This document shows positions 1 through 64,000 of a DNA stretch of 64,000 nt, piece by piece (within the stretch, counting starts at the first letter, position 1; each line of letters starts with the position of its first letter). This stretch comes from Halobaculum sp. MBLA0143 (GTDB taxonomy: Archaea; Halobacteriota; Halobacteria; Halobacteriales; Haloferacaceae). Below the pieces are notes generated by a model that worked only from the letters and a program-made list of their open reading frames with translations, did not search any database and was not told the origin of the DNA. The stretch lies in the NCBI RefSeq assembly GCF_041361465.1, contig NZ_JBGKAC010000002.1, forward strand, positions 186,001 through 250,000, written 5' to 3'. A program made the translations under genes and the position numbers.

Positions 1-369
1 GTGGACGTTGGCGTTGTCCGTAATCTTCGGTGGGCCGAGTGCTCGCAGCCACGACAGGACCTTCCCGACGCCCGTCCGGCCGGTGCCGAACTGTCCGGAG
101 AGGGTGCCGTCCATCGCGTCCGTGTAGGCCTCCGTGCGGAGGAAGCGATTCGAGTACGAGAGCGTCCCGTCGTCGAAGGAGTACCGTCGGAGCATCGCGA
201 GCCCGTCGAACCAGTGGCCGAGTCGCTCGTCGCCGACGTCGAACAGCCCCGGACCGTTCCGAACGAGCGTTCCCGACACCCACGAAGGGACATCCCCCTC
301 GACCGTGGGACGGTGGTCCGTCACCTCCGTCGCGAGCGACCGAAACCCGACTCCGTAACCGTGCCCCAT
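1..369 (-). CDS. carotenoid oxygenase (RPE65/BCO family), N-terminal part; runs off the left edge
   Basis: Reading the minus strand from the ATG at 369 gives an open frame of 123 codons to the window edge. It contains the family N-terminus: a start MGHGYGVGFRS, then 'VEGDVPSWVSGTLVRNGPGL', 'HWFDGLAMLRRYSF' and 'YSNRFLRTEAY', all hallmarks of carotenoid cleavage dioxygenases. The family is an Fe(II) seven-bladed propeller enzyme that cleaves carotenoid double bonds; in haloarchaea the likely product is retinal or another apocarotenoid. The four metal-binding histidines would lie beyond the edge and cannot be checked. A near-palindrome, TCAATCTATTGA at 395-406, sits about 26-37 bp upstream of the start, in the position of the core promoter. 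The plus-strand ORF covering this region is a shadow. Confidence 0.85.
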   Translation of the reverse strand, partial: MGHGYGVGFRSLATEVTDHRPTVEGDVPSWVSGTLVRNGPGLFDVGDERLGHWFDGLAMLRRYSFDDGTLSYSNRFLRTEAYTDAMDGTLSGQFGTGRTGVGKVLSWLRALGPPKITDNANVH

Positions 370-573
370 ACAAATCGTAGACGACGACAGTGTATCAATC
401 TATTGAACTGTCGGTACGATGGGGAGTACCCACCGTCGGTGTGTGAGGGCCGTCACCCCACCGATCCGTGTCTCCCGCAGACGGTCTCCTCCGAGCTCCC
501 CGTATCTCTGGTGTCAGTTCGGACGGGTCGTCTCGCCGAGCACCACGAACGACGGTCCCGGCACTCCTCGATC

Positions 574-1026
574 TCACGGGTCGAGGCTCGGAGAGAACGA
601 CTGGTCGCGGGCCACGACGGTCTCGGGGGTGAACTCGACGAACGCCCAGCGCTCGTCGTCGAGGTCGGCGAACCGTAAGTCCCACTCGTCGGTCTCCTCG
701 CCCAGGTACCGCCGGAGGAGACGGAACGTCCGCCCCTCCTCCAACGGCGAGAGTTCGGCGTGACCGCGCATCCCGACGTGTTCGACCCGGCCAGTCCGGA
801 CGTCGAAGTCGACGACCGCGACGGCAGTCTCGGAACGCCGTTCGACTCGCCGGGTGTACGACTTCCCCACCGTGTCGCCGAGACACCAGATCCGGCCGTT
901 CTCCCAGAGGTACCACAGCGGCGAGACACGGGGCTCGCCGTCGGCGACCTGGCCGAGGAAACAGAACAACGGGCGGTCGAGAAACGCCTCGAGCGACACG
1001 TCGAGGGTGTCTTCGAGTAGTTCCAC
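574..1026 (-). CDS. pyridoxamine 5'-phosphate oxidase-like (split-barrel flavin) protein
   Basis: A 150-aa protein if the GTG at 1026 is used. I chose this start because homology-like sequence begins at 'VELLEDTLDVSLEAFLDRPLFCFLG', and the 60-odd residues encoded upstream are arginine/serine-rich with no domain character. The pattern 'LFCFLGQVADGEPRVSPLWYLWENGRIWCLG' followed by a short polar region and 'AVAVVDFD', then 'GHAEL' and a helical C-terminus, is that of the split beta-barrel FMN/F420-binding family (PPOX-like). The substrate is unknown. It is divergent from the TetR gene at 1227, with 200 bp between the start codons, so the 20-bp palindrome at 1200-1219 could also affect it. Confidence 0.72.
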   Translation of the reverse strand: MELLEDTLDVSLEAFLDRPLFCFLGQVADGEPRVSPLWYLWENGRIWCLGDTVGKSYTRRVERRSETAVAVVDFDVRTGRVEHVGMRGHAELSPLEEGRTFRLLRRYLGEETDEWDLRFADLDDERWAFVEFTPETVVARDQSFSPSLDP

Positions 1027-1199
1027 ACGTGGGTGGCACGCCGACTGGAGAAAGACCCTTCGGAGAGCCACTGACGTCGGCGAGAGCGGCCGACCCCGAC
1101 AACCCCTGTCCACTGAGAGTCCGACAGACGGGTCGAGCGACGCCGACCAGTCACCTCCCGGGGCGAACACACCGGTGGGAACCGTCGAGCGCAACGCTT

Positions 1200-1219
1200 T
1201 TGATTGATCGATCAATCAA
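1200..1219. promoter_or_regulatory. perfect 20-bp palindrome, likely TetR operator
   Basis: TTGATTGATCGATCAATCAA is a perfect inverted repeat ending 7 bp before the ATG of the TetR-family gene. A dimeric TetR repressor binds such a palindrome, so autoregulation by blocking the core promoter or leaderless start region is the simplest reading. It also lies in the space shared with the divergent flavin-protein gene. Confidence 0.7.
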
Positions 1220-1226
1220 TAGAGGC

Positions 1227-1814
1227 ATGAGCGACGAGTCGACGGGGACGCGCGAGGCGATCCTGGCGGCGACCCGGGCCGCGCTGCGCGAACACGGCTA
1301 CGACGAACTGTCGATGGCGAAGGTGGCCGCGGAGTTCGACGGCAGCCAGTCGTTGATCCACTACCACTTCGACGACCGCGAGGGGCTGCTCGCGGCGTTT
1401 CTCGCACGACGGCGCGAGCGGTTCGAGGCGTCGTCGTCCGAGCTGCCGGCCGACCCGGACGAGCGGTTGGAACGGCTGGTCGAAGAGAGAATCGCCGGCC
1501 TCGACGAGCCGGAGGCGGCCTCGTCGATCGAGGGCTACCTCGGGCTGCACGGTGCAGCGCTCGACAGCGAGCCGATCCGCCGGGAGTTGGCGGCGTTAGA
1601 CGACGCGTTGTTCGAGGCGTTTCGGGAGACGATCGCCCGAGGAGTCGAGACGGGGGCGTTCCGCGAGTGTGATCCGGCGACCGTAGCCCGGGTGTTGGTG
1701 GCCGGCCACGACAGCGCGTTCCTCCGGGTGACGGTCGACGACTCCCCCGCGGCAGTGCGGGACGCGTTGGAAGACACCCTGTTGGCGAGTCTCCGTGAGG
1801 GTGATCGACAGTGA
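1227..1814 (+). CDS. TetR/AcrR family transcriptional regulator
   Basis: 195 aa. The N-terminal residues 8-55 form a classic TetR helix-turn-helix: 'TREAILAATRAALREHGYDE', then 'SMAKVAAEFDGSQSLIHYHF', then 'DDREGLLAAFL'. The remainder is an alpha-helical ligand/dimerisation domain. The ATG at 1227 follows directly after the 20-bp palindrome; the longer upstream extension in the same frame is not needed. The stop overlaps the GTG start of the CPBP protease by 4 bp (GTGA), so the two are co-translated. This suggests the regulator controls the membrane protease, possibly with a small-molecule inducer bound by the C-terminal domain. Confidence 0.9.
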   Translation: MSDESTGTREAILAATRAALREHGYDELSMAKVAAEFDGSQSLIHYHFDDREGLLAAFLARRRERFEASSSELPADPDERLERLVEERIAGLDEPEAASSIEGYLGLHGAALDSEPIRRELAALDDALFEAFRETIARGVETGAFRECDPATVARVLVAGHDSAFLRVTVDDSPAAVRDALEDTLLASLREGDRQ

Positions 1815-2515
1815 CTGCCGGCTGGAGCGTGCTCCTCGGGCTGGTCGTCGCCCTCGGAGGTGACTGGGCAGTCGGGAAGCTCAGTGGGTGGGTGACACCC
1901 TCCGACCGGTCCGGCGACGACGACACGGTGACGCTGAACCTCACGAAGTGGCTCGGGCTCGTCCCGATGCTGGCGTGGGTGTTCGCCGTCGAAGGCGCCG
2001 GCCTCGGGTCGTTGACCGGGACCCGACTGCCGCCGCTCGCGCTGGTGGCCGTCGTGGCCGGAGGAGTGGTGGTGACGTTCACCGCCAGTGCGGTGATCCA
2101 ACGGGTGACGAGCGCGTTCGGTATCGACGGCGTCGCGGCCGGCGGGACGATCCAGGAGCTGAGCGACCGGTCGACGGCTGGGATTCTCCTCACGGCGGTC
2201 ACCGCCGGCGTGACGGAGGAACTGCTGTTCCGGGGGTTCCTCGTCGAACGACTCGTCTCGCTGACCGGGAGTCACCTGCTCGCGGGGGCCGTCTCGGTCG
2301 TCGTGTTCGGCGCAGTCCACTACAGGGGGTGGGGTCTGGAGGAGACAGTCGAGATCACCATGCAGGGTGCGGTGTTGGTCGGGATCTATCTGCTCGTCCC
2401 GTCGGTGGTAGCCCTGATCGCGATCCACGCGCTCCACGACGGCCTCGGGCTCCTGCTCGCTCGCCGAGCCGTGACGGACGACCGGACGGAGTCTGCAGCC
2501 GCCGCCGAGTCGTGA
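1811..2515 (+). CDS. CPBP-family intramembrane metalloprotease
   Basis: 234 aa with about seven hydrophobic segments. The signature of the CPBP (CAAX prenyl protease/bacteriocin-processing) family is visible: 'EELLFRGFLVERL' (glutamate pair and Arg), then 'FGAVHYRGWG' (His) and 'IAIHALHDGLGLL' (second His region). These residues form the intramembrane zinc site in this family. The GTG start overlaps the TetR stop (GTGA). Family members process prenylated or membrane proteins, or act in bacteriocin self-immunity; which applies here cannot be said. Regulation by the upstream TetR protein is likely. Confidence 0.85.
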   Translation: MTAGWSVLLGLVVALGGDWAVGKLSGWVTPSDRSGDDDTVTLNLTKWLGLVPMLAWVFAVEGAGLGSLTGTRLPPLALVAVVAGGVVVTFTASAVIQRVTSAFGIDGVAAGGTIQELSDRSTAGILLTAVTAGVTEELLFRGFLVERLVSLTGSHLLAGAVSVVVFGAVHYRGWGLEETVEITMQGAVLVGIYLLVPSVVALIAIHALHDGLGLLLARRAVTDDRTESAAAAES

Positions 2516-2667
2516 TCCGCGGCGCGTCCGTCACCGTTCGACGGACGGGTGAGTTCGACGGACGGATGAGTTCGACTCGACAACGGGTCCGTCTGGAACC
2601 CACCTGTTTTCGCACGTAGAGAACGTAGTCACGGAATACTTGTACCTGGGCGTGGCCGGTGGATTCG

Positions 2668-4509
2668 ATGTCCGGACAGATCGACACGACGGCAGCAGTG
2701 ACCCCGGAGGCGTTGGCCCGTCTCCCGACGTTCGTCAGTCGACGGGTGTCGCCCGACGGCGAAGAGTTCGCGTTCTACCACGACCGAACCGGCCGGATGG
2801 AGCTGTACGTGGCGCCCGCCGACACGGCGACGGACCCCGACCAGTGGACCCAGCTGAGCGACGGGAACGTCCCGCGGAACCCGACCGGCGCCGTCTCGTA
2901 CGGCCCGGACGGGCGAGAGCTGTTCTTCCACCGCGACGACGACGGCGACGAGCAGACGGACGTGTACAGACTCACTCGGGACGGGAACGCGACGCCGGTG
3001 GTCGAGACGGACGGCCAGACACTCCTCTTGGATGTCGCCAGCGACGGGTGTCTGGTGTACGCCTCCGACCACGGTGAGCAGTTGAACCTCTACACGTTCG
3101 ACCCCGCGGCCGACGAGTCGACGCAGCTGACGACGTTCGACCTACCGGTCGCGCCGCGTGGTGCCCCGCTCGGCCCCGACGAGCGACGGGTCGCGTGTGC
3201 GGCCAACGAGTCCGACGACCTCCAGAACCAGGACGTGTACGTCGTCGACCGGGACACCGGCGACTGCCGTCGGCTCGACGTCGGTCGGGAGGGCGCAGAG
3301 GCGAGCGTCGCCGACTGGTTCCCGGACGGCGAGCGACTACTCGTCGACGACGACACCACGGACGCCGCTCGGATCGGCGTGTACGACCTCGAGACCGACA
3401 CCGTGGACTGGCTGAGCGACGGCACGGAGGTGGTGAACGCCGCCGCCGTCCTGCCCGGCGGCGAGCGGGTTCTCGGCATCCGAACGCGTCGTGCCGCCGA
3501 GGTGCCAGTCGTCTACGACGTCGAGACGGGCGAGAGCCACGAACTCGACGTGCCCGAGGGGGTCGTCTCGCTCGCCGGCACGCCCGACCAGACGTTCCTC
3601 GACGACTCGACTGTCGTCCTCGACGTGACGACCGGAGACCGTCGGAGCGAACTCGTCGCGTACGACCTCGCGACCGACGAGCGACGGACGGTGCTGCCGG
3701 CCGACTACGGCGACGTCGACCCGGAGGTGTTCGTCTCCCCGGAGTACGTCCGCTACGAGTCCGAGGACGGCACGGAGATCGGCGGGTTGTTGTACGAGAC
3801 GCCGGTCGCCGACGGCGCCGCGCCGGCTGTCGTGAAGGTCCACGGCGGACCGCCGGCACAGGCGCAACACGGGTTCGACACCTACGCACAGGTGCTCGTG
3901 AGCCAGGGGTACACCGTACTCCGGCCGAACTACCGTGGGTCGACCGGCCGCGGCCGGGAGTTCAAGAACGCCATCGACGGCGACTGGGGCGGGATGGAAC
4001 AGGTCGACGTCCGGCGTGGGGCCGAGTGGCTCGCGGCCGAGTGCGACGTCGACCCCGACCGGATCGCCGTGTTCGGCGGATCGTTCGGCGGGTACTCCGC
4101 CTACTGCCAGCTCACGATGCACCCCGAGCCGTGGGCCGCCGGCGTCGCCTGGATCGGAATGACCGACCTCCCGGGACTGTACGAGGAGTCGATGCCGCAC
4201 TTCAAGTCGACGCTGGAGCGGTACCTCGGCGACCCCGAGGACAACGAGGCGTTCTACCGCGAACGGTCGCCGCTCACCCACGTCGAGAACGTCGAGGCCC
4301 CGATCGGGATCCTCCACGGCGTCAACGACCCTCGGTGTCCGATCTCGCAGGCCCGACAGTTCCGAGACGCACTCGAAGACCGCGGGTGGAGCGACCCGGA
4401 GGACTTCGCCTACCACGAACTCGGCGAGGAGGGACACGGGTCCGTCGACCAGGAACAGCGACTCCGTGCGCTCGAACACGTGACAGAGTTCCTCGACGAA
4501 CGCCTCTGA
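2668..4509 (+). CDS. S9 family peptidase (prolyl oligopeptidase / acylaminoacyl-peptidase type)
   Basis: 613 aa from the ATG at 2668; a GTG three codons upstream is also possible. Residues 1 to about 350 form a beta-propeller (repeated 'SPDG...FYHDRTG', 'DPDQWTQLSDG', 'FFHRDDDGDEQTDVY' blades). Residues 360-613 are the alpha/beta hydrolase domain: 'VVKVHGGPPAQ', 'GYTVLRPNYRGSTGRG', the nucleophile elbow 'GGSFGG' with Ser at about 472, 'GVNDPRCP' carrying the Asp and 'EEGHG' carrying the His. No signal peptide is present, so it is probably cytosolic. It stands alone between the CPBP gene and the helicase arm. Confidence 0.92.
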   Translation: MSGQIDTTAAVTPEALARLPTFVSRRVSPDGEEFAFYHDRTGRMELYVAPADTATDPDQWTQLSDGNVPRNPTGAVSYGPDGRELFFHRDDDGDEQTDVYRLTRDGNATPVVETDGQTLLLDVASDGCLVYASDHGEQLNLYTFDPAADESTQLTTFDLPVAPRGAPLGPDERRVACAANESDDLQNQDVYVVDRDTGDCRRLDVGREGAEASVADWFPDGERLLVDDDTTDAARIGVYDLETDTVDWLSDGTEVVNAAAVLPGGERVLGIRTRRAAEVPVVYDVETGESHELDVPEGVVSLAGTPDQTFLDDSTVVLDVTTGDRRSELVAYDLATDERRTVLPADYGDVDPEVFVSPEYVRYESEDGTEIGGLLYETPVADGAAPAVVKVHGGPPAQAQHGFDTYAQVLVSQGYTVLRPNYRGSTGRGREFKNAIDGDWGGMEQVDVRRGAEWLAAECDVDPDRIAVFGGSFGGYSAYCQLTMHPEPWAAGVAWIGMTDLPGLYEESMPHFKSTLERYLGDPEDNEAFYRERSPLTHVENVEAPIGILHGVNDPRCPISQARQFRDALEDRGWSDPEDFAYHELGEEGHGSVDQEQRLRALEHVTEFLDERL

Positions 4510-4948
4510 GTCGAGCGAAAGACGAGAACAACCGGTGGAGATCGGGAATACCATCTCCGAGCTTCCGCCTCGAGAGGGTGGGACGACTCCAGCAGACGGC
4601 CCGACGCCGGACGGTGAGGGGTGGCTCGCCGTCGCTCGTGGTAGCTTCTCGGCGGTGACGTGGCGCCTCGGCGGTCACCACCTGGAAGTCGGTCGTCACG
4701 CTCCCGCTCGCCTCGCTCGAGTTAGTCCGCGTCAGACGGGGAGTCCGACCCGAGTCCGAGCGGCCACACGTCGCCCGGAGGCTCCACGATCAGGAGTGCG
4801 AGCGACGAGACGGCGACCATCGCTCCGCCGACGGCGACGGACGTGATTCTCGGTGGCGTACTGGAGGATCGTCCATCGACCGGCTAGAGGCGTCCGAACG
4901 ACGACAGTCCGACCGGCAGTATCGCTCGCAGGACCGACCACCCGACAG
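4510..4948. other. gene-poor stretch with a possible tiny or remnant ORF
   Basis: 439 bp between the S9 peptidase and the convergent helicase gene. The only protein-like trace is on the minus strand at 4722-4820, 32 codons with a hydrophobic start (MVAVSSLALLIVEPPGD) and an acidic tail. It reads like the C-terminus of a small membrane protein and the frame has no start further upstream. I see no RNA gene and no clear terminator. Confidence 0.3.
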
Positions 4949-7849
4949 TCACAGGAGATCCTCCAGTCCACCGGCCTCGTCAGTCAGCGATCCGGTCTCC
5001 TCGAACTCGAACGTCGACGGGTCGAGCTCACCGACGTACACCACTCCGTCGGCGGTAGTGACGACGGCGTGGTCGTGGTCTGTGACGACCACGCTCCCAC
5101 CGCCCTTGATCTCGACGACACGGTCGGCCACCCTGTCGACGCCCGGGCCATCGATCAGTCGCCGGCCGGCCGTGCCGGACTCGAAGGCGCGACCGTCTGT
5201 GTCGACACTGAACTGGTACCCTTCGACACGTCCCGGGAAGGAGTCGCCCGGCTCGAGTCCGGGGAACGGTCCGGTCGGGATCGGGCCGTCGCCGGGCTGT
5301 GGTCGTTCCTCTGGGGTCGCCGGTCGGACGGCCTCCGAGAACGGTGTCTGTGGGTCCCACTCGCCGGCCGCCCAGTCGCCGTCCGTGTCCCAGATCTGGT
5401 GGCGAACCTCCGCACCCGCGAGCTGGCTGTCCCAGTCGTACGATTCGAAGATGTTCTCGTCGACAGTGTCGCGGGCGTACAGGACGAACAACCGAGCGAC
5501 GTCCGTCGGGTCGTCGCCGGCCCGGAGAACACGCCCGAACGTCTGGATTCGCTCGCGGACGCTCCCGGACGAGACCCTGACGATTCCCACATCGGCACCG
5601 GGCACGTCGACCCCTTCGACGAGCGCCTTCACACTGAGCATCGTGTTGGCGAACCCATCGTCGTCGAACCACTCGATTGCAAGCTCGTTCCAGGCGTCGT
5701 TCCGGTGGCCAGAGTGGTACATGACGGGCTTGTAGTCGGCGTCGAAGAACAGCGACTCGAGTTCTCGATCCACCCGTTCGAGCCCGGGGTAGCGGTCGTA
5801 CAACTGCTGACGCTGTGCTCCGTCCGTTACCTCCCCCGTCCGCGGGTTTCGGCCGCGTTGCTCCGCGGGCGCGACCATCCGCTCTAACTGTTCGATCCGT
5901 TCCTGGAAGACGATACTCTGTGCGTCGGTCTCGATACCCCGTCGGAGGAGTGCGAGCGTGGCTGCCTGTCGACCGACGGCGTCCGCGACGAGGTCGCGCC
6001 GCTGTTGTGTGTACCGGAAGAAGTCGGAGATAGCGGGCGTCGGCCGGTCACTGTGTTCGGCAATCGCCGTGAGCTGGCGTGCGAACGGCCCCGACAGTTC
6101 GTACAGTCGGTCGGCGTACCGGCGTCTGATCTCCGTCACGGCGTCCGACACCTGCTCGGAGAGTCGTTCGTACGCCGTTCGCTCCGCGTCCGTCAGGTCG
6201 AACCCGACGTAGTCGACGCGAAACTCCGAGACGAGCTGTCGGTCGACCGCCTCCGTGTACGTCAGATCGTAGTACACGTCACCGAGTGCGGCGACTAACC
6301 GCTCGTCTGCGGGCGTCAGTTCGTCGCTCCCGGGGTCGGACAGTGGCGTCGCAGACAGTCCGAGCGAGGCGGTCCGCGGAACGTCGAAGACGCCCGAGAA
6401 GGTGTCTCCCGTGTAACGGTGACACTCGTCTGCGACGAGGAGGTGCTCGGACGGGTCGCGCTCGGCGACCGTCTCCGACAGGAAGCCGTCGGAGACTGCC
6501 GAGTTGACGATCGTGACGAGAACACGCGTGTCGCCGTCGAACTCGTCTTTGTGACCGCCGCCGGCCCAGCCGACGGCGTCCACCGGCACGTTCAGCGTGC
6601 CGGTCAGCTCCTCTATCCACTGCCGCATCAGGACCCGCGTTGGGACGACGACAGTCACGACGGCGTCGTCGGTGCGTTCGAGGAACCGTTGGATCACCGC
6701 CAACGCCATCACGGTCTTACCGGCACCGGTGACGACTCGCGCGATTCCACGTCGTGGGTCGCCGTCGGCACCGTCGAACCACCGGTCTGCCGCCTCGCGC
6801 TGCCAGTCGTAGAGTTCGAACTCCGACGGGAAGCTGTACGCCGCTCGGGAGGCATCGACCCAGTTGTCTAGGTCTGCCCGCGAGAGTCCGGCACCCGCAG
6901 CCGCGACCGTCCGTCTGGTCTCTTCGGGGGTGTCGGCCGCGACGGCCGTCTCCAGCGTGTCGAGTGCGAGCCCGCTCAGCTCCGACTCGTCGATATCCGG
7001 TGTCGTCTCGGCGAGTTCCACTCGAAGCTCTCGGCGACGGTTCTCGACGGTCACGTACCGTTCGTCGCGTTCGAGCCGCGGGACAGACGGATCACGGCCG
7101 TCGAGTCCATCCGCGAGGTAGTCTCGTCTGAACGTGTCGAACAGCGACCGGTGTCGCCCGTGCCCGCCGCACTCCCGGTAGAGGTAGTACTTCGCCAGGT
7201 CTCGCTTGACACGGTCGGAGGGTGGGTTCGTCTTCGGGCCCTCCCGGCGGAGCCACCGGCGAAACGCGGGCAGGAGGTCGACGTTCCGGAGACGACCGGC
7301 CCAGGTCTCTGGCTGTGCGGCGACGTAGCCGTCTTCGGTCTCGCGGACAGCCCCGAGCGCACACGCCAGCGTCGGGTAGCCACGCAGCCCTTCGTCGTTG
7401 AAGCCGTAGTCGTGGTCACGTTCGAGACGCTGCCGGAGCGTCTCGGTCGGCAGTGGCTCGTCGGCGTTCCGGAGCACCCGGTGGAGCGACCGGAGCCCGT
7501 CGATTCCCTCGGGGAACTCGCCGGCGATCACCCAGGTCCGAACTAGTCCGTACCAGAGGAACGTCTCGAGGTCCGTCTCGCCAGCGTGGTAGTCGTGCCC
7601 GAACTGCCAGAGGCCGATTCCGTCGTCGTCACGGAGAACGCCCAGTTGGACGAACGTCGAGACCGTCCGACGGAGGTACGCCTCCGAGTAACGGTCACCG
7701 TCGGGGTCACGGAGTCGGTCGCGGGCTCGTTCGGTGAACGCCGCCCGGTCGAGGTCACCCTCCGTCTCGACGGCGAGATCCACCAGCGTGTCGACCCGTC
7801 GACGAACTCTGACGACCCCGAACAGTGGGGGCGGGAAGCGCCGTGTCAC
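4949..7849 (-). CDS. SF2 helicase/translocase with N-terminal extension and C-terminal WPxxY-type domain
   Basis: 966 aa from the GTG at 7849, chosen because it lies 4 bp after the stop of the upstream gene and 'VTRRFPPPLFGVVRVRRRVDTL' begins the conserved-looking part. Residues 1-330 are a helical, wHTH-like substrate/partner region. The helicase core follows: Walker A 'VVTGAGKTVMALA' near 375, 'VVVPTRVLMRQW', Walker B 'VADECHRYTG' near 473, 'LGLSATP', and C-terminal motifs 'MLSVKALVEGVDVPGADVG' and 'QTFGRVLRAG'. This resembles Res/XPB-like ATPases of restriction and defence systems. The last 80 residues ('GRVEGYQFSVDTDGRAF' to 'VYVGELDP') match a small domain duplicated in the neighbouring 290-aa protein and in the 298-aa protein of the divergent operon. 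It is co-transcribed with the 290-aa gene and acts presumably on DNA, but the substrate is unknown. Confidence 0.85.
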   Translation of the reverse strand: MTRRFPPPLFGVVRVRRRVDTLVDLAVETEGDLDRAAFTERARDRLRDPDGDRYSEAYLRRTVSTFVQLGVLRDDDGIGLWQFGHDYHAGETDLETFLWYGLVRTWVIAGEFPEGIDGLRSLHRVLRNADEPLPTETLRQRLERDHDYGFNDEGLRGYPTLACALGAVRETEDGYVAAQPETWAGRLRNVDLLPAFRRWLRREGPKTNPPSDRVKRDLAKYYLYRECGGHGRHRSLFDTFRRDYLADGLDGRDPSVPRLERDERYVTVENRRRELRVELAETTPDIDESELSGLALDTLETAVAADTPEETRRTVAAAGAGLSRADLDNWVDASRAAYSFPSEFELYDWQREAADRWFDGADGDPRRGIARVVTGAGKTVMALAVIQRFLERTDDAVVTVVVPTRVLMRQWIEELTGTLNVPVDAVGWAGGGHKDEFDGDTRVLVTIVNSAVSDGFLSETVAERDPSEHLLVADECHRYTGDTFSGVFDVPRTASLGLSATPLSDPGSDELTPADERLVAALGDVYYDLTYTEAVDRQLVSEFRVDYVGFDLTDAERTAYERLSEQVSDAVTEIRRRYADRLYELSGPFARQLTAIAEHSDRPTPAISDFFRYTQQRRDLVADAVGRQAATLALLRRGIETDAQSIVFQERIEQLERMVAPAEQRGRNPRTGEVTDGAQRQQLYDRYPGLERVDRELESLFFDADYKPVMYHSGHRNDAWNELAIEWFDDDGFANTMLSVKALVEGVDVPGADVGIVRVSSGSVRERIQTFGRVLRAGDDPTDVARLFVLYARDTVDENIFESYDWDSQLAGAEVRHQIWDTDGDWAAGEWDPQTPFSEAVRPATPEERPQPGDGPIPTGPFPGLEPGDSFPGRVEGYQFSVDTDGRAFESGTAGRRLIDGPGVDRVADRVVEIKGGGSVVVTDHDHAVVTTADGVVYVGELDPSTFEFEETGSLTDEAGGLEDLL

Positions 7850-7853
7850 GCTC

Positions 7854-8726
7854 TCACCACGCTTCGGGGTCGTCGTCGGGAGACTCCGTCGGATCGTCGT
7901 CGGCCGAGCCGGTGTCCACGCTCTGCCGGTCGGCGTCCGTCTCCGTGGTCGAGCCGAGCGATCCCGCCCACGACTCCAGGCTGGCACGCTCCGAGTCCGA
8001 CAGCGGGTCGGTGAGCGAGCGACTCTCGCCGACCTCCAGTGGCGTCTCGGGCAGTGTCCCGACGTACACCGGGAGCATCTCGACGCCTCGCTCGCGTCGA
8101 AGCGTGATCACGTTCTCGACGACACGCGGGAGGTCGGCAATCTGCCGTCGGGCTCGGTCCGGGTCCGGTGGCTCGGAGACGAGCGTGATCACGTCGTTCC
8201 ACGGAGTGACACGGAACGACCCTCCGTCTGGCTTCAGTCGTCGTAGAGTCGCCCGGAGCGACTCCGGGGGTGTCGTCTCGACTGGGTGGCGGCGGTGATC
8301 GTCACCACTCTGCCACCAGACTCGGTCACCGGCGAAGGAGAACTTCGCGCCGTCGTACACCGACGGCCAGAGGTCGCCCGACGAGAGTCCGTCCGGACGC
8401 ACTGGGATGGCGTACTCCGGATCCGTCGAAGGGACGAGTTTCCCCGACAGCTCCAGTTCACCGACGTAACGGTCCTCGTACTCGTCGTCGACGGCCACCC
8501 GGGTGACGACGGCGTTCCCCTCTGTGACCCTGACGCGCCCGCCGAGTCGGTCGACCGAGAGGAGCCGGTCGACGAGTCCCGTCGGCGTCGGTTCGAGGTG
8601 GAGGCGTTCTGTCCCCTGGTACGGCTGCCACCACACCTCGCCGTCCGCGTTGGTCTGGAGTCGGTAGCCCCGGTAGTGGTCCGGCCAAAGGTCACCGGTG
8701 TCGAGAGCTGCGCGAGTGTCGACCAC
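7854..8726 (-). CDS. two-copy WPxxYxG-domain protein, unknown function
   Basis: 290 aa from the GTG at 8726; I prefer this start because a TATA-like CTTATACG lies about 30 bp upstream and sequence beyond it is non-homologous. The protein is two tandem copies of one domain. Copy 1 (residues 11-95) runs 'GDLWPDHYRGYRL...DGEVWW...GGRVRVTEGNAVVT...RYVGELELSG'. Copy 2 (116-228) runs 'GDLWPSVYDGAKF...DRVWW...GGSFRVTPWNDVIT...PVYVGTL'. The tail is acidic and Ser/Thr-rich. The same domain occurs at the C-terminus of the helicase just downstream and twice in the protein at 15080. No known catalytic motif is seen. A role as adaptor or recognition subunit for the helicase is inference from context. Confidence 0.75.
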   Translation of the reverse strand: MVDTRAALDTGDLWPDHYRGYRLQTNADGEVWWQPYQGTERLHLEPTPTGLVDRLLSVDRLGGRVRVTEGNAVVTRVAVDDEYEDRYVGELELSGKLVPSTDPEYAIPVRPDGLSSGDLWPSVYDGAKFSFAGDRVWWQSGDDHRRHPVETTPPESLRATLRRLKPDGGSFRVTPWNDVITLVSEPPDPDRARRQIADLPRVVENVITLRRERGVEMLPVYVGTLPETPLEVGESRSLTDPLSDSERASLESWAGSLGSTTETDADRQSVDTGSADDDPTESPDDDPEAW

Positions 8727-8745
8727 GATAACTCGAACCCACGCG

Positions 8746-8762
8746 CCCCGTCGTATAAGCTG
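8746..8762 (-). promoter_or_regulatory. TATA-like box for the helicase arm
   Basis: On the minus strand AGCTTATACGACG lies about 25-32 bp upstream of the GTG at 8726, the spacing expected for a leaderless haloarchaeal transcript. The 140 bp between this start and the divergent ATG at 8870 is AT-enriched relative to its surroundings and must carry both promoters. Confidence 0.5.
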
Positions 8763-8869
8763 TTCGGGAACATGCAGATTCAGATGAGAACACGGAACCC
8801 GTGGCTGGCTGAAATTGTACACGAAGTGAAAAGATTCATGAGCCGGCCCGCTCCATCCTCTTTTATTAA

Positions 8870-10639
8870 ATGTCAACTGGTGATGTAGAACTAGACGTCG
8901 AGTGGACGGTGGACGACCCGCCGACGACCGACGGTGTCGACTCGACGCGGAGGGAGACTGCCCACCACACGCAACGCCTGTTGGCTCGCTCGTTCGACGC
9001 GAGTCGGCGAGCGGAGGATCTTCTCGTCGTCGACGAGATCGGTGACCGGATCAAACTCCTCGATCACCAACTGTCGGCCGCACACCGTGCCGTCACGGGC
9101 ACGGGTCGTGGGACGTTGTTCGCCGACGAGGTCGGGCTCGGGAAGACGATCGAGGTCGGGATGGTGTTGAAAGAGATGTCGCTGCGCCAGACGCGCGAGA
9201 GTTTCCTGGTTCTCACCCCCGCCCAGTTGGCCCCTCAGTGGCAGGCCGAACTACGGGAGAAGTTCGAGCTCGACTTCGTCTGCAACTACGACGATGAGTT
9301 CCAGGGGTTCGACGAACACGATCGAATCGTCGCCAGCGTCGACACCGCGAAGACCTCGTCACACTTCGACGACGTCGTGAGCCGACAGTGGGACGTCCTC
9401 GTGTTGGACGAGGCTCACTGCGTCCGCAACGACGACACGAAGCGGTACGAACTGCTCGACACCGTCGAGTACCGCGAGGCGTTCTTCGCGACGGCGACGC
9501 CGATCCAGAACGACGTGTCGGACCTGTACAACCTCGTCGACCTCGTCAGACCCGGGTTGCTGGGGACCAGACGGGCGTTCGAACAGAAGTTCGTCGCCGA
9601 CAGCGAACACGCACAGTTGCAGAACGCAGACGAACTCCAACGGCTGTTGAGTCGAGTGATGATCCGTAACCGCCGTGAGGAGACCGACATCAGCTTCACG
9701 AACCGCGAGGTGCACACGGACACGTTCGATCCGTCGCCGAGCGAACGCCGTCTGTACCGAGCCGTGACGGAGTACGTCCGCGACAACTACAGCCAGCGTG
9801 ACGCCAGGCACCTCGTGATGCTCCTCCTCCAGAAAGAGGTCGTCTCGAGTCCGGACGCCGTCCTCGGGACGGTCCGAAAGTGGCTCCGTGGCGACGGCGC
9901 CGCGGAGATCGGACCGGGAGAACAGTCCGATCTCGAGGCGATCCGCGAGACCGCAGAGGAGATCGGCGAGACGAGCAAACAACGTCGACTCCGGAACGTC
10001 GTCGAACAGATCGACGAGCAGATGGAGATTCCGCGGGCGGTCGTGTTCACACAGTTCCGTCCGACACAAGACGCCATCGCGGACGCGGTCAGCCGACTCG
10101 ACCAGCCGGTCCACGTCGTCAACGGTGACCTGTCCAGCCAGCAGAAGGACGCCGTCGTCGGCGAGTTCGACGACGAAGGCGGCGTCCTGGTGGCCACAGA
10201 CTCGATCAGCGAGGGCCGGAACATCCAGTTCTGTAACGTCATGGTCAACTACGATCTGCCGTGGAACCCGATGAAGGTGGAACAACGGATCGGCCGTGTC
10301 GACCGAATCGGGCAGGAGCGTAACGTCCACGTGTTCAACCTCGCGCTGTCCGACACGGTCGAAGAGCACGTTCTCGACAAGCTCTACGGGAAGATCGACC
10401 TGTTCACCCAGTCGATCGGCGGACTGCGCGACATCCTCTCGAAGATGGAACAGTCCGGCACCGACTTCGAACGGGAGGTGTTCGAACGGCTCCGCGAGGC
10501 CGACGACGAGGCCGAACTGGAGAACAACTTCGAGGAGATGGCCGTCGATCTCGAAGAGAATCGCGAGGCCGCAGAGCGGATGGAGGACTTCAACAGCGAC
10601 GTGTTCGAGACGTTCGAACTCGGAGGTGCGCGTTCGTGA
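8870..10639 (+). CDS. SNF2/HepA-family ATPase (DEAH helicase-like translocase)
   Basis: 589 aa. All motors are present: 'DEVGLGKTIEVGMVL' (Walker A, near residue 88-95), 'VLTPAQLAPQWQAEL', Walker B 'VLDEAHCVRN' near 178, 'FFATATPIQN', and motif VI 'QRIGRVDRIGQERNVHVFNL'. A helical C-terminus follows. This is the RapA/HepA-like branch also used by DISARM DrmD and related defence genes, but no methylase or other DISARM gene is present here. The ATG at 8870 is first in a four-gene operon in which every junction overlaps by 4 bp, implying a stoichiometric complex with the Cys-rich protein, the nuclease and the 298-aa protein. It presumably translocates on double-stranded DNA. Confidence 0.9.
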   Translation: MSTGDVELDVEWTVDDPPTTDGVDSTRRETAHHTQRLLARSFDASRRAEDLLVVDEIGDRIKLLDHQLSAAHRAVTGTGRGTLFADEVGLGKTIEVGMVLKEMSLRQTRESFLVLTPAQLAPQWQAELREKFELDFVCNYDDEFQGFDEHDRIVASVDTAKTSSHFDDVVSRQWDVLVLDEAHCVRNDDTKRYELLDTVEYREAFFATATPIQNDVSDLYNLVDLVRPGLLGTRRAFEQKFVADSEHAQLQNADELQRLLSRVMIRNRREETDISFTNREVHTDTFDPSPSERRLYRAVTEYVRDNYSQRDARHLVMLLLQKEVVSSPDAVLGTVRKWLRGDGAAEIGPGEQSDLEAIRETAEEIGETSKQRRLRNVVEQIDEQMEIPRAVVFTQFRPTQDAIADAVSRLDQPVHVVNGDLSSQQKDAVVGEFDDEGGVLVATDSISEGRNIQFCNVMVNYDLPWNPMKVEQRIGRVDRIGQERNVHVFNLALSDTVEEHVLDKLYGKIDLFTQSIGGLRDILSKMEQSGTDFEREVFERLREADDEAELENNFEEMAVDLEENREAAERMEDFNSDVFETFELGGARS

Positions 10640-13600
10640 GTTCCGGGACGGCCGACGCCAGAGACACCGGCGACACTGCCCCCGAAGACGGTGACCGAGG
10701 CGGCGACACTCACCGACTGGACACGCCGGCGGTTCGGCGACTCGTCGAGTCGGTGATCGTCACGCGTGGCGGAGACGTCGACCGGCGGAGCCAGAACACC
10801 TGGGACGTCGAACTACCGCCGGAGTTGTCGGCGTTCCGGACGAACTCGGAGACTGTCGACACGGGCGGTGACGACTCACTCCACCGAATCGCCCGACAGA
10901 CGACGGACGCCGACGAAGACGCGACCGCCGTAGACGCGACCCTCGTGTTCGACGAGACGAGTGTTGGGGACGGCGAGCTCCCCGTTGCACCGGGGACGCC
11001 GTTCTTCCAAGCAGTCCTGGAGGTCGCCCGCGAAGGGGACCCGGTCACACACGTCCGGCTCTACGGGAGTTCGTTCCCACCGGCGACACCCGTCGAACTG
11101 GACGCGACGGCGGCGACCGTCGAGCCGGCCGGGTTCCAGTCACACGAGACGCGACGGGCAGTCTCGTTCGCGTTCGAGGTCGCAATCGACGGGGAACGGT
11201 CGTACCCACACGAGGAGTTCACGACGCTGGCGTTCGACATCGACACCGGCGACAGCCGGCCTGCGTTGGCCGACCGTCTGACCGCGCACCTCGGTCCCCT
11301 CGCGCTCGGCGCAGAGCCTGCCCCCGTCCCCGACGACGCGGACGAGCTGATCGCCGAGTTCTACGAGACGGCCGTCGACGATATTCGAGCGCGACTCGGA
11401 CCGACGGTGGCGTCACACCGAGCGGAGGCGACGACGGCAGTCGAAGAACGAGTCGAGGAGATTCGGAACCTCTACGAGAGCCGGCGGGAGGAGTTGGGCG
11501 ACCGGATCGAGACGGCCGAGGCGGAAGTGGAGAAGTGGCGCGACAAACGCCGCCGGGCCCGGAAAGACGAGACCCGCAGCCGGTACAGTTCGAAGCTCGA
11601 CGACGCGAGACAGGAGTTGGAGGAGGTCGAGGCCGCCGTCGACCGACGCCGGACCGAACTCCGCGAGGAGGAACGGGAGAAGGTACGAGAGGCGCGACAG
11701 CGACACGCCGTCGAGGTGTCCGTCTCGACGGCGGGCGTGACACTCGTCACACACGAGACGGGTGAACTGAAGCTGTCGGTGACCGTCGACGGTCGGACCG
11801 GTCGGACGAGAGTGCCGTACACGCCAGCGACTGGAGAGTTCGGGACTGTCTCCTGTGAGAGCTGTGACGCGTCGCTCGGCCCGGAGACTCCACCGGCAGT
11901 GTGTCCCGACGGCCACGTCGTCTGTGACGACTGTCTCGCCACCTGTGCCGACTGTGACCGCGTCGTCTGTCGGGCCGGCGACAGAGCCGCCGACTGTGCG
12001 TACTGTGCGCGACCGACGTGTGTCGACTGCGGTGAGGACTGTCGGGTCTGCGGCCGAGCGACGTGTGAGACGCACCACTCCGCGACAGCCGCCGGAACGA
12101 CTGCCTGTTCCGTGTGTGAGACGGCGTGTGTCACCTGTGGCGACCACCAGACGACGGCGACGCTCGACGCCTGCGCCGCGGACGGGGCGTTCCACTGCCC
12201 GGATCACACGGTCGCGTGTGACGGCTGTCACGACCCGACGTGCCCGGACCACCGTGCCGACTGCGCCGTCTGCGAGTCGACTCGGTGTCCAGCCGACCGT
12301 GCAGTATCGGAGGCGGGAGAGACGCTCTGTCCGTCCCACGCCGCCGGCTGCTCGGTCTGTGACGCGATCCACAGACCAAGCGTCGTGACGGACTGTGTCG
12401 CCTGCGACGACGGCGTCTGTGCCGAGGCGTCCGTCTGTGACACCTGTGAGGAGCGCATCTGTCCGGACCACGAACGGGAGTGTGTGGACTGCGGCGAGCT
12501 CGTCTGTTCCGTCGACGGCGCCCGGTGTACGCACTGCGACGAGACACTGTGCCCGGCGGACACCGTCGAGTGTGACCACTGTGGCGACCCCGTCTGTGCG
12601 GCAGACCGGGAGTCCTGCGAGGCGTGTGGTGACACGGTCTGTCCGGCCGACCGATCCAACTGTACTGTCTGCGACCAGGCGCTCTGTGCGGCGGATACGA
12701 CGGTGTGTATCGACTGCGGTGACTCGCTGTGTGCCGACCACGCTGTCACCTGCGAGGAGTGCGATTGGGTGGTGTGTCCGGACGATCGTTCTAGCTGTAG
12801 CGTCTGTGATCGGACACTGTGTACGGGCGATACGGTGGCGTGTGGCGACTGCGGTGACTCGCTGTGCAGCGCCCACTCTACCACCTGCGACGAGTGTGGC
12901 TGTGCGGTGTGCCCAGACGACCGGTCTAAATGTAGTGTCTGTGACTGGACTCTGTGTCCCACAGATACGGCGGTGTGCAGCGACTGTGGTGACTCGCTCT
13001 GCACCGCTCACGCCTCCGCCTGTGAGGAGTGTGGTGAGATAGTGTGTCCGGACGACCGATCTATCTGCACTACCTGTGAGCAGGCTCTGTGTACGACGCA
13101 CACGAGGGAGTGCACCGACTGCGGCAACCCGCTGTGTGTTTCCCACGCCACCTCCTGCGAAGAGTGCGGCGAAATCGTCTGTCAGGACGACCGATCCGAG
13201 TGCACTGTCTGCGACCAGACGCTGTGTTCCGCAGACACGCTAGTGTGTAGCGACTGTGGTGACTCGCTGTGTGCCGACCACGCCGCTACCTGTGAAAGAC
13301 ACGGTGAAGCAGTGTGTCCGGACGACCGACGTGTCTGTGAGACGTGTGGTGACCTCCTCTGTGGTGACCACTCCGAGGCGTGCAGTGACTGTGGTGACGT
13401 TTTCTGTTCCGACCACAGAGCGTACTGTCACGAGTGCGGAGAGCCGGTGTGTAGCGACGACGTGTCGAGGTGCGAAGTCTACGGTGGAGCATTCTGTCCG
13501 GCCGACAGCAACGACTGTGTGGTCTGTGGGGTGACACGGTGTGCCAGCCACACAGTCACCGGCTGCGTCTCCGACGACCCACACTGCTCGGAACACGCCG

Positions 13601-14124
13601 ACGACTGTGTCGTCTGCGACCGGTCGGTCGGCACGGACCACCAGACCCCGTGTTCGGAGTGTGGTGACCCGCTCTGTCCGAGAGACGCGAGGTCGTGTGC
13701 AGTCTGTGACGCTGCCCTGTGCCCGGACCACCACCGGACGACTGCACTGGACGGGACGCCGTTGTGCCCCGAACACGTGCGAACCGAGACGACACGTGTC
13801 CCCTCCGACGGGATCGTCTTGGACGAGCACACGGAGTCCTGTTCCGAGTGTGGCGTGACGAACGCCAAGCGACGACTCGGTGACGACGGCAATCGCTGCC
13901 AGACCTGTGAGCGACTGCTCGACGGCGACACGAGGACGGCAGACGAACTCCCGGAGTTCGTCGACGACGAACCCGACGCCGTCGCCGCAAACGACGAGTT
14001 CCTCATCGTCCGATCCGTCGGGGTCACGTCTGTCTCGACGGTCGTCTACGACGCGGAGACGGGGGAGGAACACAACGTCGAACGTGGTGGCGTCGTCGCC
14101 CGTCTCAAGGAGGTGTTCAGATGA
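10636..14124 (+). CDS. 1162-aa coiled-coil protein with a giant cysteine-repeat (zinc-binding) array
   Basis: Starts at a GTG overlapping the SNF2 stop (GTGA). Residues 1-240 are a globular region ('DTPAVRRLVESVIVTRGGDVDR', 'FRTNSETVD') resembling C-terminal parts of HepA-like helicases, so it may be a split helicase-associated module. Residues 250-355 are a charged coiled coil (runs of Glu/Arg with heptad Leu/Val). Residues 407-1091 hold about 120 cysteines in tandem 15-residue units, C-x2-C-x4-C-x2-[D/H]-x4. In the middle (about 690-900) three unit types alternate, 'CxDCGDSLCxxH', 'CEECGEIVCPDDRS' and 'CxVCDxxLCxxD', giving a 45-residue super-repeat. Each unit offers four ligands, enough for one zinc. 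The C-terminus ('EFLIVRSVGVTSVSTVVYDAETGEEH') is a short beta region. I know of no characterised protein with this layout; function unknown, likely scaffold or nucleic-acid/protein recognition. Confidence 0.88.
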   Translation: MSSGTADARDTGDTAPEDGDRGGDTHRLDTPAVRRLVESVIVTRGGDVDRRSQNTWDVELPPELSAFRTNSETVDTGGDDSLHRIARQTTDADEDATAVDATLVFDETSVGDGELPVAPGTPFFQAVLEVAREGDPVTHVRLYGSSFPPATPVELDATAATVEPAGFQSHETRRAVSFAFEVAIDGERSYPHEEFTTLAFDIDTGDSRPALADRLTAHLGPLALGAEPAPVPDDADELIAEFYETAVDDIRARLGPTVASHRAEATTAVEERVEEIRNLYESRREELGDRIETAEAEVEKWRDKRRRARKDETRSRYSSKLDDARQELEEVEAAVDRRRTELREEEREKVREARQRHAVEVSVSTAGVTLVTHETGELKLSVTVDGRTGRTRVPYTPATGEFGTVSCESCDASLGPETPPAVCPDGHVVCDDCLATCADCDRVVCRAGDRAADCAYCARPTCVDCGEDCRVCGRATCETHHSATAAGTTACSVCETACVTCGDHQTTATLDACAADGAFHCPDHTVACDGCHDPTCPDHRADCAVCESTRCPADRAVSEAGETLCPSHAAGCSVCDAIHRPSVVTDCVACDDGVCAEASVCDTCEERICPDHERECVDCGELVCSVDGARCTHCDETLCPADTVECDHCGDPVCAADRESCEACGDTVCPADRSNCTVCDQALCAADTTVCIDCGDSLCADHAVTCEECDWVVCPDDRSSCSVCDRTLCTGDTVACGDCGDSLCSAHSTTCDECGCAVCPDDRSKCSVCDWTLCPTDTAVCSDCGDSLCTAHASACEECGEIVCPDDRSICTTCEQALCTTHTRECTDCGNPLCVSHATSCEECGEIVCQDDRSECTVCDQTLCSADTLVCSDCGDSLCADHAATCERHGEAVCPDDRRVCETCGDLLCGDHSEACSDCGDVFCSDHRAYCHECGEPVCSDDVSRCEVYGGAFCPADSNDCVVCGVTRCASHTVTGCVSDDPHCSEHADDCVVCDRSVGTDHQTPCSECGDPLCPRDARSCAVCDAALCPDHHRTTALDGTPLCPEHVRTETTRVPSDGIVLDEHTESCSECGVTNAKRRLGDDGNRCQTCERLLDGDTRTADELPEFVDDEPDAVAANDEFLIVRSVGVTSVSTVVYDAETGEEHNVERGGVVARLKEVFR

Positions 14125-15083
14125 GTCAGACGCTCGATTGGTTCGTTCCCGGGAGTGTCGCCGAGACGGTGCGTGGAGCCCGCGAGGCGGGCGTCTCGGA
14201 GGCCAGGCTCGTCCGCGCGCTCGCAGACGAGGAGTTCGACGCCGACGTGGAGCTCGTCGAACAGTTGGTCGAGACAATCGACGTCGCACCACCGACGACG
14301 ACGGACGCGGCGGCCGTCGACACGGACACACGACGCGAGTCACCGGTCCGTCGCGTCACCGTCGGGGACGTGGAGTACACGACCCGCCGGGAGTTCGCAC
14401 GTGTCCTCGGCGGGGTGTTGACACGCTACGACGGGACGTTCCAACCAGCCGACCCGGACAGCGACCTCGCAGTCGACCTGTTCTGGCGACGACAGCACAG
14501 GACGGTCGGACTCCGCGTCGAGCCGCGAGTCGGCGACGACACTGTCGGCGAAACACCAGTTCGCTCCACCGTCGAAGGTGACACCGATCCGCTCGTCGGT
14601 CGCCCGGTGTCCCGCGTCGCGGTCGTGACGAACCGCTCGTTCACCGACGCCGCAGTCGACGCCGCCGACGGCACGGATGTCGAACTCGTCGGACCGGAGA
14701 CGCTCCGGCGGTGGTTCGGCGACGCTCGTCTGTCACGAGCGGTCGCGGGCGACCTCGTGGAGGCGGCGGGACTGACCAGCGAGCAGTTCGCCGACCTGTT
14801 GGACGGTGTCGAACGGGTCCCCGACGTCCGGCAGCCGGAAGACCCACTCTCCGTCGGTGGAACGGCAGCGACCGATCCGACGGTTCCCACGGATCCGACC
14901 GCCACTCCGACGGGCGACCCCGACTGGTGGGCGGCCGGGCTCGACCCACACGACGGTGCCGTCACGGCGAACCCATCGGAGAGTGGTGTGCTGTACGACC
15001 GAGGCGACGAGATCGAACCGGAGTCGGACGACGCCGGTGCAGTCGACGAGCTTCTCGACGGACTCGGGGGTGAGCCGTCGTGA
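14121..15083 (+). CDS. Mrr-like restriction-endonuclease-fold protein
   Basis: 320 aa; its ATG overlaps the previous stop (ATGA). The central part reads as an Mrr-type PD-(D/E)xK fold: 'LAVDLFWRRQHRTVGLRVEPR' near residues 113-133, then 'VAVVTNRSFTDAAVDAADG' near 165-185 and 'VELVGPETLRRWF', which is the typical Mrr 'vvTn..ft..A...A....v.li....L' tail. The catalytic Asp can be placed in DLFW and the Glu in VEPR, but the expected Lys two residues after Glu is Arg, so cleavage activity is uncertain. The C-terminus is a low-complexity Thr/Pro and acidic linker. In the operon it would be the effector nuclease if active. Confidence 0.7.
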   Translation: MSQTLDWFVPGSVAETVRGAREAGVSEARLVRALADEEFDADVELVEQLVETIDVAPPTTTDAAAVDTDTRRESPVRRVTVGDVEYTTRREFARVLGGVLTRYDGTFQPADPDSDLAVDLFWRRQHRTVGLRVEPRVGDDTVGETPVRSTVEGDTDPLVGRPVSRVAVVTNRSFTDAAVDAADGTDVELVGPETLRRWFGDARLSRAVAGDLVEAAGLTSEQFADLLDGVERVPDVRQPEDPLSVGGTAATDPTVPTDPTATPTGDPDWWAAGLDPHDGAVTANPSESGVLYDRGDEIEPESDDAGAVDELLDGLGGEPS

Positions 15084-15976
15084 CTGCGTCGTTCGAGCGC
15101 CGGTCGACTCGCGTCCCCATCGACGGCGGGGAGTCCGTCGAACTCGACCCTCTCGACCCTTGGCCATCTGCGTACCGTGGGTCGAGGTACAGCCTCGTGA
15201 CCGAAGGGCAGTTCGACGAGCCACGGCTGAAGTGGGAGCACCGTGGACTGGCCGTGTACGGTGACCCACCCACCGGGCTCGGGCGAGCGATGCTCCTCGC
15301 CGGGAAGGACGGTGGGAGAGGGAGCTTCAGGGTGACTGCTCGTGGTGAAGTTCTGACCAAGGTCCACAGCGGTTCGTACGACAACGTCGATCGTGCTCCC
15401 GTCTCACACGGGTGGGTTCCGGTGTACCTCGGCCGACTCTCCGGAGCTGTCGATCTCGGGGACGTTCCGACGGACCCCGACGCTCCCGGCGAGGGTGAGG
15501 TGTCGGTCTGGACTGGTCCCCCGTTCTCGCACGGCGAGCAGTGGGCCGTCGGAACGGACGGGCGGCTGATCTGGACCTGGGGCGACTACCGATTCGAGTC
15601 GGCGTTCGACCATCCCGAACTGATCGACGCGTACGACCAGTACCGGTCGACCCCCGGAGCCGTCTACATCACAGAGGCCGGTCACGCCTGGGTGAACGTC
15701 CCGCAAGACGATGTCGAGCCCGGGCGTACCGACGTGATCGAGCGTGCCGTCCACGAGTGGCAGACGACCGCCGAGGAGACGGGCGACGAGACGACACTCA
15801 GACTCGTCACCCGACGGCTGCGTGCGACGAGTAGAGACGACGACCCCGCGACCGGCCACCTGCCGATCCACCTCGGACACCTCTCGGGGTTCGACGGCGG
15901 GACTCTCCCGCGTGCGGTCGTCGACGACTCGTCGTACTTCGGGGTCGTCGGACGAGACGAGTCCGTCCGTGGGTGA
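15080..15976 (+). CDS. second two-copy WPxxYxG-domain protein, unknown function
   Basis: 298 aa; GTG start overlaps the nuclease stop (GTGA). Copy 1 (residues 24-122): 'LDPWPSAYRGSRYSL', 'KWEHRG', 'GGRGSFRVTARGEVLTKV', 'VPVYLGRLSG'. Copy 2 (about 135-290) is more divergent: 'VWTGPPFSHGEQWAVGTDGRLIW', 'GAVYITEAGHAWVNV', then a long insertion and 'LPIHLGHLSGF'. It is therefore a paralogue of the 290-aa protein encoded on the opposite arm and of the helicase C-terminus. It is the last gene of the plus-strand operon. No enzymatic motif is recognised. Confidence 0.75.
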   Translation: MTASFERRSTRVPIDGGESVELDPLDPWPSAYRGSRYSLVTEGQFDEPRLKWEHRGLAVYGDPPTGLGRAMLLAGKDGGRGSFRVTARGEVLTKVHSGSYDNVDRAPVSHGWVPVYLGRLSGAVDLGDVPTDPDAPGEGEVSVWTGPPFSHGEQWAVGTDGRLIWTWGDYRFESAFDHPELIDAYDQYRSTPGAVYITEAGHAWVNVPQDDVEPGRTDVIERAVHEWQTTAEETGDETTLRLVTRRLRATSRDDDPATGHLPIHLGHLSGFDGGTLPRAVVDDSSYFGVVGRDESVRG

Positions 15977-16440
15977 ACCCCACGTCGTCGACTCTCCATC
16001 CCGTCGGAAATCCGTCGGACCCGTGGTGACAGCTCCCGTCGTCGTTCGTCACTCCAGCCGACGAGCCCCGCCAGTGAGACGGCTGGGCTGGACTTCCGGA
16101 ACTCGCTCGCCACTGCGCCGCAGACGAGTGACCCGATACACGACGACGGGCCCACCGACTAACTCCCTCACCACACCGTGGGTGACGTTTCACACAGCGT
16201 TCACTCCGTGTTCGAAACTGGGGTGTTCATCCGTGCTGCCGTCCTCGGACGACGACGGGAGCCCGAGGGGCGCCGGAGCGCCGTCGACGACTCGTCACGT
16301 CGGGGCCAGCCCGCCGACTCGGTGCTCTCGCCCACGACACAGAGCATGTTCCCTCGAGCACACGCCCACGACCGTCTCGTCCGTGCGATGTCCACCGCAG
16401 TATCCACCCCGAGAGCTCGCCACGCTGGGGGTGAGTCACG
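15977..16440. other. 464-bp intergenic stretch, nothing recognised
   Basis: Between the end of the defence-like operon and the first TbsP-like gene. Open frames here (e.g. plus 16178-16444) are arginine-rich with no domain character and fit GC-rich shadow frames. No repeat, RNA or clear promoter was identified. Confidence 0.4.
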
Positions 16441-17244
16441 GTGAGCAGCGTCGAGCCGATCACTCCGTCGGCGCTCGCAGAGCGGATGGGGGAGTCTGGT
16501 GACGAATGGACCGTCCTGGCGCCCGAGCGTGAGACGCTGGTGAAACTCGCACGGGGCGTCGCCGAACTCGACGACCCGCCGGCGCTGGAGATCGTCGCCG
16601 ACGGGAAGACACTCCGCGAGACGCTCAGACTGTTCCCGACGAACGCCCGTCTGGGAGACCTCTCCCCCGACCGGCTGTCGCTCTGGGAGGCGGACGTCGA
16701 GGCGATGACGACGGAACTGGTCGGGAGCAGCGTGGTCGTGAGCGAACTCCGAACGCCCGGCGAACGCACGTTCGGCGTCTCGACCGACCACGAGTTCGTC
16801 GCCGCTCTCGCCGACGAGGCGGCGTCGATCCAGAAGTCGGCCGTCGAGTTCGGCGGACGACTGCCGGGACTGTCGCGCGTCTTCGAGTCGGCCGCGGACC
16901 GACTCGGACCAGAGCTGGCGGCAGACCTGGAGACGGCCGTGGCGCTGACGGACGACCCGACACACCCCGACTCGATCCACGCGGTCAGGGTAGCACTGTT
17001 GGCCGCCAGCGCACAGGACCTGTTGTTCTACGACGTCACGAGCTGGGTGGAGTCTCGGAACATCGCGTCGAAGGCGACCTGCTCACGGCACCGTGGGCGA
17101 CTGGAAGACCGGGGCGTGCTCACCTCGTCTTCTGTCGCCGACGGAGGGGGACGCCCACGAAAACGGTGTCACCTCGCCGAACCGTACGCCAGTCGGTACG
17201 AGAGGGAGGGGATCGAGCCACTGCTGCAGCAGTGTTGTTTCTGA
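16441..17244 (+). CDS. TbsP/DUF5821-like transcriptional regulator
   Basis: 267 aa from GTG. The order is typical of this haloarchaeal family: an N-terminal alpha/beta half ('ALEIVADGKTLRETLRLFPTNARL', 'SVVVSELRT', 'TFGVSTDHEFVAALADE') and a C-terminal winged-helix half ending 'SKATCSRHRGRLEDRGVLTSSSVADGGGRPRKRCHL'. The named member, Halobacterium TbsP, acts with TrmB in metabolic gene control; the target here is unknown. A similar gene follows 100 bp downstream on the same strand and two more distant relatives occur at 18409 and 25291, so this is a local family expansion. Confidence 0.7.
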   Translation: MSSVEPITPSALAERMGESGDEWTVLAPERETLVKLARGVAELDDPPALEIVADGKTLRETLRLFPTNARLGDLSPDRLSLWEADVEAMTTELVGSSVVVSELRTPGERTFGVSTDHEFVAALADEAASIQKSAVEFGGRLPGLSRVFESAADRLGPELAADLETAVALTDDPTHPDSIHAVRVALLAASAQDLLFYDVTSWVESRNIASKATCSRHRGRLEDRGVLTSSSVADGGGRPRKRCHLAEPYASRYEREGIEPLLQQCCF

Positions 17245-17344
17245 CCCGTCTCCCGTTCGTCCCACCCCGATTTATCACGTTTTCGAGACAGTGTGTTTAA
17301 TTGCCCCAGCTAAGTGAGACACGGCGGAGTGTTCGAGGTAGACG

Positions 17345-18157
17345 ATGGATCGAGACCACTCGCCTCCGATTGCAGAGCGACTCGCGGCTCGCTTCGACCG
17401 GGCCGACGGGCGCTGGACACTGTCGAACCCGACCTTCGACGTCCTCACCGGTGTCGTTCGAGCACTCGAAGCCGCCGCCGATCCGCCGACGATCGACGTT
17501 CTCGGCCGGAACGAGGCACTCCGCGAGTTCAGGGACGACTTCGAGGTCGGCTGTCGCGCGTCGGCGTTGATCCGAGACGACCTCCTCAGACTGCGCGTCG
17601 CCGAGTGTGACACCCTCTCGATGCTGTTGCTGACACCCACGGAGGCGCAGGTGGTGATCTCCCTGGACGACTACGTCGACCTGTTCACGATCACGGACGA
17701 CGACTGGGTCGGCGACGTGTCCGACGAGATCACTGCGGAGTTCGAGGCGGCCGAGGCCTACAGCGTCAGGGAGCCGCCGCTCGACGAAGTGTTTCGAACT
17801 GCCTCGGAGGAACTGGGTGAGGCGTTCGCCGTCGACTTCGGAGCCGTCTTGGAACACGCCGCCGAGGAGGGGGAACGGGAGCGGTTCCACGCCGTGACGG
17901 CGGCGCTGCTCGTCGGCGCCTCCCACGGCCTGCAGAACTACGCGGTCGGCCGGTGGCTGGAGGGCGCGGACGTCGCGTCGACCGCGAGCGCCTCTCGGTA
18001 CAAGACCGCTCTCGAAGAGCGAGGGGTGATCACGACGGAGAAAGTCGAAGTCGGGCTCGGGCGGCCTCGACAGCGACTCCTCCTCACCGAGACGGCCGAA
18101 CAGTCCGTCGCGGACACGTCCCTCGAACGCTTCGTGTTCGAGGCGTTCGACGACTGA
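17345..18157 (+). CDS. TbsP/DUF5821-like transcriptional regulator
   Basis: 270 aa, best preserved member of the local family: 'TIDVLGRNEALREFRDDFEVGCRASALIRDDLLRLRV', 'MLLLTPTEAQVVISLDDYVDLFTITDD', then a helical linker and a winged helix 'STASASRYKTALEERGVITTEKVEVGLGRPRQRLLLTE'. A TATA-like TTTAATTG lies about 45 bp upstream of the ATG. Directly after the stop begins a 33-bp tandem repeat (18163-18327). Likely DNA-binding regulator of unknown targets. Confidence 0.75.
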   Translation: MDRDHSPPIAERLAARFDRADGRWTLSNPTFDVLTGVVRALEAAADPPTIDVLGRNEALREFRDDFEVGCRASALIRDDLLRLRVAECDTLSMLLLTPTEAQVVISLDDYVDLFTITDDDWVGDVSDEITAEFEAAEAYSVREPPLDEVFRTASEELGEAFAVDFGAVLEHAAEEGERERFHAVTAALLVGASHGLQNYAVGRWLEGADVASTASASRYKTALEERGVITTEKVEVGLGRPRQRLLLTETAEQSVADTSLERFVFEAFDD

Positions 18158-18162
18158 ACGAC

Positions 18163-18327
18163 TCGGTCGGGCTCGTTCCGTCGGATGCCACTGTCTCGGT
18201 CGGGCTCGTTCCGTCGGATGCCACTGTCTCGGTCGGGCTCGTTCCGTCGGATGCCACTGTCTCGGTCGGGCTCGTTCCGTCGGATGCCACTGTCTCGGTC
18301 GGGCTCGTTCCGTCGGATGCCACCGTC
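18163..18327. repeat. 33-bp tandem repeat, five copies
   Basis: Five head-to-tail copies of a 33-bp unit begin 6 bp after the stop of the TbsP-like gene. The unit is made of TCGGTCGGGCTCGTTCCG followed by TCGGATGCCACTGTC; the fifth copy has one change (ACCGTC). The period is a multiple of three, so one plus frame reads an 11-residue repeat SVGLVPSDATV, but no start codon or domain supports translation. The copies are almost identical, so the expansion is recent. Confidence 0.9.
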
Positions 18328-18408
18328 CCGGCGCAATCCACCGACGCGTGGCGTTGGCCGGAGGGTCGGTCGTCGAACGGCGGGAACGCGTCGAGCGACG
18401 CGAGGGTG

Positions 18409-19209
18409 TCACGCCGAGAGAACGGTGCGGACCCAGTCTGGCGGGTCGGCCGGGTCGGGGACGTCGATGTCGTCGCCGATCCGGAGCTGTCGGCTGGGGC
18501 GACCGGAGGAGCCGTCGTTGAGCGGGAGCGTGTCGATCAGGCCCTCGTCGTCGCGGAGCCGTTCGAGTCGTCGTTCGACTGTCCCACGACTCATGATGTC
18601 CAGCGTCTCCACGAGGTCGATCACCGCCCGGACGGACGTGTTCGAGACGGCCCCCGCCCAGAGCGCGAGACAGACCACGTCGACCTCCCAGTCGCCACGG
18701 GCACGACTCCGGTCTAACTCCGTCTCGACGACGCTCCGTGACCGTGCTCCGAGTCGGCGTTCCGTCTCCGAGAGGAGCCGTCCGTGGGGTGGGGTGTCGA
18801 AGCGTGCCTCCACGCCCGACTCCCACAGCGTGGCGTACCGGTCGTGTGCGCCACCGGGACTCGTGAGCCCGAGCGACTCCGGGAGGTCGGTGTCCACCAC
18901 GGTGGTCTCGCTCGGAACCGAGACGACCGTCGCGGACGTCGGCGCAGACCGGATCGCACACCCCTCGCGGTCGTCGACGGCGGCGAGAAACGGGTGGCGA
19001 GACTGGGGGAGATTCTCGACAGCCCGCTGTGGGATCACGACCGACAGCGGGGTCGGCAGAGGAGCCTCCCTGGCGACGCCGAGGAACGACTCGACGACGC
19101 CCGACTCCGGGAGCGTCATCACGACCGGCGACTCCGCGACCGAGAGTCGGTACCGGTCGAGGAGCGTCCGAAGTACCTCGTCCGTCGGCCCGGAGAGCTG
19201 TCTCGACAC
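18409..19209 (-). CDS. TbsP-like winged-helix regulator, divergent member
   Basis: 266 aa from ATG at 19209. The N-terminal half is diverged ('LSVAESPVVMTLPESGVVESFLGVARE', 'GCAIRSAPTSATVVSVPSET'). The C-terminal half has a winged helix 'SRGTVERRLERLRDDEGLIDTLPLNDGSSGRPSRQLRIGDDIDV' and ends 'DPADPPDWVRTVLSA'. The same C-terminal pattern ('ERRLDVLEDEELV', 'INDGERGRPERQL', 'DPTSPPDWVRAALL') is found in the gene at 25291, so these two are closer paralogues of each other. An AT-rich stretch (TCAGAAAATTAATCATAT on the minus strand) upstream holds the promoter. Confidence 0.65.
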   Translation of the reverse strand: MSRQLSGPTDEVLRTLLDRYRLSVAESPVVMTLPESGVVESFLGVAREAPLPTPLSVVIPQRAVENLPQSRHPFLAAVDDREGCAIRSAPTSATVVSVPSETTVVDTDLPESLGLTSPGGAHDRYATLWESGVEARFDTPPHGRLLSETERRLGARSRSVVETELDRSRARGDWEVDVVCLALWAGAVSNTSVRAVIDLVETLDIMSRGTVERRLERLRDDEGLIDTLPLNDGSSGRPSRQLRIGDDIDVPDPADPPDWVRTVLSA

Positions 19210-19640
19210 ACTGCCGAGGTATCCTCTCGAATATGATTAATTTTCTGATTTAGGGAGCAACCAGATCCACGACGAGTCGACTGTCTCGGAGTGCCTCGGC
19301 GTCGGTCGCTCGGCACCCTCTGGACGTCCGTTCGGTTTCGAACGACACTCTGGGGATGTACTCGACACGGTGATTCGCCACGAGTCACGCGAACACTCCG
19401 GCGGCGGCCCTCCCCGCCCGTCGTCCTGTCCACCACGGGAGGCGTCGCCCGACGCTGGACGGAACCGGCTCCGGGTCGTCGTCGGGCCGATGCCGCCGCG
19501 AGACGCACGACGACGAGTCCGTCGCCTCGACGGCCCACTGGACGTGTCCGGAGCGGTACGTCGCTCTCGACGGCACCGAGAACGACTCGGCGGACGCGCG
19601 GTGAGTGTCGATCGAGCGTGCACACCCGGTCGTCGGGCGG
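19210..19640. other. 431-bp intergenic stretch, nothing recognised
   Basis: Apart from the AT-rich promoter of the minus-strand regulator at 19225-19255, no gene is supported. Long open frames in both directions across it are arginine/proline-rich shadow frames. Confidence 0.4.
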
Positions 19641-21239
19641 CTACTCGACCGGTTCCGGCGGAGCGCCGTCGACGTCGGCGTGGTCGAACGCGAGCCGCAG
19701 CCCGGCGTCGGCCGCGCGGTCGTACCGCTCGTACAGCTCCGGCGTCAGCTCGGCGTCGACGGGCAACACCGGCCCGTCCGGGTCGGGCACCCACTCGAAC
19801 AACGAGCCGGACAGCGAGACCGTCAGCCCGGTGTTCGACAGCGTCCGCTCGACGGGCTCGCCGAACGATACGGGCGCCTGGCCCGAGGGCACCCCGACCA
19901 CGTCGGCACCGAGCGTGGACAGCCCCGCCACGCCCGCGAACGCGGAGCTCATCGTCGACGCCGAGACGGCGACGACCACCTGTGGGGGCTCGTAGATCGT
20001 CTCGCGGCCCTCGTCGAGCAACTGCGCCGCCGTCTCCGACTCCCGCAGTCGTTCGAGCCCCACCTCGACGGGGTCCGCCGACGCAGGCAGATCGAGGTAC
20101 TCCGAGAGGTCGTACTCGTCTACCAACTCGGTCTCCAGCGGGGAGTCGTCGCCGAAGCGGTCGCGGTGGGCGTCCGTCCGGCGCTTCGCCGTCGTGACGG
20201 AACGAACGGCGGTCCCGAGCCCCTCGGGGCCGAACAGGGCGTGCGCGAGCGTGGTGGCGTACCGAGAGGAGCCGCCGGGGTTGTCCCGGAGGTCGACGAT
20301 CAGCGTCTCCGTGTCTGCCGCCTGCATCGCCGCCGTCGCGTCGTGGATCGTCTCGGCCATCGACGGCAGTGCGGCGATCGCCTCCTCGGGGTCGTCCGGC
20401 GGCTCTCCCCCCACCTGTCGCTTGTAGGCGTGTCGAGCCCACTGCTCGATCTCACCGGCGCCGTGTGCCAGCACGATCTCCAACGCTTCCCTGTAGGCTT
20501 GGAGCCGACCGGGGACGAACACCGCCGCGTCGCCGTCGGCGTACAGTCGGAAGCGTGGACCACTCCCCTCGGGGTGTGCGACCGACGGCGTGGTCGACGC
20601 GACCGACTCCCCCGGCGGTCGGGCTTCGATCGTCACCGTCTCCTCGCCGGCGTCGGTCTCGAACGTGATCGACAGCTCCGTCTGTGGCTCGTCACGCTCC
20701 AGCAGCCGGGCAGCGTGGGCTGGCCGCCGGAGCCGCCACGAGACGCCGGCGAGAGCGCCGTAGTCGTTCTCGGCGCCGTAGTACCGGCGGAGCCGGTCGG
20801 CGAGCGTCGCCGTCGTGACGCCCTCGACGGCGACGAGTCGGTGCCCGACGAACGGTTCGAGCCGCTCGTCGGTGACGGACTCGACGAACAACGCCTCACC
20901 GATCACCCGGAGCGAGAGGGGGAACCGCTCCGGCTCGCTCTCGCCGCCGTCGGCCGTCTGGCCGTCCGACTCGTCGCTCGTCTCGGTGGCGGGCTCCGGG
21001 GGGTGGACCCGCGAGTGTGCGTCGCGGAGTCCGGCGACCAGCGGCGCGATCCGGCGGAACGCCTCCTCCGGCGACGCCGACTCGGGGAGGTCCCGGACGG
21101 TCTCTTCTGCCCTCGCGCGGAACGCGACGCGACTGTCGTAGCCGACGAACGGGTCGACGTGGTGGCGATCGATCTCGTCGACGAGCTCCCGAACGTCTTC
21201 CGTCAGTGCCTCCCGGTCGAACTGCTCGCGTGTCTGCAC
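19641..21239 (-). CDS. S41-family (C-terminal processing / tail-specific) peptidase-like protein
   Basis: 532 aa from the GTG at 21239, chosen because a TATA-like TTAATCC sits about 25-30 bp upstream and the protein-like sequence begins 'VQTREQFDREALTEDVREL'. Residues 1-70 match the S41 N-terminal helical region ('EEAFRRIAPLVAGLRDAHSRV'), followed by a substrate-binding part ('HRLVAVEGVTTATLADRLRR'). The protease core has 'LIVDLRDNPGGSSRYATTLAHALFG' and 'QVVVAVSASTMSSAFAGVAGL', where S41 enzymes carry the catalytic Ser in a 'S.SA' context, and 'GVPSGQAPVSFGEP'. No clear signal peptide, so it is probably cytoplasmic, as in Tricorn-like or retained archaeal homologues. Confidence 0.8.
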   Translation of the reverse strand: MQTREQFDREALTEDVRELVDEIDRHHVDPFVGYDSRVAFRARAEETVRDLPESASPEEAFRRIAPLVAGLRDAHSRVHPPEPATETSDESDGQTADGGESEPERFPLSLRVIGEALFVESVTDERLEPFVGHRLVAVEGVTTATLADRLRRYYGAENDYGALAGVSWRLRRPAHAARLLERDEPQTELSITFETDAGEETVTIEARPPGESVASTTPSVAHPEGSGPRFRLYADGDAAVFVPGRLQAYREALEIVLAHGAGEIEQWARHAYKRQVGGEPPDDPEEAIAALPSMAETIHDATAAMQAADTETLIVDLRDNPGGSSRYATTLAHALFGPEGLGTAVRSVTTAKRRTDAHRDRFGDDSPLETELVDEYDLSEYLDLPASADPVEVGLERLRESETAAQLLDEGRETIYEPPQVVVAVSASTMSSAFAGVAGLSTLGADVVGVPSGQAPVSFGEPVERTLSNTGLTVSLSGSLFEWVPDPDGPVLPVDAELTPELYERYDRAADAGLRLAFDHADVDGAPPEPVE

Positions 21240-21429
21240 ACCGTCACTCGCAGCGCCGTCCGGATTAAGTGGTGCCGCAGTGTTGCAGTGACTCCGACCC
21301 GTCGACTCGCTGCCGACCCTCCGACAGCTACCGACCTCGTGGTCGGGCGTTCCGCAGAGTGCGACGAGGAACCGGCAGTCGTCCAGCCCGGTGGACTTCC
21401 CGGGCACTCTGTCGTCTCCTTCCGCCAGG

Positions 21430-21746
21430 CTCACGCTTCTCGTACGTACACCAACCTGTACGCGGCGGACGCGACGACGGGAGACGAGGAGCGGGCCTTC
21501 GAGACTGACAACGATGTCGGCTCGCAGCCGGCAGTGAAGGACGACACGGTGTACGTCGGGAACAACGACGACAATCTGTACGTGGTGGAGACAGACGGCA
21601 CCGAGCCGGACACGGCTCGGGGCATTCCCAGTAGCTCCGGTGCTGGCGAGGGAACGTCGAGTGTCGGTGGTCCCGGCTTCGGGACAGCCGTCGGCGTGGC
21701 TGGCGTCGGTGGAGTCGTGTTCGTGCCGCGCGACGACGAGGAGTGA
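21430..21746 (+). pseudogene. fragment of a PQQ/WD-type beta-propeller surface protein
   Basis: The last about 105 codons of a longer protein remain: 'YTNLYAADATTGDEERAFETDNDVGSQPAVKDDTVYVGNNDDNLYVVE' is two blades of a PQQ-like propeller, and the C-terminus 'GGPGFGTAVGVAGVGGVVFVPRDDEE' resembles a PGF-CTERM anchor. Nothing upstream in this frame belongs to such a protein: the frame runs antisense through the S41 gene. It is therefore a remnant, cut off at its 5' side and lying directly beside the TnpB element. Confidence 0.65.
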
Positions 21747-21775
21747 CAGACACACCATCCCCCGTACAGACGGGC

Positions 21776-21827
21776 TTGACATCCTCCCACCCCTGAAGGG
21801 GTGGGATTCCTCCGGTGGGGATGTTCG
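21776..21827 (-). ncRNA. element end hairpin and candidate omegaRNA scaffold of TnpB
   Basis: Just past the tnpB stop is a hairpin, CCCACCCCTGAAGGGGTGGG, at 21788-21807, followed on the minus strand by GGATGTCAA. IS200/605-type elements encode the TnpB guide RNA across the tnpB 3' end and the element end, with the guide continuing into flanking DNA. By that rule the guide would be the sequence read on the minus strand from about 21775 downwards. Transcription itself is not visible from sequence. Confidence 0.45.
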
Positions 21828-23129
21828 CTATCGGCCCACGGAGGCAACTTTCCCGTCGCTGGTACTCCGATTTGTGCGCTCCTCGTTGGGACTTGCCCTC
21901 TCGGGAGAGCGTGATAGCTCCGACCAGTTGTGGTCGTCCCACTTGAGGCGCACGGCCCGTGCCATCGACCCTGTCTCGAACTCTCTGCCAGTCTCTCGGC
22001 TCAAGAACGTCCGTGACGCGTCCAGATCTGCATGGCCCTCGTAACCACACGAGCACCGGAACACGTCGCCACGACGCTCTGTCTCCATTTGCTCACCACA
22101 CTCGACACACGTCGCCGTGGTGAACGCTTCAGACCGAACCTCAACCGTGATCCCGTACTCTTCAGCGGTTGTGGCAAGCCGATCAACGAACGACCGAAAC
22201 GCCCAGAACTCGTGCGTCTTCTCGTTCACTTCTGGGTGCCAGTGCGTCTCGAGGACATCGGTGAGATCGCCCACGTACACCGTCGCCACACCTTCCTCGT
22301 AGAGTCGCTCTACAAGATCACGGACAAGCGCATCCTGTGCGTGGTCACGTCGACGTGTCCGTTTCCGGTACAGTCGACGAATCCGCTGGCTGCTGTATCG
22401 TCCCTCGCGGAGTTTCGACTGTAACCGGGCGATCTCTTCGGTCGTCTCGTGGAAGTCGGCGAACAAGTCGCGTCCCTCGTACAGGTACTGTTGGCCAGTC
22501 GTAGTCGTACAGGCGACGAGATTGTTCGCGCCCACGTCCAGAGCAGCCGATTCCTCGGCTAATGGTGAATCCTGTCGAGAACCAGGCACAGTGACAGGCT
22601 GAAAGGCTCTGAACGTGTCGTCGATGTCGTTGTACTGGATCTCCAGTTGGCCTTGCTCACCGTCCCACTTCGGGTCGCCAACAACTTCCAAGCGGAGCCG
22701 TTCGTAATAGCCAAGTCCGTATTTGTCCTTCAGATCTTGGCCGACCGGGATTTCAACCCGTGATCTTTCTCCGGTTTCCAGCGTGTACTGGTCGTTGCGG
22801 ATGAGTGTCTGGAGTTCGCGTCCGTTGTCCTCGTTGCCCCAGTACCCGGGAGGTGACGCGTCTTCCCCGTCTTCACGTAGGGCGAAGAACGACTGCCAGG
22901 CAGATTTGTTCTTCCTGATGATCTGTTGAGCAGTCGCGGAGCCAAGGACGCCGACGCACTGTTTCCGGTAATCGGCAGTGTCCCAGACGGACTCGCCGTC
23001 GAAGAAGTTCTGGCGACGTTCGTAGGTGAGTTCGTTCCAGAGACTGGCGGAGGCGTCCAGCAGCTCGCGGAGCAGTCGCTCGTCGGCATCGGTGAGCGGT
23101 CTGACCGCGAACGTGTTGGTTCGCCTCAC
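21828..23129 (-). mobile_element. tnpB: TnpB-only IS1341-type element: RNA-guided nuclease-like TnpB
   Basis: 433 aa. RuvC-like TnpB with '[21 protein letters not shown]' (first Asp), '[15 protein letters not shown]', zinc finger '[22 protein letters not shown]' and '[12 protein letters not shown]' (third Asp). The second acidic residue, normally Glu in an 'xxEdL' strand, appears as Gly in 'YVGDL'; this is shared by a large haloarchaeal group as I recall it, so its meaning is unclear. The N-terminus '[25 protein letters not shown]' is the typical TnpB start. No tnpA is present, so it moves, if at all, with a transposase in trans. Hairpins at 21788 and 23350-23385 mark the element ends. Confidence 0.9.
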
Positions 23130-23173
23130 GACAACAGGCTCTTACCGTTTGGTGACTAAAGGTCTTTTAGACG

Positions 23174-23320
23174 ATGAGACCAAATATCGACATCACCCAC
23201 GCGCTGGCGGGGCGAGTGAAAGACTACAAGGAAGAAAGCGATGCAGAGAGTCTGACAGAGGCGTACCGCGAAGTGATTGAGGCTGGGTTAGAGGCGGTGG
23301 AACATCCAGACGAGTCGTAG
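23174..23320 (+). CDS. small (48-aa) TnpB-companion protein, possible RHH-like
   Basis: Starts at ATG 23174 and ends TAG 23318-23320, divergent from tnpB and inside the element. The protein (MRPNIDITHALAGRVKDYKE... ending EHPDES) begins with a short beta strand followed by two helices, which fits a ribbon-helix-helix-like antirepressor or DNA-binding peptide. Small ORFs like this sit next to tnpB in several haloarchaeal elements. Function not established. Confidence 0.6.
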   Translation: MRPNIDITHALAGRVKDYKEESDAESLTEAYREVIEAGLEAVEHPDES

Positions 23321-23344
23321 CACACTCACGGGTTGATCTGATTG

Positions 23345-23393
23345 TCGCTCAGACCCACCGCTAAAGGGGTGGGCTTCCGCTTGTTACGTGTCA
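23345..23393. repeat. distal end of the TnpB element
   Basis: CCCACCGCTAAAGGGGTGGG and the adjoining CTTCCGCTTGTTACG form an imperfect hairpin similar to that at 21788. A diverged copy of the same end lies at 31618-31648, showing that related elements inserted more than once in this region. The end abuts the 3' end of the lipoprotein gene (stop at 23391). Confidence 0.6.
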
Positions 23394-23837
23394 CTCGGTT
23401 GACTCGCTCTCGACGTCCAGGAACTCACCGAAGGGGTCGTCCGTCTCGAGATAGACGAGTGCGACGCCAGATGGGGTGTCTCGAAACGTGGCGGTCAGTT
23501 CGTACTCGTAGTAACGCCGGCACGATGGGCAGTCGGCTCGGTCCACCGGGTAGATCTCGATGTCCACCTTCTCGTTGTTCGGTCGCCTGTTGGTACCGAG
23601 CCCGAGCGGTCCACACTCCTCGGTCTTGGCGTACGTCCCCTCGACGTGGAGTTGATTCGTCGCAGTGTCGTACGACAGCGAGGCGTCGTGTTGCCTGTCC
23701 CCGCAGCCACGCTCCGTGATCGTGAGTCGGTGGTCCGTCAGAACGGACGGAGACTCGGGCTCGTCACTCGCCAGACACCCGCCAGTGAGGAACGGACCGC
23801 TGCACAGTGCTGCGAGGTAGGCTCGGCGCTTTACCAT
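23391..23837 (-). CDS. putative lipoprotein, unknown function
   Basis: 148 aa. The N-terminus MVKRRAYLAALCSGPFLTGG followed by CLAS is a lipobox (LTGG-C) signal, with twin basic residues, so it is exported and lipid-anchored. The mature part has paired cysteines ('TERGCGDRQHD', 'TEECGPLG', 'DCPSCRRYYEYELTATF') and reads as a small beta-sandwich. It ends inside the TnpB element boundary, so its last residues may have been changed by insertion. Upstream of the ATG is an AT-rich promoter (ATTATAAAGAG on the plus strand). It precedes, and may be co-oriented with, the Tat protein at 23871. Confidence 0.65.
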   Translation of the reverse strand: MVKRRAYLAALCSGPFLTGGCLASDEPESPSVLTDHRLTITERGCGDRQHDASLSYDTATNQLHVEGTYAKTEECGPLGLGTNRRPNNEKVDIEIYPVDRADCPSCRRYYEYELTATFRDTPSGVALVYLETDDPFGEFLDVESESTE

Positions 23838-23870
23838 TGTGAAAATAAATTATAAAGAGTTACTCTCGGT

Positions 23871-24931
23871 TCACCGCTGTGCTGGCTTCGGTTCCAGTGC
23901 GAAGGTGTGAACGGGGAGATCTTCGACCACGTGTGTCACCCGCTTCCGCTCTCCGTCGACGACGATGGGCTGTGGCTCTTCGAGCTCGCGAACACCGTAC
24001 TTTTCGGCCGTCTCGGCGCTCATCTCGTCCGGGGTCGGGATGTCCGACTTGGAGCTGAGATCACTGTCCAAGTACTCTTGCAGGGCGTCACGAGAGACGT
24101 ACGCCGAACTGCCGTCCCCGGAGCTAGTCTTCGAGGGAGGCTGTCGGGGGGAGATGAAGTTGTACCCCTCGTCGTCACCGTTCTGATCTGGACCAATCGT
24201 AGCGAGGAACGAGATAGCAACCTCGGCGTTCACCTGCGCAGTCACCTCGATGTTGCCGTACTCGCTGCCATCGGTTATAGCTTGGAACTTCGCCTGGTGT
24301 GCCACCTCTTCCTTCTCGTCGAAGTCGTAGTCCCACTGGTAGCTCACACAGGTGCTCGACTCCGGACACTCCTCTGTCCCGATGTTCTTCATGCTGCCGA
24401 TGATCGACGCACCAGCCGTCACTACCCCGATTTTAGCGCTGAGTAGTCCGGCAGTCGACTTTATAGCAGTACTGAAGAACTTCTGGATGTCGTCGTTCGT
24501 CTCTGCCGGGATGGCACCGACATACTCACTGTCGACCGGTCGGCCGTCCAGCACCGCGTTCGATCCGAGCCTCTCTGCTCTCATCGAGTGGTTCCGAATG
24601 TTCGGCCGGAGGGCCTCGTCCTGCGTGTGGTACGCAGCCCCCTGCGTGTTCAGTCCGAAGTTGTGAAGATACGTGCCGTCGTCGAGATACGGAGACCCGA
24701 GGTGCGTCAGGGTCGACGCCATCGACATCTTGACGTAGTTGTCGTACACCGCGTTCTTAGTGTACCTGATAGTCGTGGCCTCACTGTCCCCCTCGATCTT
24801 GTCGTAGGGGTAGTCGGCGGCTGCCACGTTGTCGGTGGCGGTGCCTACGACCGAGGCACCTACGGCACTCAGGCCGACTGCTTGGAGTACGCTACGACGA
24901 CTGACGTTGTCCGTGTTTTTGTCGGACGCAT
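23871..24931 (-). pseudogene. Tat-exported protein with a frameshift in its signal peptide
   Basis: An uninterrupted frame of 318 codons (GTG at 24827 to stop at 23871) lacks an export signal, but the same frame continues upstream as 'DNVSRRSVLQAVGLSAVGASVVGTA', a textbook twin-arginine signal peptide, with no start codon before an in-frame stop. The only ATG, at 24931, is in another frame and joins the Tat frame if one A is added to the A5 run at 24916-24920. A one-base loss in that run explains everything. The mature part has a central hydrophobic segment ('STAIKSTAGLLSAKIGVVTAGASIIGSM') and no recognised domain. It may still be made from the GTG at 24827 as a cytosolic form. Confidence 0.6.
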
Positions 24932-24934
24932 GCC

Positions 24935-25290
24935 TGTAGTACGCAGCTTTTGTATTGAATGTTTCTCAGGTACTCTAGAGCTCAAACACTCAGAAAGATA
25001 TTCAAGTCTCAACTAATCCAAGGTTTTAATAGAGCGTGACTCACGCAATGAGTATCTAGACAATCGTTTTTGATCTGCACTGCGATCGACACAGGCGATT
25101 AGCAAACGGGCTCCTCTCGAGGTGCCTCCCACACTCGCAACCACACGGTACCACTGAGGTGACTCGAACGGTGCCAGGGTCATCTGTATCTGCGTCCAGG
25201 CTCGTAGTTCGAACACGGCCTCCTGCCGTGTCTCAGATTTACCCGTCCGACGAACTCGACAGACAATCTACCTGTGACTGAACACGCCTG
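24935..25290. other. intergenic stretch, nothing firm
   Basis: Holds the AT-rich upstream region of the Tat gene (24940-25030). A 67-codon minus frame at 25013-25216 has no family likeness and was left out. Confidence 0.3.
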
Positions 25291-26067
25291 TCACAACAGC
25301 GCCGCGCGGACCCAGTCCGGGGGACTCGTCGGGTCGGCGACACCCAGGTCGTCGGGGACGGACAGTTGCCGCTCCGGACGGCCGCGTTCGCCGTCGTTGA
25401 TCGTCGGTGTGGCGACGAGTTCCTCGTCTTCCAACACGTCCAGCCGGCGCTCGAACAGTTGGCGACTCCCGAGGCCCATCCGCTCGATGACCGTCTTCAC
25501 ACGGGAGACCCGGGCGCCCTCGGCGGCACCGCTCCACAGGAGGAGCTTCACGGGGTCGATTCCCGGCGGGCCGCGGCGGCGGGCGGGCCCGCGTCGGATC
25601 TCGTTGGTGACAGCCGTCGCGGCGGTGTCCCCCACGGTCTCGCGCGTCTCGGCGACGAGCTGGGAACGCGGGGGGGCGTCGAGCCGCAGGCGCTCGCCCA
25701 GCGCCCACCGCTGGGCGACCGGTCGCTCGCCGTCGAGGCGGCTGGCGACCGCCGTCGACGGGAGTGTCGTCGTGTCGAGCGCGTACGCTCGCTCCGTGCC
25801 GACGACGAGCGCGTCCGTCGTCCGGGCGGACCGTAGCCCGAGCCGGCCCTCGTACCGGTGGTCCGCGGCGACCGTCTGTGTCCGCCAGTCCAGTCGGCCG
25901 TCCTCGTCTTCCGCGAGCAACACCCGGGCGCTGGCGTCGCCGACCCGGTCCAGCGCACGACAGAACGGCAGACAGAGCCCCGCCGACGGGAGCGTGGCGA
26001 TCGGATCGTCCAACTCCCGTAGTGCCGCTTCGAAGAGTTTCGTCGGCTTCCCCCTGATGGAATCCAT
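25291..26067 (-). CDS. TbsP-like winged-helix regulator
   Basis: 258 aa from ATG. N-terminus 'GKPTKLFEAALRELDDPIATLPSAGLCLPFCRALDRV' and sensor-like strands 'TTDALVVGTERAYALDTTTLP'. C-terminal winged helix 'RVKTVIERMGLGSRQLFERRLDVLEDEELVATPTINDGERGRPERQL' and a tail 'DPTSPPDWVRAALL' shared with the gene at 18409. It faces away from the small secreted peptide gene and the CHAT gene across a 300-bp spacer, so it may regulate them. Confidence 0.65.
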   Translation of the reverse strand: MDSIRGKPTKLFEAALRELDDPIATLPSAGLCLPFCRALDRVGDASARVLLAEDEDGRLDWRTQTVAADHRYEGRLGLRSARTTDALVVGTERAYALDTTTLPSTAVASRLDGERPVAQRWALGERLRLDAPPRSQLVAETRETVGDTAATAVTNEIRRGPARRRGPPGIDPVKLLLWSGAAEGARVSRVKTVIERMGLGSRQLFERRLDVLEDEELVATPTINDGERGRPERQLSVPDDLGVADPTSPPDWVRAALL

Positions 26068-26366
26068 CCTGTTGGGGCGTAATGTCCCGCCCCGTCAAGT
26101 AATTTTCCCACGACAGAGGTAGAACGTGGTCTAACTCCGAGGTGGTATTTCTCTCCGGCGGCAGAATCAGCCGCCGGTCGCGGTGAGACCCGTCGAGAGA
26201 GACGTCCGACCGCCGCCAACCCGCTCTCCGACCGCGATCCGTCCTCTCTCGGCGAAAGTATATCCGTAACACCTCACAATATACTCGACGCGGCTCTCTT
26301 ATCTCAGGTCGAAACAAAAACGTCCGCGACAACAGACTTAAATCCCATATCTGATAACGTACGAGT
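26068..26366. promoter_or_regulatory. divergent promoter region
   Basis: Separates the minus-strand regulator from the plus-strand small peptide gene. A TATA-like CTTAAATCC at 26338-26346 lies about 24 bp from the ATG at 26367, fitting a leaderless transcript. Nothing else is recognised. Confidence 0.4.
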
Positions 26367-26576
26367 ATGCGCGACGCGATGGCCCGGCTCCAGGCGACGG
26401 TCGCACGGCACCCGAGACTCCTCACGACCCTGCTGTTGGTCGTGTTGTTCGTGGCAGTCGCCGATCCTGTCGCGGCCGCCGACGGTGGGTTCGATGGCGG
26501 GCTCGACCTCACTACAGATGGTGGGGTGTCGATCGATGATGGCGGGAGTGAGTACTCCGGCCCGACTAATCCGTGA
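26367..26576 (+). CDS. small (69-aa) secreted or membrane-anchored peptide
   Basis: The N-terminus is basic (MRDAMARLQATVARHPR) followed by a hydrophobic stretch (LLTTLLLVVLFVAVADPVAAA) that is either a Sec signal or a membrane anchor, then a short Gly/Asp-rich tail ending GPTNP. A TATA-like box lies at leaderless spacing. Its 3' end overlaps the 3' end of the CHAT gene by 11 bp (tail to tail). The tail could be a substrate or a toxic peptide but nothing proves this. Confidence 0.6.
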   Translation: MRDAMARLQATVARHPRLLTTLLLVVLFVAVADPVAAADGGFDGGLDLTTDGGVSIDDGGSEYSGPTNP

Positions 26577-28635
26577 TCCTTCCCGGGTCCCACACAAGCG
26601 CACCCTGATGCGATATGGGGTTCGGAAATAGTGAGAGCAGACCGTTCGATCTCTCGTCTCCAAACTCTTGGCTAGTCTCAGAAGAAGACAGCTGATCCTG
26701 CATCTGTAGGTAATTACCGACTGTCGCCCCCACTTTGACAGGTGAGTTCCACGACATTGTGATGATCTTCTCTCCGTTCCCATCACTGGAGACATGGTAC
26801 TCTCCCGGAATGCCGTTTTCAGCCTCTGCAACTCTGTGCGTCCCGTCACCCACACTCACGTACCCGCTCGGATCGTCGACGGATCGCGCCACGTCCAGCG
26901 CCCGCTCGACGGACCAGCCGTGCGCGACGAGTCGGGCCCAGTCGCAGCCCACCTGCGCGGCCGTCTCGCCGAACACCGCGCGGGTCGTCGCAGCGCCGGC
27001 GACGGCACCGCGCTTCACCAGTTTCTCGCCGAAGCCGAGCGATCCGCAGGCGTTCAGGAAGAACGCCTCGACGTTGCACTCGTCGATCTCCTCGACGGCG
27101 AGCGTGCCGTCGGAACACCGCAGCCCGGTGTCCTCGCAGTGACCGACGAAGTGGAGCAGGTCCGTCGGCCGTTCGAGCGCTCGTCGCAGCCCGGCCGTGC
27201 CGGGCTCGGACAGCAGGCGGACGTCCATCGGCAGATCTCGTTCCCGGTAGTAGTCCGCTACTTCTTCGTCGTTGACGAACTCCTCGGCCGCCTGGACGAC
27301 CGTCACTGAAAGGTCGCCGTCCGTGAGCGGCTTGAGGCGGGGGAGCCCGTCACCGACGACGTTGAACGCGTTCAGCGCCCGCCGCGGGCCGTGCCACCCG
27401 ACCGTTCGGGCGCGCTGTTCTGGCCCGATCATCACGTCACCCGCAGTGTGTCGCTTCCGGCTCCGAGTGGTGCGCTGTGACCACTGCCCCTGATCCGTCA
27501 GGGTCTCTAACTGCGCGCCGCTGGGGCTGTACACGTCCGCCAGTCGGCCGAGATAGTGCGACAGCGCGGGCACGCGCTTGAACTCCGGCTCGACGTGGAG
27601 TCCGAGGTGCCACTCCGGAAGCCGGTCGAGGAAGCCGTCGTCTGGGTCACCGTCGTCGCCGAGAACGTTCGTCGTGTCGAGGTAGCGCCGGACCCGCTCG
27701 GCCAGCGGGGTGTCGTACAGTCGGACGGCGTCGAGACCGAGTTCGTCCAGCAGTTCGCGCTCGACGAGATCCGTGCCGTACGGCCCACCCGTCCGTGCGA
27801 GACAGTCGAGGAAGAACACGGTCCGCAAGAGCGCGGAGGCGGTCTGGTCGGTGGTCTCGGGATCGTCACCGAGGTGGTACCTCTCGGCACCGACGCGGAG
27901 GTGAGTGCCGCTCGCGTCCGGTTCGACGGTCGCCTCGGCCCCGAGGTAGTGGAGGAGTCCCGCGGTCGGGAGGAGATGCGCCAAGCCGTCGTCGTCGGTG
28001 CCGGGAACGACGATTTCGGTGTTCGTGTCCGGGCAGTCCGCGAGCGCGCCGTCGACGATCTCTCTGTCGCGGAACTGCATCCGTGGCGGCTGCTTGCGGA
28101 CGTTGGGGAAACTGCGATCCGGCGTGGTGGTCTGGGTGTTACACCCGAGCGCGGAGAGCCCGCGTGCGACGCCATCGAGGCTCTTCTCGACGTAGATCGC
28201 GCCTGGCGACTCCTGGTGGCGACTCTCGAAGCCGATCTCGATCTCCGTCGCTTCGTCGAACACGACTTTAACCGCGTCGGCCGTCCGCTGGACCTGGCCC
28301 GTGCCATCTGCGCGAACGTGAACGAGCACGGGCGTTCGCAGGATCACCGCCGTATCGGGGCCGATGGCGGCGGTGTCGCCGTCGGTGAGCTGGCGGTGGT
28401 CGGGGTTGTTGGCGGCGAGGTTGACCACCGTCACGGCCACCGGCGGCGCGGTGAAGCCGGTCGTCTCCGTGTGATGGCGCTTCTGCGGGTCGTAGCCCAC
28501 CTCGGTGAACGCAGTCAGCCCCGGTCCGTCAGATTGGAGCTCCGGCTCCTCGTTGGCGTCGAACTCCAACTGTACCGTGTCTCGAAAGTCGTCGATCACA
28601 GTTAGCTTTCCAGATTCCCCTTCGGTGAACTTCAT
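26566..28635 (-). CDS. CHAT-domain (caspase-like) protein
   Basis: 689 aa. Residues 1-440 are a family-specific N-terminal region ('MKFTEGESGKLTVIDDF', 'LGLHVEPEFKRVPALSHYLGRLADVYSP', 'RTVGWHGPRRALNAFNVVGDGLPRL'). Residues 450-600 are a CHAT protease: 'DLLHFVGHCED' with His499 and 'EAFFLNACGSLGFGEKLV' with Cys530 as the dyad, followed by 'GAVAGAATTRAVFGE'. CHAT proteases in prokaryotes are often proteolytic effectors of defence systems; substrate here unknown. A second copy at 44791 keeps the N-terminal part but lacks the protease. The region upstream of both genes is conserved, so they share regulation. Confidence 0.85.
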   Translation of the reverse strand: MKFTEGESGKLTVIDDFRDTVQLEFDANEEPELQSDGPGLTAFTEVGYDPQKRHHTETTGFTAPPVAVTVVNLAANNPDHRQLTDGDTAAIGPDTAVILRTPVLVHVRADGTGQVQRTADAVKVVFDEATEIEIGFESRHQESPGAIYVEKSLDGVARGLSALGCNTQTTTPDRSFPNVRKQPPRMQFRDREIVDGALADCPDTNTEIVVPGTDDDGLAHLLPTAGLLHYLGAEATVEPDASGTHLRVGAERYHLGDDPETTDQTASALLRTVFFLDCLARTGGPYGTDLVERELLDELGLDAVRLYDTPLAERVRRYLDTTNVLGDDGDPDDGFLDRLPEWHLGLHVEPEFKRVPALSHYLGRLADVYSPSGAQLETLTDQGQWSQRTTRSRKRHTAGDVMIGPEQRARTVGWHGPRRALNAFNVVGDGLPRLKPLTDGDLSVTVVQAAEEFVNDEEVADYYRERDLPMDVRLLSEPGTAGLRRALERPTDLLHFVGHCEDTGLRCSDGTLAVEEIDECNVEAFFLNACGSLGFGEKLVKRGAVAGAATTRAVFGETAAQVGCDWARLVAHGWSVERALDVARSVDDPSGYVSVGDGTHRVAEAENGIPGEYHVSSDGNGEKIITMSWNSPVKVGATVGNYLQMQDQLSSSETSQEFGDERSNGLLSLFPNPISHQGALVWDPGRITD

Positions 28636-28700
28636 GTGTGATCCAGTGAGATACGCACTGATTTAGTAGTACCGATTAATAGCTGTGTTCAAAGCAAAGC
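28636..28700 (-). promoter_or_regulatory. promoter region shared by both CHAT-family genes
   Basis: The plus-strand block GATTTAGTAGTACCGAT plus ATAGCTGTGTTCAAA occurs at the same distance before both CHAT-family start codons (here about 28660-28693, and about 46248-46281). Read on the minus strand it has a TATA-like ACTAAAT about 35-40 bp from the ATG. Conservation of non-coding sequence indicates a duplicated functional promoter or regulator site. Confidence 0.5.
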
Positions 28701-28875
28701 GGAGCGATAGTGAGAGGGGCGAAACGTGTCGAGAGTCACGGAGCGTCTGTCGTCGATCGCGGTGTCGGTCGCTCTGCCGGCGTCAGAAGACGTACGTCTC
28801 GTCCGGGCGAGCACTGGAGACGCACCTGGAACCCCGATCACCCAGTGGAATCCCGATTCCGTCACCGTCGTGTGG

Positions 28876-30540
28876 TCACCCCACGAGCCCGTCGTACGCT
28901 CGGCGGTGAGCGACAGTGAGGACAGCGAGGAAGCCGACCGCGGCGTACACGGCCGGGACGAACGCTGCGACACTCTCCGCAGTGATGCCCGCGAAATCGG
29001 CGAAGAACGCACCGTTCAGCGGCCCGAGGTACCAGACGCCGAGATACGACGCCTCGAACAGCCGTTGTGAGCCCGTCCACAGCCCGGCCACGAGTGCGAG
29101 TGAGGGTGGAAACAGTACCGTCCCCAGCAGTCCGACAGCCACCTCTGGGCCGGCACCAGCGACCGACAGCACGAACGCGCCCCCGGTGACAGCCAGCCCG
29201 ATCAGACAACCGGCCGCCCACTCGGCGAACAGTTGTCCGACGGGGTACTGCGACGCACGGATCTGTTCGATGATCCCGGCGCGGGCGGTCTCTGCTCCGA
29301 TCCGAGACCAGACGAAGATCGGCCACACCGCTGCCAGCAACAACACCGCCTGGCCGCCACTGTCGGTTCCTGTGGCTGCGAGCCACACCGGCACCCCCGC
29401 GAGCGCCACGGCACCGAGATACCACCACCACGGGTGTCCACGGAGGAGCCGGCGGAGTTCGACGGCCAGCAGACGGCCGAACCCACCGGACTGCTTCCCT
29501 TCAACCGGCGTGAGCGACAGTTCGTCGATCCGTGGACGGCTATCCGGTGGGCTCACCGACCCGCCGCCGTCGCCTCGGAGTGACGGGAGCGTGGGCAGGA
29601 TTGAGCGAACGGACACCGACGGGACGCGTCTCGCCACCGGTCCCGGTGTCGTCTCGCGGAACCGAGTGAAAGGCACACTCGCAGCGACTGTGAGGACGAC
29701 CCCGACTGACGCACACCCGAGTCGCTGGAGGAAGAACCACGCCGGCCAACGACCACCCTCGTAGCGGAACGTCTGTTCGAGCGTCCCACCGGTGCCGAAG
29801 CTCACGAACCCACGGTCGAACGCCGGGTAGCCAGACCGAACGGCGTCGAACGTCAACTCGTGGGCCAACACCCGGCCCAGAAGGTCGAACGACCTGGCTC
29901 CCGTCTGGACCGCTGCGGGTGTCGCCGTTCCGGACGGCGCGAACAGCCCGCCGACGACGAAGACCATCGACACGAGGTAGACGACGCGGCCGAGTGTCCC
30001 GACGAGTAGGTCGATCGTCTCGAACAGAATCGCCACCCCGCCGACGAGAACCGCCAGCGGAACGACCATGACGAACACGGGCCAGGCGATGGCGACGGGG
30101 TCTGTCGAGCCGACTCCGTGGACCGCGTGGTTCGCAACGGCTGCGGCTGCCAGCACAGCCGCGGTCAACAGCCCAATCACTGTGTTGCTCCCCAGCTTCC
30201 CCAGAAGGTACACCGGAGTCCGGGCGTTGCTGGTGGCGAGAAGGGGACCGTGACCCTGGTGTTCGTCTCGGGCGATCGTCCCACGCATCAGGTAGAACCC
30301 ACCGAACAAGGTCACCATCGACCCGGCGACACCGGCGTTGAGCCCGGTCATCGGGGCGGTCAGCGCTCCGCTCACCAGACTGTCTTCGACAGAGTAGAAC
30401 AGTCCGAAGGTGCCGACGTTGATCAGATAGCCGAAGTAGACGACGACCGCCAGAAACGCGAGGAGCTTTCTGGAGCGGAGTCGCGCGAGCAGATCCGTTC
30501 GCGCGACGTGGTAGACACGGCGTGCCTCACGCCGCAGCAT
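28876..30540 (-). CDS. ABC-2 type transporter permease (large, two-module)
   Basis: 554 aa with about twelve hydrophobic segments in two blocks (residues 25-290 and 360-550) separated by a hydrophilic linker, as in ABC-2 permeases of the Nod/bacteriocin-resistance kind. The start 'MLRREARRVYHVARTDLLARLRSRKLLAFLAVVVYFGYLINVGTF' is typical. It overlaps the preceding ATPase gene by 14 bp, so the two form one transporter. Its place at the edge of the lanthipeptide cluster suggests export or self-protection, but a general multidrug role is not excluded. Confidence 0.8.
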   Translation of the reverse strand: MLRREARRVYHVARTDLLARLRSRKLLAFLAVVVYFGYLINVGTFGLFYSVEDSLVSGALTAPMTGLNAGVAGSMVTLFGGFYLMRGTIARDEHQGHGPLLATSNARTPVYLLGKLGSNTVIGLLTAAVLAAAAVANHAVHGVGSTDPVAIAWPVFVMVVPLAVLVGGVAILFETIDLLVGTLGRVVYLVSMVFVVGGLFAPSGTATPAAVQTGARSFDLLGRVLAHELTFDAVRSGYPAFDRGFVSFGTGGTLEQTFRYEGGRWPAWFFLQRLGCASVGVVLTVAASVPFTRFRETTPGPVARRVPSVSVRSILPTLPSLRGDGGGSVSPPDSRPRIDELSLTPVEGKQSGGFGRLLAVELRRLLRGHPWWWYLGAVALAGVPVWLAATGTDSGGQAVLLLAAVWPIFVWSRIGAETARAGIIEQIRASQYPVGQLFAEWAAGCLIGLAVTGGAFVLSVAGAGPEVAVGLLGTVLFPPSLALVAGLWTGSQRLFEASYLGVWYLGPLNGAFFADFAGITAESVAAFVPAVYAAVGFLAVLTVAHRRAYDGLVG

Positions 30541-31399
30541 GGTCTACCGTGTTGAGATACGCATCTTCCAACGTCGCCGCCACCGGCTCGGAGTCGGGGG
30601 TCGGAGGCTCGTCGGCGATCAACCGGAGTTCGAACCCCTCTGCTCGCCTGACCGTGTTGCAGACTGGGTACTCCTCACGGAGGCTGTCGGCAGTGTCTCC
30701 CGACACGGTGCACGTGTACACCCGCCCCTCGACACGGTCGATCAGCGCCTCGGTCTCGGCATGTGTGATCAGTTCACCGTCGTCGAGAACGGCGACTGTG
30801 TCGGCAGTGGCCTCGATGTCACCGATGACGTGTGTCGAGAAGATCACGACACGGTCGCCGGGCGTGTCGGCGAGCGCGTTCCGCATCCGGACGCGTTCTT
30901 CTGGATCGAGCCCGACGGTCGGCTCGTCGACGACTAGTAGATCCGGGTCGCCGAGAAGCGCCTGTGCGATGCCGACCCGTTGGTGCATCCCGCCGGAGAA
31001 AGTGTCGAGTCGACGGTCGCGGACATCGGCCAGTCCGACCAGACGGAGTAGTTCGTCCGTTCGAGCACTCGCCGTCTCGGAATCGAGTCCGCGAAGCGCG
31101 CTAACGTACTCCATGTACTCTTGGAGCTGGAGACTAGAGTACGTGTCGAAGTCCTGTGGTAGATATCCCAGGGCCGACCGGATGGTCTCTGGTGACTCTG
31201 TTATCTCCGTTCCGTCCCAGTGGATGGTCCCCTCTGTCGGCTCTGAGACGGTCGTCAGCATCCGCATGAGTGTGCTCTTGCCGGCTCCGTTCGAACCCAG
31301 CAGTCCGTGAACGCCGGCGTCTAGTTCGAGTGTAACGTCGCGCACACCCCACGTCTCCGACTCGTACTTCTTCCCGACGTTTTTAATACCGAGTCTCAT
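30527..31399 (-). CDS. ABC transporter ATP-binding protein
   Basis: 290 aa from ATG at 31399 (MRLGIKNVGKKYESETWGVRD); longer frames upstream cross the promoter. Walker A 'GLLGSNGAGKSTLMRML', Q-loop 'LGYLPQDF', signature 'FSGGMHQRVGIAQALL', Walker B 'LLVVDEPTVGLDP' and H-loop 'VIFSTHVIGD' are all intact. The C-terminal 90 residues are an accessory domain. Pairs with the permease at 28876. The AT-rich stretch ATTACAAAGG / AATAAG just upstream is the likely promoter. Confidence 0.9.
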   Translation of the reverse strand: MRLGIKNVGKKYESETWGVRDVTLELDAGVHGLLGSNGAGKSTLMRMLTTVSEPTEGTIHWDGTEITESPETIRSALGYLPQDFDTYSSLQLQEYMEYVSALRGLDSETASARTDELLRLVGLADVRDRRLDTFSGGMHQRVGIAQALLGDPDLLVVDEPTVGLDPEERVRMRNALADTPGDRVVIFSTHVIGDIEATADTVAVLDDGELITHAETEALIDRVEGRVYTCTVSGDTADSLREEYPVCNTVRRAEGFELRLIADEPPTPDSEPVAATLEDAYLNTVDHAAA

Positions 31400-31648
31400 G
31401 ACCGACTTATTTGCGAACCTTTGTAATAAATGTGACGGGAAGAACACAATTCGAGCGACGAACCGAGGCGTCGTTCGTGCTCGTCGGCACCGCCGGTAGC
31501 CGCCAGCGATCAGTTTGGGGTACGCTCCTGGCGACAGAGCACAGTTCCGTGGCTCGGCCGGTCGCCTCGTAGAACTCGGTCCCGAGTGCACCAGACCGAC
31601 GGTCGACACGGACGGCTCCCTGAATGGGTGGGCTTCCGTTTGCTACGG
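31400..31648. other. spacer with a diverged insertion-element end
   Basis: 250 bp between the two transporter units. At 31618-31648 it carries CCCTGAATGGGTGGGC and CTTCCGTTTGCTACGG, a diverged copy of the TnpB-element end at 23360-23390, lying directly at the stop codon of the next gene as the element end does at 23391. No gene seen. Confidence 0.45.
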
Positions 31649-32434
31649 TCAGTAGTGACCCATCACACCCCGGCCGCGGGCGGTCTGGACGAACCGGAGC
31701 ATCACGACGTACCCCAGAACGGCGTACCCGATCCCCGTCGCAGCCAGGATTGCCACCTCACTCCCGGCGAACGTCCACAGGTGCGCATCCTCGGTCATGA
31801 TCCGCCGGAGGAGGTAACTCCCCTGTGTCAGCGGCAGGAGCTTGAGCGCGGGGTACGCCTCGACGGGCGCTGCGATCAGCCCGACGAACCCGAACTGGAT
31901 GATGTTGAACACGTTCCCGATGCGCTTGTAGACGACCGCCGCACCACCGAACGCGAAGCCGACGCCGATGACGGAGCTGACAGACAACACGAGCGTCATC
32001 AGGATACTGAGTAGATTGAACTGGAGTTGGATGTCCGTCGTCAGCAGCATCGCCACCAGTAACGAGAAGGCGGTCAACACGGCGACGAGCACCTCCGCGA
32101 CGGCGGTGAACACCGCCACGAGACCGAATCCGCTCCGACACATGTACAGCTGTTCGAGCGTCCCCCAAGACGCCTCGGCAGCGAAGGCGTTTGCGAGACT
32201 GTTGTACGCAGAGATGGACGCAGTGACCAAGAAGAATCCGACGACGATCGACGCCAGCGAGTCGTCGAACGCACCGCCGCCGATGGCGCGCCCACCGAAC
32301 AGCGTCAGCAGGAAGAACACGTAGATCGTCACGATGGACGCCAGCGTGTTGATGGGGTACCTGTACATCAACAGGGCCTTCTTACCGATCACGCCTCGAA
32401 ACAGTCGTCCACGGGTCCGAACCTCCTCACGCAT
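31649..32434 (-). CDS. ABC-2 type transporter permease
   Basis: 261 aa from the ATG at 32434 (MREEVRTRGRLFRGVIGKKALLMYRYP). Six hydrophobic segments, e.g. 'LASIVTIYVFFLLTLFGG', 'SIVVGFFLVTASISAY', 'EVLVAVLTAFSLLVAMLLTT', 'ILAATGIGYAVLGYVVMLRF', fit an ABC-2 permease; 'AEASWGTLEQLYMCRSGF' is the conserved segment before TM3. It overlaps the ATPase gene by 8 bp, forming the second transporter of the lanthipeptide region. Single-module size is that of lantibiotic immunity (LanE/G-like) or drug exporters. Confidence 0.85.
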   Translation of the reverse strand: MREEVRTRGRLFRGVIGKKALLMYRYPINTLASIVTIYVFFLLTLFGGRAIGGGAFDDSLASIVVGFFLVTASISAYNSLANAFAAEASWGTLEQLYMCRSGFGLVAVFTAVAEVLVAVLTAFSLLVAMLLTTDIQLQFNLLSILMTLVLSVSSVIGVGFAFGGAAVVYKRIGNVFNIIQFGFVGLIAAPVEAYPALKLLPLTQGSYLLRRIMTEDAHLWTFAGSEVAILAATGIGYAVLGYVVMLRFVQTARGRGVMGHY

Positions 32435-33437
32435 CGTTCTTGCCAGAGATGGTCGCTCTGTTCCACTCGTCGCCGTCCGTGATCTCCAGATACACCTCAC
32501 TGAAGTCTACTTCCGTCGTCTCGATGTTCGTGACGGAGACGCCTGCCTCCACCAGACGGCCGAGTAGACTGTGCAACTGTTCCGTGTCTTCGATCGAGAC
32601 TTCGATCCTGTCGTGTCCGTCGCGCTTCGAATCGCCGACGACGTCGAACTCGTCTCTGATCCGGGACAGCGTCGCCTCGTCGGCGCTGCTCAACGAGAGA
32701 GCGACGTTCTGTCTGTCGAACAGTTCCATCAGTTCGTCGACGGACTCGTCCGCGATCACCTCTCCGTCCGACATGACGATGACGCGGTTACAGATTTCTT
32801 CGATCACCTCCATGTCATGACTCGACACGATCACTGTCAGTCCCCCCTCACCGACGAGCGTCGTTAGCTGCCGGCGTAGCTCCAGAGAACTCTCGACGTC
32901 CAAGCCCAGTGTCGGTTCGTCCAAAAACAGCACGTCGGGTCGACGTGCGAGTGCGGTCACGATCCCCGCTTTCTGTTTCATCCCCCGTGACAGCTCGTTA
33001 ACCGTCGTATTCAATTTGTCCTCGAGACCGAACGCTTCGTACAACTCCTCGTGTCTCTCCCGGTGCTCTGCCGGGTCGTGTCCGGCCAGCCGGCTGAAGA
33101 AACGGACGTTCTCCCGAACGGTGAGTCGCCAGTACGTCGTCCGAGCGCCTTCGAGGACAGCGGAGACGCGCGCGAACGTGCGCTTCGGGTTGTCGTCGAC
33201 GCTGAACCCGTCGATCTGAACCTTCCCGTCTGTCGGACGAACGAGGCCGAGCATCGACTTGATAACGGTCGTCTTCCCCGCGCCGTTGTGGCCAAGTAGC
33301 CCCGTGATCGAACTGCGGTCTATCTCGAAGGAGACATCGTCCACAGCGATGACTGAATCTTCACTGTCACCGTACTCCTTCTTGAGACCCCGAACCGATA
33401 CTATTGGTTCATCCACAGCGGTTTCAGTTCTGCTCAC
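32427..33437 (-). CDS. ABC transporter ATP-binding protein
   Basis: 336 aa from GTG at 33437, chosen because a TATA-like AAATATTTAAAAAG at 33454-33467 leaves room only for a leaderless transcript starting at this GTG. Walker A 'GLLGHNGAGKTTVIKSML', Q-loop 'SAVLEGARTTYWRLT', signature 'LSRGMKQKAGIVTALA', Walker B 'VLFLDEPTLGLD', 'VIVSSHDMEVIEE'. The last 90 residues form a regulatory domain as in lantibiotic and bacitracin exporters. First gene of the ATPase-permease pair. Confidence 0.9.
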   Translation of the reverse strand: MSRTETAVDEPIVSVRGLKKEYGDSEDSVIAVDDVSFEIDRSSITGLLGHNGAGKTTVIKSMLGLVRPTDGKVQIDGFSVDDNPKRTFARVSAVLEGARTTYWRLTVRENVRFFSRLAGHDPAEHRERHEELYEAFGLEDKLNTTVNELSRGMKQKAGIVTALARRPDVLFLDEPTLGLDVESSLELRRQLTTLVGEGGLTVIVSSHDMEVIEEICNRVIVMSDGEVIADESVDELMELFDRQNVALSLSSADEATLSRIRDEFDVVGDSKRDGHDRIEVSIEDTEQLHSLLGRLVEAGVSVTNIETTEVDFSEVYLEITDGDEWNRATISGKNDA

Positions 33438-33449
33438 AAAGATACTCCT

Positions 33450-33470
33450 AACCAAATATTTAAAAAGTTT
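33450..33470 (-). promoter_or_regulatory. TATA-box region of transporter 2
   Basis: On the minus strand CTTTTTAAATATTTGG lies 17-32 bp upstream of the GTG at 33437, an unmistakably AT-rich element in GC-rich DNA and at the distance expected for leaderless haloarchaeal mRNA. Confidence 0.6.
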
Positions 33471-33498
33471 TTGTTGGTTGGCTGGGCTGCAGGAGGTA

Positions 33499-34107
33499 CT
33501 AAGACTCACCGGGCGGTGTCACGTCGACACCGTCCGGTGTCGGACGACACACAAGTCGTTCATCTGGAGCGGCCGTCGGCCTGCTTCCTGGGCTCGTAAG
33601 GGGGAACTGTTGTTCGTACGGCGGGGTCTCGTCGTCGGAAACGGCGACCAGACGTGACCCACGGGGGATGAACCCGCGTTCGACCACCGTCTCGAACGCC
33701 GCTTCGATCTCCTCAGAAGAGACGCTGAGGTGTCTCCGTTCCGTCACCGTCTCGTCTCGTGTGCGTATCTCCGACTCTACGGCTACTCCGACACCACCTA
33801 CAGTGTACGGACTCCAAGCCGGGACGGGAAGATCTGCGGTCCGCGTCGTCCGTAGCTCCGGCGAGCATGTCTCTGTGCCGACTACCTCGACGTGCGATAG
33901 CTCGGCTGTCTCTGTCTCTTCGTCCACACCGAAGTAGTGGACAGACAGACTAACACTGATCGACTCCACCTCCCAGACAACGTTTCGACCGACGAAATCG
34001 ACCACGACTGTGGCTGTGTCCCCCGTCTCAGCTCGACGCCGGTCGAGCCAGACGGTCAACTTCGAGTCTCCGTCCACAACCCTTCCGAGCGACATCTCTC
34101 TGTTCAT
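33499..34107 (-). CDS. Spo0M-like (arrestin-fold) protein
   Basis: 202 aa. The start 'SLGRVVDGDSKLTVWLDRRRAETGDTATVVVDFVGRNVVWEVESISVSL' with 'LPVPAWSPYTVGGVGVAVESEI' follows the Spo0M/SpoOM family pattern, a two-domain beta-sandwich resembling arrestins. In bacteria these are regulatory scaffold proteins; haloarchaeal members are uncharacterised. It lies between transporter 2 and the maturation genes on the same strand (62 bp and 91 bp gaps), so it is probably part of the lanthipeptide transcript by position only. Confidence 0.6.
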   Translation of the reverse strand: MNREMSLGRVVDGDSKLTVWLDRRRAETGDTATVVVDFVGRNVVWEVESISVSLSVHYFGVDEETETAELSHVEVVGTETCSPELRTTRTADLPVPAWSPYTVGGVGVAVESEIRTRDETVTERRHLSVSSEEIEAAFETVVERGFIPRGSRLVAVSDDETPPYEQQFPLTSPGSRPTAAPDERLVCRPTPDGVDVTPPGES

Positions 34108-34198
34108 GTAAGGTGCTTGTGAGCTCCAGATACAAAGATCGGCCGGTAGAAACTCTTCTGTGCCGACACAGTGATCCCCTTCCGAACGAGATCACGTC

Positions 34199-35509
34199 TC
34201 ACTCGCCGTCGGACTCGTCCGAGCGGACGGCTTCGAGCGTGGTCTCGATACGGTCGTCCAACGGATCGAGGATTTCTCGGCGAAACGCCTCACGGGTTCG
34301 GTCTCCATCGGTGAACTGACCGCGCTCGTCGACCCAGGACCCAGGAAACTGCCCGTACAACTGTCGTTGGAGGAACTCGACGCCGTGGTCGACGACGTCG
34401 TCGTACACCGACACAATCGGTGTGTCTGCGAGTTCGGCCAACGCCTCCGAACCGCGTTCGAGACTGTAGTCGGCCAGTGCCGACAGCGCCGTGCCGAGCG
34501 TGTCGAGTTGGTCGTCGACAGCGTCGTGTGTGATGTTTCGGGCCGGTGACTCTCGACGAATCTGGTGCCAGTCTCGCGCGACTGTCCGACACAACATCCC
34601 GAACACGATCGTCGGGTGGTAGTGACACCGCCAGCCCACCTCGTTGTCTTCCCACAGCTCTGGGTTGACGCCGGTGTACGTCCGCAGTTCCAGTGGGTCG
34701 TCTGTGGGAAAACGCAGTGCCCCGTCGCCGCCGACCCGGTCCGCCAGCCAGCCGAGCACGTACCGGACCAGTCCGGGTGGTACCTGACGTTGGAGCACAC
34801 CGACGAACAACAACTCCACGACGGCGTCGACGTGATCCTCCGCGAGAAACCGAAACAGGAGCCCCAGAATCGTGTCCGGAGCCTCGTACGACAACGGTTC
34901 GTCCGGAAACTCCGCTCGGTCGTTCCCGAGGTTGTGGTAGAACAACAGTTCGTGTGTTATCCCGTAGGCAGCTCCGATGTCCGCGTCGACGGCGTTGATC
35001 CGACAGCTGGTGTAGCCGTGTTCGAGCAAGGCTTGCGGGTCGAAATCGTCCGGCCGAATACCGTACACCAGACAGGTGTGCCAGTAGTCCAACTGTCTCG
35101 ATACCGGGCGACCGGGCTGTCTCGCGGCCGAGAGTGTTGCCGTCCGCTCGAACAACCGTTCGACACGCGCCGGAAGGTCGTCCTGTCGAGACAGCGCCGC
35201 CAAGGGGTACGCCAGATGTGGGAACTGACGTGGGTGTCGCAGGAACTGTCTGTAGTAGTCCGGTGTCGTCGCCCGCTCGGTGAGAAGCTGCCGACAGGCT
35301 GCCGGGCCGTCGTCTCCGTGAGCGAACGAGCTGTCCAGATACATTGCAAGCTCACAGAACGCCTTCTGACGCACCTCTCTGCGTCTCGACTGCCCGACAA
35401 GGGGGTCGAACCGGGCGGCGTTCTCGCCGAGCCAGCAGTCGGTCCCGACGACGAGCCGCCGTGCAGTCTCGACGACCTCTCCGCAGGAGACGGGATCGAC
35501 ACTCGTCAC
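34199..35509 (-). CDS. DUF6895-like helical protein in the lanthipeptide operon
   Basis: 436 aa from the GTG at 35509, which overlaps the LanC stop (GTGA). It is alpha-helical throughout: 'ENAARFDPLVGQSRRREVRQKAFCELAMYLD', 'AYGITHELLFYHNLGN', 'GWRCHYHPTIVFGMLC'. The 'FDP', 'TH..FY...G' and 'YHPT' spots match what I remember of the DUF6895 family found next to RiPP and secondary-metabolite genes in actinomycetes. Paired His/Asp positions could bind metal but no reaction is known. Translational coupling to lanC argues for a role in maturation or in a complex with the cyclase. Confidence 0.6.
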   Translation of the reverse strand: MTSVDPVSCGEVVETARRLVVGTDCWLGENAARFDPLVGQSRRREVRQKAFCELAMYLDSSFAHGDDGPAACRQLLTERATTPDYYRQFLRHPRQFPHLAYPLAALSRQDDLPARVERLFERTATLSAARQPGRPVSRQLDYWHTCLVYGIRPDDFDPQALLEHGYTSCRINAVDADIGAAYGITHELLFYHNLGNDRAEFPDEPLSYEAPDTILGLLFRFLAEDHVDAVVELLFVGVLQRQVPPGLVRYVLGWLADRVGGDGALRFPTDDPLELRTYTGVNPELWEDNEVGWRCHYHPTIVFGMLCRTVARDWHQIRRESPARNITHDAVDDQLDTLGTALSALADYSLERGSEALAELADTPIVSVYDDVVDHGVEFLQRQLYGQFPGSWVDERGQFTDGDRTREAFRREILDPLDDRIETTLEAVRSDESDGE

Positions 35510-36777
35510 GGCCACCCACCCACGGTTGTCGACTCGAACTGGACGAGCGACGGGAGTGACGGCTCCAACAGCCTGAGGAACCCGTACCCCACCCCGGTCG
35601 TCCCGAGGAACAACACGGGGTTCGACAGTCCGGTGATCCCGCCGTGTGTGATGCTGTACTGTCCGGTCTCCGATCGACGTTCGAGAACCACGTGTGCGAG
35701 CCCGCGTGGCCGCTCCATCGACACGAGATCTGCGGTCTCGTCGTGAGACGCCAGCCCCACCAAGAGGTCCAACACGCCGGCGTTTCCGTGACACAACGAG
35801 TCGTGAGCCAGGAGCCCACTATCGAGCGCCTCGGCGACCCGGCGCGCGTCTCGACGGAGGGTGTCGCTACCGTGTACCGAGAGGCTTCCGAGGCGGGTGG
35901 CACCGACGCCGGTCTTCCCGCTACACCACCAGTCGGTGTAGTCACGCACACCGCCGAAGTTTGCCTTCCAATTTCGCTCGTGTGGACTGTAGAACGTGTT
36001 CTCGAACGCGACCGCCTCCTCTGCGATCTTGATGTACCGCTCGTCTTCAGTGTGGGCACCGAGGCGGTAGAGGGCGTGAGCGATGCCGCCAACTCCGTGG
36101 GCTGCACCCACTGCGGCACTCCCGACTCCGTCGACCCGGCTCGTGTCCCAGACGCTGTAGCCGTTCCACTTCTCGAACCGCTCCGATAGGAGGTGTTTCC
36201 CACAGGCGTGTGCTGTCTCCAGCGCCGTGTCGTCGCCGCTGGCCTCGTAGTACGCCAGCAGTCCGTGGACGGTCCCAGCGGCTCCCAACAGAACGTCGTA
36301 CTGTCGGTCGTCGGCGACGGTCTCCCGGTCAATCGCCTGGACGACCTCACTGGCCCGGTCGGCGTACACCGGCTCACCGGTGAGTCCGGCCAACAACGTC
36401 AGGCCGTACACTGTCGACCCGACACCGCTCCCGACGCCGATATCTGGGCGGGCACAGACGGTCTCCGGGTCCGTCTGGAGACACCGGTCCGCCCACGCGC
36501 GTGCGGAGTCAGTGTAGGAGTCAGTCTCCGTTACCGCCGCGAGCGCGGCGAAGTAGACGGCAACGCCGAGTCGGCCACAGAACACGCCGGGCTTGGCCGC
36601 CGGGTGGACGCCGTTTTCACCCTCGATGTAGCCCACAGTCTGGACGATCTCGTCGGGGTACCCTATCGCTGGCTCGGGGAGCTGTCTGGCGATCGCCTCT
36701 GCGGCCGAGCGGAGTCGGTCGTCCGAGAGGGTCGTCGTCGGTCGGTCTCGTGGTCCGTCGATGGTGTGTTCTGTCAT
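35506..36777 (-). CDS. LanC-type lanthionine cyclase
   Basis: 423 aa. The alpha/alpha-toroid repeats ('GVFCGRLGVAVYFAALAAVT', 'DIGVGSGVGSTVYGLTLLAG', 'YDVLLGAAGTVHGLLAYYEA', 'VGAAHGVGGIAHALYRLG') and the zinc triad are present: Cys285 in 'WWCSGKTGVG', and Cys329-His330 in 'SLCHGNAGVLDL'. LanC enzymes add cysteine thiols to dehydroalanine/dehydrobutyrine to make (methyl)lanthionine rings. It follows the dehydratase gene by 6 bp. In ordinary class II systems this domain is the C-terminal third of LanM, so the split arrangement is unusual. Acts in the cytosol on the modified precursor. Confidence 0.9.
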   Translation of the reverse strand: MTEHTIDGPRDRPTTTLSDDRLRSAAEAIARQLPEPAIGYPDEIVQTVGYIEGENGVHPAAKPGVFCGRLGVAVYFAALAAVTETDSYTDSARAWADRCLQTDPETVCARPDIGVGSGVGSTVYGLTLLAGLTGEPVYADRASEVVQAIDRETVADDRQYDVLLGAAGTVHGLLAYYEASGDDTALETAHACGKHLLSERFEKWNGYSVWDTSRVDGVGSAAVGAAHGVGGIAHALYRLGAHTEDERYIKIAEEAVAFENTFYSPHERNWKANFGGVRDYTDWWCSGKTGVGATRLGSLSVHGSDTLRRDARRVAEALDSGLLAHDSLCHGNAGVLDLLVGLASHDETADLVSMERPRGLAHVVLERRSETGQYSITHGGITGLSNPVLFLGTTGVGYGFLRLLEPSLPSLVQFESTTVGGWP

Positions 36778-36783
36778 TTTGTG

Positions 36784-38733
36784 TTATACCTTCCCGTCTG
36801 GGTGGATGCGGGGGACGACCCTCGGACTCGACAACGCCGCGCAGATCAGTCCGCGTTGACGGCGTCGGTCCATCGGCCCCAACTGCTCCAGTCGCTCCCG
36901 AACCCGTTGGACGCCCGTCCGTTCGGTGAGGTGTTCGACAATCTGTCGGCCGTCGAAGTAGAGTCCTGGGTCGTCGCCAGTGGTCGTGAATCGCGGTACG
37001 TCGCCGCGGTGAAGTGCCTCGTGTTCGGCAGCGACGATTCGATCCCAACGGCGATCGTCCAGTTCGGTCATCGATGTCTGTTGTTCCAACACAGGCCGGT
37101 CGCGCCGGAGACTCAGTGTACGGCGGATCTCCGCGTCGTACCGGACACCGTGTCTGAGATTCGTCGGAGAGTGCGCCGCACGTCGGACCGACTCGTAGGC
37201 TCTCGTCGTCCGGAGGAGGAGCCGAGTCTCGATCTCTTCGAACCGATCTGCGAGCGGCGGCGCGAGGCTGTCTGCGGTTTCGTCGATGGCGTCGTACGTC
37301 TGCTCGAACCCATCTACAATCTCTGACTGGAACTGCTTCGGTGGGATGGGACGCCCGTCGTACGTCGGGAAGTTGTCGTCGCGCTCCGCCTTGACTGTCG
37401 TGTAGTCGACATCGATCCCGTCGGTGCCGAGATTCTTCCAGTCCAACATCTCAGCGCTCGTCTCTCGGCCCTCGATCCCAGCGTACCCCGACACGCTTCT
37501 CGGGAGCGATCCCTGTGGAAGTAGATTTGTCCCGAGAACGGAGCTGTTGAAGACCGTCGTGCGAGCCGCCTGCTGAACGTCCGTCTCGGCTCCCGTTGCC
37601 GGTCGGTTGTCCATTTCAAAAATCGTTTCGAGGTCGACGACAACGGGGCCGTCGGCCGTTGCGATCACGTTCTCACAGTGACAGTCGGTCAGATAGAGGA
37701 CGTACGCGACCGCCAACAGCGCACCGGCCCGTCTGTAGTAGCTAGCGACGGAGTCGACAGTGTCGTGTGACTCCTGTGTCACAACCTCGACCCAGCCGTA
37801 GTCACCACGGTCGAGCAACGACGGGACGGGGAGTTCCGGAACGGATACGTCTGCCGCAGCCAGGTCGGCAGTGAGGTCGTGGACCGTCTGTTCCGTCTCC
37901 AGCCCCCGTGGCTTGTACACCGCCTCCGTCTCCTCGTCGAACTCGACGAGCAGGACACAGTCGTTCTCGTCGTGACGGTCGCCGGCGGCTGTGAGTCCCG
38001 TCACCCGCTGTGGGTCAGTCCGCAACAACGATTCGAGAGCGTCGTCGTCCGACGCGAACCGCTCGGCGAACGATTTGAAACTGTCGTGCCACTGGTCGAT
38101 CGTCTCGACAAGCAGGCGAGCACCGACGGCGTACTCCTCGAAGAAGTCTGCGGCGCGGCTCTCGAGCACTGCTGTGATGTACTGGTCGTACCACTCGGTC
38201 GAGTCGGCCGACAGCCGTCCCTCACGGACAACTGCGGTGTCCCGTTGTGCGACGTACCGGACGAAATCGACGTGGTGTGCCCGCGCGAGCACCTCGGCGA
38301 GTCGAGTGGCCAACACCCGCTGACAGTCATCGATGGCGTCGTCCGTCCACAGTTCCGTCGGGGCCGCCCGGTCGAACCGCTCCCACGCCGTCTCGACGTA
38401 CTGCGAGAGGACGGGCCCGAACGGAACATCCGACAGGTGATCTGGAACCGAGCTGTCGGTTGGATCGAGCCCCGACAGCAGGTCGTCCAGAAGTGTGACC
38501 CACTCCGGCAACGACTCCGGTGCTGGCCACCGTTCGAAGGCGACGTAACGGGCTGCTCGTGCCCGGTCGATCCGCTCCCCGTTCCAGTAGCCGGTAGTGA
38601 TTATCTCTCCGAACTCACTCAGCAGTTCTCGTGTCTCTTCTGTGTGTTCCGCTCGCCTCTCACGGTGTTCGTGCCGGACACGCTCTGTCAGCGACTCCCC
38701 GCGTGCCGCTATTTTGTGGTAGTCCGGATTCAT
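36784..38733 (-). CDS. LanM-type dehydratase (class II lanthipeptide synthetase lacking the cyclase domain)
   Basis: 649 aa, compared with about 900-1100 for fused LanM. The DUF4135 kinase-like dehydratase is complete: Lys274 in 'AVYKPRGLETEQ', the catalytic loop 'DCHCENVIA' (Asp350, His352, Asn355), and 'VVVDLETIFEMD' (Asp367-Glu369), plus 'NSSVLGTNLLPQG' and 'DIDVDYTTVKAERDDNFP'-like activation segments downstream. These residues phosphorylate and then eliminate Ser/Thr in the core peptide. The protein stops where LanC would begin, and LanC is the next gene. The upstream 230 bp separates it from the precursor gene; an AT-rich box (ACTTATTAGTTTTCTAC on the minus strand, 38775-38800) may be its own promoter. 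Confidence 0.92.
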   Translation of the reverse strand: MNPDYHKIAARGESLTERVRHEHRERRAEHTEETRELLSEFGEIITTGYWNGERIDRARAARYVAFERWPAPESLPEWVTLLDDLLSGLDPTDSSVPDHLSDVPFGPVLSQYVETAWERFDRAAPTELWTDDAIDDCQRVLATRLAEVLARAHHVDFVRYVAQRDTAVVREGRLSADSTEWYDQYITAVLESRAADFFEEYAVGARLLVETIDQWHDSFKSFAERFASDDDALESLLRTDPQRVTGLTAAGDRHDENDCVLLVEFDEETEAVYKPRGLETEQTVHDLTADLAAADVSVPELPVPSLLDRGDYGWVEVVTQESHDTVDSVASYYRRAGALLAVAYVLYLTDCHCENVIATADGPVVVDLETIFEMDNRPATGAETDVQQAARTTVFNSSVLGTNLLPQGSLPRSVSGYAGIEGRETSAEMLDWKNLGTDGIDVDYTTVKAERDDNFPTYDGRPIPPKQFQSEIVDGFEQTYDAIDETADSLAPPLADRFEEIETRLLLRTTRAYESVRRAAHSPTNLRHGVRYDAEIRRTLSLRRDRPVLEQQTSMTELDDRRWDRIVAAEHEALHRGDVPRFTTTGDDPGLYFDGRQIVEHLTERTGVQRVRERLEQLGPMDRRRQRGLICAALSSPRVVPRIHPDGKV

Positions 38734-38964
38734 GTTCTCTGTCTCATTACTCCTGTCCTACACTAGGTCAAGTAGAAAACTAATAAGTCTTTTGCGCAAT
38801 GCTTTGAACCCGTATCCGACCGGGCTCCGTCGGCGTCTGTTCACTACGTTCCTGCTCTCACCGCGGCAACTGGTCCGCACGACACTGGTACCGACTCTAT
38901 CTACCGGTGCTTGCGGATTTACTTTTTTAGTCGTACAAAATAATGTAATACAGCTAGCGTCTAC
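38734..38964. other. spacer between precursor gene and dehydratase gene
   Basis: Contains the AT-rich box at 38775-38800 likely serving lanM and, next to the precursor stop, T/A-rich sequence (minus strand ATTACATTATTTTG near 38930-38950) that may end the precursor transcript, since archaeal terminators are often plain T-runs. No further precursor-like ORF was found here. Confidence 0.35.
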
Positions 38965-39099
38965 TCAGTAAGTGTTGCTCCAACAGCTGAGCGAGACGCA
39001 GGACTCGGCTGCCTCCATCTCCGGGATGTCGTCTTCTGCAGACAGCGTGTGCTTTTCGTCCAGTTCCTCGACCAGTTCGTCCGCGCTAGTTGCTGACAT
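38965..39099 (-). CDS. lanthipeptide precursor peptide (LanA-like), 44 aa
   Basis: ATG at 39097-39099, stop TGA at 38965-38967. Residues 1-32 are an acidic helical leader (MSATSADELVEELDEK, then an EDDIPEMEAAE segment) of the type recognised by LanM; residues 33-44 are the core SCVSLSCWSNTY, with Ser33, Ser36, Ser38, Ser41, Thr43 as dehydration sites and Cys34 and Cys39 as ring partners. It is the first gene upstream of lanM/lanC on the same strand. Two Cys allow at most two rings. The leader has no canonical GG site; cleavage near Ala31/Glu32 is a guess. Upstream DNA (39100-39245) is the most AT-rich in the window, as expected for a strong separate promoter. Confidence 0.82.
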   Translation of the reverse strand: MSATSADELVEELDEKHTLSAEDDIPEMEAAESCVSLSCWSNTY

Positions 39100-39331
39100 G
39101 TGTGGTGTCACCTACCGTTCCGCACCGCATCCTCACCAACAACAGAGAGGGATTAAACCTTTTCTATACTATATCAACATGAATCTCCCGCCTATTACCT
39201 TAGTGAGTAATATTTTTATAGAATATAAAAAGAAATAAAAACTCGTGCCGGGAGTGTCACTTGCCACACATCACTCTGCGTTCAACCACAAAGCTGGGTG
39301 CTGGTCGCGGCTCCTAGACGGCAGCGCGCCC
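39100..39331 (-). promoter_or_regulatory. AT-rich promoter region of the precursor gene
   Basis: The block 39150-39245 is about two-thirds A+T in a GC-rich genome. On the minus strand AGGTTTAATCC (39149-39160) is a TATA-like element about 55 bp before the ATG, and further TATA-like stretches (ATATTCTATAAAAATATTAC) lie beyond. It separates the precursor from the CapA-like gene, which is transcribed towards it. Confidence 0.5.
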
Positions 39332-40588
39332 TCACTCGTCCGTCGACACTACCTTCCCGTTATCTAGTTCGACACAGAGACTTGTCTCGAACCGAGAGGA
39401 TCGGTCGTCAACTGTTCGAAGCGTCTCTCGTCTCTTCTCGTCAGCTGCGAGCCGTGGAGCCCCTTCATCGTCCCGCTTTACGACATCGAGCATCGTCGAC
39501 TCCACTCCGTCGTCCCCGACGCTACAGGTCGGAATGATTGCAGTGTTGCGGTTGCGGGCGACTGCGAACCCCTCGTCGAGCGGTGACAGATCGTCGCCAC
39601 TCCCGAGGAGACTCTCTTCTTGTCGCAGTCGTGGACGCCCCGGTCTGGTGCGGACGAGTCGGCCCAGCCCGTAGAACACGACTGCATCCTCGACGCGGTC
39701 AACCCCACGCAACGCTTGTGAACCCTGGACGACGACGATGTCTGCGCCCGCACGGGCGACCGTCTCGACGAACGACCGGACGAACGCCGGGGGTTCGTCG
39801 AACGGCCCCCCGTGTGCGTACTCGTGAGAGTGAACGTACACGACGACGGTCTCAGCGTCGGTGGCTGCCCGTGTGACACGTTCCCGCAGTTCGCGTCTGT
39901 CGGCCGGGAGCGTCTCTGTCGTCCACCCGTCCGTCGCCCGCCGTGGGTCGTGGACGTACTGTTCGACCGGGAGGCTCGTTCCGGGCCTGTTCACCAACAG
40001 CTCGTCACCGTTCCGAACGACCCCGTGATAGCCGTCGCGCTGGACCTCTCGTTTGACCTGCTCCCAGTGGTCGTCGTCCACGATCGTTCTGTGCCGCAGG
40101 GGGCACACCCCCGGCCGGCGTGTGCCCCCGCGTGTCTTACCGGCGATCGCGTGTTCGTGAAACGTCGCTGCCGCCGAAATCACCGCCACGTCACCGTCGC
40201 TCGTCTCGACTGTCGTCGGGGAACGTGCGTCGGCCAAGTCCCACCCGGTGCCCGCGTGCGCCACGTCGGCGGCGTCGAGTGACCGCCACGCCGCGAACAG
40301 CCCCGAGTAGGTGTGATCCAGGACGTGCTCCCCGGCGAGTGTCGCTACGTCGATTCCGACATCGGCGAGACGGCGACCGATATCGTCGGGTGCGGTGTGG
40401 ATTCCTCCGAGCGACCGATGTGCCGGGTACGACTCGTTTGCCTCTCCTTCGGGCACCGACTCGAGATGTGTCACTGTCACGTCTCCTGTGGAGAGAGTGT
40501 CGCCCAACTGTCTCAGGTTGAGCCGAGAGCTACTACAAAACTGCTTCGTGAGAACGGTGTCTCCGGTGAGAACGATATCTCGTGTCAT
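39332..40588 (-). CDS. CapA-like (PGA_cap) metallophosphoesterase-family protein
   Basis: 418 aa. 'DIVLTGDTVLTKQF' (the family D-x(2)-G-D start), 'VTHLESVPEGE', 'LADVGIDVATLAGEHVLDH', 'TVVVYVHSHEYAHGG' and 'ARAGADIVVVQGSQALRGVDRVEDAVVFYGLGRLV' line up with CapA/PgsA proteins. In the canonical family the last block is 'GaD...G.HpH..q....y....v.YslGN'; here the HPH metal site is replaced by QGSQ, so catalysis may be altered. It precedes the precursor gene on the same strand and may belong to the same cluster, perhaps in peptide export or envelope protection. Function not established. Confidence 0.7.
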   Translation of the reverse strand: MTRDIVLTGDTVLTKQFCSSSRLNLRQLGDTLSTGDVTVTHLESVPEGEANESYPAHRSLGGIHTAPDDIGRRLADVGIDVATLAGEHVLDHTYSGLFAAWRSLDAADVAHAGTGWDLADARSPTTVETSDGDVAVISAAATFHEHAIAGKTRGGTRRPGVCPLRHRTIVDDDHWEQVKREVQRDGYHGVVRNGDELLVNRPGTSLPVEQYVHDPRRATDGWTTETLPADRRELRERVTRAATDAETVVVYVHSHEYAHGGPFDEPPAFVRSFVETVARAGADIVVVQGSQALRGVDRVEDAVVFYGLGRLVRTRPGRPRLRQEESLLGSGDDLSPLDEGFAVARNRNTAIIPTCSVGDDGVESTMLDVVKRDDEGAPRLAADEKRRETLRTVDDRSSRFETSLCVELDNGKVVSTDE

Positions 40589-41029
40589 ACGTTACCCGTT
40601 GCTGAACTGCGAATCAACCGGATTCTTCGACTTGTGCTCCACGATCACAGCGTTGATAATCTCACAACTTATACTTTCGGTACTCGTGAAATAGCGGTGG
40701 TCGACACCACTTCAGCGTCCGGAGGGTGCTTTTCAGACACCTACTCCGGCGAGGCTCCGCTCTTCAGCTGGTGTCTCGGGATGTCCTCCTGTCGCAGGCG
40801 GCGACGACGTGAGGAAACTACGTTCGCTCCGTTCGAACACCTGACTCCCGCCTGTCCCGCGTCACCGGCGTTCAGTGTCTCCAGCCAGTCTCGTCGTCCG
40901 GAACTCGGCTGTGCCAACGCCCACAGGTGTAGTCTCGTCCCCAGTGGTGGCTTCACAGTGATGGGCCACCGGTCGGCGGACCGCAGGGTCTCTCGTCTAT
41001 CCCGGTGCAGAGTATGGGCCGACCTACTG
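40589..41029. other. 441-bp stretch without a supported gene
   Basis: A TATA-like AGTATAAG on the minus strand near 40672 may serve the CapA-like gene. The part 40740-40990 has an open minus frame (ending QEDIPRHQLKSGASPE) that could be a remnant of a mobile-element protein, but I cannot place it in a family. Confidence 0.3.
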
Positions 41030-41560
41030 GCTCACTCACCGTCCAAATCGTCAATTCGAACGCCGACGAGTCCGATGCCGACCGCGTGAGCCGTCCCGAC
41101 GATGCCCGCCCGGTGGGTGCCGTCCGAGTGCCGCCACGACCCACCGGCGAACACCGTGCCGTCGGCGACCGTCAGCGGCGATACGCCGTACCGTTCCAGT
41201 GGTCGAACGCACCGCCAGCGTTGGGGAAGCGCCACCGCCGTCGGAGTGTGTGGTCGACACCTGGCGCGGCGTTCAGCCCGACGAGCACCTGCTGTCTGTC
41301 GTCGCTGAACGGCCCGGTCGACGACTCGACCGTCCGTAGGCCGACGAGCGTCGCGTTCCGGTACGACGTCGGGGTCGCCACCGCCGGCGGCGCATCGAGC
41401 GGCCCGAGCCCGCCGAGGCGTCGGCCGTTCGTAGCCTCGCCCGTGGAGAGATCGGTGACGAGCGCGAGTTCGGCGGGTCTCGGCGTTCGTGGTCGGCTGG
41501 AGCACGCGAGGGAGCTCGTCGACCTCGTGGTCTCGGCGGACGACATCGTTCGAGACGAAC
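41030..41560 (-). pseudogene. broken BamB/PQQ-like beta-propeller gene
   Basis: Protein-like pieces in two minus frames join across about 41170: 'ELALVTDLSTGEATNGRRLGGLGPLDAPPAVATPTSYRNATLVGL', 'WRFPNAGGAFDHWNGTAYRR' in one, then 'SPLTVADGTVFAGGSWRHSDGTHRAGIVGTAHAVGIGL' in the other. These are blades of a PQQ-type propeller as in haloarchaeal membrane-anchored BamB-like proteins. The N-terminal part is missing or further frameshifted. It adjoins the origin repeats. Confidence 0.5.
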
Positions 41561-41754
41561 CCCGCTCGGAGGCTCCAAGCGACCGTGGTTGTACCTGGAC
41601 GGAGCGTACGGTGCGGAAAAGTGCCGAGCTGTGCGGACGGTAGGAGTTGAACGCGGTGGGCGAGCAACGGACGACGACGAGTCCGGACGGCTACCGTCGG
41701 GACAGGGGTGTGTCGAGGGAGACGAGAGACGAGCGGTGAGAGGTGGTGACCCCC

Positions 41755-42052
41755 ACCCCACTGTTTCATGTGTTCTACCTCTCGGGGACTGTAGCTCGTC
41801 CGTCGGCGATCCGGTCGACTCCCACCCCACTGTTTCATGTGTTCCGTCGATGGGAGACTGTAGCTCGTTCGTCGGCGATGCGGTCAACCCTCACCCCACT
41901 GTTTCATGTGTTCCGTCGATGGGAGACTGTAGCTCGTTCGTCGGCGATGCGGTCAACCCTCACCCCACTGTTTCATGTGTTCCTCGTTCGGTGTTCGTCG
42001 TCGGAGGGTATGCCACAGTCACTACCCTCCCACCCCACCGTTTCGTCTGTTC
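41755..42052 (-). repeat. five origin-recognition-box-like repeats downstream of orc1/cdc6, the first four at exact 69-bp spacing
   Basis: CCCCACTGTTTCATGTGTTC (minus-strand ORB: GAACACATGAAACAGTGGGG) occurs at 41755-41775, 41824-41844, 41893-41913 and 41962-41982, each start 69 bp from the last, and as a degenerate copy at 42032-42052. The intervening sequence is also repeated between copies. The TGAAAC core and GGGG string are typical of haloarchaeal Orc1/Cdc6 binding boxes, and the same box appears upstream of the orc gene. This works as an iteron array. Confidence 0.8.
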
Positions 42053-42125
42053 GGCCCAGACCGGGTCAGAGAGCGTTAGGTCACGTCAAGTCGAATCGGG
42101 TCAGTTCGCGTCGGGCGGGTCGTCG

Positions 42126-43367
42126 TCAGAGTCGTTCGTCAAGCGATCCCACTGGCGAGTCGCCTCTGAGCCCGTTCAGGAGGACATCGGACGGACAGCC
42201 AAGTTCGTACTCGTAGTGACGGCCACCACTCCGGCCCCTATTGACTTCCGTCGAATTGACGATTCCGTTCACCATCAGGTCGTTGAGCGTGTTGTGAACC
42301 GTTCGTGAGGTGACCGGATCGACATCCACCTCGGAGGCGTACTGCTCGTACCATGCGTACGCCTCGTCGATCTTCGCTGGGAGCTCTTCTCCCTCTTCGA
42401 GCCTGAGCATCGCGTAGGCGATCAGCTTCCCGTGCATCGAGAGCCCCTGGACCTCCTCGACGATTGCCCCCTGCTGAATCCGTTCTTCTGCCGCGTGGAC
42501 GTGTTCGGCCTCAACGACCCCGTCACCCTCCGAGCGGGCCTTGTCGGCGGCCTCGTACAGCAGGTTGAGCGCCGTTCGGGCGTACCCCGAGCGCTGGGCA
42601 GCCAGGGCAGCCGTCAGCGGGACGGCGTCGTTGGACAAGACGCCGTCGTGGAACGCGACCTCCGCCCGGTCCTGGAGGATAGTCTTGAGTTCGTTGGCGT
42701 CGTACGGCGGGAAGTGGACCTCCTGGTCGCAGAGCGTCGACTTGGCCCGCGGGTCCAGCGAGTCGCGGAACGTCCCGTCGTTGGTGATCCCGATGACCCC
42801 GACCTTCGTCTCCACTGGGTCGACGTACGTCGCACTGTTGTCGTTGTTACACCGGGGGAGCTTGTACAGGATGTTGTCGTTGTCGCCGATATTATCGATC
42901 TCGTCGAGAGCGATGAGAACGTGCGTCTCGGGGACGCGTCGGAGCTCGTCGAACAGCATCCGATAGATCTCGCCTTCTGGGTAGCCCGTCGTGCTGATCT
43001 GGTCGCCGTCACTCTCCACCCGGAGGAGATTCAACAGGTGGGCTGCGACCTGGTACGAGGTGTTGAGATCCTTACACTCCAGGTGGACTGTTCGGAGACT
43101 CGGCTCGACGAACCGAGAGTCCTCGTAGCCGAACGCCTCGATACTCTCCTCGATGTTCTGGAGGACTGCCTTCGTGCCGATCGTCTTGCCCACCCCGGTC
43201 GGGCCGTAGACGAACACGTTCCGCGGGCGCTTGTTCCTGACTACCTCCTTGAACTTGTTCTGGTACTCGGCCAGTTTCTCGTCCCGTTCGAGAATCCGCT
43301 CGGGAAAGTGGTCGCGGAGGGCGTCCTCGTCGTGAAAGATGCCGTCGCCCGGGGTCAGAGGCTCCAT
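42126..43367 (-). CDS. orc1/cdc6: Orc1/Cdc6 replication initiator
   Basis: 413 aa. AAA+ ATPase with Walker A 'VYGPTGVGKTIGTKAVL', Walker B 'VLIALDEIDNIGDNDN', sensor 1 'GVIGITNDGTFRDSLD', and 'SGYARTALNLLYEAADKARSEG', followed by a C-terminal winged helix ('AYAMLRLEEGEELPAKIDEAY', 'TSRTVHNTLNDLMVNGIVNS'). It binds origin boxes and loads the MCM helicase. The gene lies between two sets of boxes whose sequence is unlike the main haloarchaeal chromosomal ORB, so initiator and boxes form a private pair, as on haloarchaeal megaplasmids or secondary origins. Confidence 0.93.
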   Translation of the reverse strand: MEPLTPGDGIFHDEDALRDHFPERILERDEKLAEYQNKFKEVVRNKRPRNVFVYGPTGVGKTIGTKAVLQNIEESIEAFGYEDSRFVEPSLRTVHLECKDLNTSYQVAAHLLNLLRVESDGDQISTTGYPEGEIYRMLFDELRRVPETHVLIALDEIDNIGDNDNILYKLPRCNNDNSATYVDPVETKVGVIGITNDGTFRDSLDPRAKSTLCDQEVHFPPYDANELKTILQDRAEVAFHDGVLSNDAVPLTAALAAQRSGYARTALNLLYEAADKARSEGDGVVEAEHVHAAEERIQQGAIVEEVQGLSMHGKLIAYAMLRLEEGEELPAKIDEAYAWYEQYASEVDVDPVTSRTVHNTLNDLMVNGIVNSTEVNRGRSGGRHYEYELGCPSDVLLNGLRGDSPVGSLDERL

Positions 43368-43413
43368 GCGTCGACACGCGAAGGGAACTCACTTAATACC
43401 ACAGCAACCACGC

Positions 43414-43898
43414 TTTCATCTGTTTCATGTGTTTCATCTGTACCGTATCACACACCCCACTGTTTCATCTGTTCCTGGGGACGGCGGTCGTCCAGTCTGT
43501 CTTCCGGTCGAGCGTCTGCCTCGCCGAGCTGGCGGGCGAACACTCCGAACGAACACCCCACCGTTTCATCTGTTCTCGGGATCGGGTGCCGGCGAACACT
43601 GCAGCAGTCGGGACTCATCGCCACCTGTGAGACGGACCACTTGGGTTCACGTTGTCGAGGTTCTCGAGGGAACGAGAGCCGGCAACCCCCACCCCACTGT
43701 TTCATGTGTTCTGCTCGTCTGAACGGGGGGGAGGGGTTCACAGACTATTACTGTGGCAGAAAAGACTATAATGCCACAGTACGTACAGCACCGAACGCTA
43801 ATTAGAAAACGGCGTTAAGTGTAGTTTCGTCAACAGTTTACCGTGGTGACGCGACCCCCCTCCCCACCCTCCCCCGAGAACACATGAAACAGTGGGGT
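43414..43898. other. candidate replication origin: ORB boxes and AT-rich unwinding element
   Basis: Three boxes (43454-43474, 43555-43575, 43691-43711) point one way and one (43878-43898) points the other. Between the last two lies an AT-rich block, 43741-43850, holding a 9-bp inverted repeat ACTGTGGCA / TGCCACAGT at 43750-43780. A run TTTCATCTG-TTTCATGTG-TTTCATCTG at 43414-43440 gives three truncated box cores. Boxes converging on an AT-rich element upstream of orc1/cdc6 is the usual layout of an active haloarchaeal origin. Confidence 0.75.
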
Positions 43899-43924
43899 GG
43901 GGGTTGGTCCTTCGAGCCTCCGTC

Positions 43925-44794
43925 TCACCACGCCCAGGCAATCCGAACGCCGAGCGTCCACTCGACGGACCACACGCTGGCCGGGGCCGTCGTCGGGATC
44001 TGAACGCCGTCGGTGTCGAGCACGGACGGCACGAGCGTCCCGAAGCGGAACGAGCCCGTCGCCTCGTAGCGGCCCGGTGCCGTGGTCCGCTCCGTCGCCC
44101 GGAGTTGGTACCGGCGGGTCGTCGCCGCACCGGGGTCGTACCGTTCGTGGCTCAACGACGACTGGACCGCGAGACTCCGCAGTGGCGGCAGGTGCGACAG
44201 CGGCGCGTCGGGGAAGAACGTCGGGACGAACTCGGAGCCGCGCCCGTCGACCGCTTCGAAAGTGACGTGCCCGAACGGCTCCGGTGGTCCGCCGAACACC
44301 ACCACGGCGCGGTCGCTCCGGTTACGCGCCGTCAGCGCGAACGTCGCCGGCGCGCCAGGACCGACGAGCCCGTCCGCGGCCGCCGCCTCGACGGCCACGG
44401 GTGGCGGCCCGTCGGCCTGCGTCGGCACGACCGCGAACGCCCGTGCGTGGTCGTCGCCGAACCCGACGACCCACTCGACGCCCGCGAGCGCCTCGCGGAC
44501 CGCGCTCGGATCGCCGACCCCGTCGCAGTCTCCACAGTTGTCGGCCACCCCGGCGACCGTCCGGAGCGCCTCCGCTACCGACGGCGCGAACGACGACAGC
44601 GCCGCCGTCTCCGCCGAGCGATCCAGTTCCTCGGCGTCGACCACCCCGGCGCGTCCGAGCGCGTACGCCCGCTCCGGGCGGTCGTGTATCACCTCGAAGT
44701 CGACCTGCTCGACCTCGAACACGCGGGCCGCGCCGGCGACGCCCACCGCGGACACCGACGCAATGACACCGCGGAGGAACCGTCTCCTGTTCAC
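43925..44794 (-). CDS. Tat-exported protein of unknown function
   Basis: 289 aa from the GTG at 44794, which overlaps the stop of the preceding gene (GTGA). N-terminus 'NRRRFLRGVIASVSAVGVAGAA' is a twin-arginine signal. The mature region has one CxxC ('NCGDCDGVGD'), then 'GPGAPATFALTARNRSDRAVVVFGGPPEPFG', an immunoglobulin-like beta-sandwich, and a further beta-rich part. No enzymatic family recognised. It is placed directly behind the truncated CHAT-family gene and may have been brought under its promoter by the deletion that removed the CHAT domain. Confidence 0.7.
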   Translation of the reverse strand: MNRRRFLRGVIASVSAVGVAGAARVFEVEQVDFEVIHDRPERAYALGRAGVVDAEELDRSAETAALSSFAPSVAEALRTVAGVADNCGDCDGVGDPSAVREALAGVEWVVGFGDDHARAFAVVPTQADGPPPVAVEAAAADGLVGPGAPATFALTARNRSDRAVVVFGGPPEPFGHVTFEAVDGRGSEFVPTFFPDAPLSHLPPLRSLAVQSSLSHERYDPGAATTRRYQLRATERTTAPGRYEATGSFRFGTLVPSVLDTDGVQIPTTAPASVWSVEWTLGVRIAWAW

Positions 44795-46224
44795 GTCCGA
44801 CGGTCGCAGCAAGGGCGCTTCAACCCGACGGCCGAGTGTCGAGTCTGCTCGGACGCCTGGACGACCGTCACCGAGAGGTCGCCGTCCGTCAGCGGTCGGA
44901 GCCGCGGGAGCCCGTCCCCGACGACGTTGAACGCCTGCAGCGCCCGCCGGGGACCGTGCCACCCGACCGTCCGGGCACGTTGTTCCGGCCCGATCATCAC
45001 GTCGCCGGCGGTGTACCCCTGGCGGCTCCGGGTCGTCCGCTGTGACCACCGGCCACGATCCGTCAGCGTCTCCAGTTGCGCGCCGCTGGGGCTGTACACG
45101 TCGGCCAGTCGACCGAGGTAGTGCGACAGCGCCGGCACGCGCTCCAGCTCCGGATCGACGTGGAGTCCGAGGTGCCACTCCGGGAGCCGGTCGAGGAAGT
45201 CGCCGCCGGCGTTGCCTCCGTCTCCGTCGCCGCCGCCGGTGTCGCCGCCGAGGACGCCCGTCGTGTCGAGGTACCGCCGAACCCGCTCGGCGAGCGGGGT
45301 GTCGTACAGCCGGACGGCGTCGAGTCCGAGTTCGTCCAGGAGCTCGCGCTCGACGAGGTCCGTGCCGTACGGGCCACCCGTTCGAGCGAGACAGTCGAGG
45401 AAGAACACCGTCCGGAGGAGCGCCGAGGCCGTCTGGTCGGTCGTCTCGGGGTCGTCGCCGAGGTGGAACGTCTCCGGGCCGACGCGGAGGTGGGTCCCGC
45501 TCGCGTCCGGATCGACCGTCGCCTCGGCACCGAGGTAGTGGAGCAGTCCGGCCGTCGGCAGGAGGTGCGCCAGTCCGTCGTCGTCGGTTCCGGGAACGAC
45601 GACCTCCGTGTCCGTGTCCGGGCAGTCCGCGAGCGCGCCGTCGACGGACTCTCTGTCGCGGAACCGCATCCGTGGCGGTTGCTTGCGAACGTTCGGGAAG
45701 CTGCGGTCCGGCGTGGTCGTCTGCGTGTTACACCCGAGCGCGGAGAGCCCGCGTGCGACGCCGTCGAGACTCTCCTCGACGTAGATCGAGCCGGGCGAGT
45801 CCTGGTGGCGACTCTCGAAGCCGATCTCGATTTCGGTCGGCTGGTCGAACTCGACCTCGACCGCTTCGGCCGTCCGCCGCACTCGGCCCGTCCCGTCGGC
45901 GCGGACGTGGACGAGCACGGGCGTTCGGAGGATCACGGCCGTGTCCGGGCCGACGGCCGCGGTGTCGCCGTCGGTGAGCTGGCGGTGCTCCGGGCCGTCG
46001 GCGGCGAGGTCGACCACCGTCGCGGCCACCGGCGGCGCGGTGAAGCCCGTCGTCTCCGTGTGGTGACGCTCCTGCGGGTCGTAGCCCACCTCCGTGAACG
46101 CGGTCAGTCCCGGGCCGTCGGACCGGAGTCCTGGCTCCGCGTCGGCGTCGAACTCCAGTTGTACCGTGTCCCGGAACTCGTCGATCACGCTCAGTGTTCC
46201 GGACTCTCCTTCGGTGAAGTTCAT
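44791..46224 (-). CDS. truncated CHAT-family protein lacking the protease domain
   Basis: 477 aa, closely similar over its first about 450 residues to the N-terminal region of the protein at 26566 ('MNFTEGESGTLSVIDEF', 'LGLHVDPELERVPALSHYLGRLADVYSP', 'TVGWHGPRRALQAFNVVGDGLPRL'). After 'LSVTVVQASE' the similarity stops and an unrelated 18-residue tail (QTRHSAVGLKRPCCDRRT) ends the frame, so the His and Cys of the CHAT dyad are absent. A 15-codon Gly/Asp-rich insertion is the other difference. Either a decayed paralogue or a protease-free partner of the intact protein; the frame is otherwise clean, and the promoter is conserved. Confidence 0.8.
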   Translation of the reverse strand: MNFTEGESGTLSVIDEFRDTVQLEFDADAEPGLRSDGPGLTAFTEVGYDPQERHHTETTGFTAPPVAATVVDLAADGPEHRQLTDGDTAAVGPDTAVILRTPVLVHVRADGTGRVRRTAEAVEVEFDQPTEIEIGFESRHQDSPGSIYVEESLDGVARGLSALGCNTQTTTPDRSFPNVRKQPPRMRFRDRESVDGALADCPDTDTEVVVPGTDDDGLAHLLPTAGLLHYLGAEATVDPDASGTHLRVGPETFHLGDDPETTDQTASALLRTVFFLDCLARTGGPYGTDLVERELLDELGLDAVRLYDTPLAERVRRYLDTTGVLGGDTGGGDGDGGNAGGDFLDRLPEWHLGLHVDPELERVPALSHYLGRLADVYSPSGAQLETLTDRGRWSQRTTRSRQGYTAGDVMIGPEQRARTVGWHGPRRALQAFNVVGDGLPRLRPLTDGDLSVTVVQASEQTRHSAVGLKRPCCDRRT

Positions 46225-46290
46225 GTGAGTTCCAGTAGAGCACGTATCGATTTAGTAGTACCGATAGATAGCTGTGTTCAAAACAGAACA
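46225..46290 (-). promoter_or_regulatory. promoter region of the truncated CHAT-family gene
   Basis: Matches the region upstream of the intact CHAT gene (block GATTTAGTAGTACCGAT and ATAGCTGTGTTCAAA) at the same distance from the ATG. See the entry at 28636. Confidence 0.5.
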
Positions 46291-46399
46291 AGACGATAGT
46301 GTAGCCACACGGAGCACGCGAGTGTCGGCGACACGCGAGGAGATTGCCGAGGCGTCGCGTCAGCGTGTCCCCGACCGACGCGACCGTAACTACGAGGAC

Positions 46400-46811
46400 G
46401 GCTGATAGCGACGTACACCGCCGACGCCGTCGCACTCCTGTCCACCTCGTCGACGCGCTCCCGCAGCGGGCTGGCCGAGTGTTCGTCGAGACCGAAGTGG
46501 GTGAGAGCGTCGTCGAGGCACCGAGGACGGCTCTCGCCGAGGTGCTGTGCTCCGTCTTCCGCGACGAGAACGTCCGCGAGACCACGCTCTCGGCGACGCC
46601 GAAGAACGTCTACCGGGCACTGATCGGCAACGGTCTCGTCTCCGTCGCCCCGGTCGACGACGAGGAACTGACCGAGTACCCGAAGCTCGGGCACGGGTTC
46701 AGCGTCCGCGACGGACTGATCGTCGTCAGCCACCGTGCACAGAGAACGGACGCGACTCTCACCACCGACGGTGTCGTCTGTGACGCCGGTTACGACGCTG
46801 TCTGGGAGTGA
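46400..46811 (+). pseudogene. PIN-domain (VapC-like) gene with an N-terminal frameshift
   Basis: One frame begins 'LIATYTADAVALLST' (with the PIN first Asp), a second takes over near 46440 with 'LVDALPQRAGRVFVETEVGESVVEAPRTALAEVL' and ends 'LGHGFSVRDGLIVVSHRAQRTDATLTTDGVV...VWE'. The 'HDxLIVaSHRa..TDAvLTTDG' pattern is that of haloarchaeal PIN-domain RNases of toxin-antitoxin pairs. No start codon precedes the first piece closely and no antitoxin is adjacent, so it is a relic. Confidence 0.5.
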
Positions 46812-47111
46812 CGGCTGTCGTCGTCGCTCCCGAGCGGGTCCGGCCTCGCTGCTGTCGACTCGCCACCGCACAGTGTGTCGTCGTGGCTCGACGGCGGAGA
46901 ACACAGAGCGGGTCGGGGAGCCCGTCGCCAGTCTCGACCGAGAGATCCACACGCACGGCCGGTCCCGCCGGGCTGACTGTCCGACCCCGGCGAGGGATCT
47001 GCCCCGAGTCCGCCGTCACTCGTCGCCCGGTGTGCCGGCGCCGTGTCCGAGTAGAGTCCTTCGACAGCCGCCCTCCCCAGTGCGACCGGCACCGAGACGG
47101 GAACGAGTCGG
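46812..47111. other. 300-bp intergenic stretch, nothing recognised
   Basis: Between the PIN relic and the convergent HprK-like gene. Frames here are arginine-rich shadows. Confidence 0.35.
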
Positions 47112-48086
47112 TTACTGCTCGAACACCCTGTCGTACACGGCGTCGACGACGGGGTCGAGTCGCCCGACGAGCGTCGAGACGGGCGCGGACGCGACCAGTT
47201 CCTCGACGGCGCCGAGCCGCCGAGCGGCGTCGTCGTCGGACTCCAACACGGGGACGGTGATCCCCGGCCCGGTGAGCAGTGTCGGGTGGAGTCGGGCGAA
47301 GAACGCGCCGCGACGAGACAACTGAATCCGAGCTCTCGTACGGTCGAGTTGCCCCCACTCCGTCGCGGTGGCGATCCTGTCGAGGTGGATCACTCGCGCG
47401 ACTGGGACCGTCGTCTCGGCTGGAGCGGTGTCGACGTCCAGCGCCGCCGGGTCGAGGTCGCCCGCGGTGTCGTGTCGCGTGACCGTCGTCGGATCGACCC
47501 CGAAGTCGTCACGGAGAACGCGATCACTCAGCGCCAGTCGTTTCCCCCCGCCGACGACGGTGTCGCCGTCCATCAGCGTCCGGTCCTTTGCCACCAGCGA
47601 CAGCCCGTAGCCCCGACACAGCCCGACCGCGACAGTGGTCTTCCCCGACCCGGGCTCGCCAGTCAGCACGATCGCCCGGTCGCCGTCGGTGACGGTCGCC
47701 GAGTGCAGCGAGTAACGACCCGCCCGGAGGTAGAGGAACTCCATCGCCCGGGCGACGAGGACGGCGACGTCGACCGGGTCGACTGCCTCCTCTGGGACGG
47801 TGAGCCGACAGTGTCGGTCGTCGGTGATCAGACCCGCAGACCCCGTCTCGACGGCGACGGTGTACCCCCCTGTCGACGCCGACGGCTCGAACGACACGTC
47901 GGGGAGCTGGTGTCGAATCGCTCCTCGTACGCCGTCGACGCCTCCGGGGTGCCGGAGTCGTACCCGGCAGCCGTGACTGGCGACGACTGTCTCCACCCCG
48001 TCGTCGATTGGACGCCGAGCAGACGACCGCGGACCCTCCTCGGACCGACCGCCGTGCTCCACGCCGGACTTTACGATAGATGACAC
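47112..48086 (-). CDS. HPr-kinase-like / P-loop protein
   Basis: 324 aa from the GTG at 48086. N-terminal half: 'GCRVRLRHPGGVDGVRGAIRHQLPDVSFEPS', 'GGYTVAVETGSAGLI'. C-terminal half: Walker A 'AIVLTGEPGSGKTTVAVGLC' preceded by 'GRYSLHSATVTDGDR', then 'LSLVAKDRTLMDGDTVVGGGKRLALSDRVL' and 'VARVIHLDRIATATEWGQL'. The Ser/His-rich strand before a P-loop and the 'DD.....G' pattern after it characterise HprK/PEPCK-like proteins; related genes occur in lasso-peptide clusters and as orphans in haloarchaea. Substrate unknown. It is separated by 190 bp from the lactamase-like gene on the same strand. Confidence 0.65.
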   Translation of the reverse strand: MSSIVKSGVEHGGRSEEGPRSSARRPIDDGVETVVASHGCRVRLRHPGGVDGVRGAIRHQLPDVSFEPSASTGGYTVAVETGSAGLITDDRHCRLTVPEEAVDPVDVAVLVARAMEFLYLRAGRYSLHSATVTDGDRAIVLTGEPGSGKTTVAVGLCRGYGLSLVAKDRTLMDGDTVVGGGKRLALSDRVLRDDFGVDPTTVTRHDTAGDLDPAALDVDTAPAETTVPVARVIHLDRIATATEWGQLDRTRARIQLSRRGAFFARLHPTLLTGPGITVPVLESDDDAARRLGAVEELVASAPVSTLVGRLDPVVDAVYDRVFEQ

Positions 48087-48275
48087 GTACTGTCTTTCCT
48101 CTCGACCCGAGAGAGCGGGCACCCCGTCGGCAGGTGTCTGCACACCCGAACGCGACCCGACCCGACGACGAACGACGACCCGCCGCCCACGCCGTCGGCG
48201 CCCCGCCAGAGGTGATGTGGCACGGTTCTGGTCGAGGCTGCGCGCGGCACACACCGAACGCTCGAACACGCCGCC

Positions 48276-49847
48276 TCAGACGGCCTCGCTGTCGGCGTCG
48301 CCGGTCCGTTCGAACCGGAACCACCCGAAGTCGAGTGTCACGCCGTCGTCGGCGACGTGGAACGCGGCCCGTTCTACCTCGCCGTCGTCGTCGACGGACT
48401 CGAAGACGGGGGCGTCGGGGTCGAACGACCGCGGGACCAGCGGCCGGGTCTCGGCCGGTATCGGCCCGACACCGTCGAACTCCAGCTGCAGTCGGTCCCC
48501 GGTCCAGCGGACGGTCGCCTGGCGGACGCCGTTCGCCGTCGTGTACCGGCCGGGGAGTCCGGCGACGGCACGTTCGAGCGCTCGGTCCCGGTCGACGCCG
48601 ATGGGGTCGCGTCCGACGGCGTCCGCCAGGAGCGTTCGCGCGAACGTCACCGGCGACGCGGACGGCCGACCCGTCAGCCCGACGGCGACACCGACCTCGC
48701 GGTCGCGGAGGAACCCCGCGTACCCCCCGGAGACGCCGGTCGACCCGCTGTGGCCGACGAGCGTGTCGTCCCCGAACGGCGTCGTCTCCCACCCGTAGCC
48801 GACGCCGCTCGTCTGGCCGTCGGCGTACGTCCGCCAGTCGGCGTGTCCGTGGTGGGCCGCGTCGAGCAACGACGACTCGACCGGGAACTCGCCGGTCGCG
48901 TGAGCGGTGACGAAGGAGGCGAGCGCCCGCGGCGAGGCGACGAGCCCGCCCGCCGGATCTATCAGCGCCGTCCCCGGCAACGTCGTCGGCTCCGGTCCGT
49001 CCGGCCCGGAGCGACACGGTGTCGCCGCCTCCGGCTCTGCCAGCGCGTCCGCGTCGTACGTCGCGTCGACGCCCAACGGGTCGAACACGAGTCGGTCGAC
49101 AGCGTCGTCGAACGACTCGCCAGTCACTCGTTCGATCACGCCCCCTAACGCCACGTACCCGGAGTTGTAGTACGCGAACGACCCCGGTTCTCGCCGAGCG
49201 TCGAACTCCTCGGTGACGAACGCCCGGAACTCCTCCCAGGTCTCGACCCGCCCGTCGTCGTCGATCCCCAGCGTCGATCCGAACGCCAGGATCTCCATAC
49301 CGTCGGCGGGCAGTCCGGACGTGTGGGTGAGGAGCTCGTAGACCGTCACCGGTTCACCCGGCGGGTCCCACCACGGGAGGAACGCGGCGATCTCGTCGTC
49401 GAACGCCAGCGCCCCGTCGTCGACCAGTCGCAGGACCGCAGACGCCGTCACCGGCTTCGAGACCGACCCGACGCCGTAGGGTGTGTCTGCCGTCGTCGCC
49501 GGACCGTCCGGGCCACACGACCCCAGGCCGCGCTCGTACACGACATCGTCGCCGTCCGTCACGACGACACTCGCGCCGACGCAGTCTGCGTCCGCGAACC
49601 ACGACGTGGTCCGGTCGTCGAACGTCTCTGTCGTGATCTTCGCAGCGTCGTCGCCCGTCGTGATCCTCGCAGCGCCGTCGCTCGTCGCGGAACTCGTGGT
49701 GCCTCCGTCCGTCCTGGAACCCGTGGTGGCGTCGCCTGTCCTGGAACCCGTGGTGGCGTCGCTCCTCGCCTCTCCCGCGTTCTCGCGCTCGGCTGGAGAG
49801 TGTCTGGTGTGTCCGTGTTCGCCGTCGTCGTCTCGGTCGTCGTTCAC
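48276..49847 (-). CDS. serine hydrolase of the beta-lactamase / penicillin-binding family
   Basis: 523 aa. After a Thr/Asp-rich N-terminus (residues 25-75, with repeated TTGSRT units) comes the class C/EstB-like fold: 'YGVGSVSKPVTASAVLRLVDDGAL' with the S-x-x-K nucleophile near 133, 'ELLTHTSGLP', 'FAYYNSGYVALGGVIERVTG' (Y-x-N), and 'LVGHSGSTGVSGGYAGF' (HxG). The C-terminal 120 residues are a beta-barrel lipocalin-like domain. There is no peptidoglycan in archaea, so peptidase or esterase activity is more likely than beta-lactamase. No signal peptide seen. Confidence 0.85.
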   Translation of the reverse strand: MNDDRDDDGEHGHTRHSPAERENAGEARSDATTGSRTGDATTGSRTDGGTTSSATSDGAARITTGDDAAKITTETFDDRTTSWFADADCVGASVVVTDGDDVVYERGLGSCGPDGPATTADTPYGVGSVSKPVTASAVLRLVDDGALAFDDEIAAFLPWWDPPGEPVTVYELLTHTSGLPADGMEILAFGSTLGIDDDGRVETWEEFRAFVTEEFDARREPGSFAYYNSGYVALGGVIERVTGESFDDAVDRLVFDPLGVDATYDADALAEPEAATPCRSGPDGPEPTTLPGTALIDPAGGLVASPRALASFVTAHATGEFPVESSLLDAAHHGHADWRTYADGQTSGVGYGWETTPFGDDTLVGHSGSTGVSGGYAGFLRDREVGVAVGLTGRPSASPVTFARTLLADAVGRDPIGVDRDRALERAVAGLPGRYTTANGVRQATVRWTGDRLQLEFDGVGPIPAETRPLVPRSFDPDAPVFESVDDDGEVERAAFHVADDGVTLDFGWFRFERTGDADSEAV

Positions 49848-49946
49848 ACACTACGCCAGTGGCGACACCAACTTCAACGCTCCCAGCAGCGCGTTACTAT
49901 ACGCTGGCCGACAGTTTCGAGTGAGGTGGGAGCGTCACGGCGGAGC

Positions 49947-50855
49947 GTGGACGACTCCGAAGACCCGAGTCACCGCACGGACGGCGGCAGGCGAACGCTC
50001 GAATCGCCGCGTGGCGTCACCGACGGCGGTGAGCCCTCGGAGGAGCTGTCGACGGCGATGTTCGACCTCGTCGGCCAGTCGGACCGCGCGGCGATCCTGG
50101 CGACACTCGGGCAGTACGCCCGGGAGGAATCGGACGAGGGAGGGCTCGCCTTCTCGACACTCCGCGAGCGCGTGGGCCACGACGACCCGGGAAACTTCAA
50201 CTACCACCTGGATCGGCTCGTCGGCGGGCCGGTCGAGCGAACGGACGCGGGCTACCGGCTGTCGACCGTCGGGCGACGACTCCTCTCCGTCGTCGTCGCC
50301 GAACGGTTCGACCCCGAACAGACGACGGAGGTCGACGCGACAGCCGACTGTCCCGTCTGTGGCACGCCGGCGACCGTCGAGTACACCGACGGTCGCCTCC
50401 GAATCGACTGCTCGACGCACACCACCGCCTTCGACGTGGGCCCGGAGGTCGTCGACCGCGTCGGCGTCGCAACGGCCTGTCGGGTGGGGTTCCGTCGGGG
50501 GACGCTCTACACCGAGTCGTTCCGCGCCGGAGTCTGTCCCGACTGTGAAGGCCCCGTCGACGCCGAACTCGCCGTCGACGACGAGGCTTGGTTCGAAGGA
50601 ACCTGTCAACGCTGTGGGCTCGAGCTCTCGAACACGCCTGCGGGGTGCGTGATCGACCATCCCGCCGTCGTCTCGCTGTGCTGGCGCCACGACATCGACG
50701 TCCGCGAGACTGGTCGGCGTGTGCTCGCTACTCACGCCGAGAGCCACGTCGCGAGCCGAGACCCGCTCCGAGTCGCCGTCGAGGTCTCCGTCGGAGACGA
50801 CAGCGTCCGACTTCGACTCGACGACGACGGCACGGTCTGTGACGTCGAGACGTGA
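49947..50855 (+). CDS. HTH and zinc-ribbon regulator (DUF7351-like)
   Basis: 302 aa from the GTG at 49947, taken because TATA-like TACTATACGC lies about 50 bp upstream and no later in-frame start fits better than GTGs near 50010. Residues 35-120 are an ArsR-type winged helix ('STAMFDLVGQSDRAAILATLGQYARE', 'SDEGGLAFSTLRERVGHDDPGNFNYHLDRLVGGPVERTDAGYRLS'). The C-terminal half has two zinc ribbons ('CPVCGTPATVEYTDGRLRIDCSTH', 'CPDCEGP...CQRCG'). This architecture is common in haloarchaeal regulators. It lies just outside CRISPR array 1. Confidence 0.75.
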   Translation: MDDSEDPSHRTDGGRRTLESPRGVTDGGEPSEELSTAMFDLVGQSDRAAILATLGQYAREESDEGGLAFSTLRERVGHDDPGNFNYHLDRLVGGPVERTDAGYRLSTVGRRLLSVVVAERFDPEQTTEVDATADCPVCGTPATVEYTDGRLRIDCSTHTTAFDVGPEVVDRVGVATACRVGFRRGTLYTESFRAGVCPDCEGPVDAELAVDDEAWFEGTCQRCGLELSNTPAGCVIDHPAVVSLCWRHDIDVRETGRRVLATHAESHVASRDPLRVAVEVSVGDDSVRLRLDDDGTVCDVET

Positions 50856-50959
50856 GGACGGCGACGAGACTCACCACGATCACCGTCGGTCGGGACTCGT
50901 CGTGCTGGCGTCGCCGGCGCGTTCCGACCACACTCTCCGCTCTCGTGACTACGTCCTCA

Positions 50960-52463
50960 CTTCACCCTTGTGGGGTCATCCTGAAACATCGTGGAGGTGG
51001 CGCTACCGTACGTTGTCGGGGTTGTTTCAACCCCTCGTGGGGTCCTCCTGAAACGCAGCTCGCCGAGGTCGTCGAACGTCTCGCTCGCCAGCTTCAACCC
51101 CTCGTGGGGTCCTCCTGAAACGCTCACGTTGCTTTCGGTGCCGACGATGCCGGCGATGCTTCAACCCCTCGTGGGGTCCTCCTGAAACCGGCGCCGACGC
51201 CGTCGGGATCGGTGTTGTGTCGGTGCTTCAACCCCTCGTGGGGTCCTCCTGAAACCCCGCTCCCGCGTCGCTCACGGCGGCGCGGGGCGTCGCTTCAACC
51301 CCTCGTGGGGTCCTCCTGAAACACGTTCGACGGCACGCGAGTCGCGGCGTCGGGAGTGTGCTTCAAGCCCTCGTGGGGTCCTCCTGAAACTGGATCATGC
51401 GTCCATCCTCAACCACGCGCCCATCCCGCTTCAACCCCTCGTGGGGTCCTCCTGAAACCCGGATCATACGTCCATCCTCAGCCAGATTCCGAGACCGCTT
51501 CAACCCCTCGTGGGGTCCTCCTGAAACGATGTTTTGGAACGCGAGCGCCGAGGGGCGCAACGAGCTTCAACCCCTCGTGGGGTCCTCCTGAAACTGTACG
51601 TCTCAACCTGGAACTCCTGTTTCCGCTCCTCGCTTCAACCCCTCGTGGGGTCCTCCTGAAACAGTGGGGTCCCACAGTCTGCTCCCAGCGCGTCCCCGGC
51701 TTCAACCCCTCGTGGGGTCCTCCTGAAACAACGTCGCCGTCGCGGGACTAGTGATCACCCGCGTGCTTCAACCCCTCGTGGGGTCCTCCTGAAATCGACG
51801 CGGTGCCGGCGCTTGACTCCGGCGGTGGCGCGCTTCAACCCCTCGTGGGGTCCTCCTGAAACCCTGCGGTGTCGGTAAGGCGGTACGTCGTCGTCGGGCT
51901 TCAACCCCTCGTGGGGTCCTCCTGAAACGCGGCTCGGGCCATCAACGGCAACCCCGCACGGATGCTTCAACCCCTCGTGGGGTCCTCCTGAAACCCACAC
52001 GACGACGCGCAGTGTCGGGAGTGTGGGACGCTTCAACCCCTCGTGGGGTCCTCCTGAAACCGCGCCGGGCGCCCGCCGGCCGCGGCAACAGCCGGGAGCT
52101 TCAACCCCTCGTGGGGTCCTCCTGAAACTGACAGCCGCGAAGCACCTGCTCTATCGAGCGGTCGCTTCAACCCCTCGTGGGGTCCTCCTGAAACCGGATT
52201 TAACTCGTTTCGGAACATCGGCGGCGCGCTGCTTCAACCCCTCGTGGGGTCCTCCTGAAACGCCCCCGCCGCCGAGGCTTCCTGGCCCGATGGTGAAGCT
52301 TCAACCCCTCGTGGGGTCCTCCTGAAACTCGTCAGCGTGTGTTCCCCATCTCGTCCGGTGATCTTGCTTCAACCCCTCGTGGGGTCCTCCTGAAACCGGC
52401 CCGGCTCACTCCAACCACCCCGCATCGGTGCGGCTTCAACCCCTCGTGGGGTCCTCCTGAAAC
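50960..52463 (-). CRISPR. CRISPR array 1 (type I-B), 22 intact repeats plus one decayed
   Basis: The 31-nt repeat reads, on the minus (crRNA) strand, GTTTCAGGAGGACCCC followed by ACGAGGGGTTGAAGC. Repeats start on the plus strand at 51024, 51091, 51158, 51225, 51292, 51360, 51428, 51497, 51564, 51632, 51699, 51765, 51832, 51898, 51964, 52030, 52098, 52164, 52231, 52298, 52366 and 52433. Spacers are 35-38 nt. A degenerate repeat at 50960-50987 and small changes (e.g. CTTCAAG at 51361, GAAAT at 51794) mark the old, distal end. Leader is at the high-coordinate side next to cas6. Confidence 0.97.
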
Positions 52464-52580
52464 CATGCCCTCATCTGCCCCGTCAGGTACTAAGCCTTGT
52501 CCTCACACCGACCAGATTTCACGACCCCTCGATTCTCCCTCAGACCCCCGGGGGTCGATGAAGTGTGGACGGACAGCTGA
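52464..52580 (-). promoter_or_regulatory. leader of CRISPR array 1
   Basis: On the minus strand this region contains GGGGGTCTGAGGGAGAATCG, GAAATCTGGTCGGTGTGAGG and ACAAGGCTTAGTACCTGACG directly before the first repeat. Two related leaders occur at 60371-60490 and 60974-61091, the first of these almost identical over its last 60 nt. The leader drives transcription of the array and directs new spacers in type I systems. Confidence 0.75.
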
Positions 52581-52700
52581 GTGATTTCCCCTCGAGTAAC
52601 CGAACTCCAGGTCGAGAACCCAATGATTAGATTTATGACTCGGACAGACAATTGGACCGTTACTCGTGACAATTAGAGTGACGAGAGGAGACGAGACGAG

Positions 52701-53480
52701 ATGCGGCTCTTAGCCCGGCTCCGTGCACGGGCGGACGCGGCGTACGACCACACGTACCATCACAAGCTCCGTGGGCGGATGTGGGGTGCGCTGGACGGGA
52801 CGGCGTTCGACGACCGACACGGCAGTGAGGCGCCGACGGGACTCGTGTTCTCGAATCCGTTTCCCCCCTACGACATGCAGGAGGGAGACGAACGGACGCT
52901 GCTCGTCGCGTCACCGAACCGAGACCTCCTCGGCGAGATTGCCGCCGACTTCGACGCCAATCCGGAGCTGAACGTCGGCGAAATGCCCTTCGAGATCACC
53001 GACCAGAGCGTGCTCGCGCCGGACGTGGGCGAGCCCGGGACGAAAGGTGTGATCGAGACCGGTACGGGGGTTCTCGTCCGAATCCCGCCGTGGCGATTCG
53101 ACGACTACGGGATCGACGTGGACTCTGACCAGTCGGAGTTCTGGAAGCCGGAGCACACGATCGATCCGTTCGAGACACAGGTCGAGAACAACCTCGACTG
53201 GAAGCACGGCCACTTCGCGCCCGAGGACCTTCCAGGTCCGTCGGACGTGACGGACAGTCTGTTCGAGAGCTACGAACTGATCAAGACGTTCGCGCTTCCC
53301 GTGACAGTCACCGAGGGCGAAGAGGAGACGTGGATCCTCAGCAAGTGGAAGTTCGGCTACCAAGTCCGTGACGACGATCACCGTCGTCACCTGAACCTCG
53401 CGTTAGACGCCGGGCTCGCCGAGCGGAACGCGATGGGCTTCGGCTTCCTGAATATCAAGGAGGACTCTGGGGGCTCATGA
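52701..53480 (+). CDS. cas6: Cas6-type CRISPR RNA endonuclease
   Basis: 259 aa. N-terminus 'MRLLARLRARADAAYDHTYHHKLRGRMWGAL' with a His pair, central ferredoxin-like strands ('GLVFSNPFPPY', 'LLVASPNRDLLGEIAADF') and the C-terminal Gly-rich loop 'RNAMGFGFLNI' characteristic of Cas6. It cuts repeat RNA 8 nt upstream of the spacer; here the handle would be GTTGAAGC. It is first in the cas operon and its end overlaps cas8b by 4 bp (ATGA). Confidence 0.93.
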   Translation: MRLLARLRARADAAYDHTYHHKLRGRMWGALDGTAFDDRHGSEAPTGLVFSNPFPPYDMQEGDERTLLVASPNRDLLGEIAADFDANPELNVGEMPFEITDQSVLAPDVGEPGTKGVIETGTGVLVRIPPWRFDDYGIDVDSDQSEFWKPEHTIDPFETQVENNLDWKHGHFAPEDLPGPSDVTDSLFESYELIKTFALPVTVTEGEEETWILSKWKFGYQVRDDDHRRHLNLALDAGLAERNAMGFGFLNIKEDSGGS

Positions 53481-55633
53481 GCGTTCAGGATCTGCCACTC
53501 GCGGATGTCTCGGACGATCAACTCCTGGCGCTCACGCTCGACCGCCCGCCGTCGTCGGTATACGACGTGGTCGCGGTGTACGGGCGTATCAACTCGATGC
53601 TCGTCACAGAACGAGTCCCGGGAGATGTCCCGGCGGAGCACGTCACGCACATGACCCCGGACAACGACAAGATCCAGGGTCTGTACGACCAAGAGGACTC
53701 GCTGCTGAACGTTCACGTTGACCTCAGCGGCGAGGAGCCGAAACTCGCAGACGAACTCGTCACCCTGGAGCGACTCACCTGGGAGAAAGCGGTCCGGGTG
53801 GGGTACACACGGCCGATCAAGAAGCGCGGGAAAATCATCGCCCACTCGATCCCGCACCACGCGAACGGGAAGAAGGCGGGAAAGACGGCCAAGTACTCGA
53901 CCGACCGGCTCACCCGGTGGCCGACCGACGACGAGGTGAGTCGGACCGCGGAGGAGTCTGACGACGAGACCGTGATCGACCAGCTCCGTGCGCTCGGTGG
54001 CGACGACGCGGCAGTAGAGCGAGTGAGGGAGACCGTCGAAGAGCGGGTCGAGACGATTGGGGGGTCCTTCGAGGGCCTCGTCTCGCTGAAGATCAAGACA
54101 GAGCCGAAGGGTCTGTTCCGGTACCCCGGAGAGATCCCCATCGTCAACGAAGCGATGGTGGCCAAGAAGACAGAGCGGATGAAGGGCTACTCAGAGGCGA
54201 ACGACTCCTCTGGCGAGGCGGCAGACTACGTCACAGGCAAGGTTGGAACCGCGCTCGGGGCGACGCCCGGGTCTCCCGTCGAGTACTTTCACGGGAAGCA
54301 GATGGAGAAGTTCCCCAACTTCGACCCCGACGAGGGGTACCAGGTCCGGCCGCTCTCCGAGGAGACGGCCGCGAACGTCGCTGCTGGACAGGCGTACACG
54401 GCCTCCTGCTCTGTCGATCTCTACGTCACGGGGGAAAACGGGTTCCAGGATGTCGGGATCGAGATGAGGTACCTCCCGTATCTGTCTTCGACCGACGACG
54501 CAGACGATGTTCGTCGGCTCGCAGGACTGCTCGACACCGCGCTGAACGGTGACCAGCGGTTCCGAGAGCTGCTCGCCGACAGACTGAACGAGCGGTCGCG
54601 GTTCGCCGACCGTCTCAAGCTGTATCAGATCGTCGTTGCGACAGATCTCGACGAGAAGGACAAAATCCTCACAGAGCGTGGTGAGATCGACGGGCTCAGC
54701 CCGGTGACGATTGGCGACCGACACGTCGAAGTTCTCGGGCAGTGGCCCCACGCCAGCGACGACTGGCGCGGTGTCTTCCGCTCTGGCGGCGGTCAAGATC
54801 GGTTCTCACTGCTTGACCCCGAGAACGTTCGGCTGCCCGAGAGCGTCCTCTCCGGACAGTACTTCGACGAGACACTGTACAACCCGCAGAGGAACTCGAA
54901 CGACCCCATCTTCGGGCCAGACGATGTCCAGGTACAGTGTCTCGTCGCACTGATGAGCGAGAAGTCGATCCCGGCGTCACGGTACCGGGAGAGCCTGGTC
55001 AGACGGATCGTAGAGAAACAGAACGACCTCCTCGGAGACGACAGCCGAAATCGTGACTTCCCGTTCTACCTGCTCGCAAAGCAGCACGCACAGTGGAGTA
55101 CACTCGTGGCGTGCGACACGCTTGACGGGGAAGCACTCCCCGCAATCGACCCCGATACACAGATGCCAGACGAGACGACATCCCGCGACGGCCTGCTCGA
55201 ACAGTTCATCGAGAACCACCCGCTCCTCAAAGAACCGGAACGACAGACGTGCTTCCTCCTCGGAGCCTTGGTGGGACGGCTCAGCGCCTACCAGATGCGC
55301 GAGGGGTACAACACGATGATCCGACGGTACCCCGTGGAGAACGTCACCAAGCGGAACGTCCCGCGGATCGTCCACAAGGTGATCGGCAAGAACAACGACT
55401 ACTCGGACATGGAGGACAACACCGGTGTGATGAATCTCCGGTACCAGACCCGCCTCACCGATCTCCTCCACCGGACGGAGCCGTCTGAGTGGTCGCTCTC
55501 GACGGACGAGGTCCGGATGCACTACGCCCTCGGCATCTCCTACGGCTACTCCGACACGAGCCCAGACGCCGACGAAGAAGAGAGCGAGGAAGAGCCCGCA
55601 CCGAAGGCGAATCAGCCGGCGGCCACAGAGTGA
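53477..55633 (+). CDS. cas8b: Cas8b/Csh1, large subunit of type I-B Cascade
   Basis: 718 aa, the size expected of haloarchaeal Csh1. Position between cas6 and cas7 identifies it; the N-terminus 'MSVQDLPLADVSDDQLLALTLDRPPSSVYDVVAVYGRINSML' and the zinc-less central region with 'FGPDDVQVQCLVALMSEKS' follow haloarchaeal Cas8b. It recognises the PAM and helps recruit Cas3. The C-terminus is an acidic low-complexity tail. 4-bp overlap with cas6; gap of 2 bp to cas7. Confidence 0.92.
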   Translation: MSVQDLPLADVSDDQLLALTLDRPPSSVYDVVAVYGRINSMLVTERVPGDVPAEHVTHMTPDNDKIQGLYDQEDSLLNVHVDLSGEEPKLADELVTLERLTWEKAVRVGYTRPIKKRGKIIAHSIPHHANGKKAGKTAKYSTDRLTRWPTDDEVSRTAEESDDETVIDQLRALGGDDAAVERVRETVEERVETIGGSFEGLVSLKIKTEPKGLFRYPGEIPIVNEAMVAKKTERMKGYSEANDSSGEAADYVTGKVGTALGATPGSPVEYFHGKQMEKFPNFDPDEGYQVRPLSEETAANVAAGQAYTASCSVDLYVTGENGFQDVGIEMRYLPYLSSTDDADDVRRLAGLLDTALNGDQRFRELLADRLNERSRFADRLKLYQIVVATDLDEKDKILTERGEIDGLSPVTIGDRHVEVLGQWPHASDDWRGVFRSGGGQDRFSLLDPENVRLPESVLSGQYFDETLYNPQRNSNDPIFGPDDVQVQCLVALMSEKSIPASRYRESLVRRIVEKQNDLLGDDSRNRDFPFYLLAKQHAQWSTLVACDTLDGEALPAIDPDTQMPDETTSRDGLLEQFIENHPLLKEPERQTCFLLGALVGRLSAYQMREGYNTMIRRYPVENVTKRNVPRIVHKVIGKNNDYSDMEDNTGVMNLRYQTRLTDLLHRTEPSEWSLSTDEVRMHYALGISYGYSDTSPDADEEESEEEPAPKANQPAATE

Positions 55634-55635
55634 CC

Positions 55636-56640
55636 ATGTCCGACACAGACTACACCCCACCGGAGAATCGCTCGGAGATCGTCCTGCTGTACGACGCCCG
55701 CGACTGCAACCCCAACGGCGACCCACTGAGTAGTGACAATCGACCACGGATCGACCCGGCAACCGACCAGGCGATCGTCACCGATGTCCGTCTCAAACGG
55801 TATATCAGGGACCAACTGTACGCCGACGGCGAACCGATCCTGATTCAGAACTCCTCGCAGTTGGGCGAGAAGCCGACCCGCGAGCGCCTGTACGACGAGG
55901 TCGCGACACGGATGGACGAGGGAATCGACCCCGAGCGAGCGTTCCTAGAGGCAGCAACCGATGTCCGGTACTTCGGTGCCACGATCTCGGTCAACTCCGA
56001 CGTGACGGAAGACCTTCCCACCCAGTTCGTCGGACCGGTGCAGTTCCAGACCGGCCGAAGCTACAATCCAGTCGAGGTGAACGAGGCGACACAACGCCTC
56101 ACAACGGTTATCTACAGCAGTGACGACGCCGAGCAAGGAACGTTCGCAACCGATCAGCGGCTACAGTACGCGCTCGTCGGGTTCACCGGCGTGGTGAACG
56201 AGAACGCCGCCACCGACACCCGGCTGACGCAGTCCGATGTCGAACGCCTCGACACGCTGGTGTGGCGAGCACTCTCGAACCAGACGATGACCCGAAGCAA
56301 GGTCGGACAGCAGCCCCGACTGTACCTCCGCGTGGAGTACGTCCGCGACGACTTTCATATCGGGAATCTCGACGAGACGTTCGACATGTCTACCGAGGGG
56401 CCGCTGGCCGATGTCCGAACGATCAAAGACTACGCCGTCGACATCTCCGGGTTCGTCGAGCAGTTGTCGAACCACTCGGAGGCTATTGAGACCGTCCATG
56501 TGGAGGAAGACCGCCGGATGTCTGTCACTGGAGGTGACGGTGAGACGTACGAGTCCGTCGGGAGTGCAATCGAATCCGTCAGTGGCATCTCGGTGGCTCC
56601 GATCGGAGTCTACCAAGATGTCGAAACCGCCGAAGAGTGA
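55636..56640 (+). CDS. cas7: Cas7/Csh2, crRNA backbone subunit
   Basis: 334 aa from ATG 55636. 'SEIVLLYDARDCNPNGDPLSSDNRPRIDP' with the conserved N-P-N-G-D-P and 'DVRLKRYIRDQL' are typical of Csh2. 'VGPVQFQTGRSYNPVEVNEATQRLTTVIYSSDDAEQGTFATD' is the Csh2 central block. Several copies line the crRNA. The stop overlaps the cas5 start (TGATG). Confidence 0.95.
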   Translation: MSDTDYTPPENRSEIVLLYDARDCNPNGDPLSSDNRPRIDPATDQAIVTDVRLKRYIRDQLYADGEPILIQNSSQLGEKPTRERLYDEVATRMDEGIDPERAFLEAATDVRYFGATISVNSDVTEDLPTQFVGPVQFQTGRSYNPVEVNEATQRLTTVIYSSDDAEQGTFATDQRLQYALVGFTGVVNENAATDTRLTQSDVERLDTLVWRALSNQTMTRSKVGQQPRLYLRVEYVRDDFHIGNLDETFDMSTEGPLADVRTIKDYAVDISGFVEQLSNHSEAIETVHVEEDRRMSVTGGDGETYESVGSAIESVSGISVAPIGVYQDVETAEE

Positions 56641-57425
56641 TGGCACCAGCCGACCCCCCAGACGAGTGTCTCGTCGTGGATGTCGGTGGACCTGTCGCCC
56701 ACTTCCGAAAGGTTGGGGGAAACAGCACCCGCCAGACCTACCACGCCATCCCACGGACGACGGTCGCCGGACTGTTCGCGGCAGTGCTCGGGCTCGGGCG
56801 AGACACGTACTACGACACGTTCGGGCGGGGCGTGTCTGCCGTCGGAATCGTCCCACAGACGGAACTGCGAACGATGTCACTCCCGCGGTCGGAACTCTCC
56901 ACCGCGCCGAAGAACTTGAGCGACATCGGTGAGCCGTTCGAAGACGACACCGGAATCGTCACAGTGAATCCCAGATCGCTCCAGTCCAGACAGCGGAATC
57001 CCTACGAGATCCTGCGCGAGGTCACGTACCGGATCTACCTCCAGTTGGACGACCAGCAGACGTACGAAGAGTTGGCAGCGACGCTGGAGGCCGGCCAGTC
57101 GGTGTACACCCCGTCGCTCGGACTCTCGGAGTGTCTGGCCACCGTCACGTTCCGTGGCCGTCACGAACTCGAACAGACCTCGAACCGGGCCGTCGACTCG
57201 GTGCTTCCGGACGACGACTCTCGGGTGCGGCCCGTGGCCGGAGTGACGTTCCTCCGGGAGCGCGTCCCGACGTTCATGGAGGCAGTCGACTCCGGAGGAC
57301 GCCGGACGACGGCGTTCACGACCTACACGATGCGGCAGGACGGCGGTGCCTTCGACGTCGGGGACGACGTGCCAGTCGGGACACCCGTCTCGGACGAACT
57401 CGACGACCGGGTCGTGTTCCATTGA
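56640..57425 (+). CDS. cas5: Cas5 subunit of type I-B Cascade
   Basis: 261 aa. 'CLVVDVGGPVAHFRKVGGNSTRQTYHAIPRTTVAGLFAAVLGLGRDTYYDTF' is the Cas5 N-terminus, including the typical 'T...IP.tt..Gllaa.lG' pattern. Binds the 5' handle of the crRNA. Its stop overlaps the cas3 start (TTGA). Confidence 0.94.
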   Translation: MAPADPPDECLVVDVGGPVAHFRKVGGNSTRQTYHAIPRTTVAGLFAAVLGLGRDTYYDTFGRGVSAVGIVPQTELRTMSLPRSELSTAPKNLSDIGEPFEDDTGIVTVNPRSLQSRQRNPYEILREVTYRIYLQLDDQQTYEELAATLEAGQSVYTPSLGLSECLATVTFRGRHELEQTSNRAVDSVLPDDDSRVRPVAGVTFLRERVPTFMEAVDSGGRRTTAFTTYTMRQDGGAFDVGDDVPVGTPVSDELDDRVVFH

Positions 57426-60160
57426 CCGGTCGTTTCACCGACCCGGCGGAGCTGTGGTCACGCCCGCCGGACGGCGATGGCCCCGAACTCGTCCACCGGC
57501 ACCTCGCGGATGTCGCCGGCAGGGCGGCCGCCCTGATCGGAGCAGACCGTCGAACCCGGGGTGGAGAACCACTCCGCCCGGTGGCGGCGACGCTCGGCTG
57601 GACTCACGACTTCGGGAAACTCACCGAGTGGTTCCAGGCGAACTTCGACGAACGGTCCACGACTGTCGGGAAGCCGGAACAGTATACGTACCACTCGCTT
57701 CTCGGTGCCGTGTTGGCGCACTACGCGCTCGATCGGCGAGGGTACAGCGAGACTACGTGTAGCGTCGGGTTCCACGCCGCTGTGGCACACCACCGAGCGA
57801 CGGCCGACATACAGAACGAGACCGATCGGTACGCAGCCGACAGGCCGCCGGTGAACAACCGCCTCGACAGAGTCGGCGAGCAAGTCGACAACGTCCGCTC
57901 CCGGATTCCGGCGTACGCGGAGCGGATCGTCCGCACGGCCTCCGGCGGCGGCGGCTCTCTCGCCGACTTTGAGGAGTACCTCGACGAACGGCTGTTCGCG
58001 TACGACCTCGGGAGGGTCGAACGACGGCCACCCGACACCGCGTACGGGACGCTCGTCCTCCTCACGGGGGCGCTGAAGCTCGCTGACAGGTCGATCGTGC
58101 TCGAACGGGAGTTCCGACCGCACACTCGGACGCCGACCGAGCAGATCTCGCCCGGACTCGAGCGCGAACTCCCGTCTCCCGGTGTCGTGGAGACCGCTAT
58201 CGACGAACTCGGTGGCGGTGGACAGACATCGGAGTTGGACCGGATTCGAACGTCGGTCCAACGACAGGTGCGGGACCGTGCGGTGAACCAGTGCGAGGAC
58301 AGCGGGGGCGGGTTCCTCGGGACGATCCAGCTCCCGACCGGGTTCGGAAAGACACACGCGGGGGTCTGGGCGGGGCTCGAATTGGCTACGGCCGCCGCGG
58401 AGGGAGACCATGCCGACGGTCGAACCCTCGCGTACGTCCTCCCGTACACGTCTATCGTGGACCAGACCGCCGACACGATCCGAGACGTGTACAGGCGTGC
58501 CGGGCGGGCGGACAGTCTGCTCGTCGACCACTATCTAGAACAGACGAGGATCGACATTGACGCGCAACTGGTGGCCGAGGAGGAAGACGACGACGGGGAC
58601 GTTCCGGCCGAATTCTTCCTCGGGAGGTCGTGGCGAGCGAACACCGTGCTGTCGACGTTCGTGCAACTGTTCGAGTCGCTCGCCGGCCCGACGTCGAACC
58701 AGGCGCCGAAGCTCCCGTCGCTACAGGAGAGCGTCGTTGTGATCGACGAGCCGCAGCTCTTGGACGTACAGTGGTGGCCGGTCGTCGGCCGACTGGCGGA
58801 CGTGCTAGTCGACCAGTTCGACGCGGTCGTCCTGTCGATGACTGCGACCCAGCCGCGGATCTTCGACGAAGAAGCCGAGAACGAAGTTCATCGACTCGTC
58901 GAACACCGGGACGGTCCTCTAGGATTCCTAGCCGACAACCCGCGTGTCGAGTACACCGTTCACCCGTCAGTCGACGGTGTCGACCCTGACAGCCAGGCGA
59001 CGACAGTCCGAGACCGCGACGAGTCGGCGAGTTCCACCGACGAGAACGACTCGTCTGGTCGCGCCTCCGGCGGCGTACTCTCCCATTCAGGTGCTGCCGA
59101 ACTCCTCGTGGACGACACGTCCGAGGGAGAAACAGCCCTCGCGGTGTGCAACACCATCGACAGTGCTCGCTGTCTCGACACCGCGATCACGGATGCTCTC
59201 CACGTCCGAGACGGATCAGTCGTCTCACTCGGTGTGTGCCTCCACGAGTGGGTAACTGACAACGAGTGCTACCCGGACGACTTCGCCGATCCGGAGCGAA
59301 GCGAGTTCGAGGCCCGGGTTGCCGAACGTGTTGCAGAACCGGACACTGTTCTCGTCGTTCACCTCTCTGCCGTGGTCCGGCCCCCGGACCGACTCCGGCT
59401 CATCAGGTTCCTCCGCGAGAGTGATGTAGTCGAGGAAACATGCGTGATCTGTACTGCGACGCAGGTCGTCGAGGCTGGAGTAGATCTCAGTTTCGACCGT
59501 GTGTACCGCGACTTAGCTCCGGTTCCGTCGCTCGTACAGTCTGGTGGACGGTGTAACCGGAGCCTCGAATCCGCGAGTCCCAGCACGGTCTCCGTCTGGC
59601 GACTCGAAGCGCCGCCAGCGGCTCGATCCGAGCGGCCTCCCTCCGAGGTCATCTACGCTATCGACGGTGACCGGCTGGTACCGACAGTCCGGTCAGTGCC
59701 GTACGACTACGCCGACCGGACGGTCGAAGAGACGACGATGATCGGCCCCGTCGTGGAAGAGTTCTACGAACGCATCCATGGGGGTGACCCTGGAGACCGC
59801 TCGCTCGTCGACGCCGTCGACAGTGCAGCCTCACAGACCCTCCGGAGTGCGTCGCTGATAGAGAACCGCGACGATCGGGTCGAGGTTTTGTTCGCCCGAA
59901 TCCCCGAGGAGATTGAGCTGATGAATCGGCTCCGGTCCGCCGTCGAGAACGAGGCCTGGGACACGGTACAACGACTGTTCGGCGAGGCACAGCAGTTGCA
60001 GTTCAGTGTGAGTCGGCGCCGACTTGGAGAGATCCTCGACACTCCCGCCAGCGAGCGTGTCTCGGTCTACGACTCGCCTGTCTTCCTCGTCGACGGAACC
60101 GAAATCCCCGCTGGATTCGATCCACACCTCGGAATCGTCGACGGGGCTGACCCCGAGTGA
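57422..60160 (+). CDS. cas3: Cas3 HD-nuclease/helicase
   Basis: 912 aa, starting at a TTG (57422-57424) that overlaps the cas5 stop; no ATG/GTG closer fits, so the TTG start is well supported. HD domain: 'LVHRHLADVAGRAAALIG', 'TLGWTHDFGKLTEWFQ', 'AAVAHHRATAD'. Helicase: Walker A 'LPTGFGKTHAGVWAG', 'LPYTSIVDQTADTIR', Walker B-like 'VVVIDEPQLLDVQWW', 'SMTATQPRIF', and motif VI 'VCTATQVVEAGVDLSFD...QSGGRCNR' (all intact). It degrades the target DNA opened by Cascade. Confidence 0.95.
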   Translation: MTGRFTDPAELWSRPPDGDGPELVHRHLADVAGRAAALIGADRRTRGGEPLRPVAATLGWTHDFGKLTEWFQANFDERSTTVGKPEQYTYHSLLGAVLAHYALDRRGYSETTCSVGFHAAVAHHRATADIQNETDRYAADRPPVNNRLDRVGEQVDNVRSRIPAYAERIVRTASGGGGSLADFEEYLDERLFAYDLGRVERRPPDTAYGTLVLLTGALKLADRSIVLEREFRPHTRTPTEQISPGLERELPSPGVVETAIDELGGGGQTSELDRIRTSVQRQVRDRAVNQCEDSGGGFLGTIQLPTGFGKTHAGVWAGLELATAAAEGDHADGRTLAYVLPYTSIVDQTADTIRDVYRRAGRADSLLVDHYLEQTRIDIDAQLVAEEEDDDGDVPAEFFLGRSWRANTVLSTFVQLFESLAGPTSNQAPKLPSLQESVVVIDEPQLLDVQWWPVVGRLADVLVDQFDAVVLSMTATQPRIFDEEAENEVHRLVEHRDGPLGFLADNPRVEYTVHPSVDGVDPDSQATTVRDRDESASSTDENDSSGRASGGVLSHSGAAELLVDDTSEGETALAVCNTIDSARCLDTAITDALHVRDGSVVSLGVCLHEWVTDNECYPDDFADPERSEFEARVAERVAEPDTVLVVHLSAVVRPPDRLRLIRFLRESDVVEETCVICTATQVVEAGVDLSFDRVYRDLAPVPSLVQSGGRCNRSLESASPSTVSVWRLEAPPAARSERPPSEVIYAIDGDRLVPTVRSVPYDYADRTVEETTMIGPVVEEFYERIHGGDPGDRSLVDAVDSAASQTLRSASLIENRDDRVEVLFARIPEEIELMNRLRSAVENEAWDTVQRLFGEAQQLQFSVSRRRLGEILDTPASERVSVYDSPVFLVDGTEIPAGFDPHLGIVDGADPE

Positions 60161-60297
60161 CTCGACAGGCAGCACCCATCGACTGAAGCTGTTCGATGGC
60201 CTGGCTTGTACGGTGATCTAACCGAGGAGGTACTCACTGGTAAGGAGAGATCGAAATTCGTGACGGACGAAGGGGAGACCACTCGCAGTCTCAGTCA
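60161..60297. other. site where cas4 and cas1 are missing
   Basis: In haloarchaeal type I-B loci cas4 and cas1 usually follow cas3 and precede cas2. Here only 137 bp of non-coding sequence separate cas3 from a cas2 fragment. Neither gene is found anywhere in the window. Confidence 0.7.
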
Positions 60298-60370
60298 CCG
60301 CCGAGATCGCGGCGAGTGTCGAATGCACTTTTTCGGTGACGCCGAAGAACCGGAGGGTCGGTCCACGTAG
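60298..60370 (+). pseudogene. 3' fragment of a second cas2
   Basis: CGCCGAGATC...GTCCACGTAG aligns with the last 24 codons of the intact cas2 (60900-60973), including the tail 'DAEEP...' and the stop codon, but with one base missing in the middle (TTTTTCGG against TGTTCTCGG). The rest of the gene is gone. It is followed by a leader and decayed repeats, so it is the end of a former cas2-leader-array unit. Confidence 0.75.
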
Positions 60371-60653
60371 CTGGGCGAGGGGGCCCCTCTATCATCCATC
60401 TTCCGGAGTCTGAGGAAGGAATCGAGGAGTCACGAAATCTGGTCGGTGTGAGGACAAGGTTTAGGACCTGACGGGGGAGATACGTACGTGGTTTCAGGAG
60501 GACTCTACGAGGGGTTGAAGTAACTCCAAGACGCGCTTCCGTCCGTCCTCGGTCAACGTTTCAGATGGACCCCACGGGGGGTTGAGGCAGCGAGTCGCTG
60601 GACGGGTATCAGGTACGGGGGGGTTCCAGATGGGATCCACGAGGGATTGAAGC
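60371..60653 (+). CRISPR. fossil leader and three decayed repeats
   Basis: 60371-60490 is a leader, almost identical near the repeat to that of array 1 (GAAATCTGGTCGGTGTGAGG). Repeats at 60491-60520, 60558-60588 and 60623-60653 each carry several changes (e.g. GGACTCTACGAGG, CCCACGGGGGGTTGAGGC, GGGATCCACGAGGGATTG), with spacer-length gaps of 36-37 and 34 nt between them. A short array that is no longer maintained. Confidence 0.8.
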
Positions 60654-60712
60654 TCATTGAAGAAGCACCTACTCACGGGTGAGACGTACCACCCGACGAG
60701 GCGGTGGTGGTA

Positions 60713-60973
60713 ATGTTCGTTCTAGTGACGTACGACGTGTCTGCCGAACGGACACGGATCTACCGAAAGCTACTCCGTCGGTACCTCGAACACATCCAGA
60801 ACTCGGTGTTCCACGGTGAGTTGACCGAGGGGCAGCTTGCGACGGTGAAAGGCGAGATACGCGACGAACTGGAGCCCGACGACTCTCTGTACGTGTTCAC
60901 CGCCGAGATTGCTGCCAGTGTCGACTGCACTGTTCTCGGCGACGCCGAGGAACCGGGGAGTCGGTTCACGTAG
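60713..60973 (+). CDS. cas2: Cas2
   Basis: 86 aa from ATG 60713. 'MFVLVTYDVSAERTRIYRKLLRRYLEHIQNSVFHGELTEGQLATVKGEI' has the Cas2 beta1 strand with the conserved Asp (YDV) and the 'iQnSVFeg' helix; 'SLYVFTAE' continues the fold. It should form the Cas1-Cas2 integrase, but no cas1 is in the window. Immediately followed by the leader of array 2. Confidence 0.93.
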   Translation: MFVLVTYDVSAERTRIYRKLLRRYLEHIQNSVFHGELTEGQLATVKGEIRDELEPDDSLYVFTAEIAASVDCTVLGDAEEPGSRFT

Positions 60974-61091
60974 CCGGGAGCAGGGGGTCTCCGTCATCGA
61001 CCCCCCGGGGGCTGAGGGGGAATCGAGGGGTCATGAAATTCTGGCGTGAGAACCGGGGTTATTAGACGCTGTAGCCGTGTATATCGATATG
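60974..61091 (+). promoter_or_regulatory. leader of CRISPR array 2
   Basis: Contains CCCCCCGGGGGCTGAGGGGG, GAATCGAGGGGTCATGAAAT and an AT-richer end before the first repeat (TATATCGATATG). Homologous to but more diverged than the leaders of array 1 and the fossil array. Confidence 0.7.
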
Positions 61092-62459
61092 GTTCCAGAA
61101 GGACCCCACGAGGGGTTGAAGCGAGCGCACGCCCGTCGCCGGCTCGCGCGCCGCCCGCGTTCCAGAAGGACCCCACGAGGGGTTGAAGCCCCACTTTTGA
61201 ACCGACTCATCATAGGTCACGAACGTGTTCCAGAAGGACCCCACGAGGGGTTGAAGCTCCGCCGACGCGTCAGTATCCTCGGTGTCGTCGTGTTCCAGAA
61301 GGACCCCACGAGGGGTTGAAGCAGGCCATTGGTTAGGTTGCAATGGCGACTGACACCGAGTTCCAGAAGGACCCCACGAGGGGTTGAAGCGGTAGTGGTA
61401 GTTCCGTCCGTCGGGACGACCGTGTTGTTCCAGAAGGACCCCACGAGGGGTTGAAGCCTTGCTTTAGAGTAGTCCTTGCACACCACGGTCTTGTTCCAGA
61501 AGGACCCCACGAGGGGTTGAAGCATCGGAGTCGACCCGCTCTAGATCGGAGTCGACCCGTTCCAGAAGGACCCCACGAGGGGTTGAAGCTGGTGTGGTCG
61601 GACGCCCCAGGAGGTTCGGGGGGCGGTTCCAGAAGGACCCCACGAGGGGTTGAAGCCGGGATGCCGGCCTGGTCACACAGCCGTACCCACCGGTTCCAGA
61701 AGGACCCCACGAGGGGTTGAAGCGAGCGCATCGACGACGGCCAGGACGACGACGAACCAGGTTCCAGAAGGACCCCACGAGGGGTTGAAGCTCCGCACTG
61801 ACATCCACCCTGCACGGATCTGCGAGGTGTTCCAGAAGGACCCCACGAGGGGTTGAAGCCAGAGACGGGGACGCGAGTGGCGGGAGTCGTCTCTGTGTTC
61901 CAGAAGGACCCCACGAGGGGTTGAAGCTCGGGGAGTCTCTCCCCATGAGTGAGAGACGTGAGTGTTCCAGAAGGACCCCACGAGGGGTTGAAGCACGCGG
62001 GTCCGACCGGTCCAGGCTCCGACCCCGAAGCGTTCCAGAAGGACCCCACGAGGGGTTGAAGCGACGGCCCGCCAGTGAACACTCGCCATGATCTGGACGG
62101 TTCCAGAAGGACCCCACGAGGGGTTGAAGCGCCTCCAGTACGTTCGAGGAGGTAGACACCTTATTGTTCCAGAAGGACCCCACGAGGGGTTGAAGCGAAC
62201 CGTATCAGTAACATGACATAACGGACGTGCAAGTTCCAGAAGGACCCCACGAGGGGTTGAAGCGACACGCTGGGGGCCCCAGAGAAGATTTCGTTCTTCA
62301 TGTTCCAGAAGGACCCCACGAGGGGTTGAAGCACCCACGAGTCGAAGAACACGCGACAGCGGTGCCCGGTTCCAGAAGGACCCCACGAGGGGTTGAAGCG
62401 CGGTCGGGAAGCGTGAACAGATCTATTCCATTCTTGATTCCAGAAGGACCCCACGAGGG
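61092..62459 (+). CRISPR. CRISPR array 2 (type I-B), 20 intact repeats plus a truncated last one
   Basis: The repeat reads GTTCCAGAAGGACCCC followed by ACGAGGGGTTGAAGC, two to three changes from array 1. Starts: 61092, 61159, 61227, 61292, 61360, 61427, 61493, 61559, 61626, 61693, 61761, 61829, 61897, 61964, 62032, 62100, 62166, 62233, 62302 and 62369. Spacers are 34-38 nt. The final repeat (62437-62459) is cut after ACGAGGG and joined to unrelated coding-like sequence. The spacer at 61524-61558 holds a near duplication of ATCGGAGTCGACCCG. Confidence 0.97.
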
Positions 62460-62793
62460 AGACAGCGAGGACACCGTCACCGGCGACCACCCGCGCCGGC
62501 ACGAGGGACACCCGTACGGCGACGTACAGCAGCAACAGGAACACCCGGAGCCCGAGCGCCCCGAGTTCGTCACCGACGCGGAAGCAGCCCACGAGCAACA
62601 CCCCAGCGACGACGAGGTGGTAGAAGAGTCGCACAGCTGCCAGCCACGTCGAGCCCGTAGCGTCGCTGTCACGACCGCCGACGACTCTGTGTCTCCATCT
62701 CGGCAGTCGTGTCCGCACCGTCCGCGCCGGTACCGCCGAACGGCTCTGGAGGGCGAGAGTCGTCCATCGGCGGGGCGTGGCCGACGGGAGCAA
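62460..62793 (-). pseudogene. membrane-protein gene cut by the end of array 2
   Basis: On the minus strand a frame with two hydrophobic stretches ('LFYHLVVAGVLLVGCFRVGDELG' and 'LRVFLLLLYVAVRVSLVPARVV') runs straight into the truncated last repeat of array 2 and loses sense there. The upstream part is arginine-rich and its start is uncertain. It looks like the remaining N-terminal part of a small membrane protein whose 3' end was replaced by the array. Confidence 0.45.
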
Positions 62794-62844
62794 AGCTCTC
62801 TTCGGCTCCTCGACGACTGAGGACGACTCACCGGCTACCGATGT

Positions 62845-63135
62845 CAGTCATCAAGCGCACCGAGTAGACGGGTGAAGACGGGGGCCACAACCCCCCCCGG
62901 ATCGTCGTCGGTGGCCGGCGTGTCGACGTGGTCGCGGGACTCGTCGACCGTGTGGGCGGGGTTCTCGCCGGCGAGGTGGCCGTAGACCGCGCGGACCGCG
63001 TCCGTGAGACCGACCGCAGAGGGGTCGACTGCCGACAGTACTCTCTGTCGGTCGGTGTCGCCGTCACGATATTGACCGTCGGTCGGATCCCCTCTCGAGT
63101 GCGCCAGCAGAGCGGCGTGGCCCGGCGGCCGACCT
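62845..63135 (-). pseudogene. possible 3' remnant of an unknown gene
   Basis: A minus frame ending at 62845 encodes an acidic, haloarchaeal-looking stretch ('VLSAVDPSAVGLTDAVRAVYGHLAGENPAHTVDESRDHV' and 'DDDPGGVVAPVFTRLLGALDD') but has no start codon before an upstream stop. Either a relic or a gene using a start I cannot see. No family recognised. Confidence 0.35.
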
Positions 63136-63171
63136 GCGAACTACCGCTAGGGGGGATCGCTCCGAGGGCGA

Positions 63172-63657
63172 TCAGTCCTCTTCGTCGAGCCAGTAGTCCA
63201 CTTCGTCGTCGCGTCGGTAGTAGCCGTGGACGGTTCGTTCTCCCTCGCCGCCGGGTGGTGCGCCGGCGAACACGCCGACCTTCTCCGAGTCCGGGTAGAC
63301 GGTCACGTCGGGGTCCCGCATCGTGGAGACGACGAGGTACCGTAGCGGTTCGTCGCCGTCGTTGAACACGCTGTGGGCGTGGTCGGGACCGGCCGGGAGC
63401 GCCACGTAGTCGCCCGGCGAGACGGACAGTGTCTCGTCGGGGAGTCGAACGCCGCCGTGACCCGCGAGGACGTACACCGACTCCTCGTTGCCCGTGTGGT
63501 AGTGGTACGGCCACGACTGCTCGCCGGCCGGGAGTTCGTACAGACTACACCCCAGTTCGTCGCCGCCGGCGGCACGTCCCAGCCGTTTGCGCCGCAGCCC
63601 GGTCCGTTCCTCGTCGACCCGTTCCCAGTCCAGTGTCGCCTCGTTCACCCTGGTCAC
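63172..63657 (-). CDS. cupin-domain protein
   Basis: 161 aa. A single cupin barrel: 'SWPYHYHTGNEESVYVLAGHGGVRLPDE' contains the H-x-H-x(4)-E motif 1, 'DYVALPAGPDHAHSVFNDGDEPLRYLVV' is motif 2 with the His. The C-terminus 'EKVGVFAGAPPGGEGERTVHGYYRRDDEVDYWLDEE' is typical of a haloarchaeal cupin group. Metal binding and a small-molecule role are likely; substrate unknown. Confidence 0.9.
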   Translation of the reverse strand: MTRVNEATLDWERVDEERTGLRRKRLGRAAGGDELGCSLYELPAGEQSWPYHYHTGNEESVYVLAGHGGVRLPDETLSVSPGDYVALPAGPDHAHSVFNDGDEPLRYLVVSTMRDPDVTVYPDSEKVGVFAGAPPGGEGERTVHGYYRRDDEVDYWLDEED

Positions 63658-63814
63658 GCCCGGGTGGACGGGAGCGGCGACGATAAGCCTTCACGAGCGA
63701 GGGGGCGGCTACTCGGATCTCGGCGGGGGATGTAGCCACACGGAGTGTCTCCGTTCGCGTGACTCCACCGGGCGTGTGGGCGTATCTACGCCGCCGGAGA
63801 GTCCTCGCGTCGCG

Positions 63815-64000
63815 CTACTCCGACGGCGTCGTCGCCTGGACCCTCCACTGCTCCGTCGGGGAGCTCCCGTCGTCGGCGACGAGCGTCTCGGCCGCGACGG
63901 AGAGACGCTCGGGGTCGACCGCCGCCGCGAACGTCGGCGTGAACAGGGTCACCGGGTCGGACCGCTCCCGGACGGACTGCGAGCGGTCGGCTCCCCTACA
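63815..64000 (-). CDS. C-terminal part of an unrecognised protein, runs off the right edge
   Basis: A minus frame open from the window edge to TAG at 63815 encodes 61 residues ('RSDPVTLFTPTFAAAVDPERLSVAAETLVADDGSSPTEQWRV', ending TPSE). Composition is that of a real haloarchaeal protein, but too little is present to assign a family. Confidence 0.45.
   Translation of the reverse strand, partial: CRGADRSQSVRERSDPVTLFTPTFAAAVDPERLSVAAETLVADDGSSPTEQWRVQATTPSE

What the first reader, a model, noticed from the sequence alone, without database searches (positions are those of the whole stretch)
38965..39099. Unlisted lanthipeptide precursor gene upstream of lanM/lanC
A 44-codon minus-strand ORF with an acidic helical leader and the core SCVSLSCWSNTY (five Ser/Thr, two Cys) lies directly upstream of the dehydratase gene, behind the most AT-rich promoter in the window. 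Size, composition and position are those of a class II LanA. Lanthipeptide enzymes are known in some haloarchaea but precursors are easily missed at this length. The product could be a haloarchaeal lantibiotic (halocin-like).
Basis: partly seen in the sequence, partly recalled or inferred. Interest (0 to 1): 0.88.

Follow-up and report, generated by a model that had tools for sequence, protein, structure and literature searches.

The report
Archaeal lanthipeptide precursor with split synthetase
The tiny gene is very probably real and encodes the starting peptide of a small ring-containing natural product in a salt-loving archaeon, made by an enzyme whose two usually fused halves are separate genes in an old, conserved lineage that the papers held here do not describe.

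Summary
Minus-strand ORF 38965-39099 (44 aa) lies 231 bp upstream of a LanM-type dehydratase gene, behind the most AT-rich 100 bp of the window. A related genome (G003) has the whole cluster in the same order at about 80% protein identity, and there the ORF is kept (86% aa identity, 3-nt indel, few amino-acid changes) while both flanks have diverged. More distant relatives have precursors at the same place, with a related leader (V-[DE]-Q-F-E-x-K-H) and, in the nearest four loci, the core spacing C-x3-[ST]-C-x3-[ST].

The less expected part is the synthetase. Dehydratase and cyclase are two genes that match complementary parts of the LanM model (5-519 and 539-932 of 932). Ten such pairs from five haloarchaeal families form one clade in both the dehydratase and the cyclase tree, so the split is old and inherited. 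The cluster also carries a DUF6895 gene, a family with a reported lasso-peptide epimerase, so a D-amino-acid-containing lanthipeptide is possible but unproven. Haloarchaeal class II lanthipeptides are already known; a split-LanM lineage is a new variant.

The parts
38965..39099 (-). lanA: lanthipeptide precursor, 44 aa
   Evidence: ORF conserved in G003 (86% aa, 3-nt indel, mostly synonymous changes); leader can be aligned with precursors of other split-LanM clusters
38968..39003 (-). predicted core SCVSLSCWSNTY; predicted rings Cys34-Ser38 and Cys39-Thr43
   Evidence: C-x3-[ST]-C-x3-[ST] conserved in six precursors of four related clusters; ring pairing and cleavage site are inferred
39108..39240 (-). 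promoter region: AGGTGA ribosome-binding site (39108-39113), TATA-like TTTAAT (39152-39157), most AT-rich 100 bp of the window (39141-39240)
36784..38733 (-). lanM': dehydratase-only half of a LanM (649 aa)
   Evidence: Pfam DUF4135 E 2.7e-91; NCBIfam lanti_2_LanM positions 5-519/932; kinase and elimination residues conserved; PDB LicM2, CylM
35506..36777 (-). lanC': stand-alone cyclase half (423 aa), separated from lanM' by an in-frame TAA and 6 nt
   Evidence: Pfam LANC_like E 5e-51; NCBIfam lanti_2_LanM positions 539-932/932; zinc ligands present; junction
34199..35515 (-). DUF6895 protein, candidate peptide epimerase; overlaps the end of lanC'
   Evidence: Pfam PF21836 E 7.6e-25; start set by the G003 homologue; a DUF6895 lasso-peptide epimerase is cited in PMC13352647, title only
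33499..34107 (-). Spo0M-like protein
   Evidence: Pfam PF07070 E 2.7e-7; homologues in L035, L101, L102
32427..33509 (-). ABC transporter ATPase (ABC1), no peptidase domain found
   Evidence: Pfam ABC_tran; homologues in split and fused haloarchaeal lanthipeptide clusters
31649..32500 (-). ABC permease (ABC2), CcmB-like
   Evidence: Pfam CcmB E 8e-6; pairs with ABC1 in the related loci
30527..31609 (-). second ABC ATPase (ABC3), typical of DUF6895 loci
   Evidence: Homologues beside DUF6895 in L211, L213, L214, L216
28876..30540 (-). second ABC membrane component (ABC4)
   Evidence: No Pfam hit; homologues in L035, L101, L102 and in the DUF6895 loci
39332..40588 (-). PGA_cap-family protein upstream of lanA; membership of the cluster uncertain
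   Evidence: Pfam PF09587 E 7.8e-31; only PDB relative is the epimerase MslH, but MslH His295 is Gln here; syntenic in G003 at 82%, not found in the other split loci

Best explanation
The ORF encodes the precursor (LanA) of a haloarchaeal class II-type lanthipeptide. Its acidic leader is recognised by a two-protein synthetase. LanM' phosphorylates Ser/Thr of the core and eliminates the phosphate to give Dha/Dhb. The separate LanC' then adds the two Cys thiols, giving most likely two non-overlapping rings, Cys34-Ser38 and Cys39-Thr43 (core minus 2 H2O; SCVSLSCWSNTY would give [M+H]+ 1313.53). The peptide is exported by the ABC1/ABC2 transporter and cut by a protease encoded elsewhere. The split synthetase comes from one old division of a fused LanM. 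Shown here: ORF conservation, gene order, complementary LanM halves, catalytic residues, shared leader and core spacing, single clade for both halves. Inferred: the chemistry, ring pairing, export and cleavage. Speculative: DUF6895 epimerising one residue.
For: Full synteny and conservation in G003. Constraint on the ORF. Complementary LanM halves with CylM residues D252, H254, K274, D347, H349, N352, D364, R506 and T512 matched in the window protein and LanC zinc ligands C-C-H. Upstream precursors with the same leader in L100, L101, L102, and C-x3-[ST]-C-x3-[ST] cores in L035, L101 and L102; product of shuffle frequencies over five cores 2.5e-14. Split clade supported 99/93 for the dehydratase and 98/98 for the cyclase. 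The screen recovers the proven archalan-alpha core GCGFTCSPFSS[W/F] in L110, L112, L114, L117, and a Cys1-Ser5 ring is NMR-proven in sallan A2, CTRYSF (PMC12144867).
Against: No product, transcript or activity data. The leader lacks a Gly-Gly/Gly-Ala cleavage motif and no C39 peptidase was found, although leader removal by host peptidases is proposed for haloarchaeal lanthipeptides (PMC12144867). The core is nearly invariant between the two closest genomes, so the 'conserved leader, variable core' sign appears only at greater distance. Precursors of the other sub-clades (L037, L041, L100, L103) lack the C-x3-[ST]-C-x3-[ST] spacing, and no precursor was identified for L036 or L038. The core motif was noticed in the same sequences used for the shuffle test, so that figure overstates significance.
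Confidence: 0.9

Rival explanations
1. The ORF is a chance open frame or a small regulatory protein, and the LanM'/LanC' pair acts on a precursor elsewhere.
For: Spurious small ORFs with Cys and Ser/Thr tails are common next to these genes. Searched alone in 392 genomes of the order, the peptide has only itself as a strong hit.
Against: Conservation peaks exactly over the ORF and its ribosome-binding site and drops to 44-49% outside. The indel keeps the frame. The weak hit in G144 (E 0.16) lies exactly upstream of that genome's split LanM. Related leaders occur in the same position in L101 and L102.
Confidence: 0.05
2. The separate dehydratase and cyclase genes are a recent nonsense mutation or assembly error in one fused LanM, so the cluster is a pseudo-cluster.
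For: The two ORFs are in the same frame, separated only by TAA and 6 nt. Four other short LanMs (L039, L040, L104, L105) do look like scattered decay.
Against: Ten pairs in five families form one clade in both trees. Their junctions differ (4-nt or 1-nt overlaps, or 6-nt gaps), so the breaks are not one shared error. Both halves keep their catalytic residues in the window.
Confidence: 0.04
3. LanM' and LanC' make a dehydrated but differently finished peptide (for example Dha/Dhb-containing or epimerised) in which lanthionine rings are not the main feature.
For: DUF6895 lies next to the cyclase gene and overlaps it. Stand-alone DUF4135 dehydratases may serve a non-lanthipeptide RiPP class, the dehydrazoles (PMC10676384, abstract).
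Against: A LanC is always next to the dehydratase in the clade, with zinc ligands in nine of ten, and the core Cys residues and their spacing to Ser/Thr are conserved in the nearest clusters.
Confidence: 0.1

Closest known systems
Archalan alpha and beta, sallans, ciblans and other haloarchaeal class II lanthipeptides (PMC10105419, PMC12144867)
   Same: Haloarchaeal hosts; short acidic LanA next to the LanM gene; small core with two Cys and Ser/Thr; Cys N-terminal to its Ser/Thr partner; related ABC transporters near several fused-LanM loci
   Different: Those papers describe LanMs as one protein with a LanC domain; here dehydratase and cyclase are two genes. The leader ends its motif with His (EKH) instead of F/Y, and DUF6895 and Spo0M-like genes are present
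Class II LanM synthetases CylM and LicM2 (structures 5dzt, 6st5; PMC4550811)
   Same: Kinase-like DUF4135 dehydratase with the same catalytic residues; LanC fold with Cys, Cys, His zinc ligands
   Different: CylM and LicM2 are fused two-domain enzymes
Class I systems with stand-alone LanC (NisC)
   Same: Cyclase is a separate protein
   Different: The dehydratase is of the LanM type, not a LanB, and the cyclase groups with LanM C-terminal domains
Lasso-peptide epimerases: DUF6895 family (Shi et al., ACS Catal 2026, known only by title from PMC13352647) and MslH (PMC10406935)
   Same: DUF6895 gene downstream of lanC'; PGA_cap-family (MslH-like) gene upstream of lanA
   Different: No lasso enzymes were seen among the genes examined; MslH catalytic His295 is Gln and metal ligand Asn87 is Glu in the window protein

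Membership tests
Class II lanthipeptide biosynthetic cluster | LanM-type (DUF4135) dehydratase with catalytic residues | tested here: met
   residues from PMC4550811
Class II lanthipeptide biosynthetic cluster | LanC-like cyclase with zinc ligands Cys, Cys, His | tested here: met
Class II lanthipeptide biosynthetic cluster | Dehydratase and cyclase fused in one LanM polypeptide | tested here: not met
   Separate ORFs, TAA between them; same in ten loci. It works like class II but is a split variant
Class II lanthipeptide biosynthetic cluster | Adjacent precursor with leader and Ser/Thr/Cys core under selection | tested here: met
Class II lanthipeptide biosynthetic cluster | (Methyl)lanthionine in the product | not testable with these tools
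   Needs expression and mass spectrometry
Haloarchaeal LanA families | Leader motif Kx(Y/F)(D/E)xx(F/Y) reported by Castro et al. (as cited in PMC10105419) | tested here: inconclusive
   Window has VEELDEKH: the hydrophobic-acidic centre is kept, Lys and the last aromatic are not; the split-clade consensus is V-[DE]-Q-F-E-x-K-H
Lantibiotic / halocin | Antimicrobial activity against other haloarchaea or bacteria | not testable with these tools
   No activity data; loss of lanM genes in Haloferax mediterranei did not reduce antagonism (PMC12893001 citing Castro et al.), while archalan alpha is active (PMC10105419)
MslH-type peptide epimerase (upstream PGA_cap gene) | Catalytic pairs His88/Asp91 and His295/Asp11 | tested here: not met
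   Asp11, His88, Asp91, Glu44, His259 and His261 match, but His295 is Gln and Asn87 is Glu in the alignment; the MslH H295N variant is inactive (PMC10406935)
DUF6895 peptide epimerase | DUF6895 domain | tested here: met
   PF21836 E 7.6e-25
DUF6895 peptide epimerase | Epimerase catalytic residues and activity | not tested
   The describing paper is not held; an AlphaFold model from three sequences failed (mean pLDDT 38)

The most novel reading that the evidence does not exclude
An old haloarchaeal lineage of two-protein class II lanthipeptide synthetases, part of which is joined to a DUF6895 epimerase module and makes lanthipeptides that contain an enzymatically epimerised (D-) residue.
Probability: 0.35. 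Interest if true: 0.75.

Novelty: new variant of a known kind. Interest (0 to 1): 0.58.

Why it matters
Fused LanMs make it hard to study dehydration and cyclisation apart. A naturally separate, conserved class II pair would let each step be assayed with its native partner. It also shows that the LanM architecture is not fixed, and it extends archaeal peptide chemistry to clusters that a search for intact LanM could set aside as truncated. If DUF6895 acts on the same peptide, it would add enzymatic epimerisation to lanthipeptides.

Tried and rejected
Searching the 44-aa peptide alone in 392 genomes gave only noise besides itself, except the G144 hit, which is recognisable by position. The first genome-contig scan, with a single protein, found nothing; the scan with alignment A2 worked. 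The idea that the lanM/lanC split is a recent break was rejected by two trees. The idea that the PGA_cap gene is an MslH-type epimerase was considered and lowered because His295 is missing. The AlphaFold model of DUF6895 was too poor to use, so no fold search was run. Four short LanMs (L039, L040, L104, L105) were set aside as probable decay and not counted as the split lineage. A first tree run failed on a thread setting and was repeated with treekit.

Full report
Observation. The window is bases 186001-250000 of a 589 kb contig in a two-contig haloarchaeal genome (contig lengths). The ORF at 38965-39099 on the minus strand is present exactly as described. It lies 231 bp upstream of a dehydratase gene and just downstream of the most AT-rich 100 bp of the 64 kb (39141-39240, 27% GC). 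In G003, a relative placed in the same genus, the whole run of genes is kept: ABC4, ABC2, ABC1, Spo0M-like, DUF6895, LanC, LanM, LanA, PGA_cap. The ORF there reads MSATSADELVEELDEKHTRSAEDDIPEMEMERDSCISLSCWSDTY. DNA identity is 89% over the ORF, 78% over the 45 bp before it, and 44-49% beyond. Changes are mostly synonymous and the one indel is a whole codon. The ORF is therefore a real, constrained gene.

What it is. The gene downstream (36784-38733) has a DUF4135 domain and fits the N-terminal part of the LanM model (5-519 of 932). The next gene (35506-36777) is LANC_like and fits the rest (539-932 of 932). The residues needed for phosphorylation and elimination in CylM (PMC4550811) are matched: D252, H254, K274, D350, H352, N355, D367, R504 and T510 in window numbering. 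The LanC zinc ligands align with LicM2 and are kept in nine of the ten cyclases compared (L100 departs at two of them). The ORF is thus the precursor of a class II-type lanthipeptide.

Related precursors. A screen of ORFs next to other haloarchaeal LanMs recovered the experimentally proven archalan-alpha type core (GCGFTCSPFSSW or one change from it) in four loci (chemistry in PMC10105419), which serves as a positive control. Their leaders align on V-[DE]-Q-F-E-x-K-H, which is VEELDEKH in the window. The cores of the window, L035, L101 (two) and L102 (two) share C-x3-[ST]-C-x3-[ST]. Shuffling each of five cores gives this pattern in 0.05-0.5% of cases. I noticed the pattern in these same sequences, so the combined figure is descriptive. 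In sallan A2 (CTRYSF) a Cys1-Ser5 ring is proven by NMR (PMC12144867), so Cys34-Ser38 and Cys39-Thr43 are the likely rings here.

The split synthetase. In class II systems the two activities are described as one LanM protein. Here, and in nine other loci from a total of five haloarchaeal families, they are two genes, mostly with 4-nt or 1-nt overlaps or 6-nt gaps. The ten dehydratases form one clade (bootstrap/SH-aLRT 99/93) and so do the ten cyclases (98/98), with very similar inner groupings. In the cyclase tree, rooted on bacteria, the clade lies inside fused archaeal LanMs, so an old fission of a fused enzyme is the simplest reading. A reverse search with the stand-alone cyclase profile finds seven such genes in 6 of 382 genomes of the order, then a drop from 481 to 343 bits to fused LanMs. 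Four other short LanMs are scattered among fused ones; three have no LanC detected in the fetched stretch, and one has its LanC in an overlapping frame; they look like decay. The papers I could read do not describe a split LanM in archaea. PMC10105419 mentions 'a few truncated LanMs' and one outlying clade, and I could not see whether these are the same.

Neighbours. A DUF6895 gene overlaps the end of lanC'. DUF6895 was found within the fetched region of five of the ten split loci (window, L035, L100, L101, L102), is otherwise rare in haloarchaea (7 of 293 genomes), and one member is reported as a lasso-peptide epimerase (title only, cited in PMC13352647). The upstream PGA_cap protein has only the epimerase MslH as a PDB relative, but lacks MslH His295, so I do not assign it that function. 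ABC1/ABC2 also accompany several fused LanMs; ABC3/ABC4 accompany DUF6895.

Mechanism and confidence. Shown: gene reality, family of both enzymes, catalytic residues, shared leader and core spacing, age of the split. Inferred: leader-guided dehydration by LanM', cyclisation by LanC', export by ABC1/ABC2, cleavage by a host protease (no C39 domain found). Not shown: transcription, product, activity. The 'halocin' suggestion has no support beyond the precedent of archalan alpha; deletions of lanM genes in Haloferax mediterranei did not reduce antagonism (PMC12893001), and other haloarchaeal lanthipeptides affect motility (PMC12144867).

Noticed in passing
L213:7971-8204(-) and 8309-8491(-); L214:5391-6170(+); L216:7538-7802(-); L211:6631-6768(+); L212:6560-6754(+): DUF6895 genes without any LanM are preceded by one or more tiny acidic ORFs, most 28-60 aa, with a conserved LTE motif and variable hydrophobic tails, and most sit with the same ABC1-ABC4 transporters. 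They look like an undescribed ribosomal peptide family in which DUF6895 (possible epimerase) is the only obvious modifying enzyme.
   Followed up: partly
Own genome G000:C1:2397765-2400709 (L041:7404-10713): A second split-LanM cluster in the same genome with its own candidate precursor MSELDRSAVEAQYNYDYVDPDEGTTLPADDTTSGGCSGPNSF.
   Followed up: partly
Own genome, seven LanM dehydratase hits; L042:6436-7351(+): The genome holds at least seven LanM-type genes; one fused LanM is preceded by four tandem precursors, three with cores of the form GSC[IVT]S[GD][ST]C.
   Followed up: no
window 42126-43367(-): Orc1/Cdc6 replication initiator (TIGR02928 E 2e-109), with an apparently repeated short motif in the flanking DNA, so the lanthipeptide cluster may lie next to a replication origin of the second contig.
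   Followed up: partly
window about 52701-62400: ORFs that look like a CRISPR-Cas locus and a repeat array, judged by eye from the ORF list only.
   Followed up: no
window 26566-28635(-) and 44791-46224(-): Two paralogous ORFs without an NCBIfam match, the second shorter, lie on either side of the cluster.
   Followed up: no
L104:5467-7551(+), L105:6298-8304(-), L040:5410-7455(-): Short LanMs that group with fused ones and have no LanC found nearby; probable decay or unusual dehydratase-only clusters. L105 also has a DUF6895 gene close by.
   Followed up: partly
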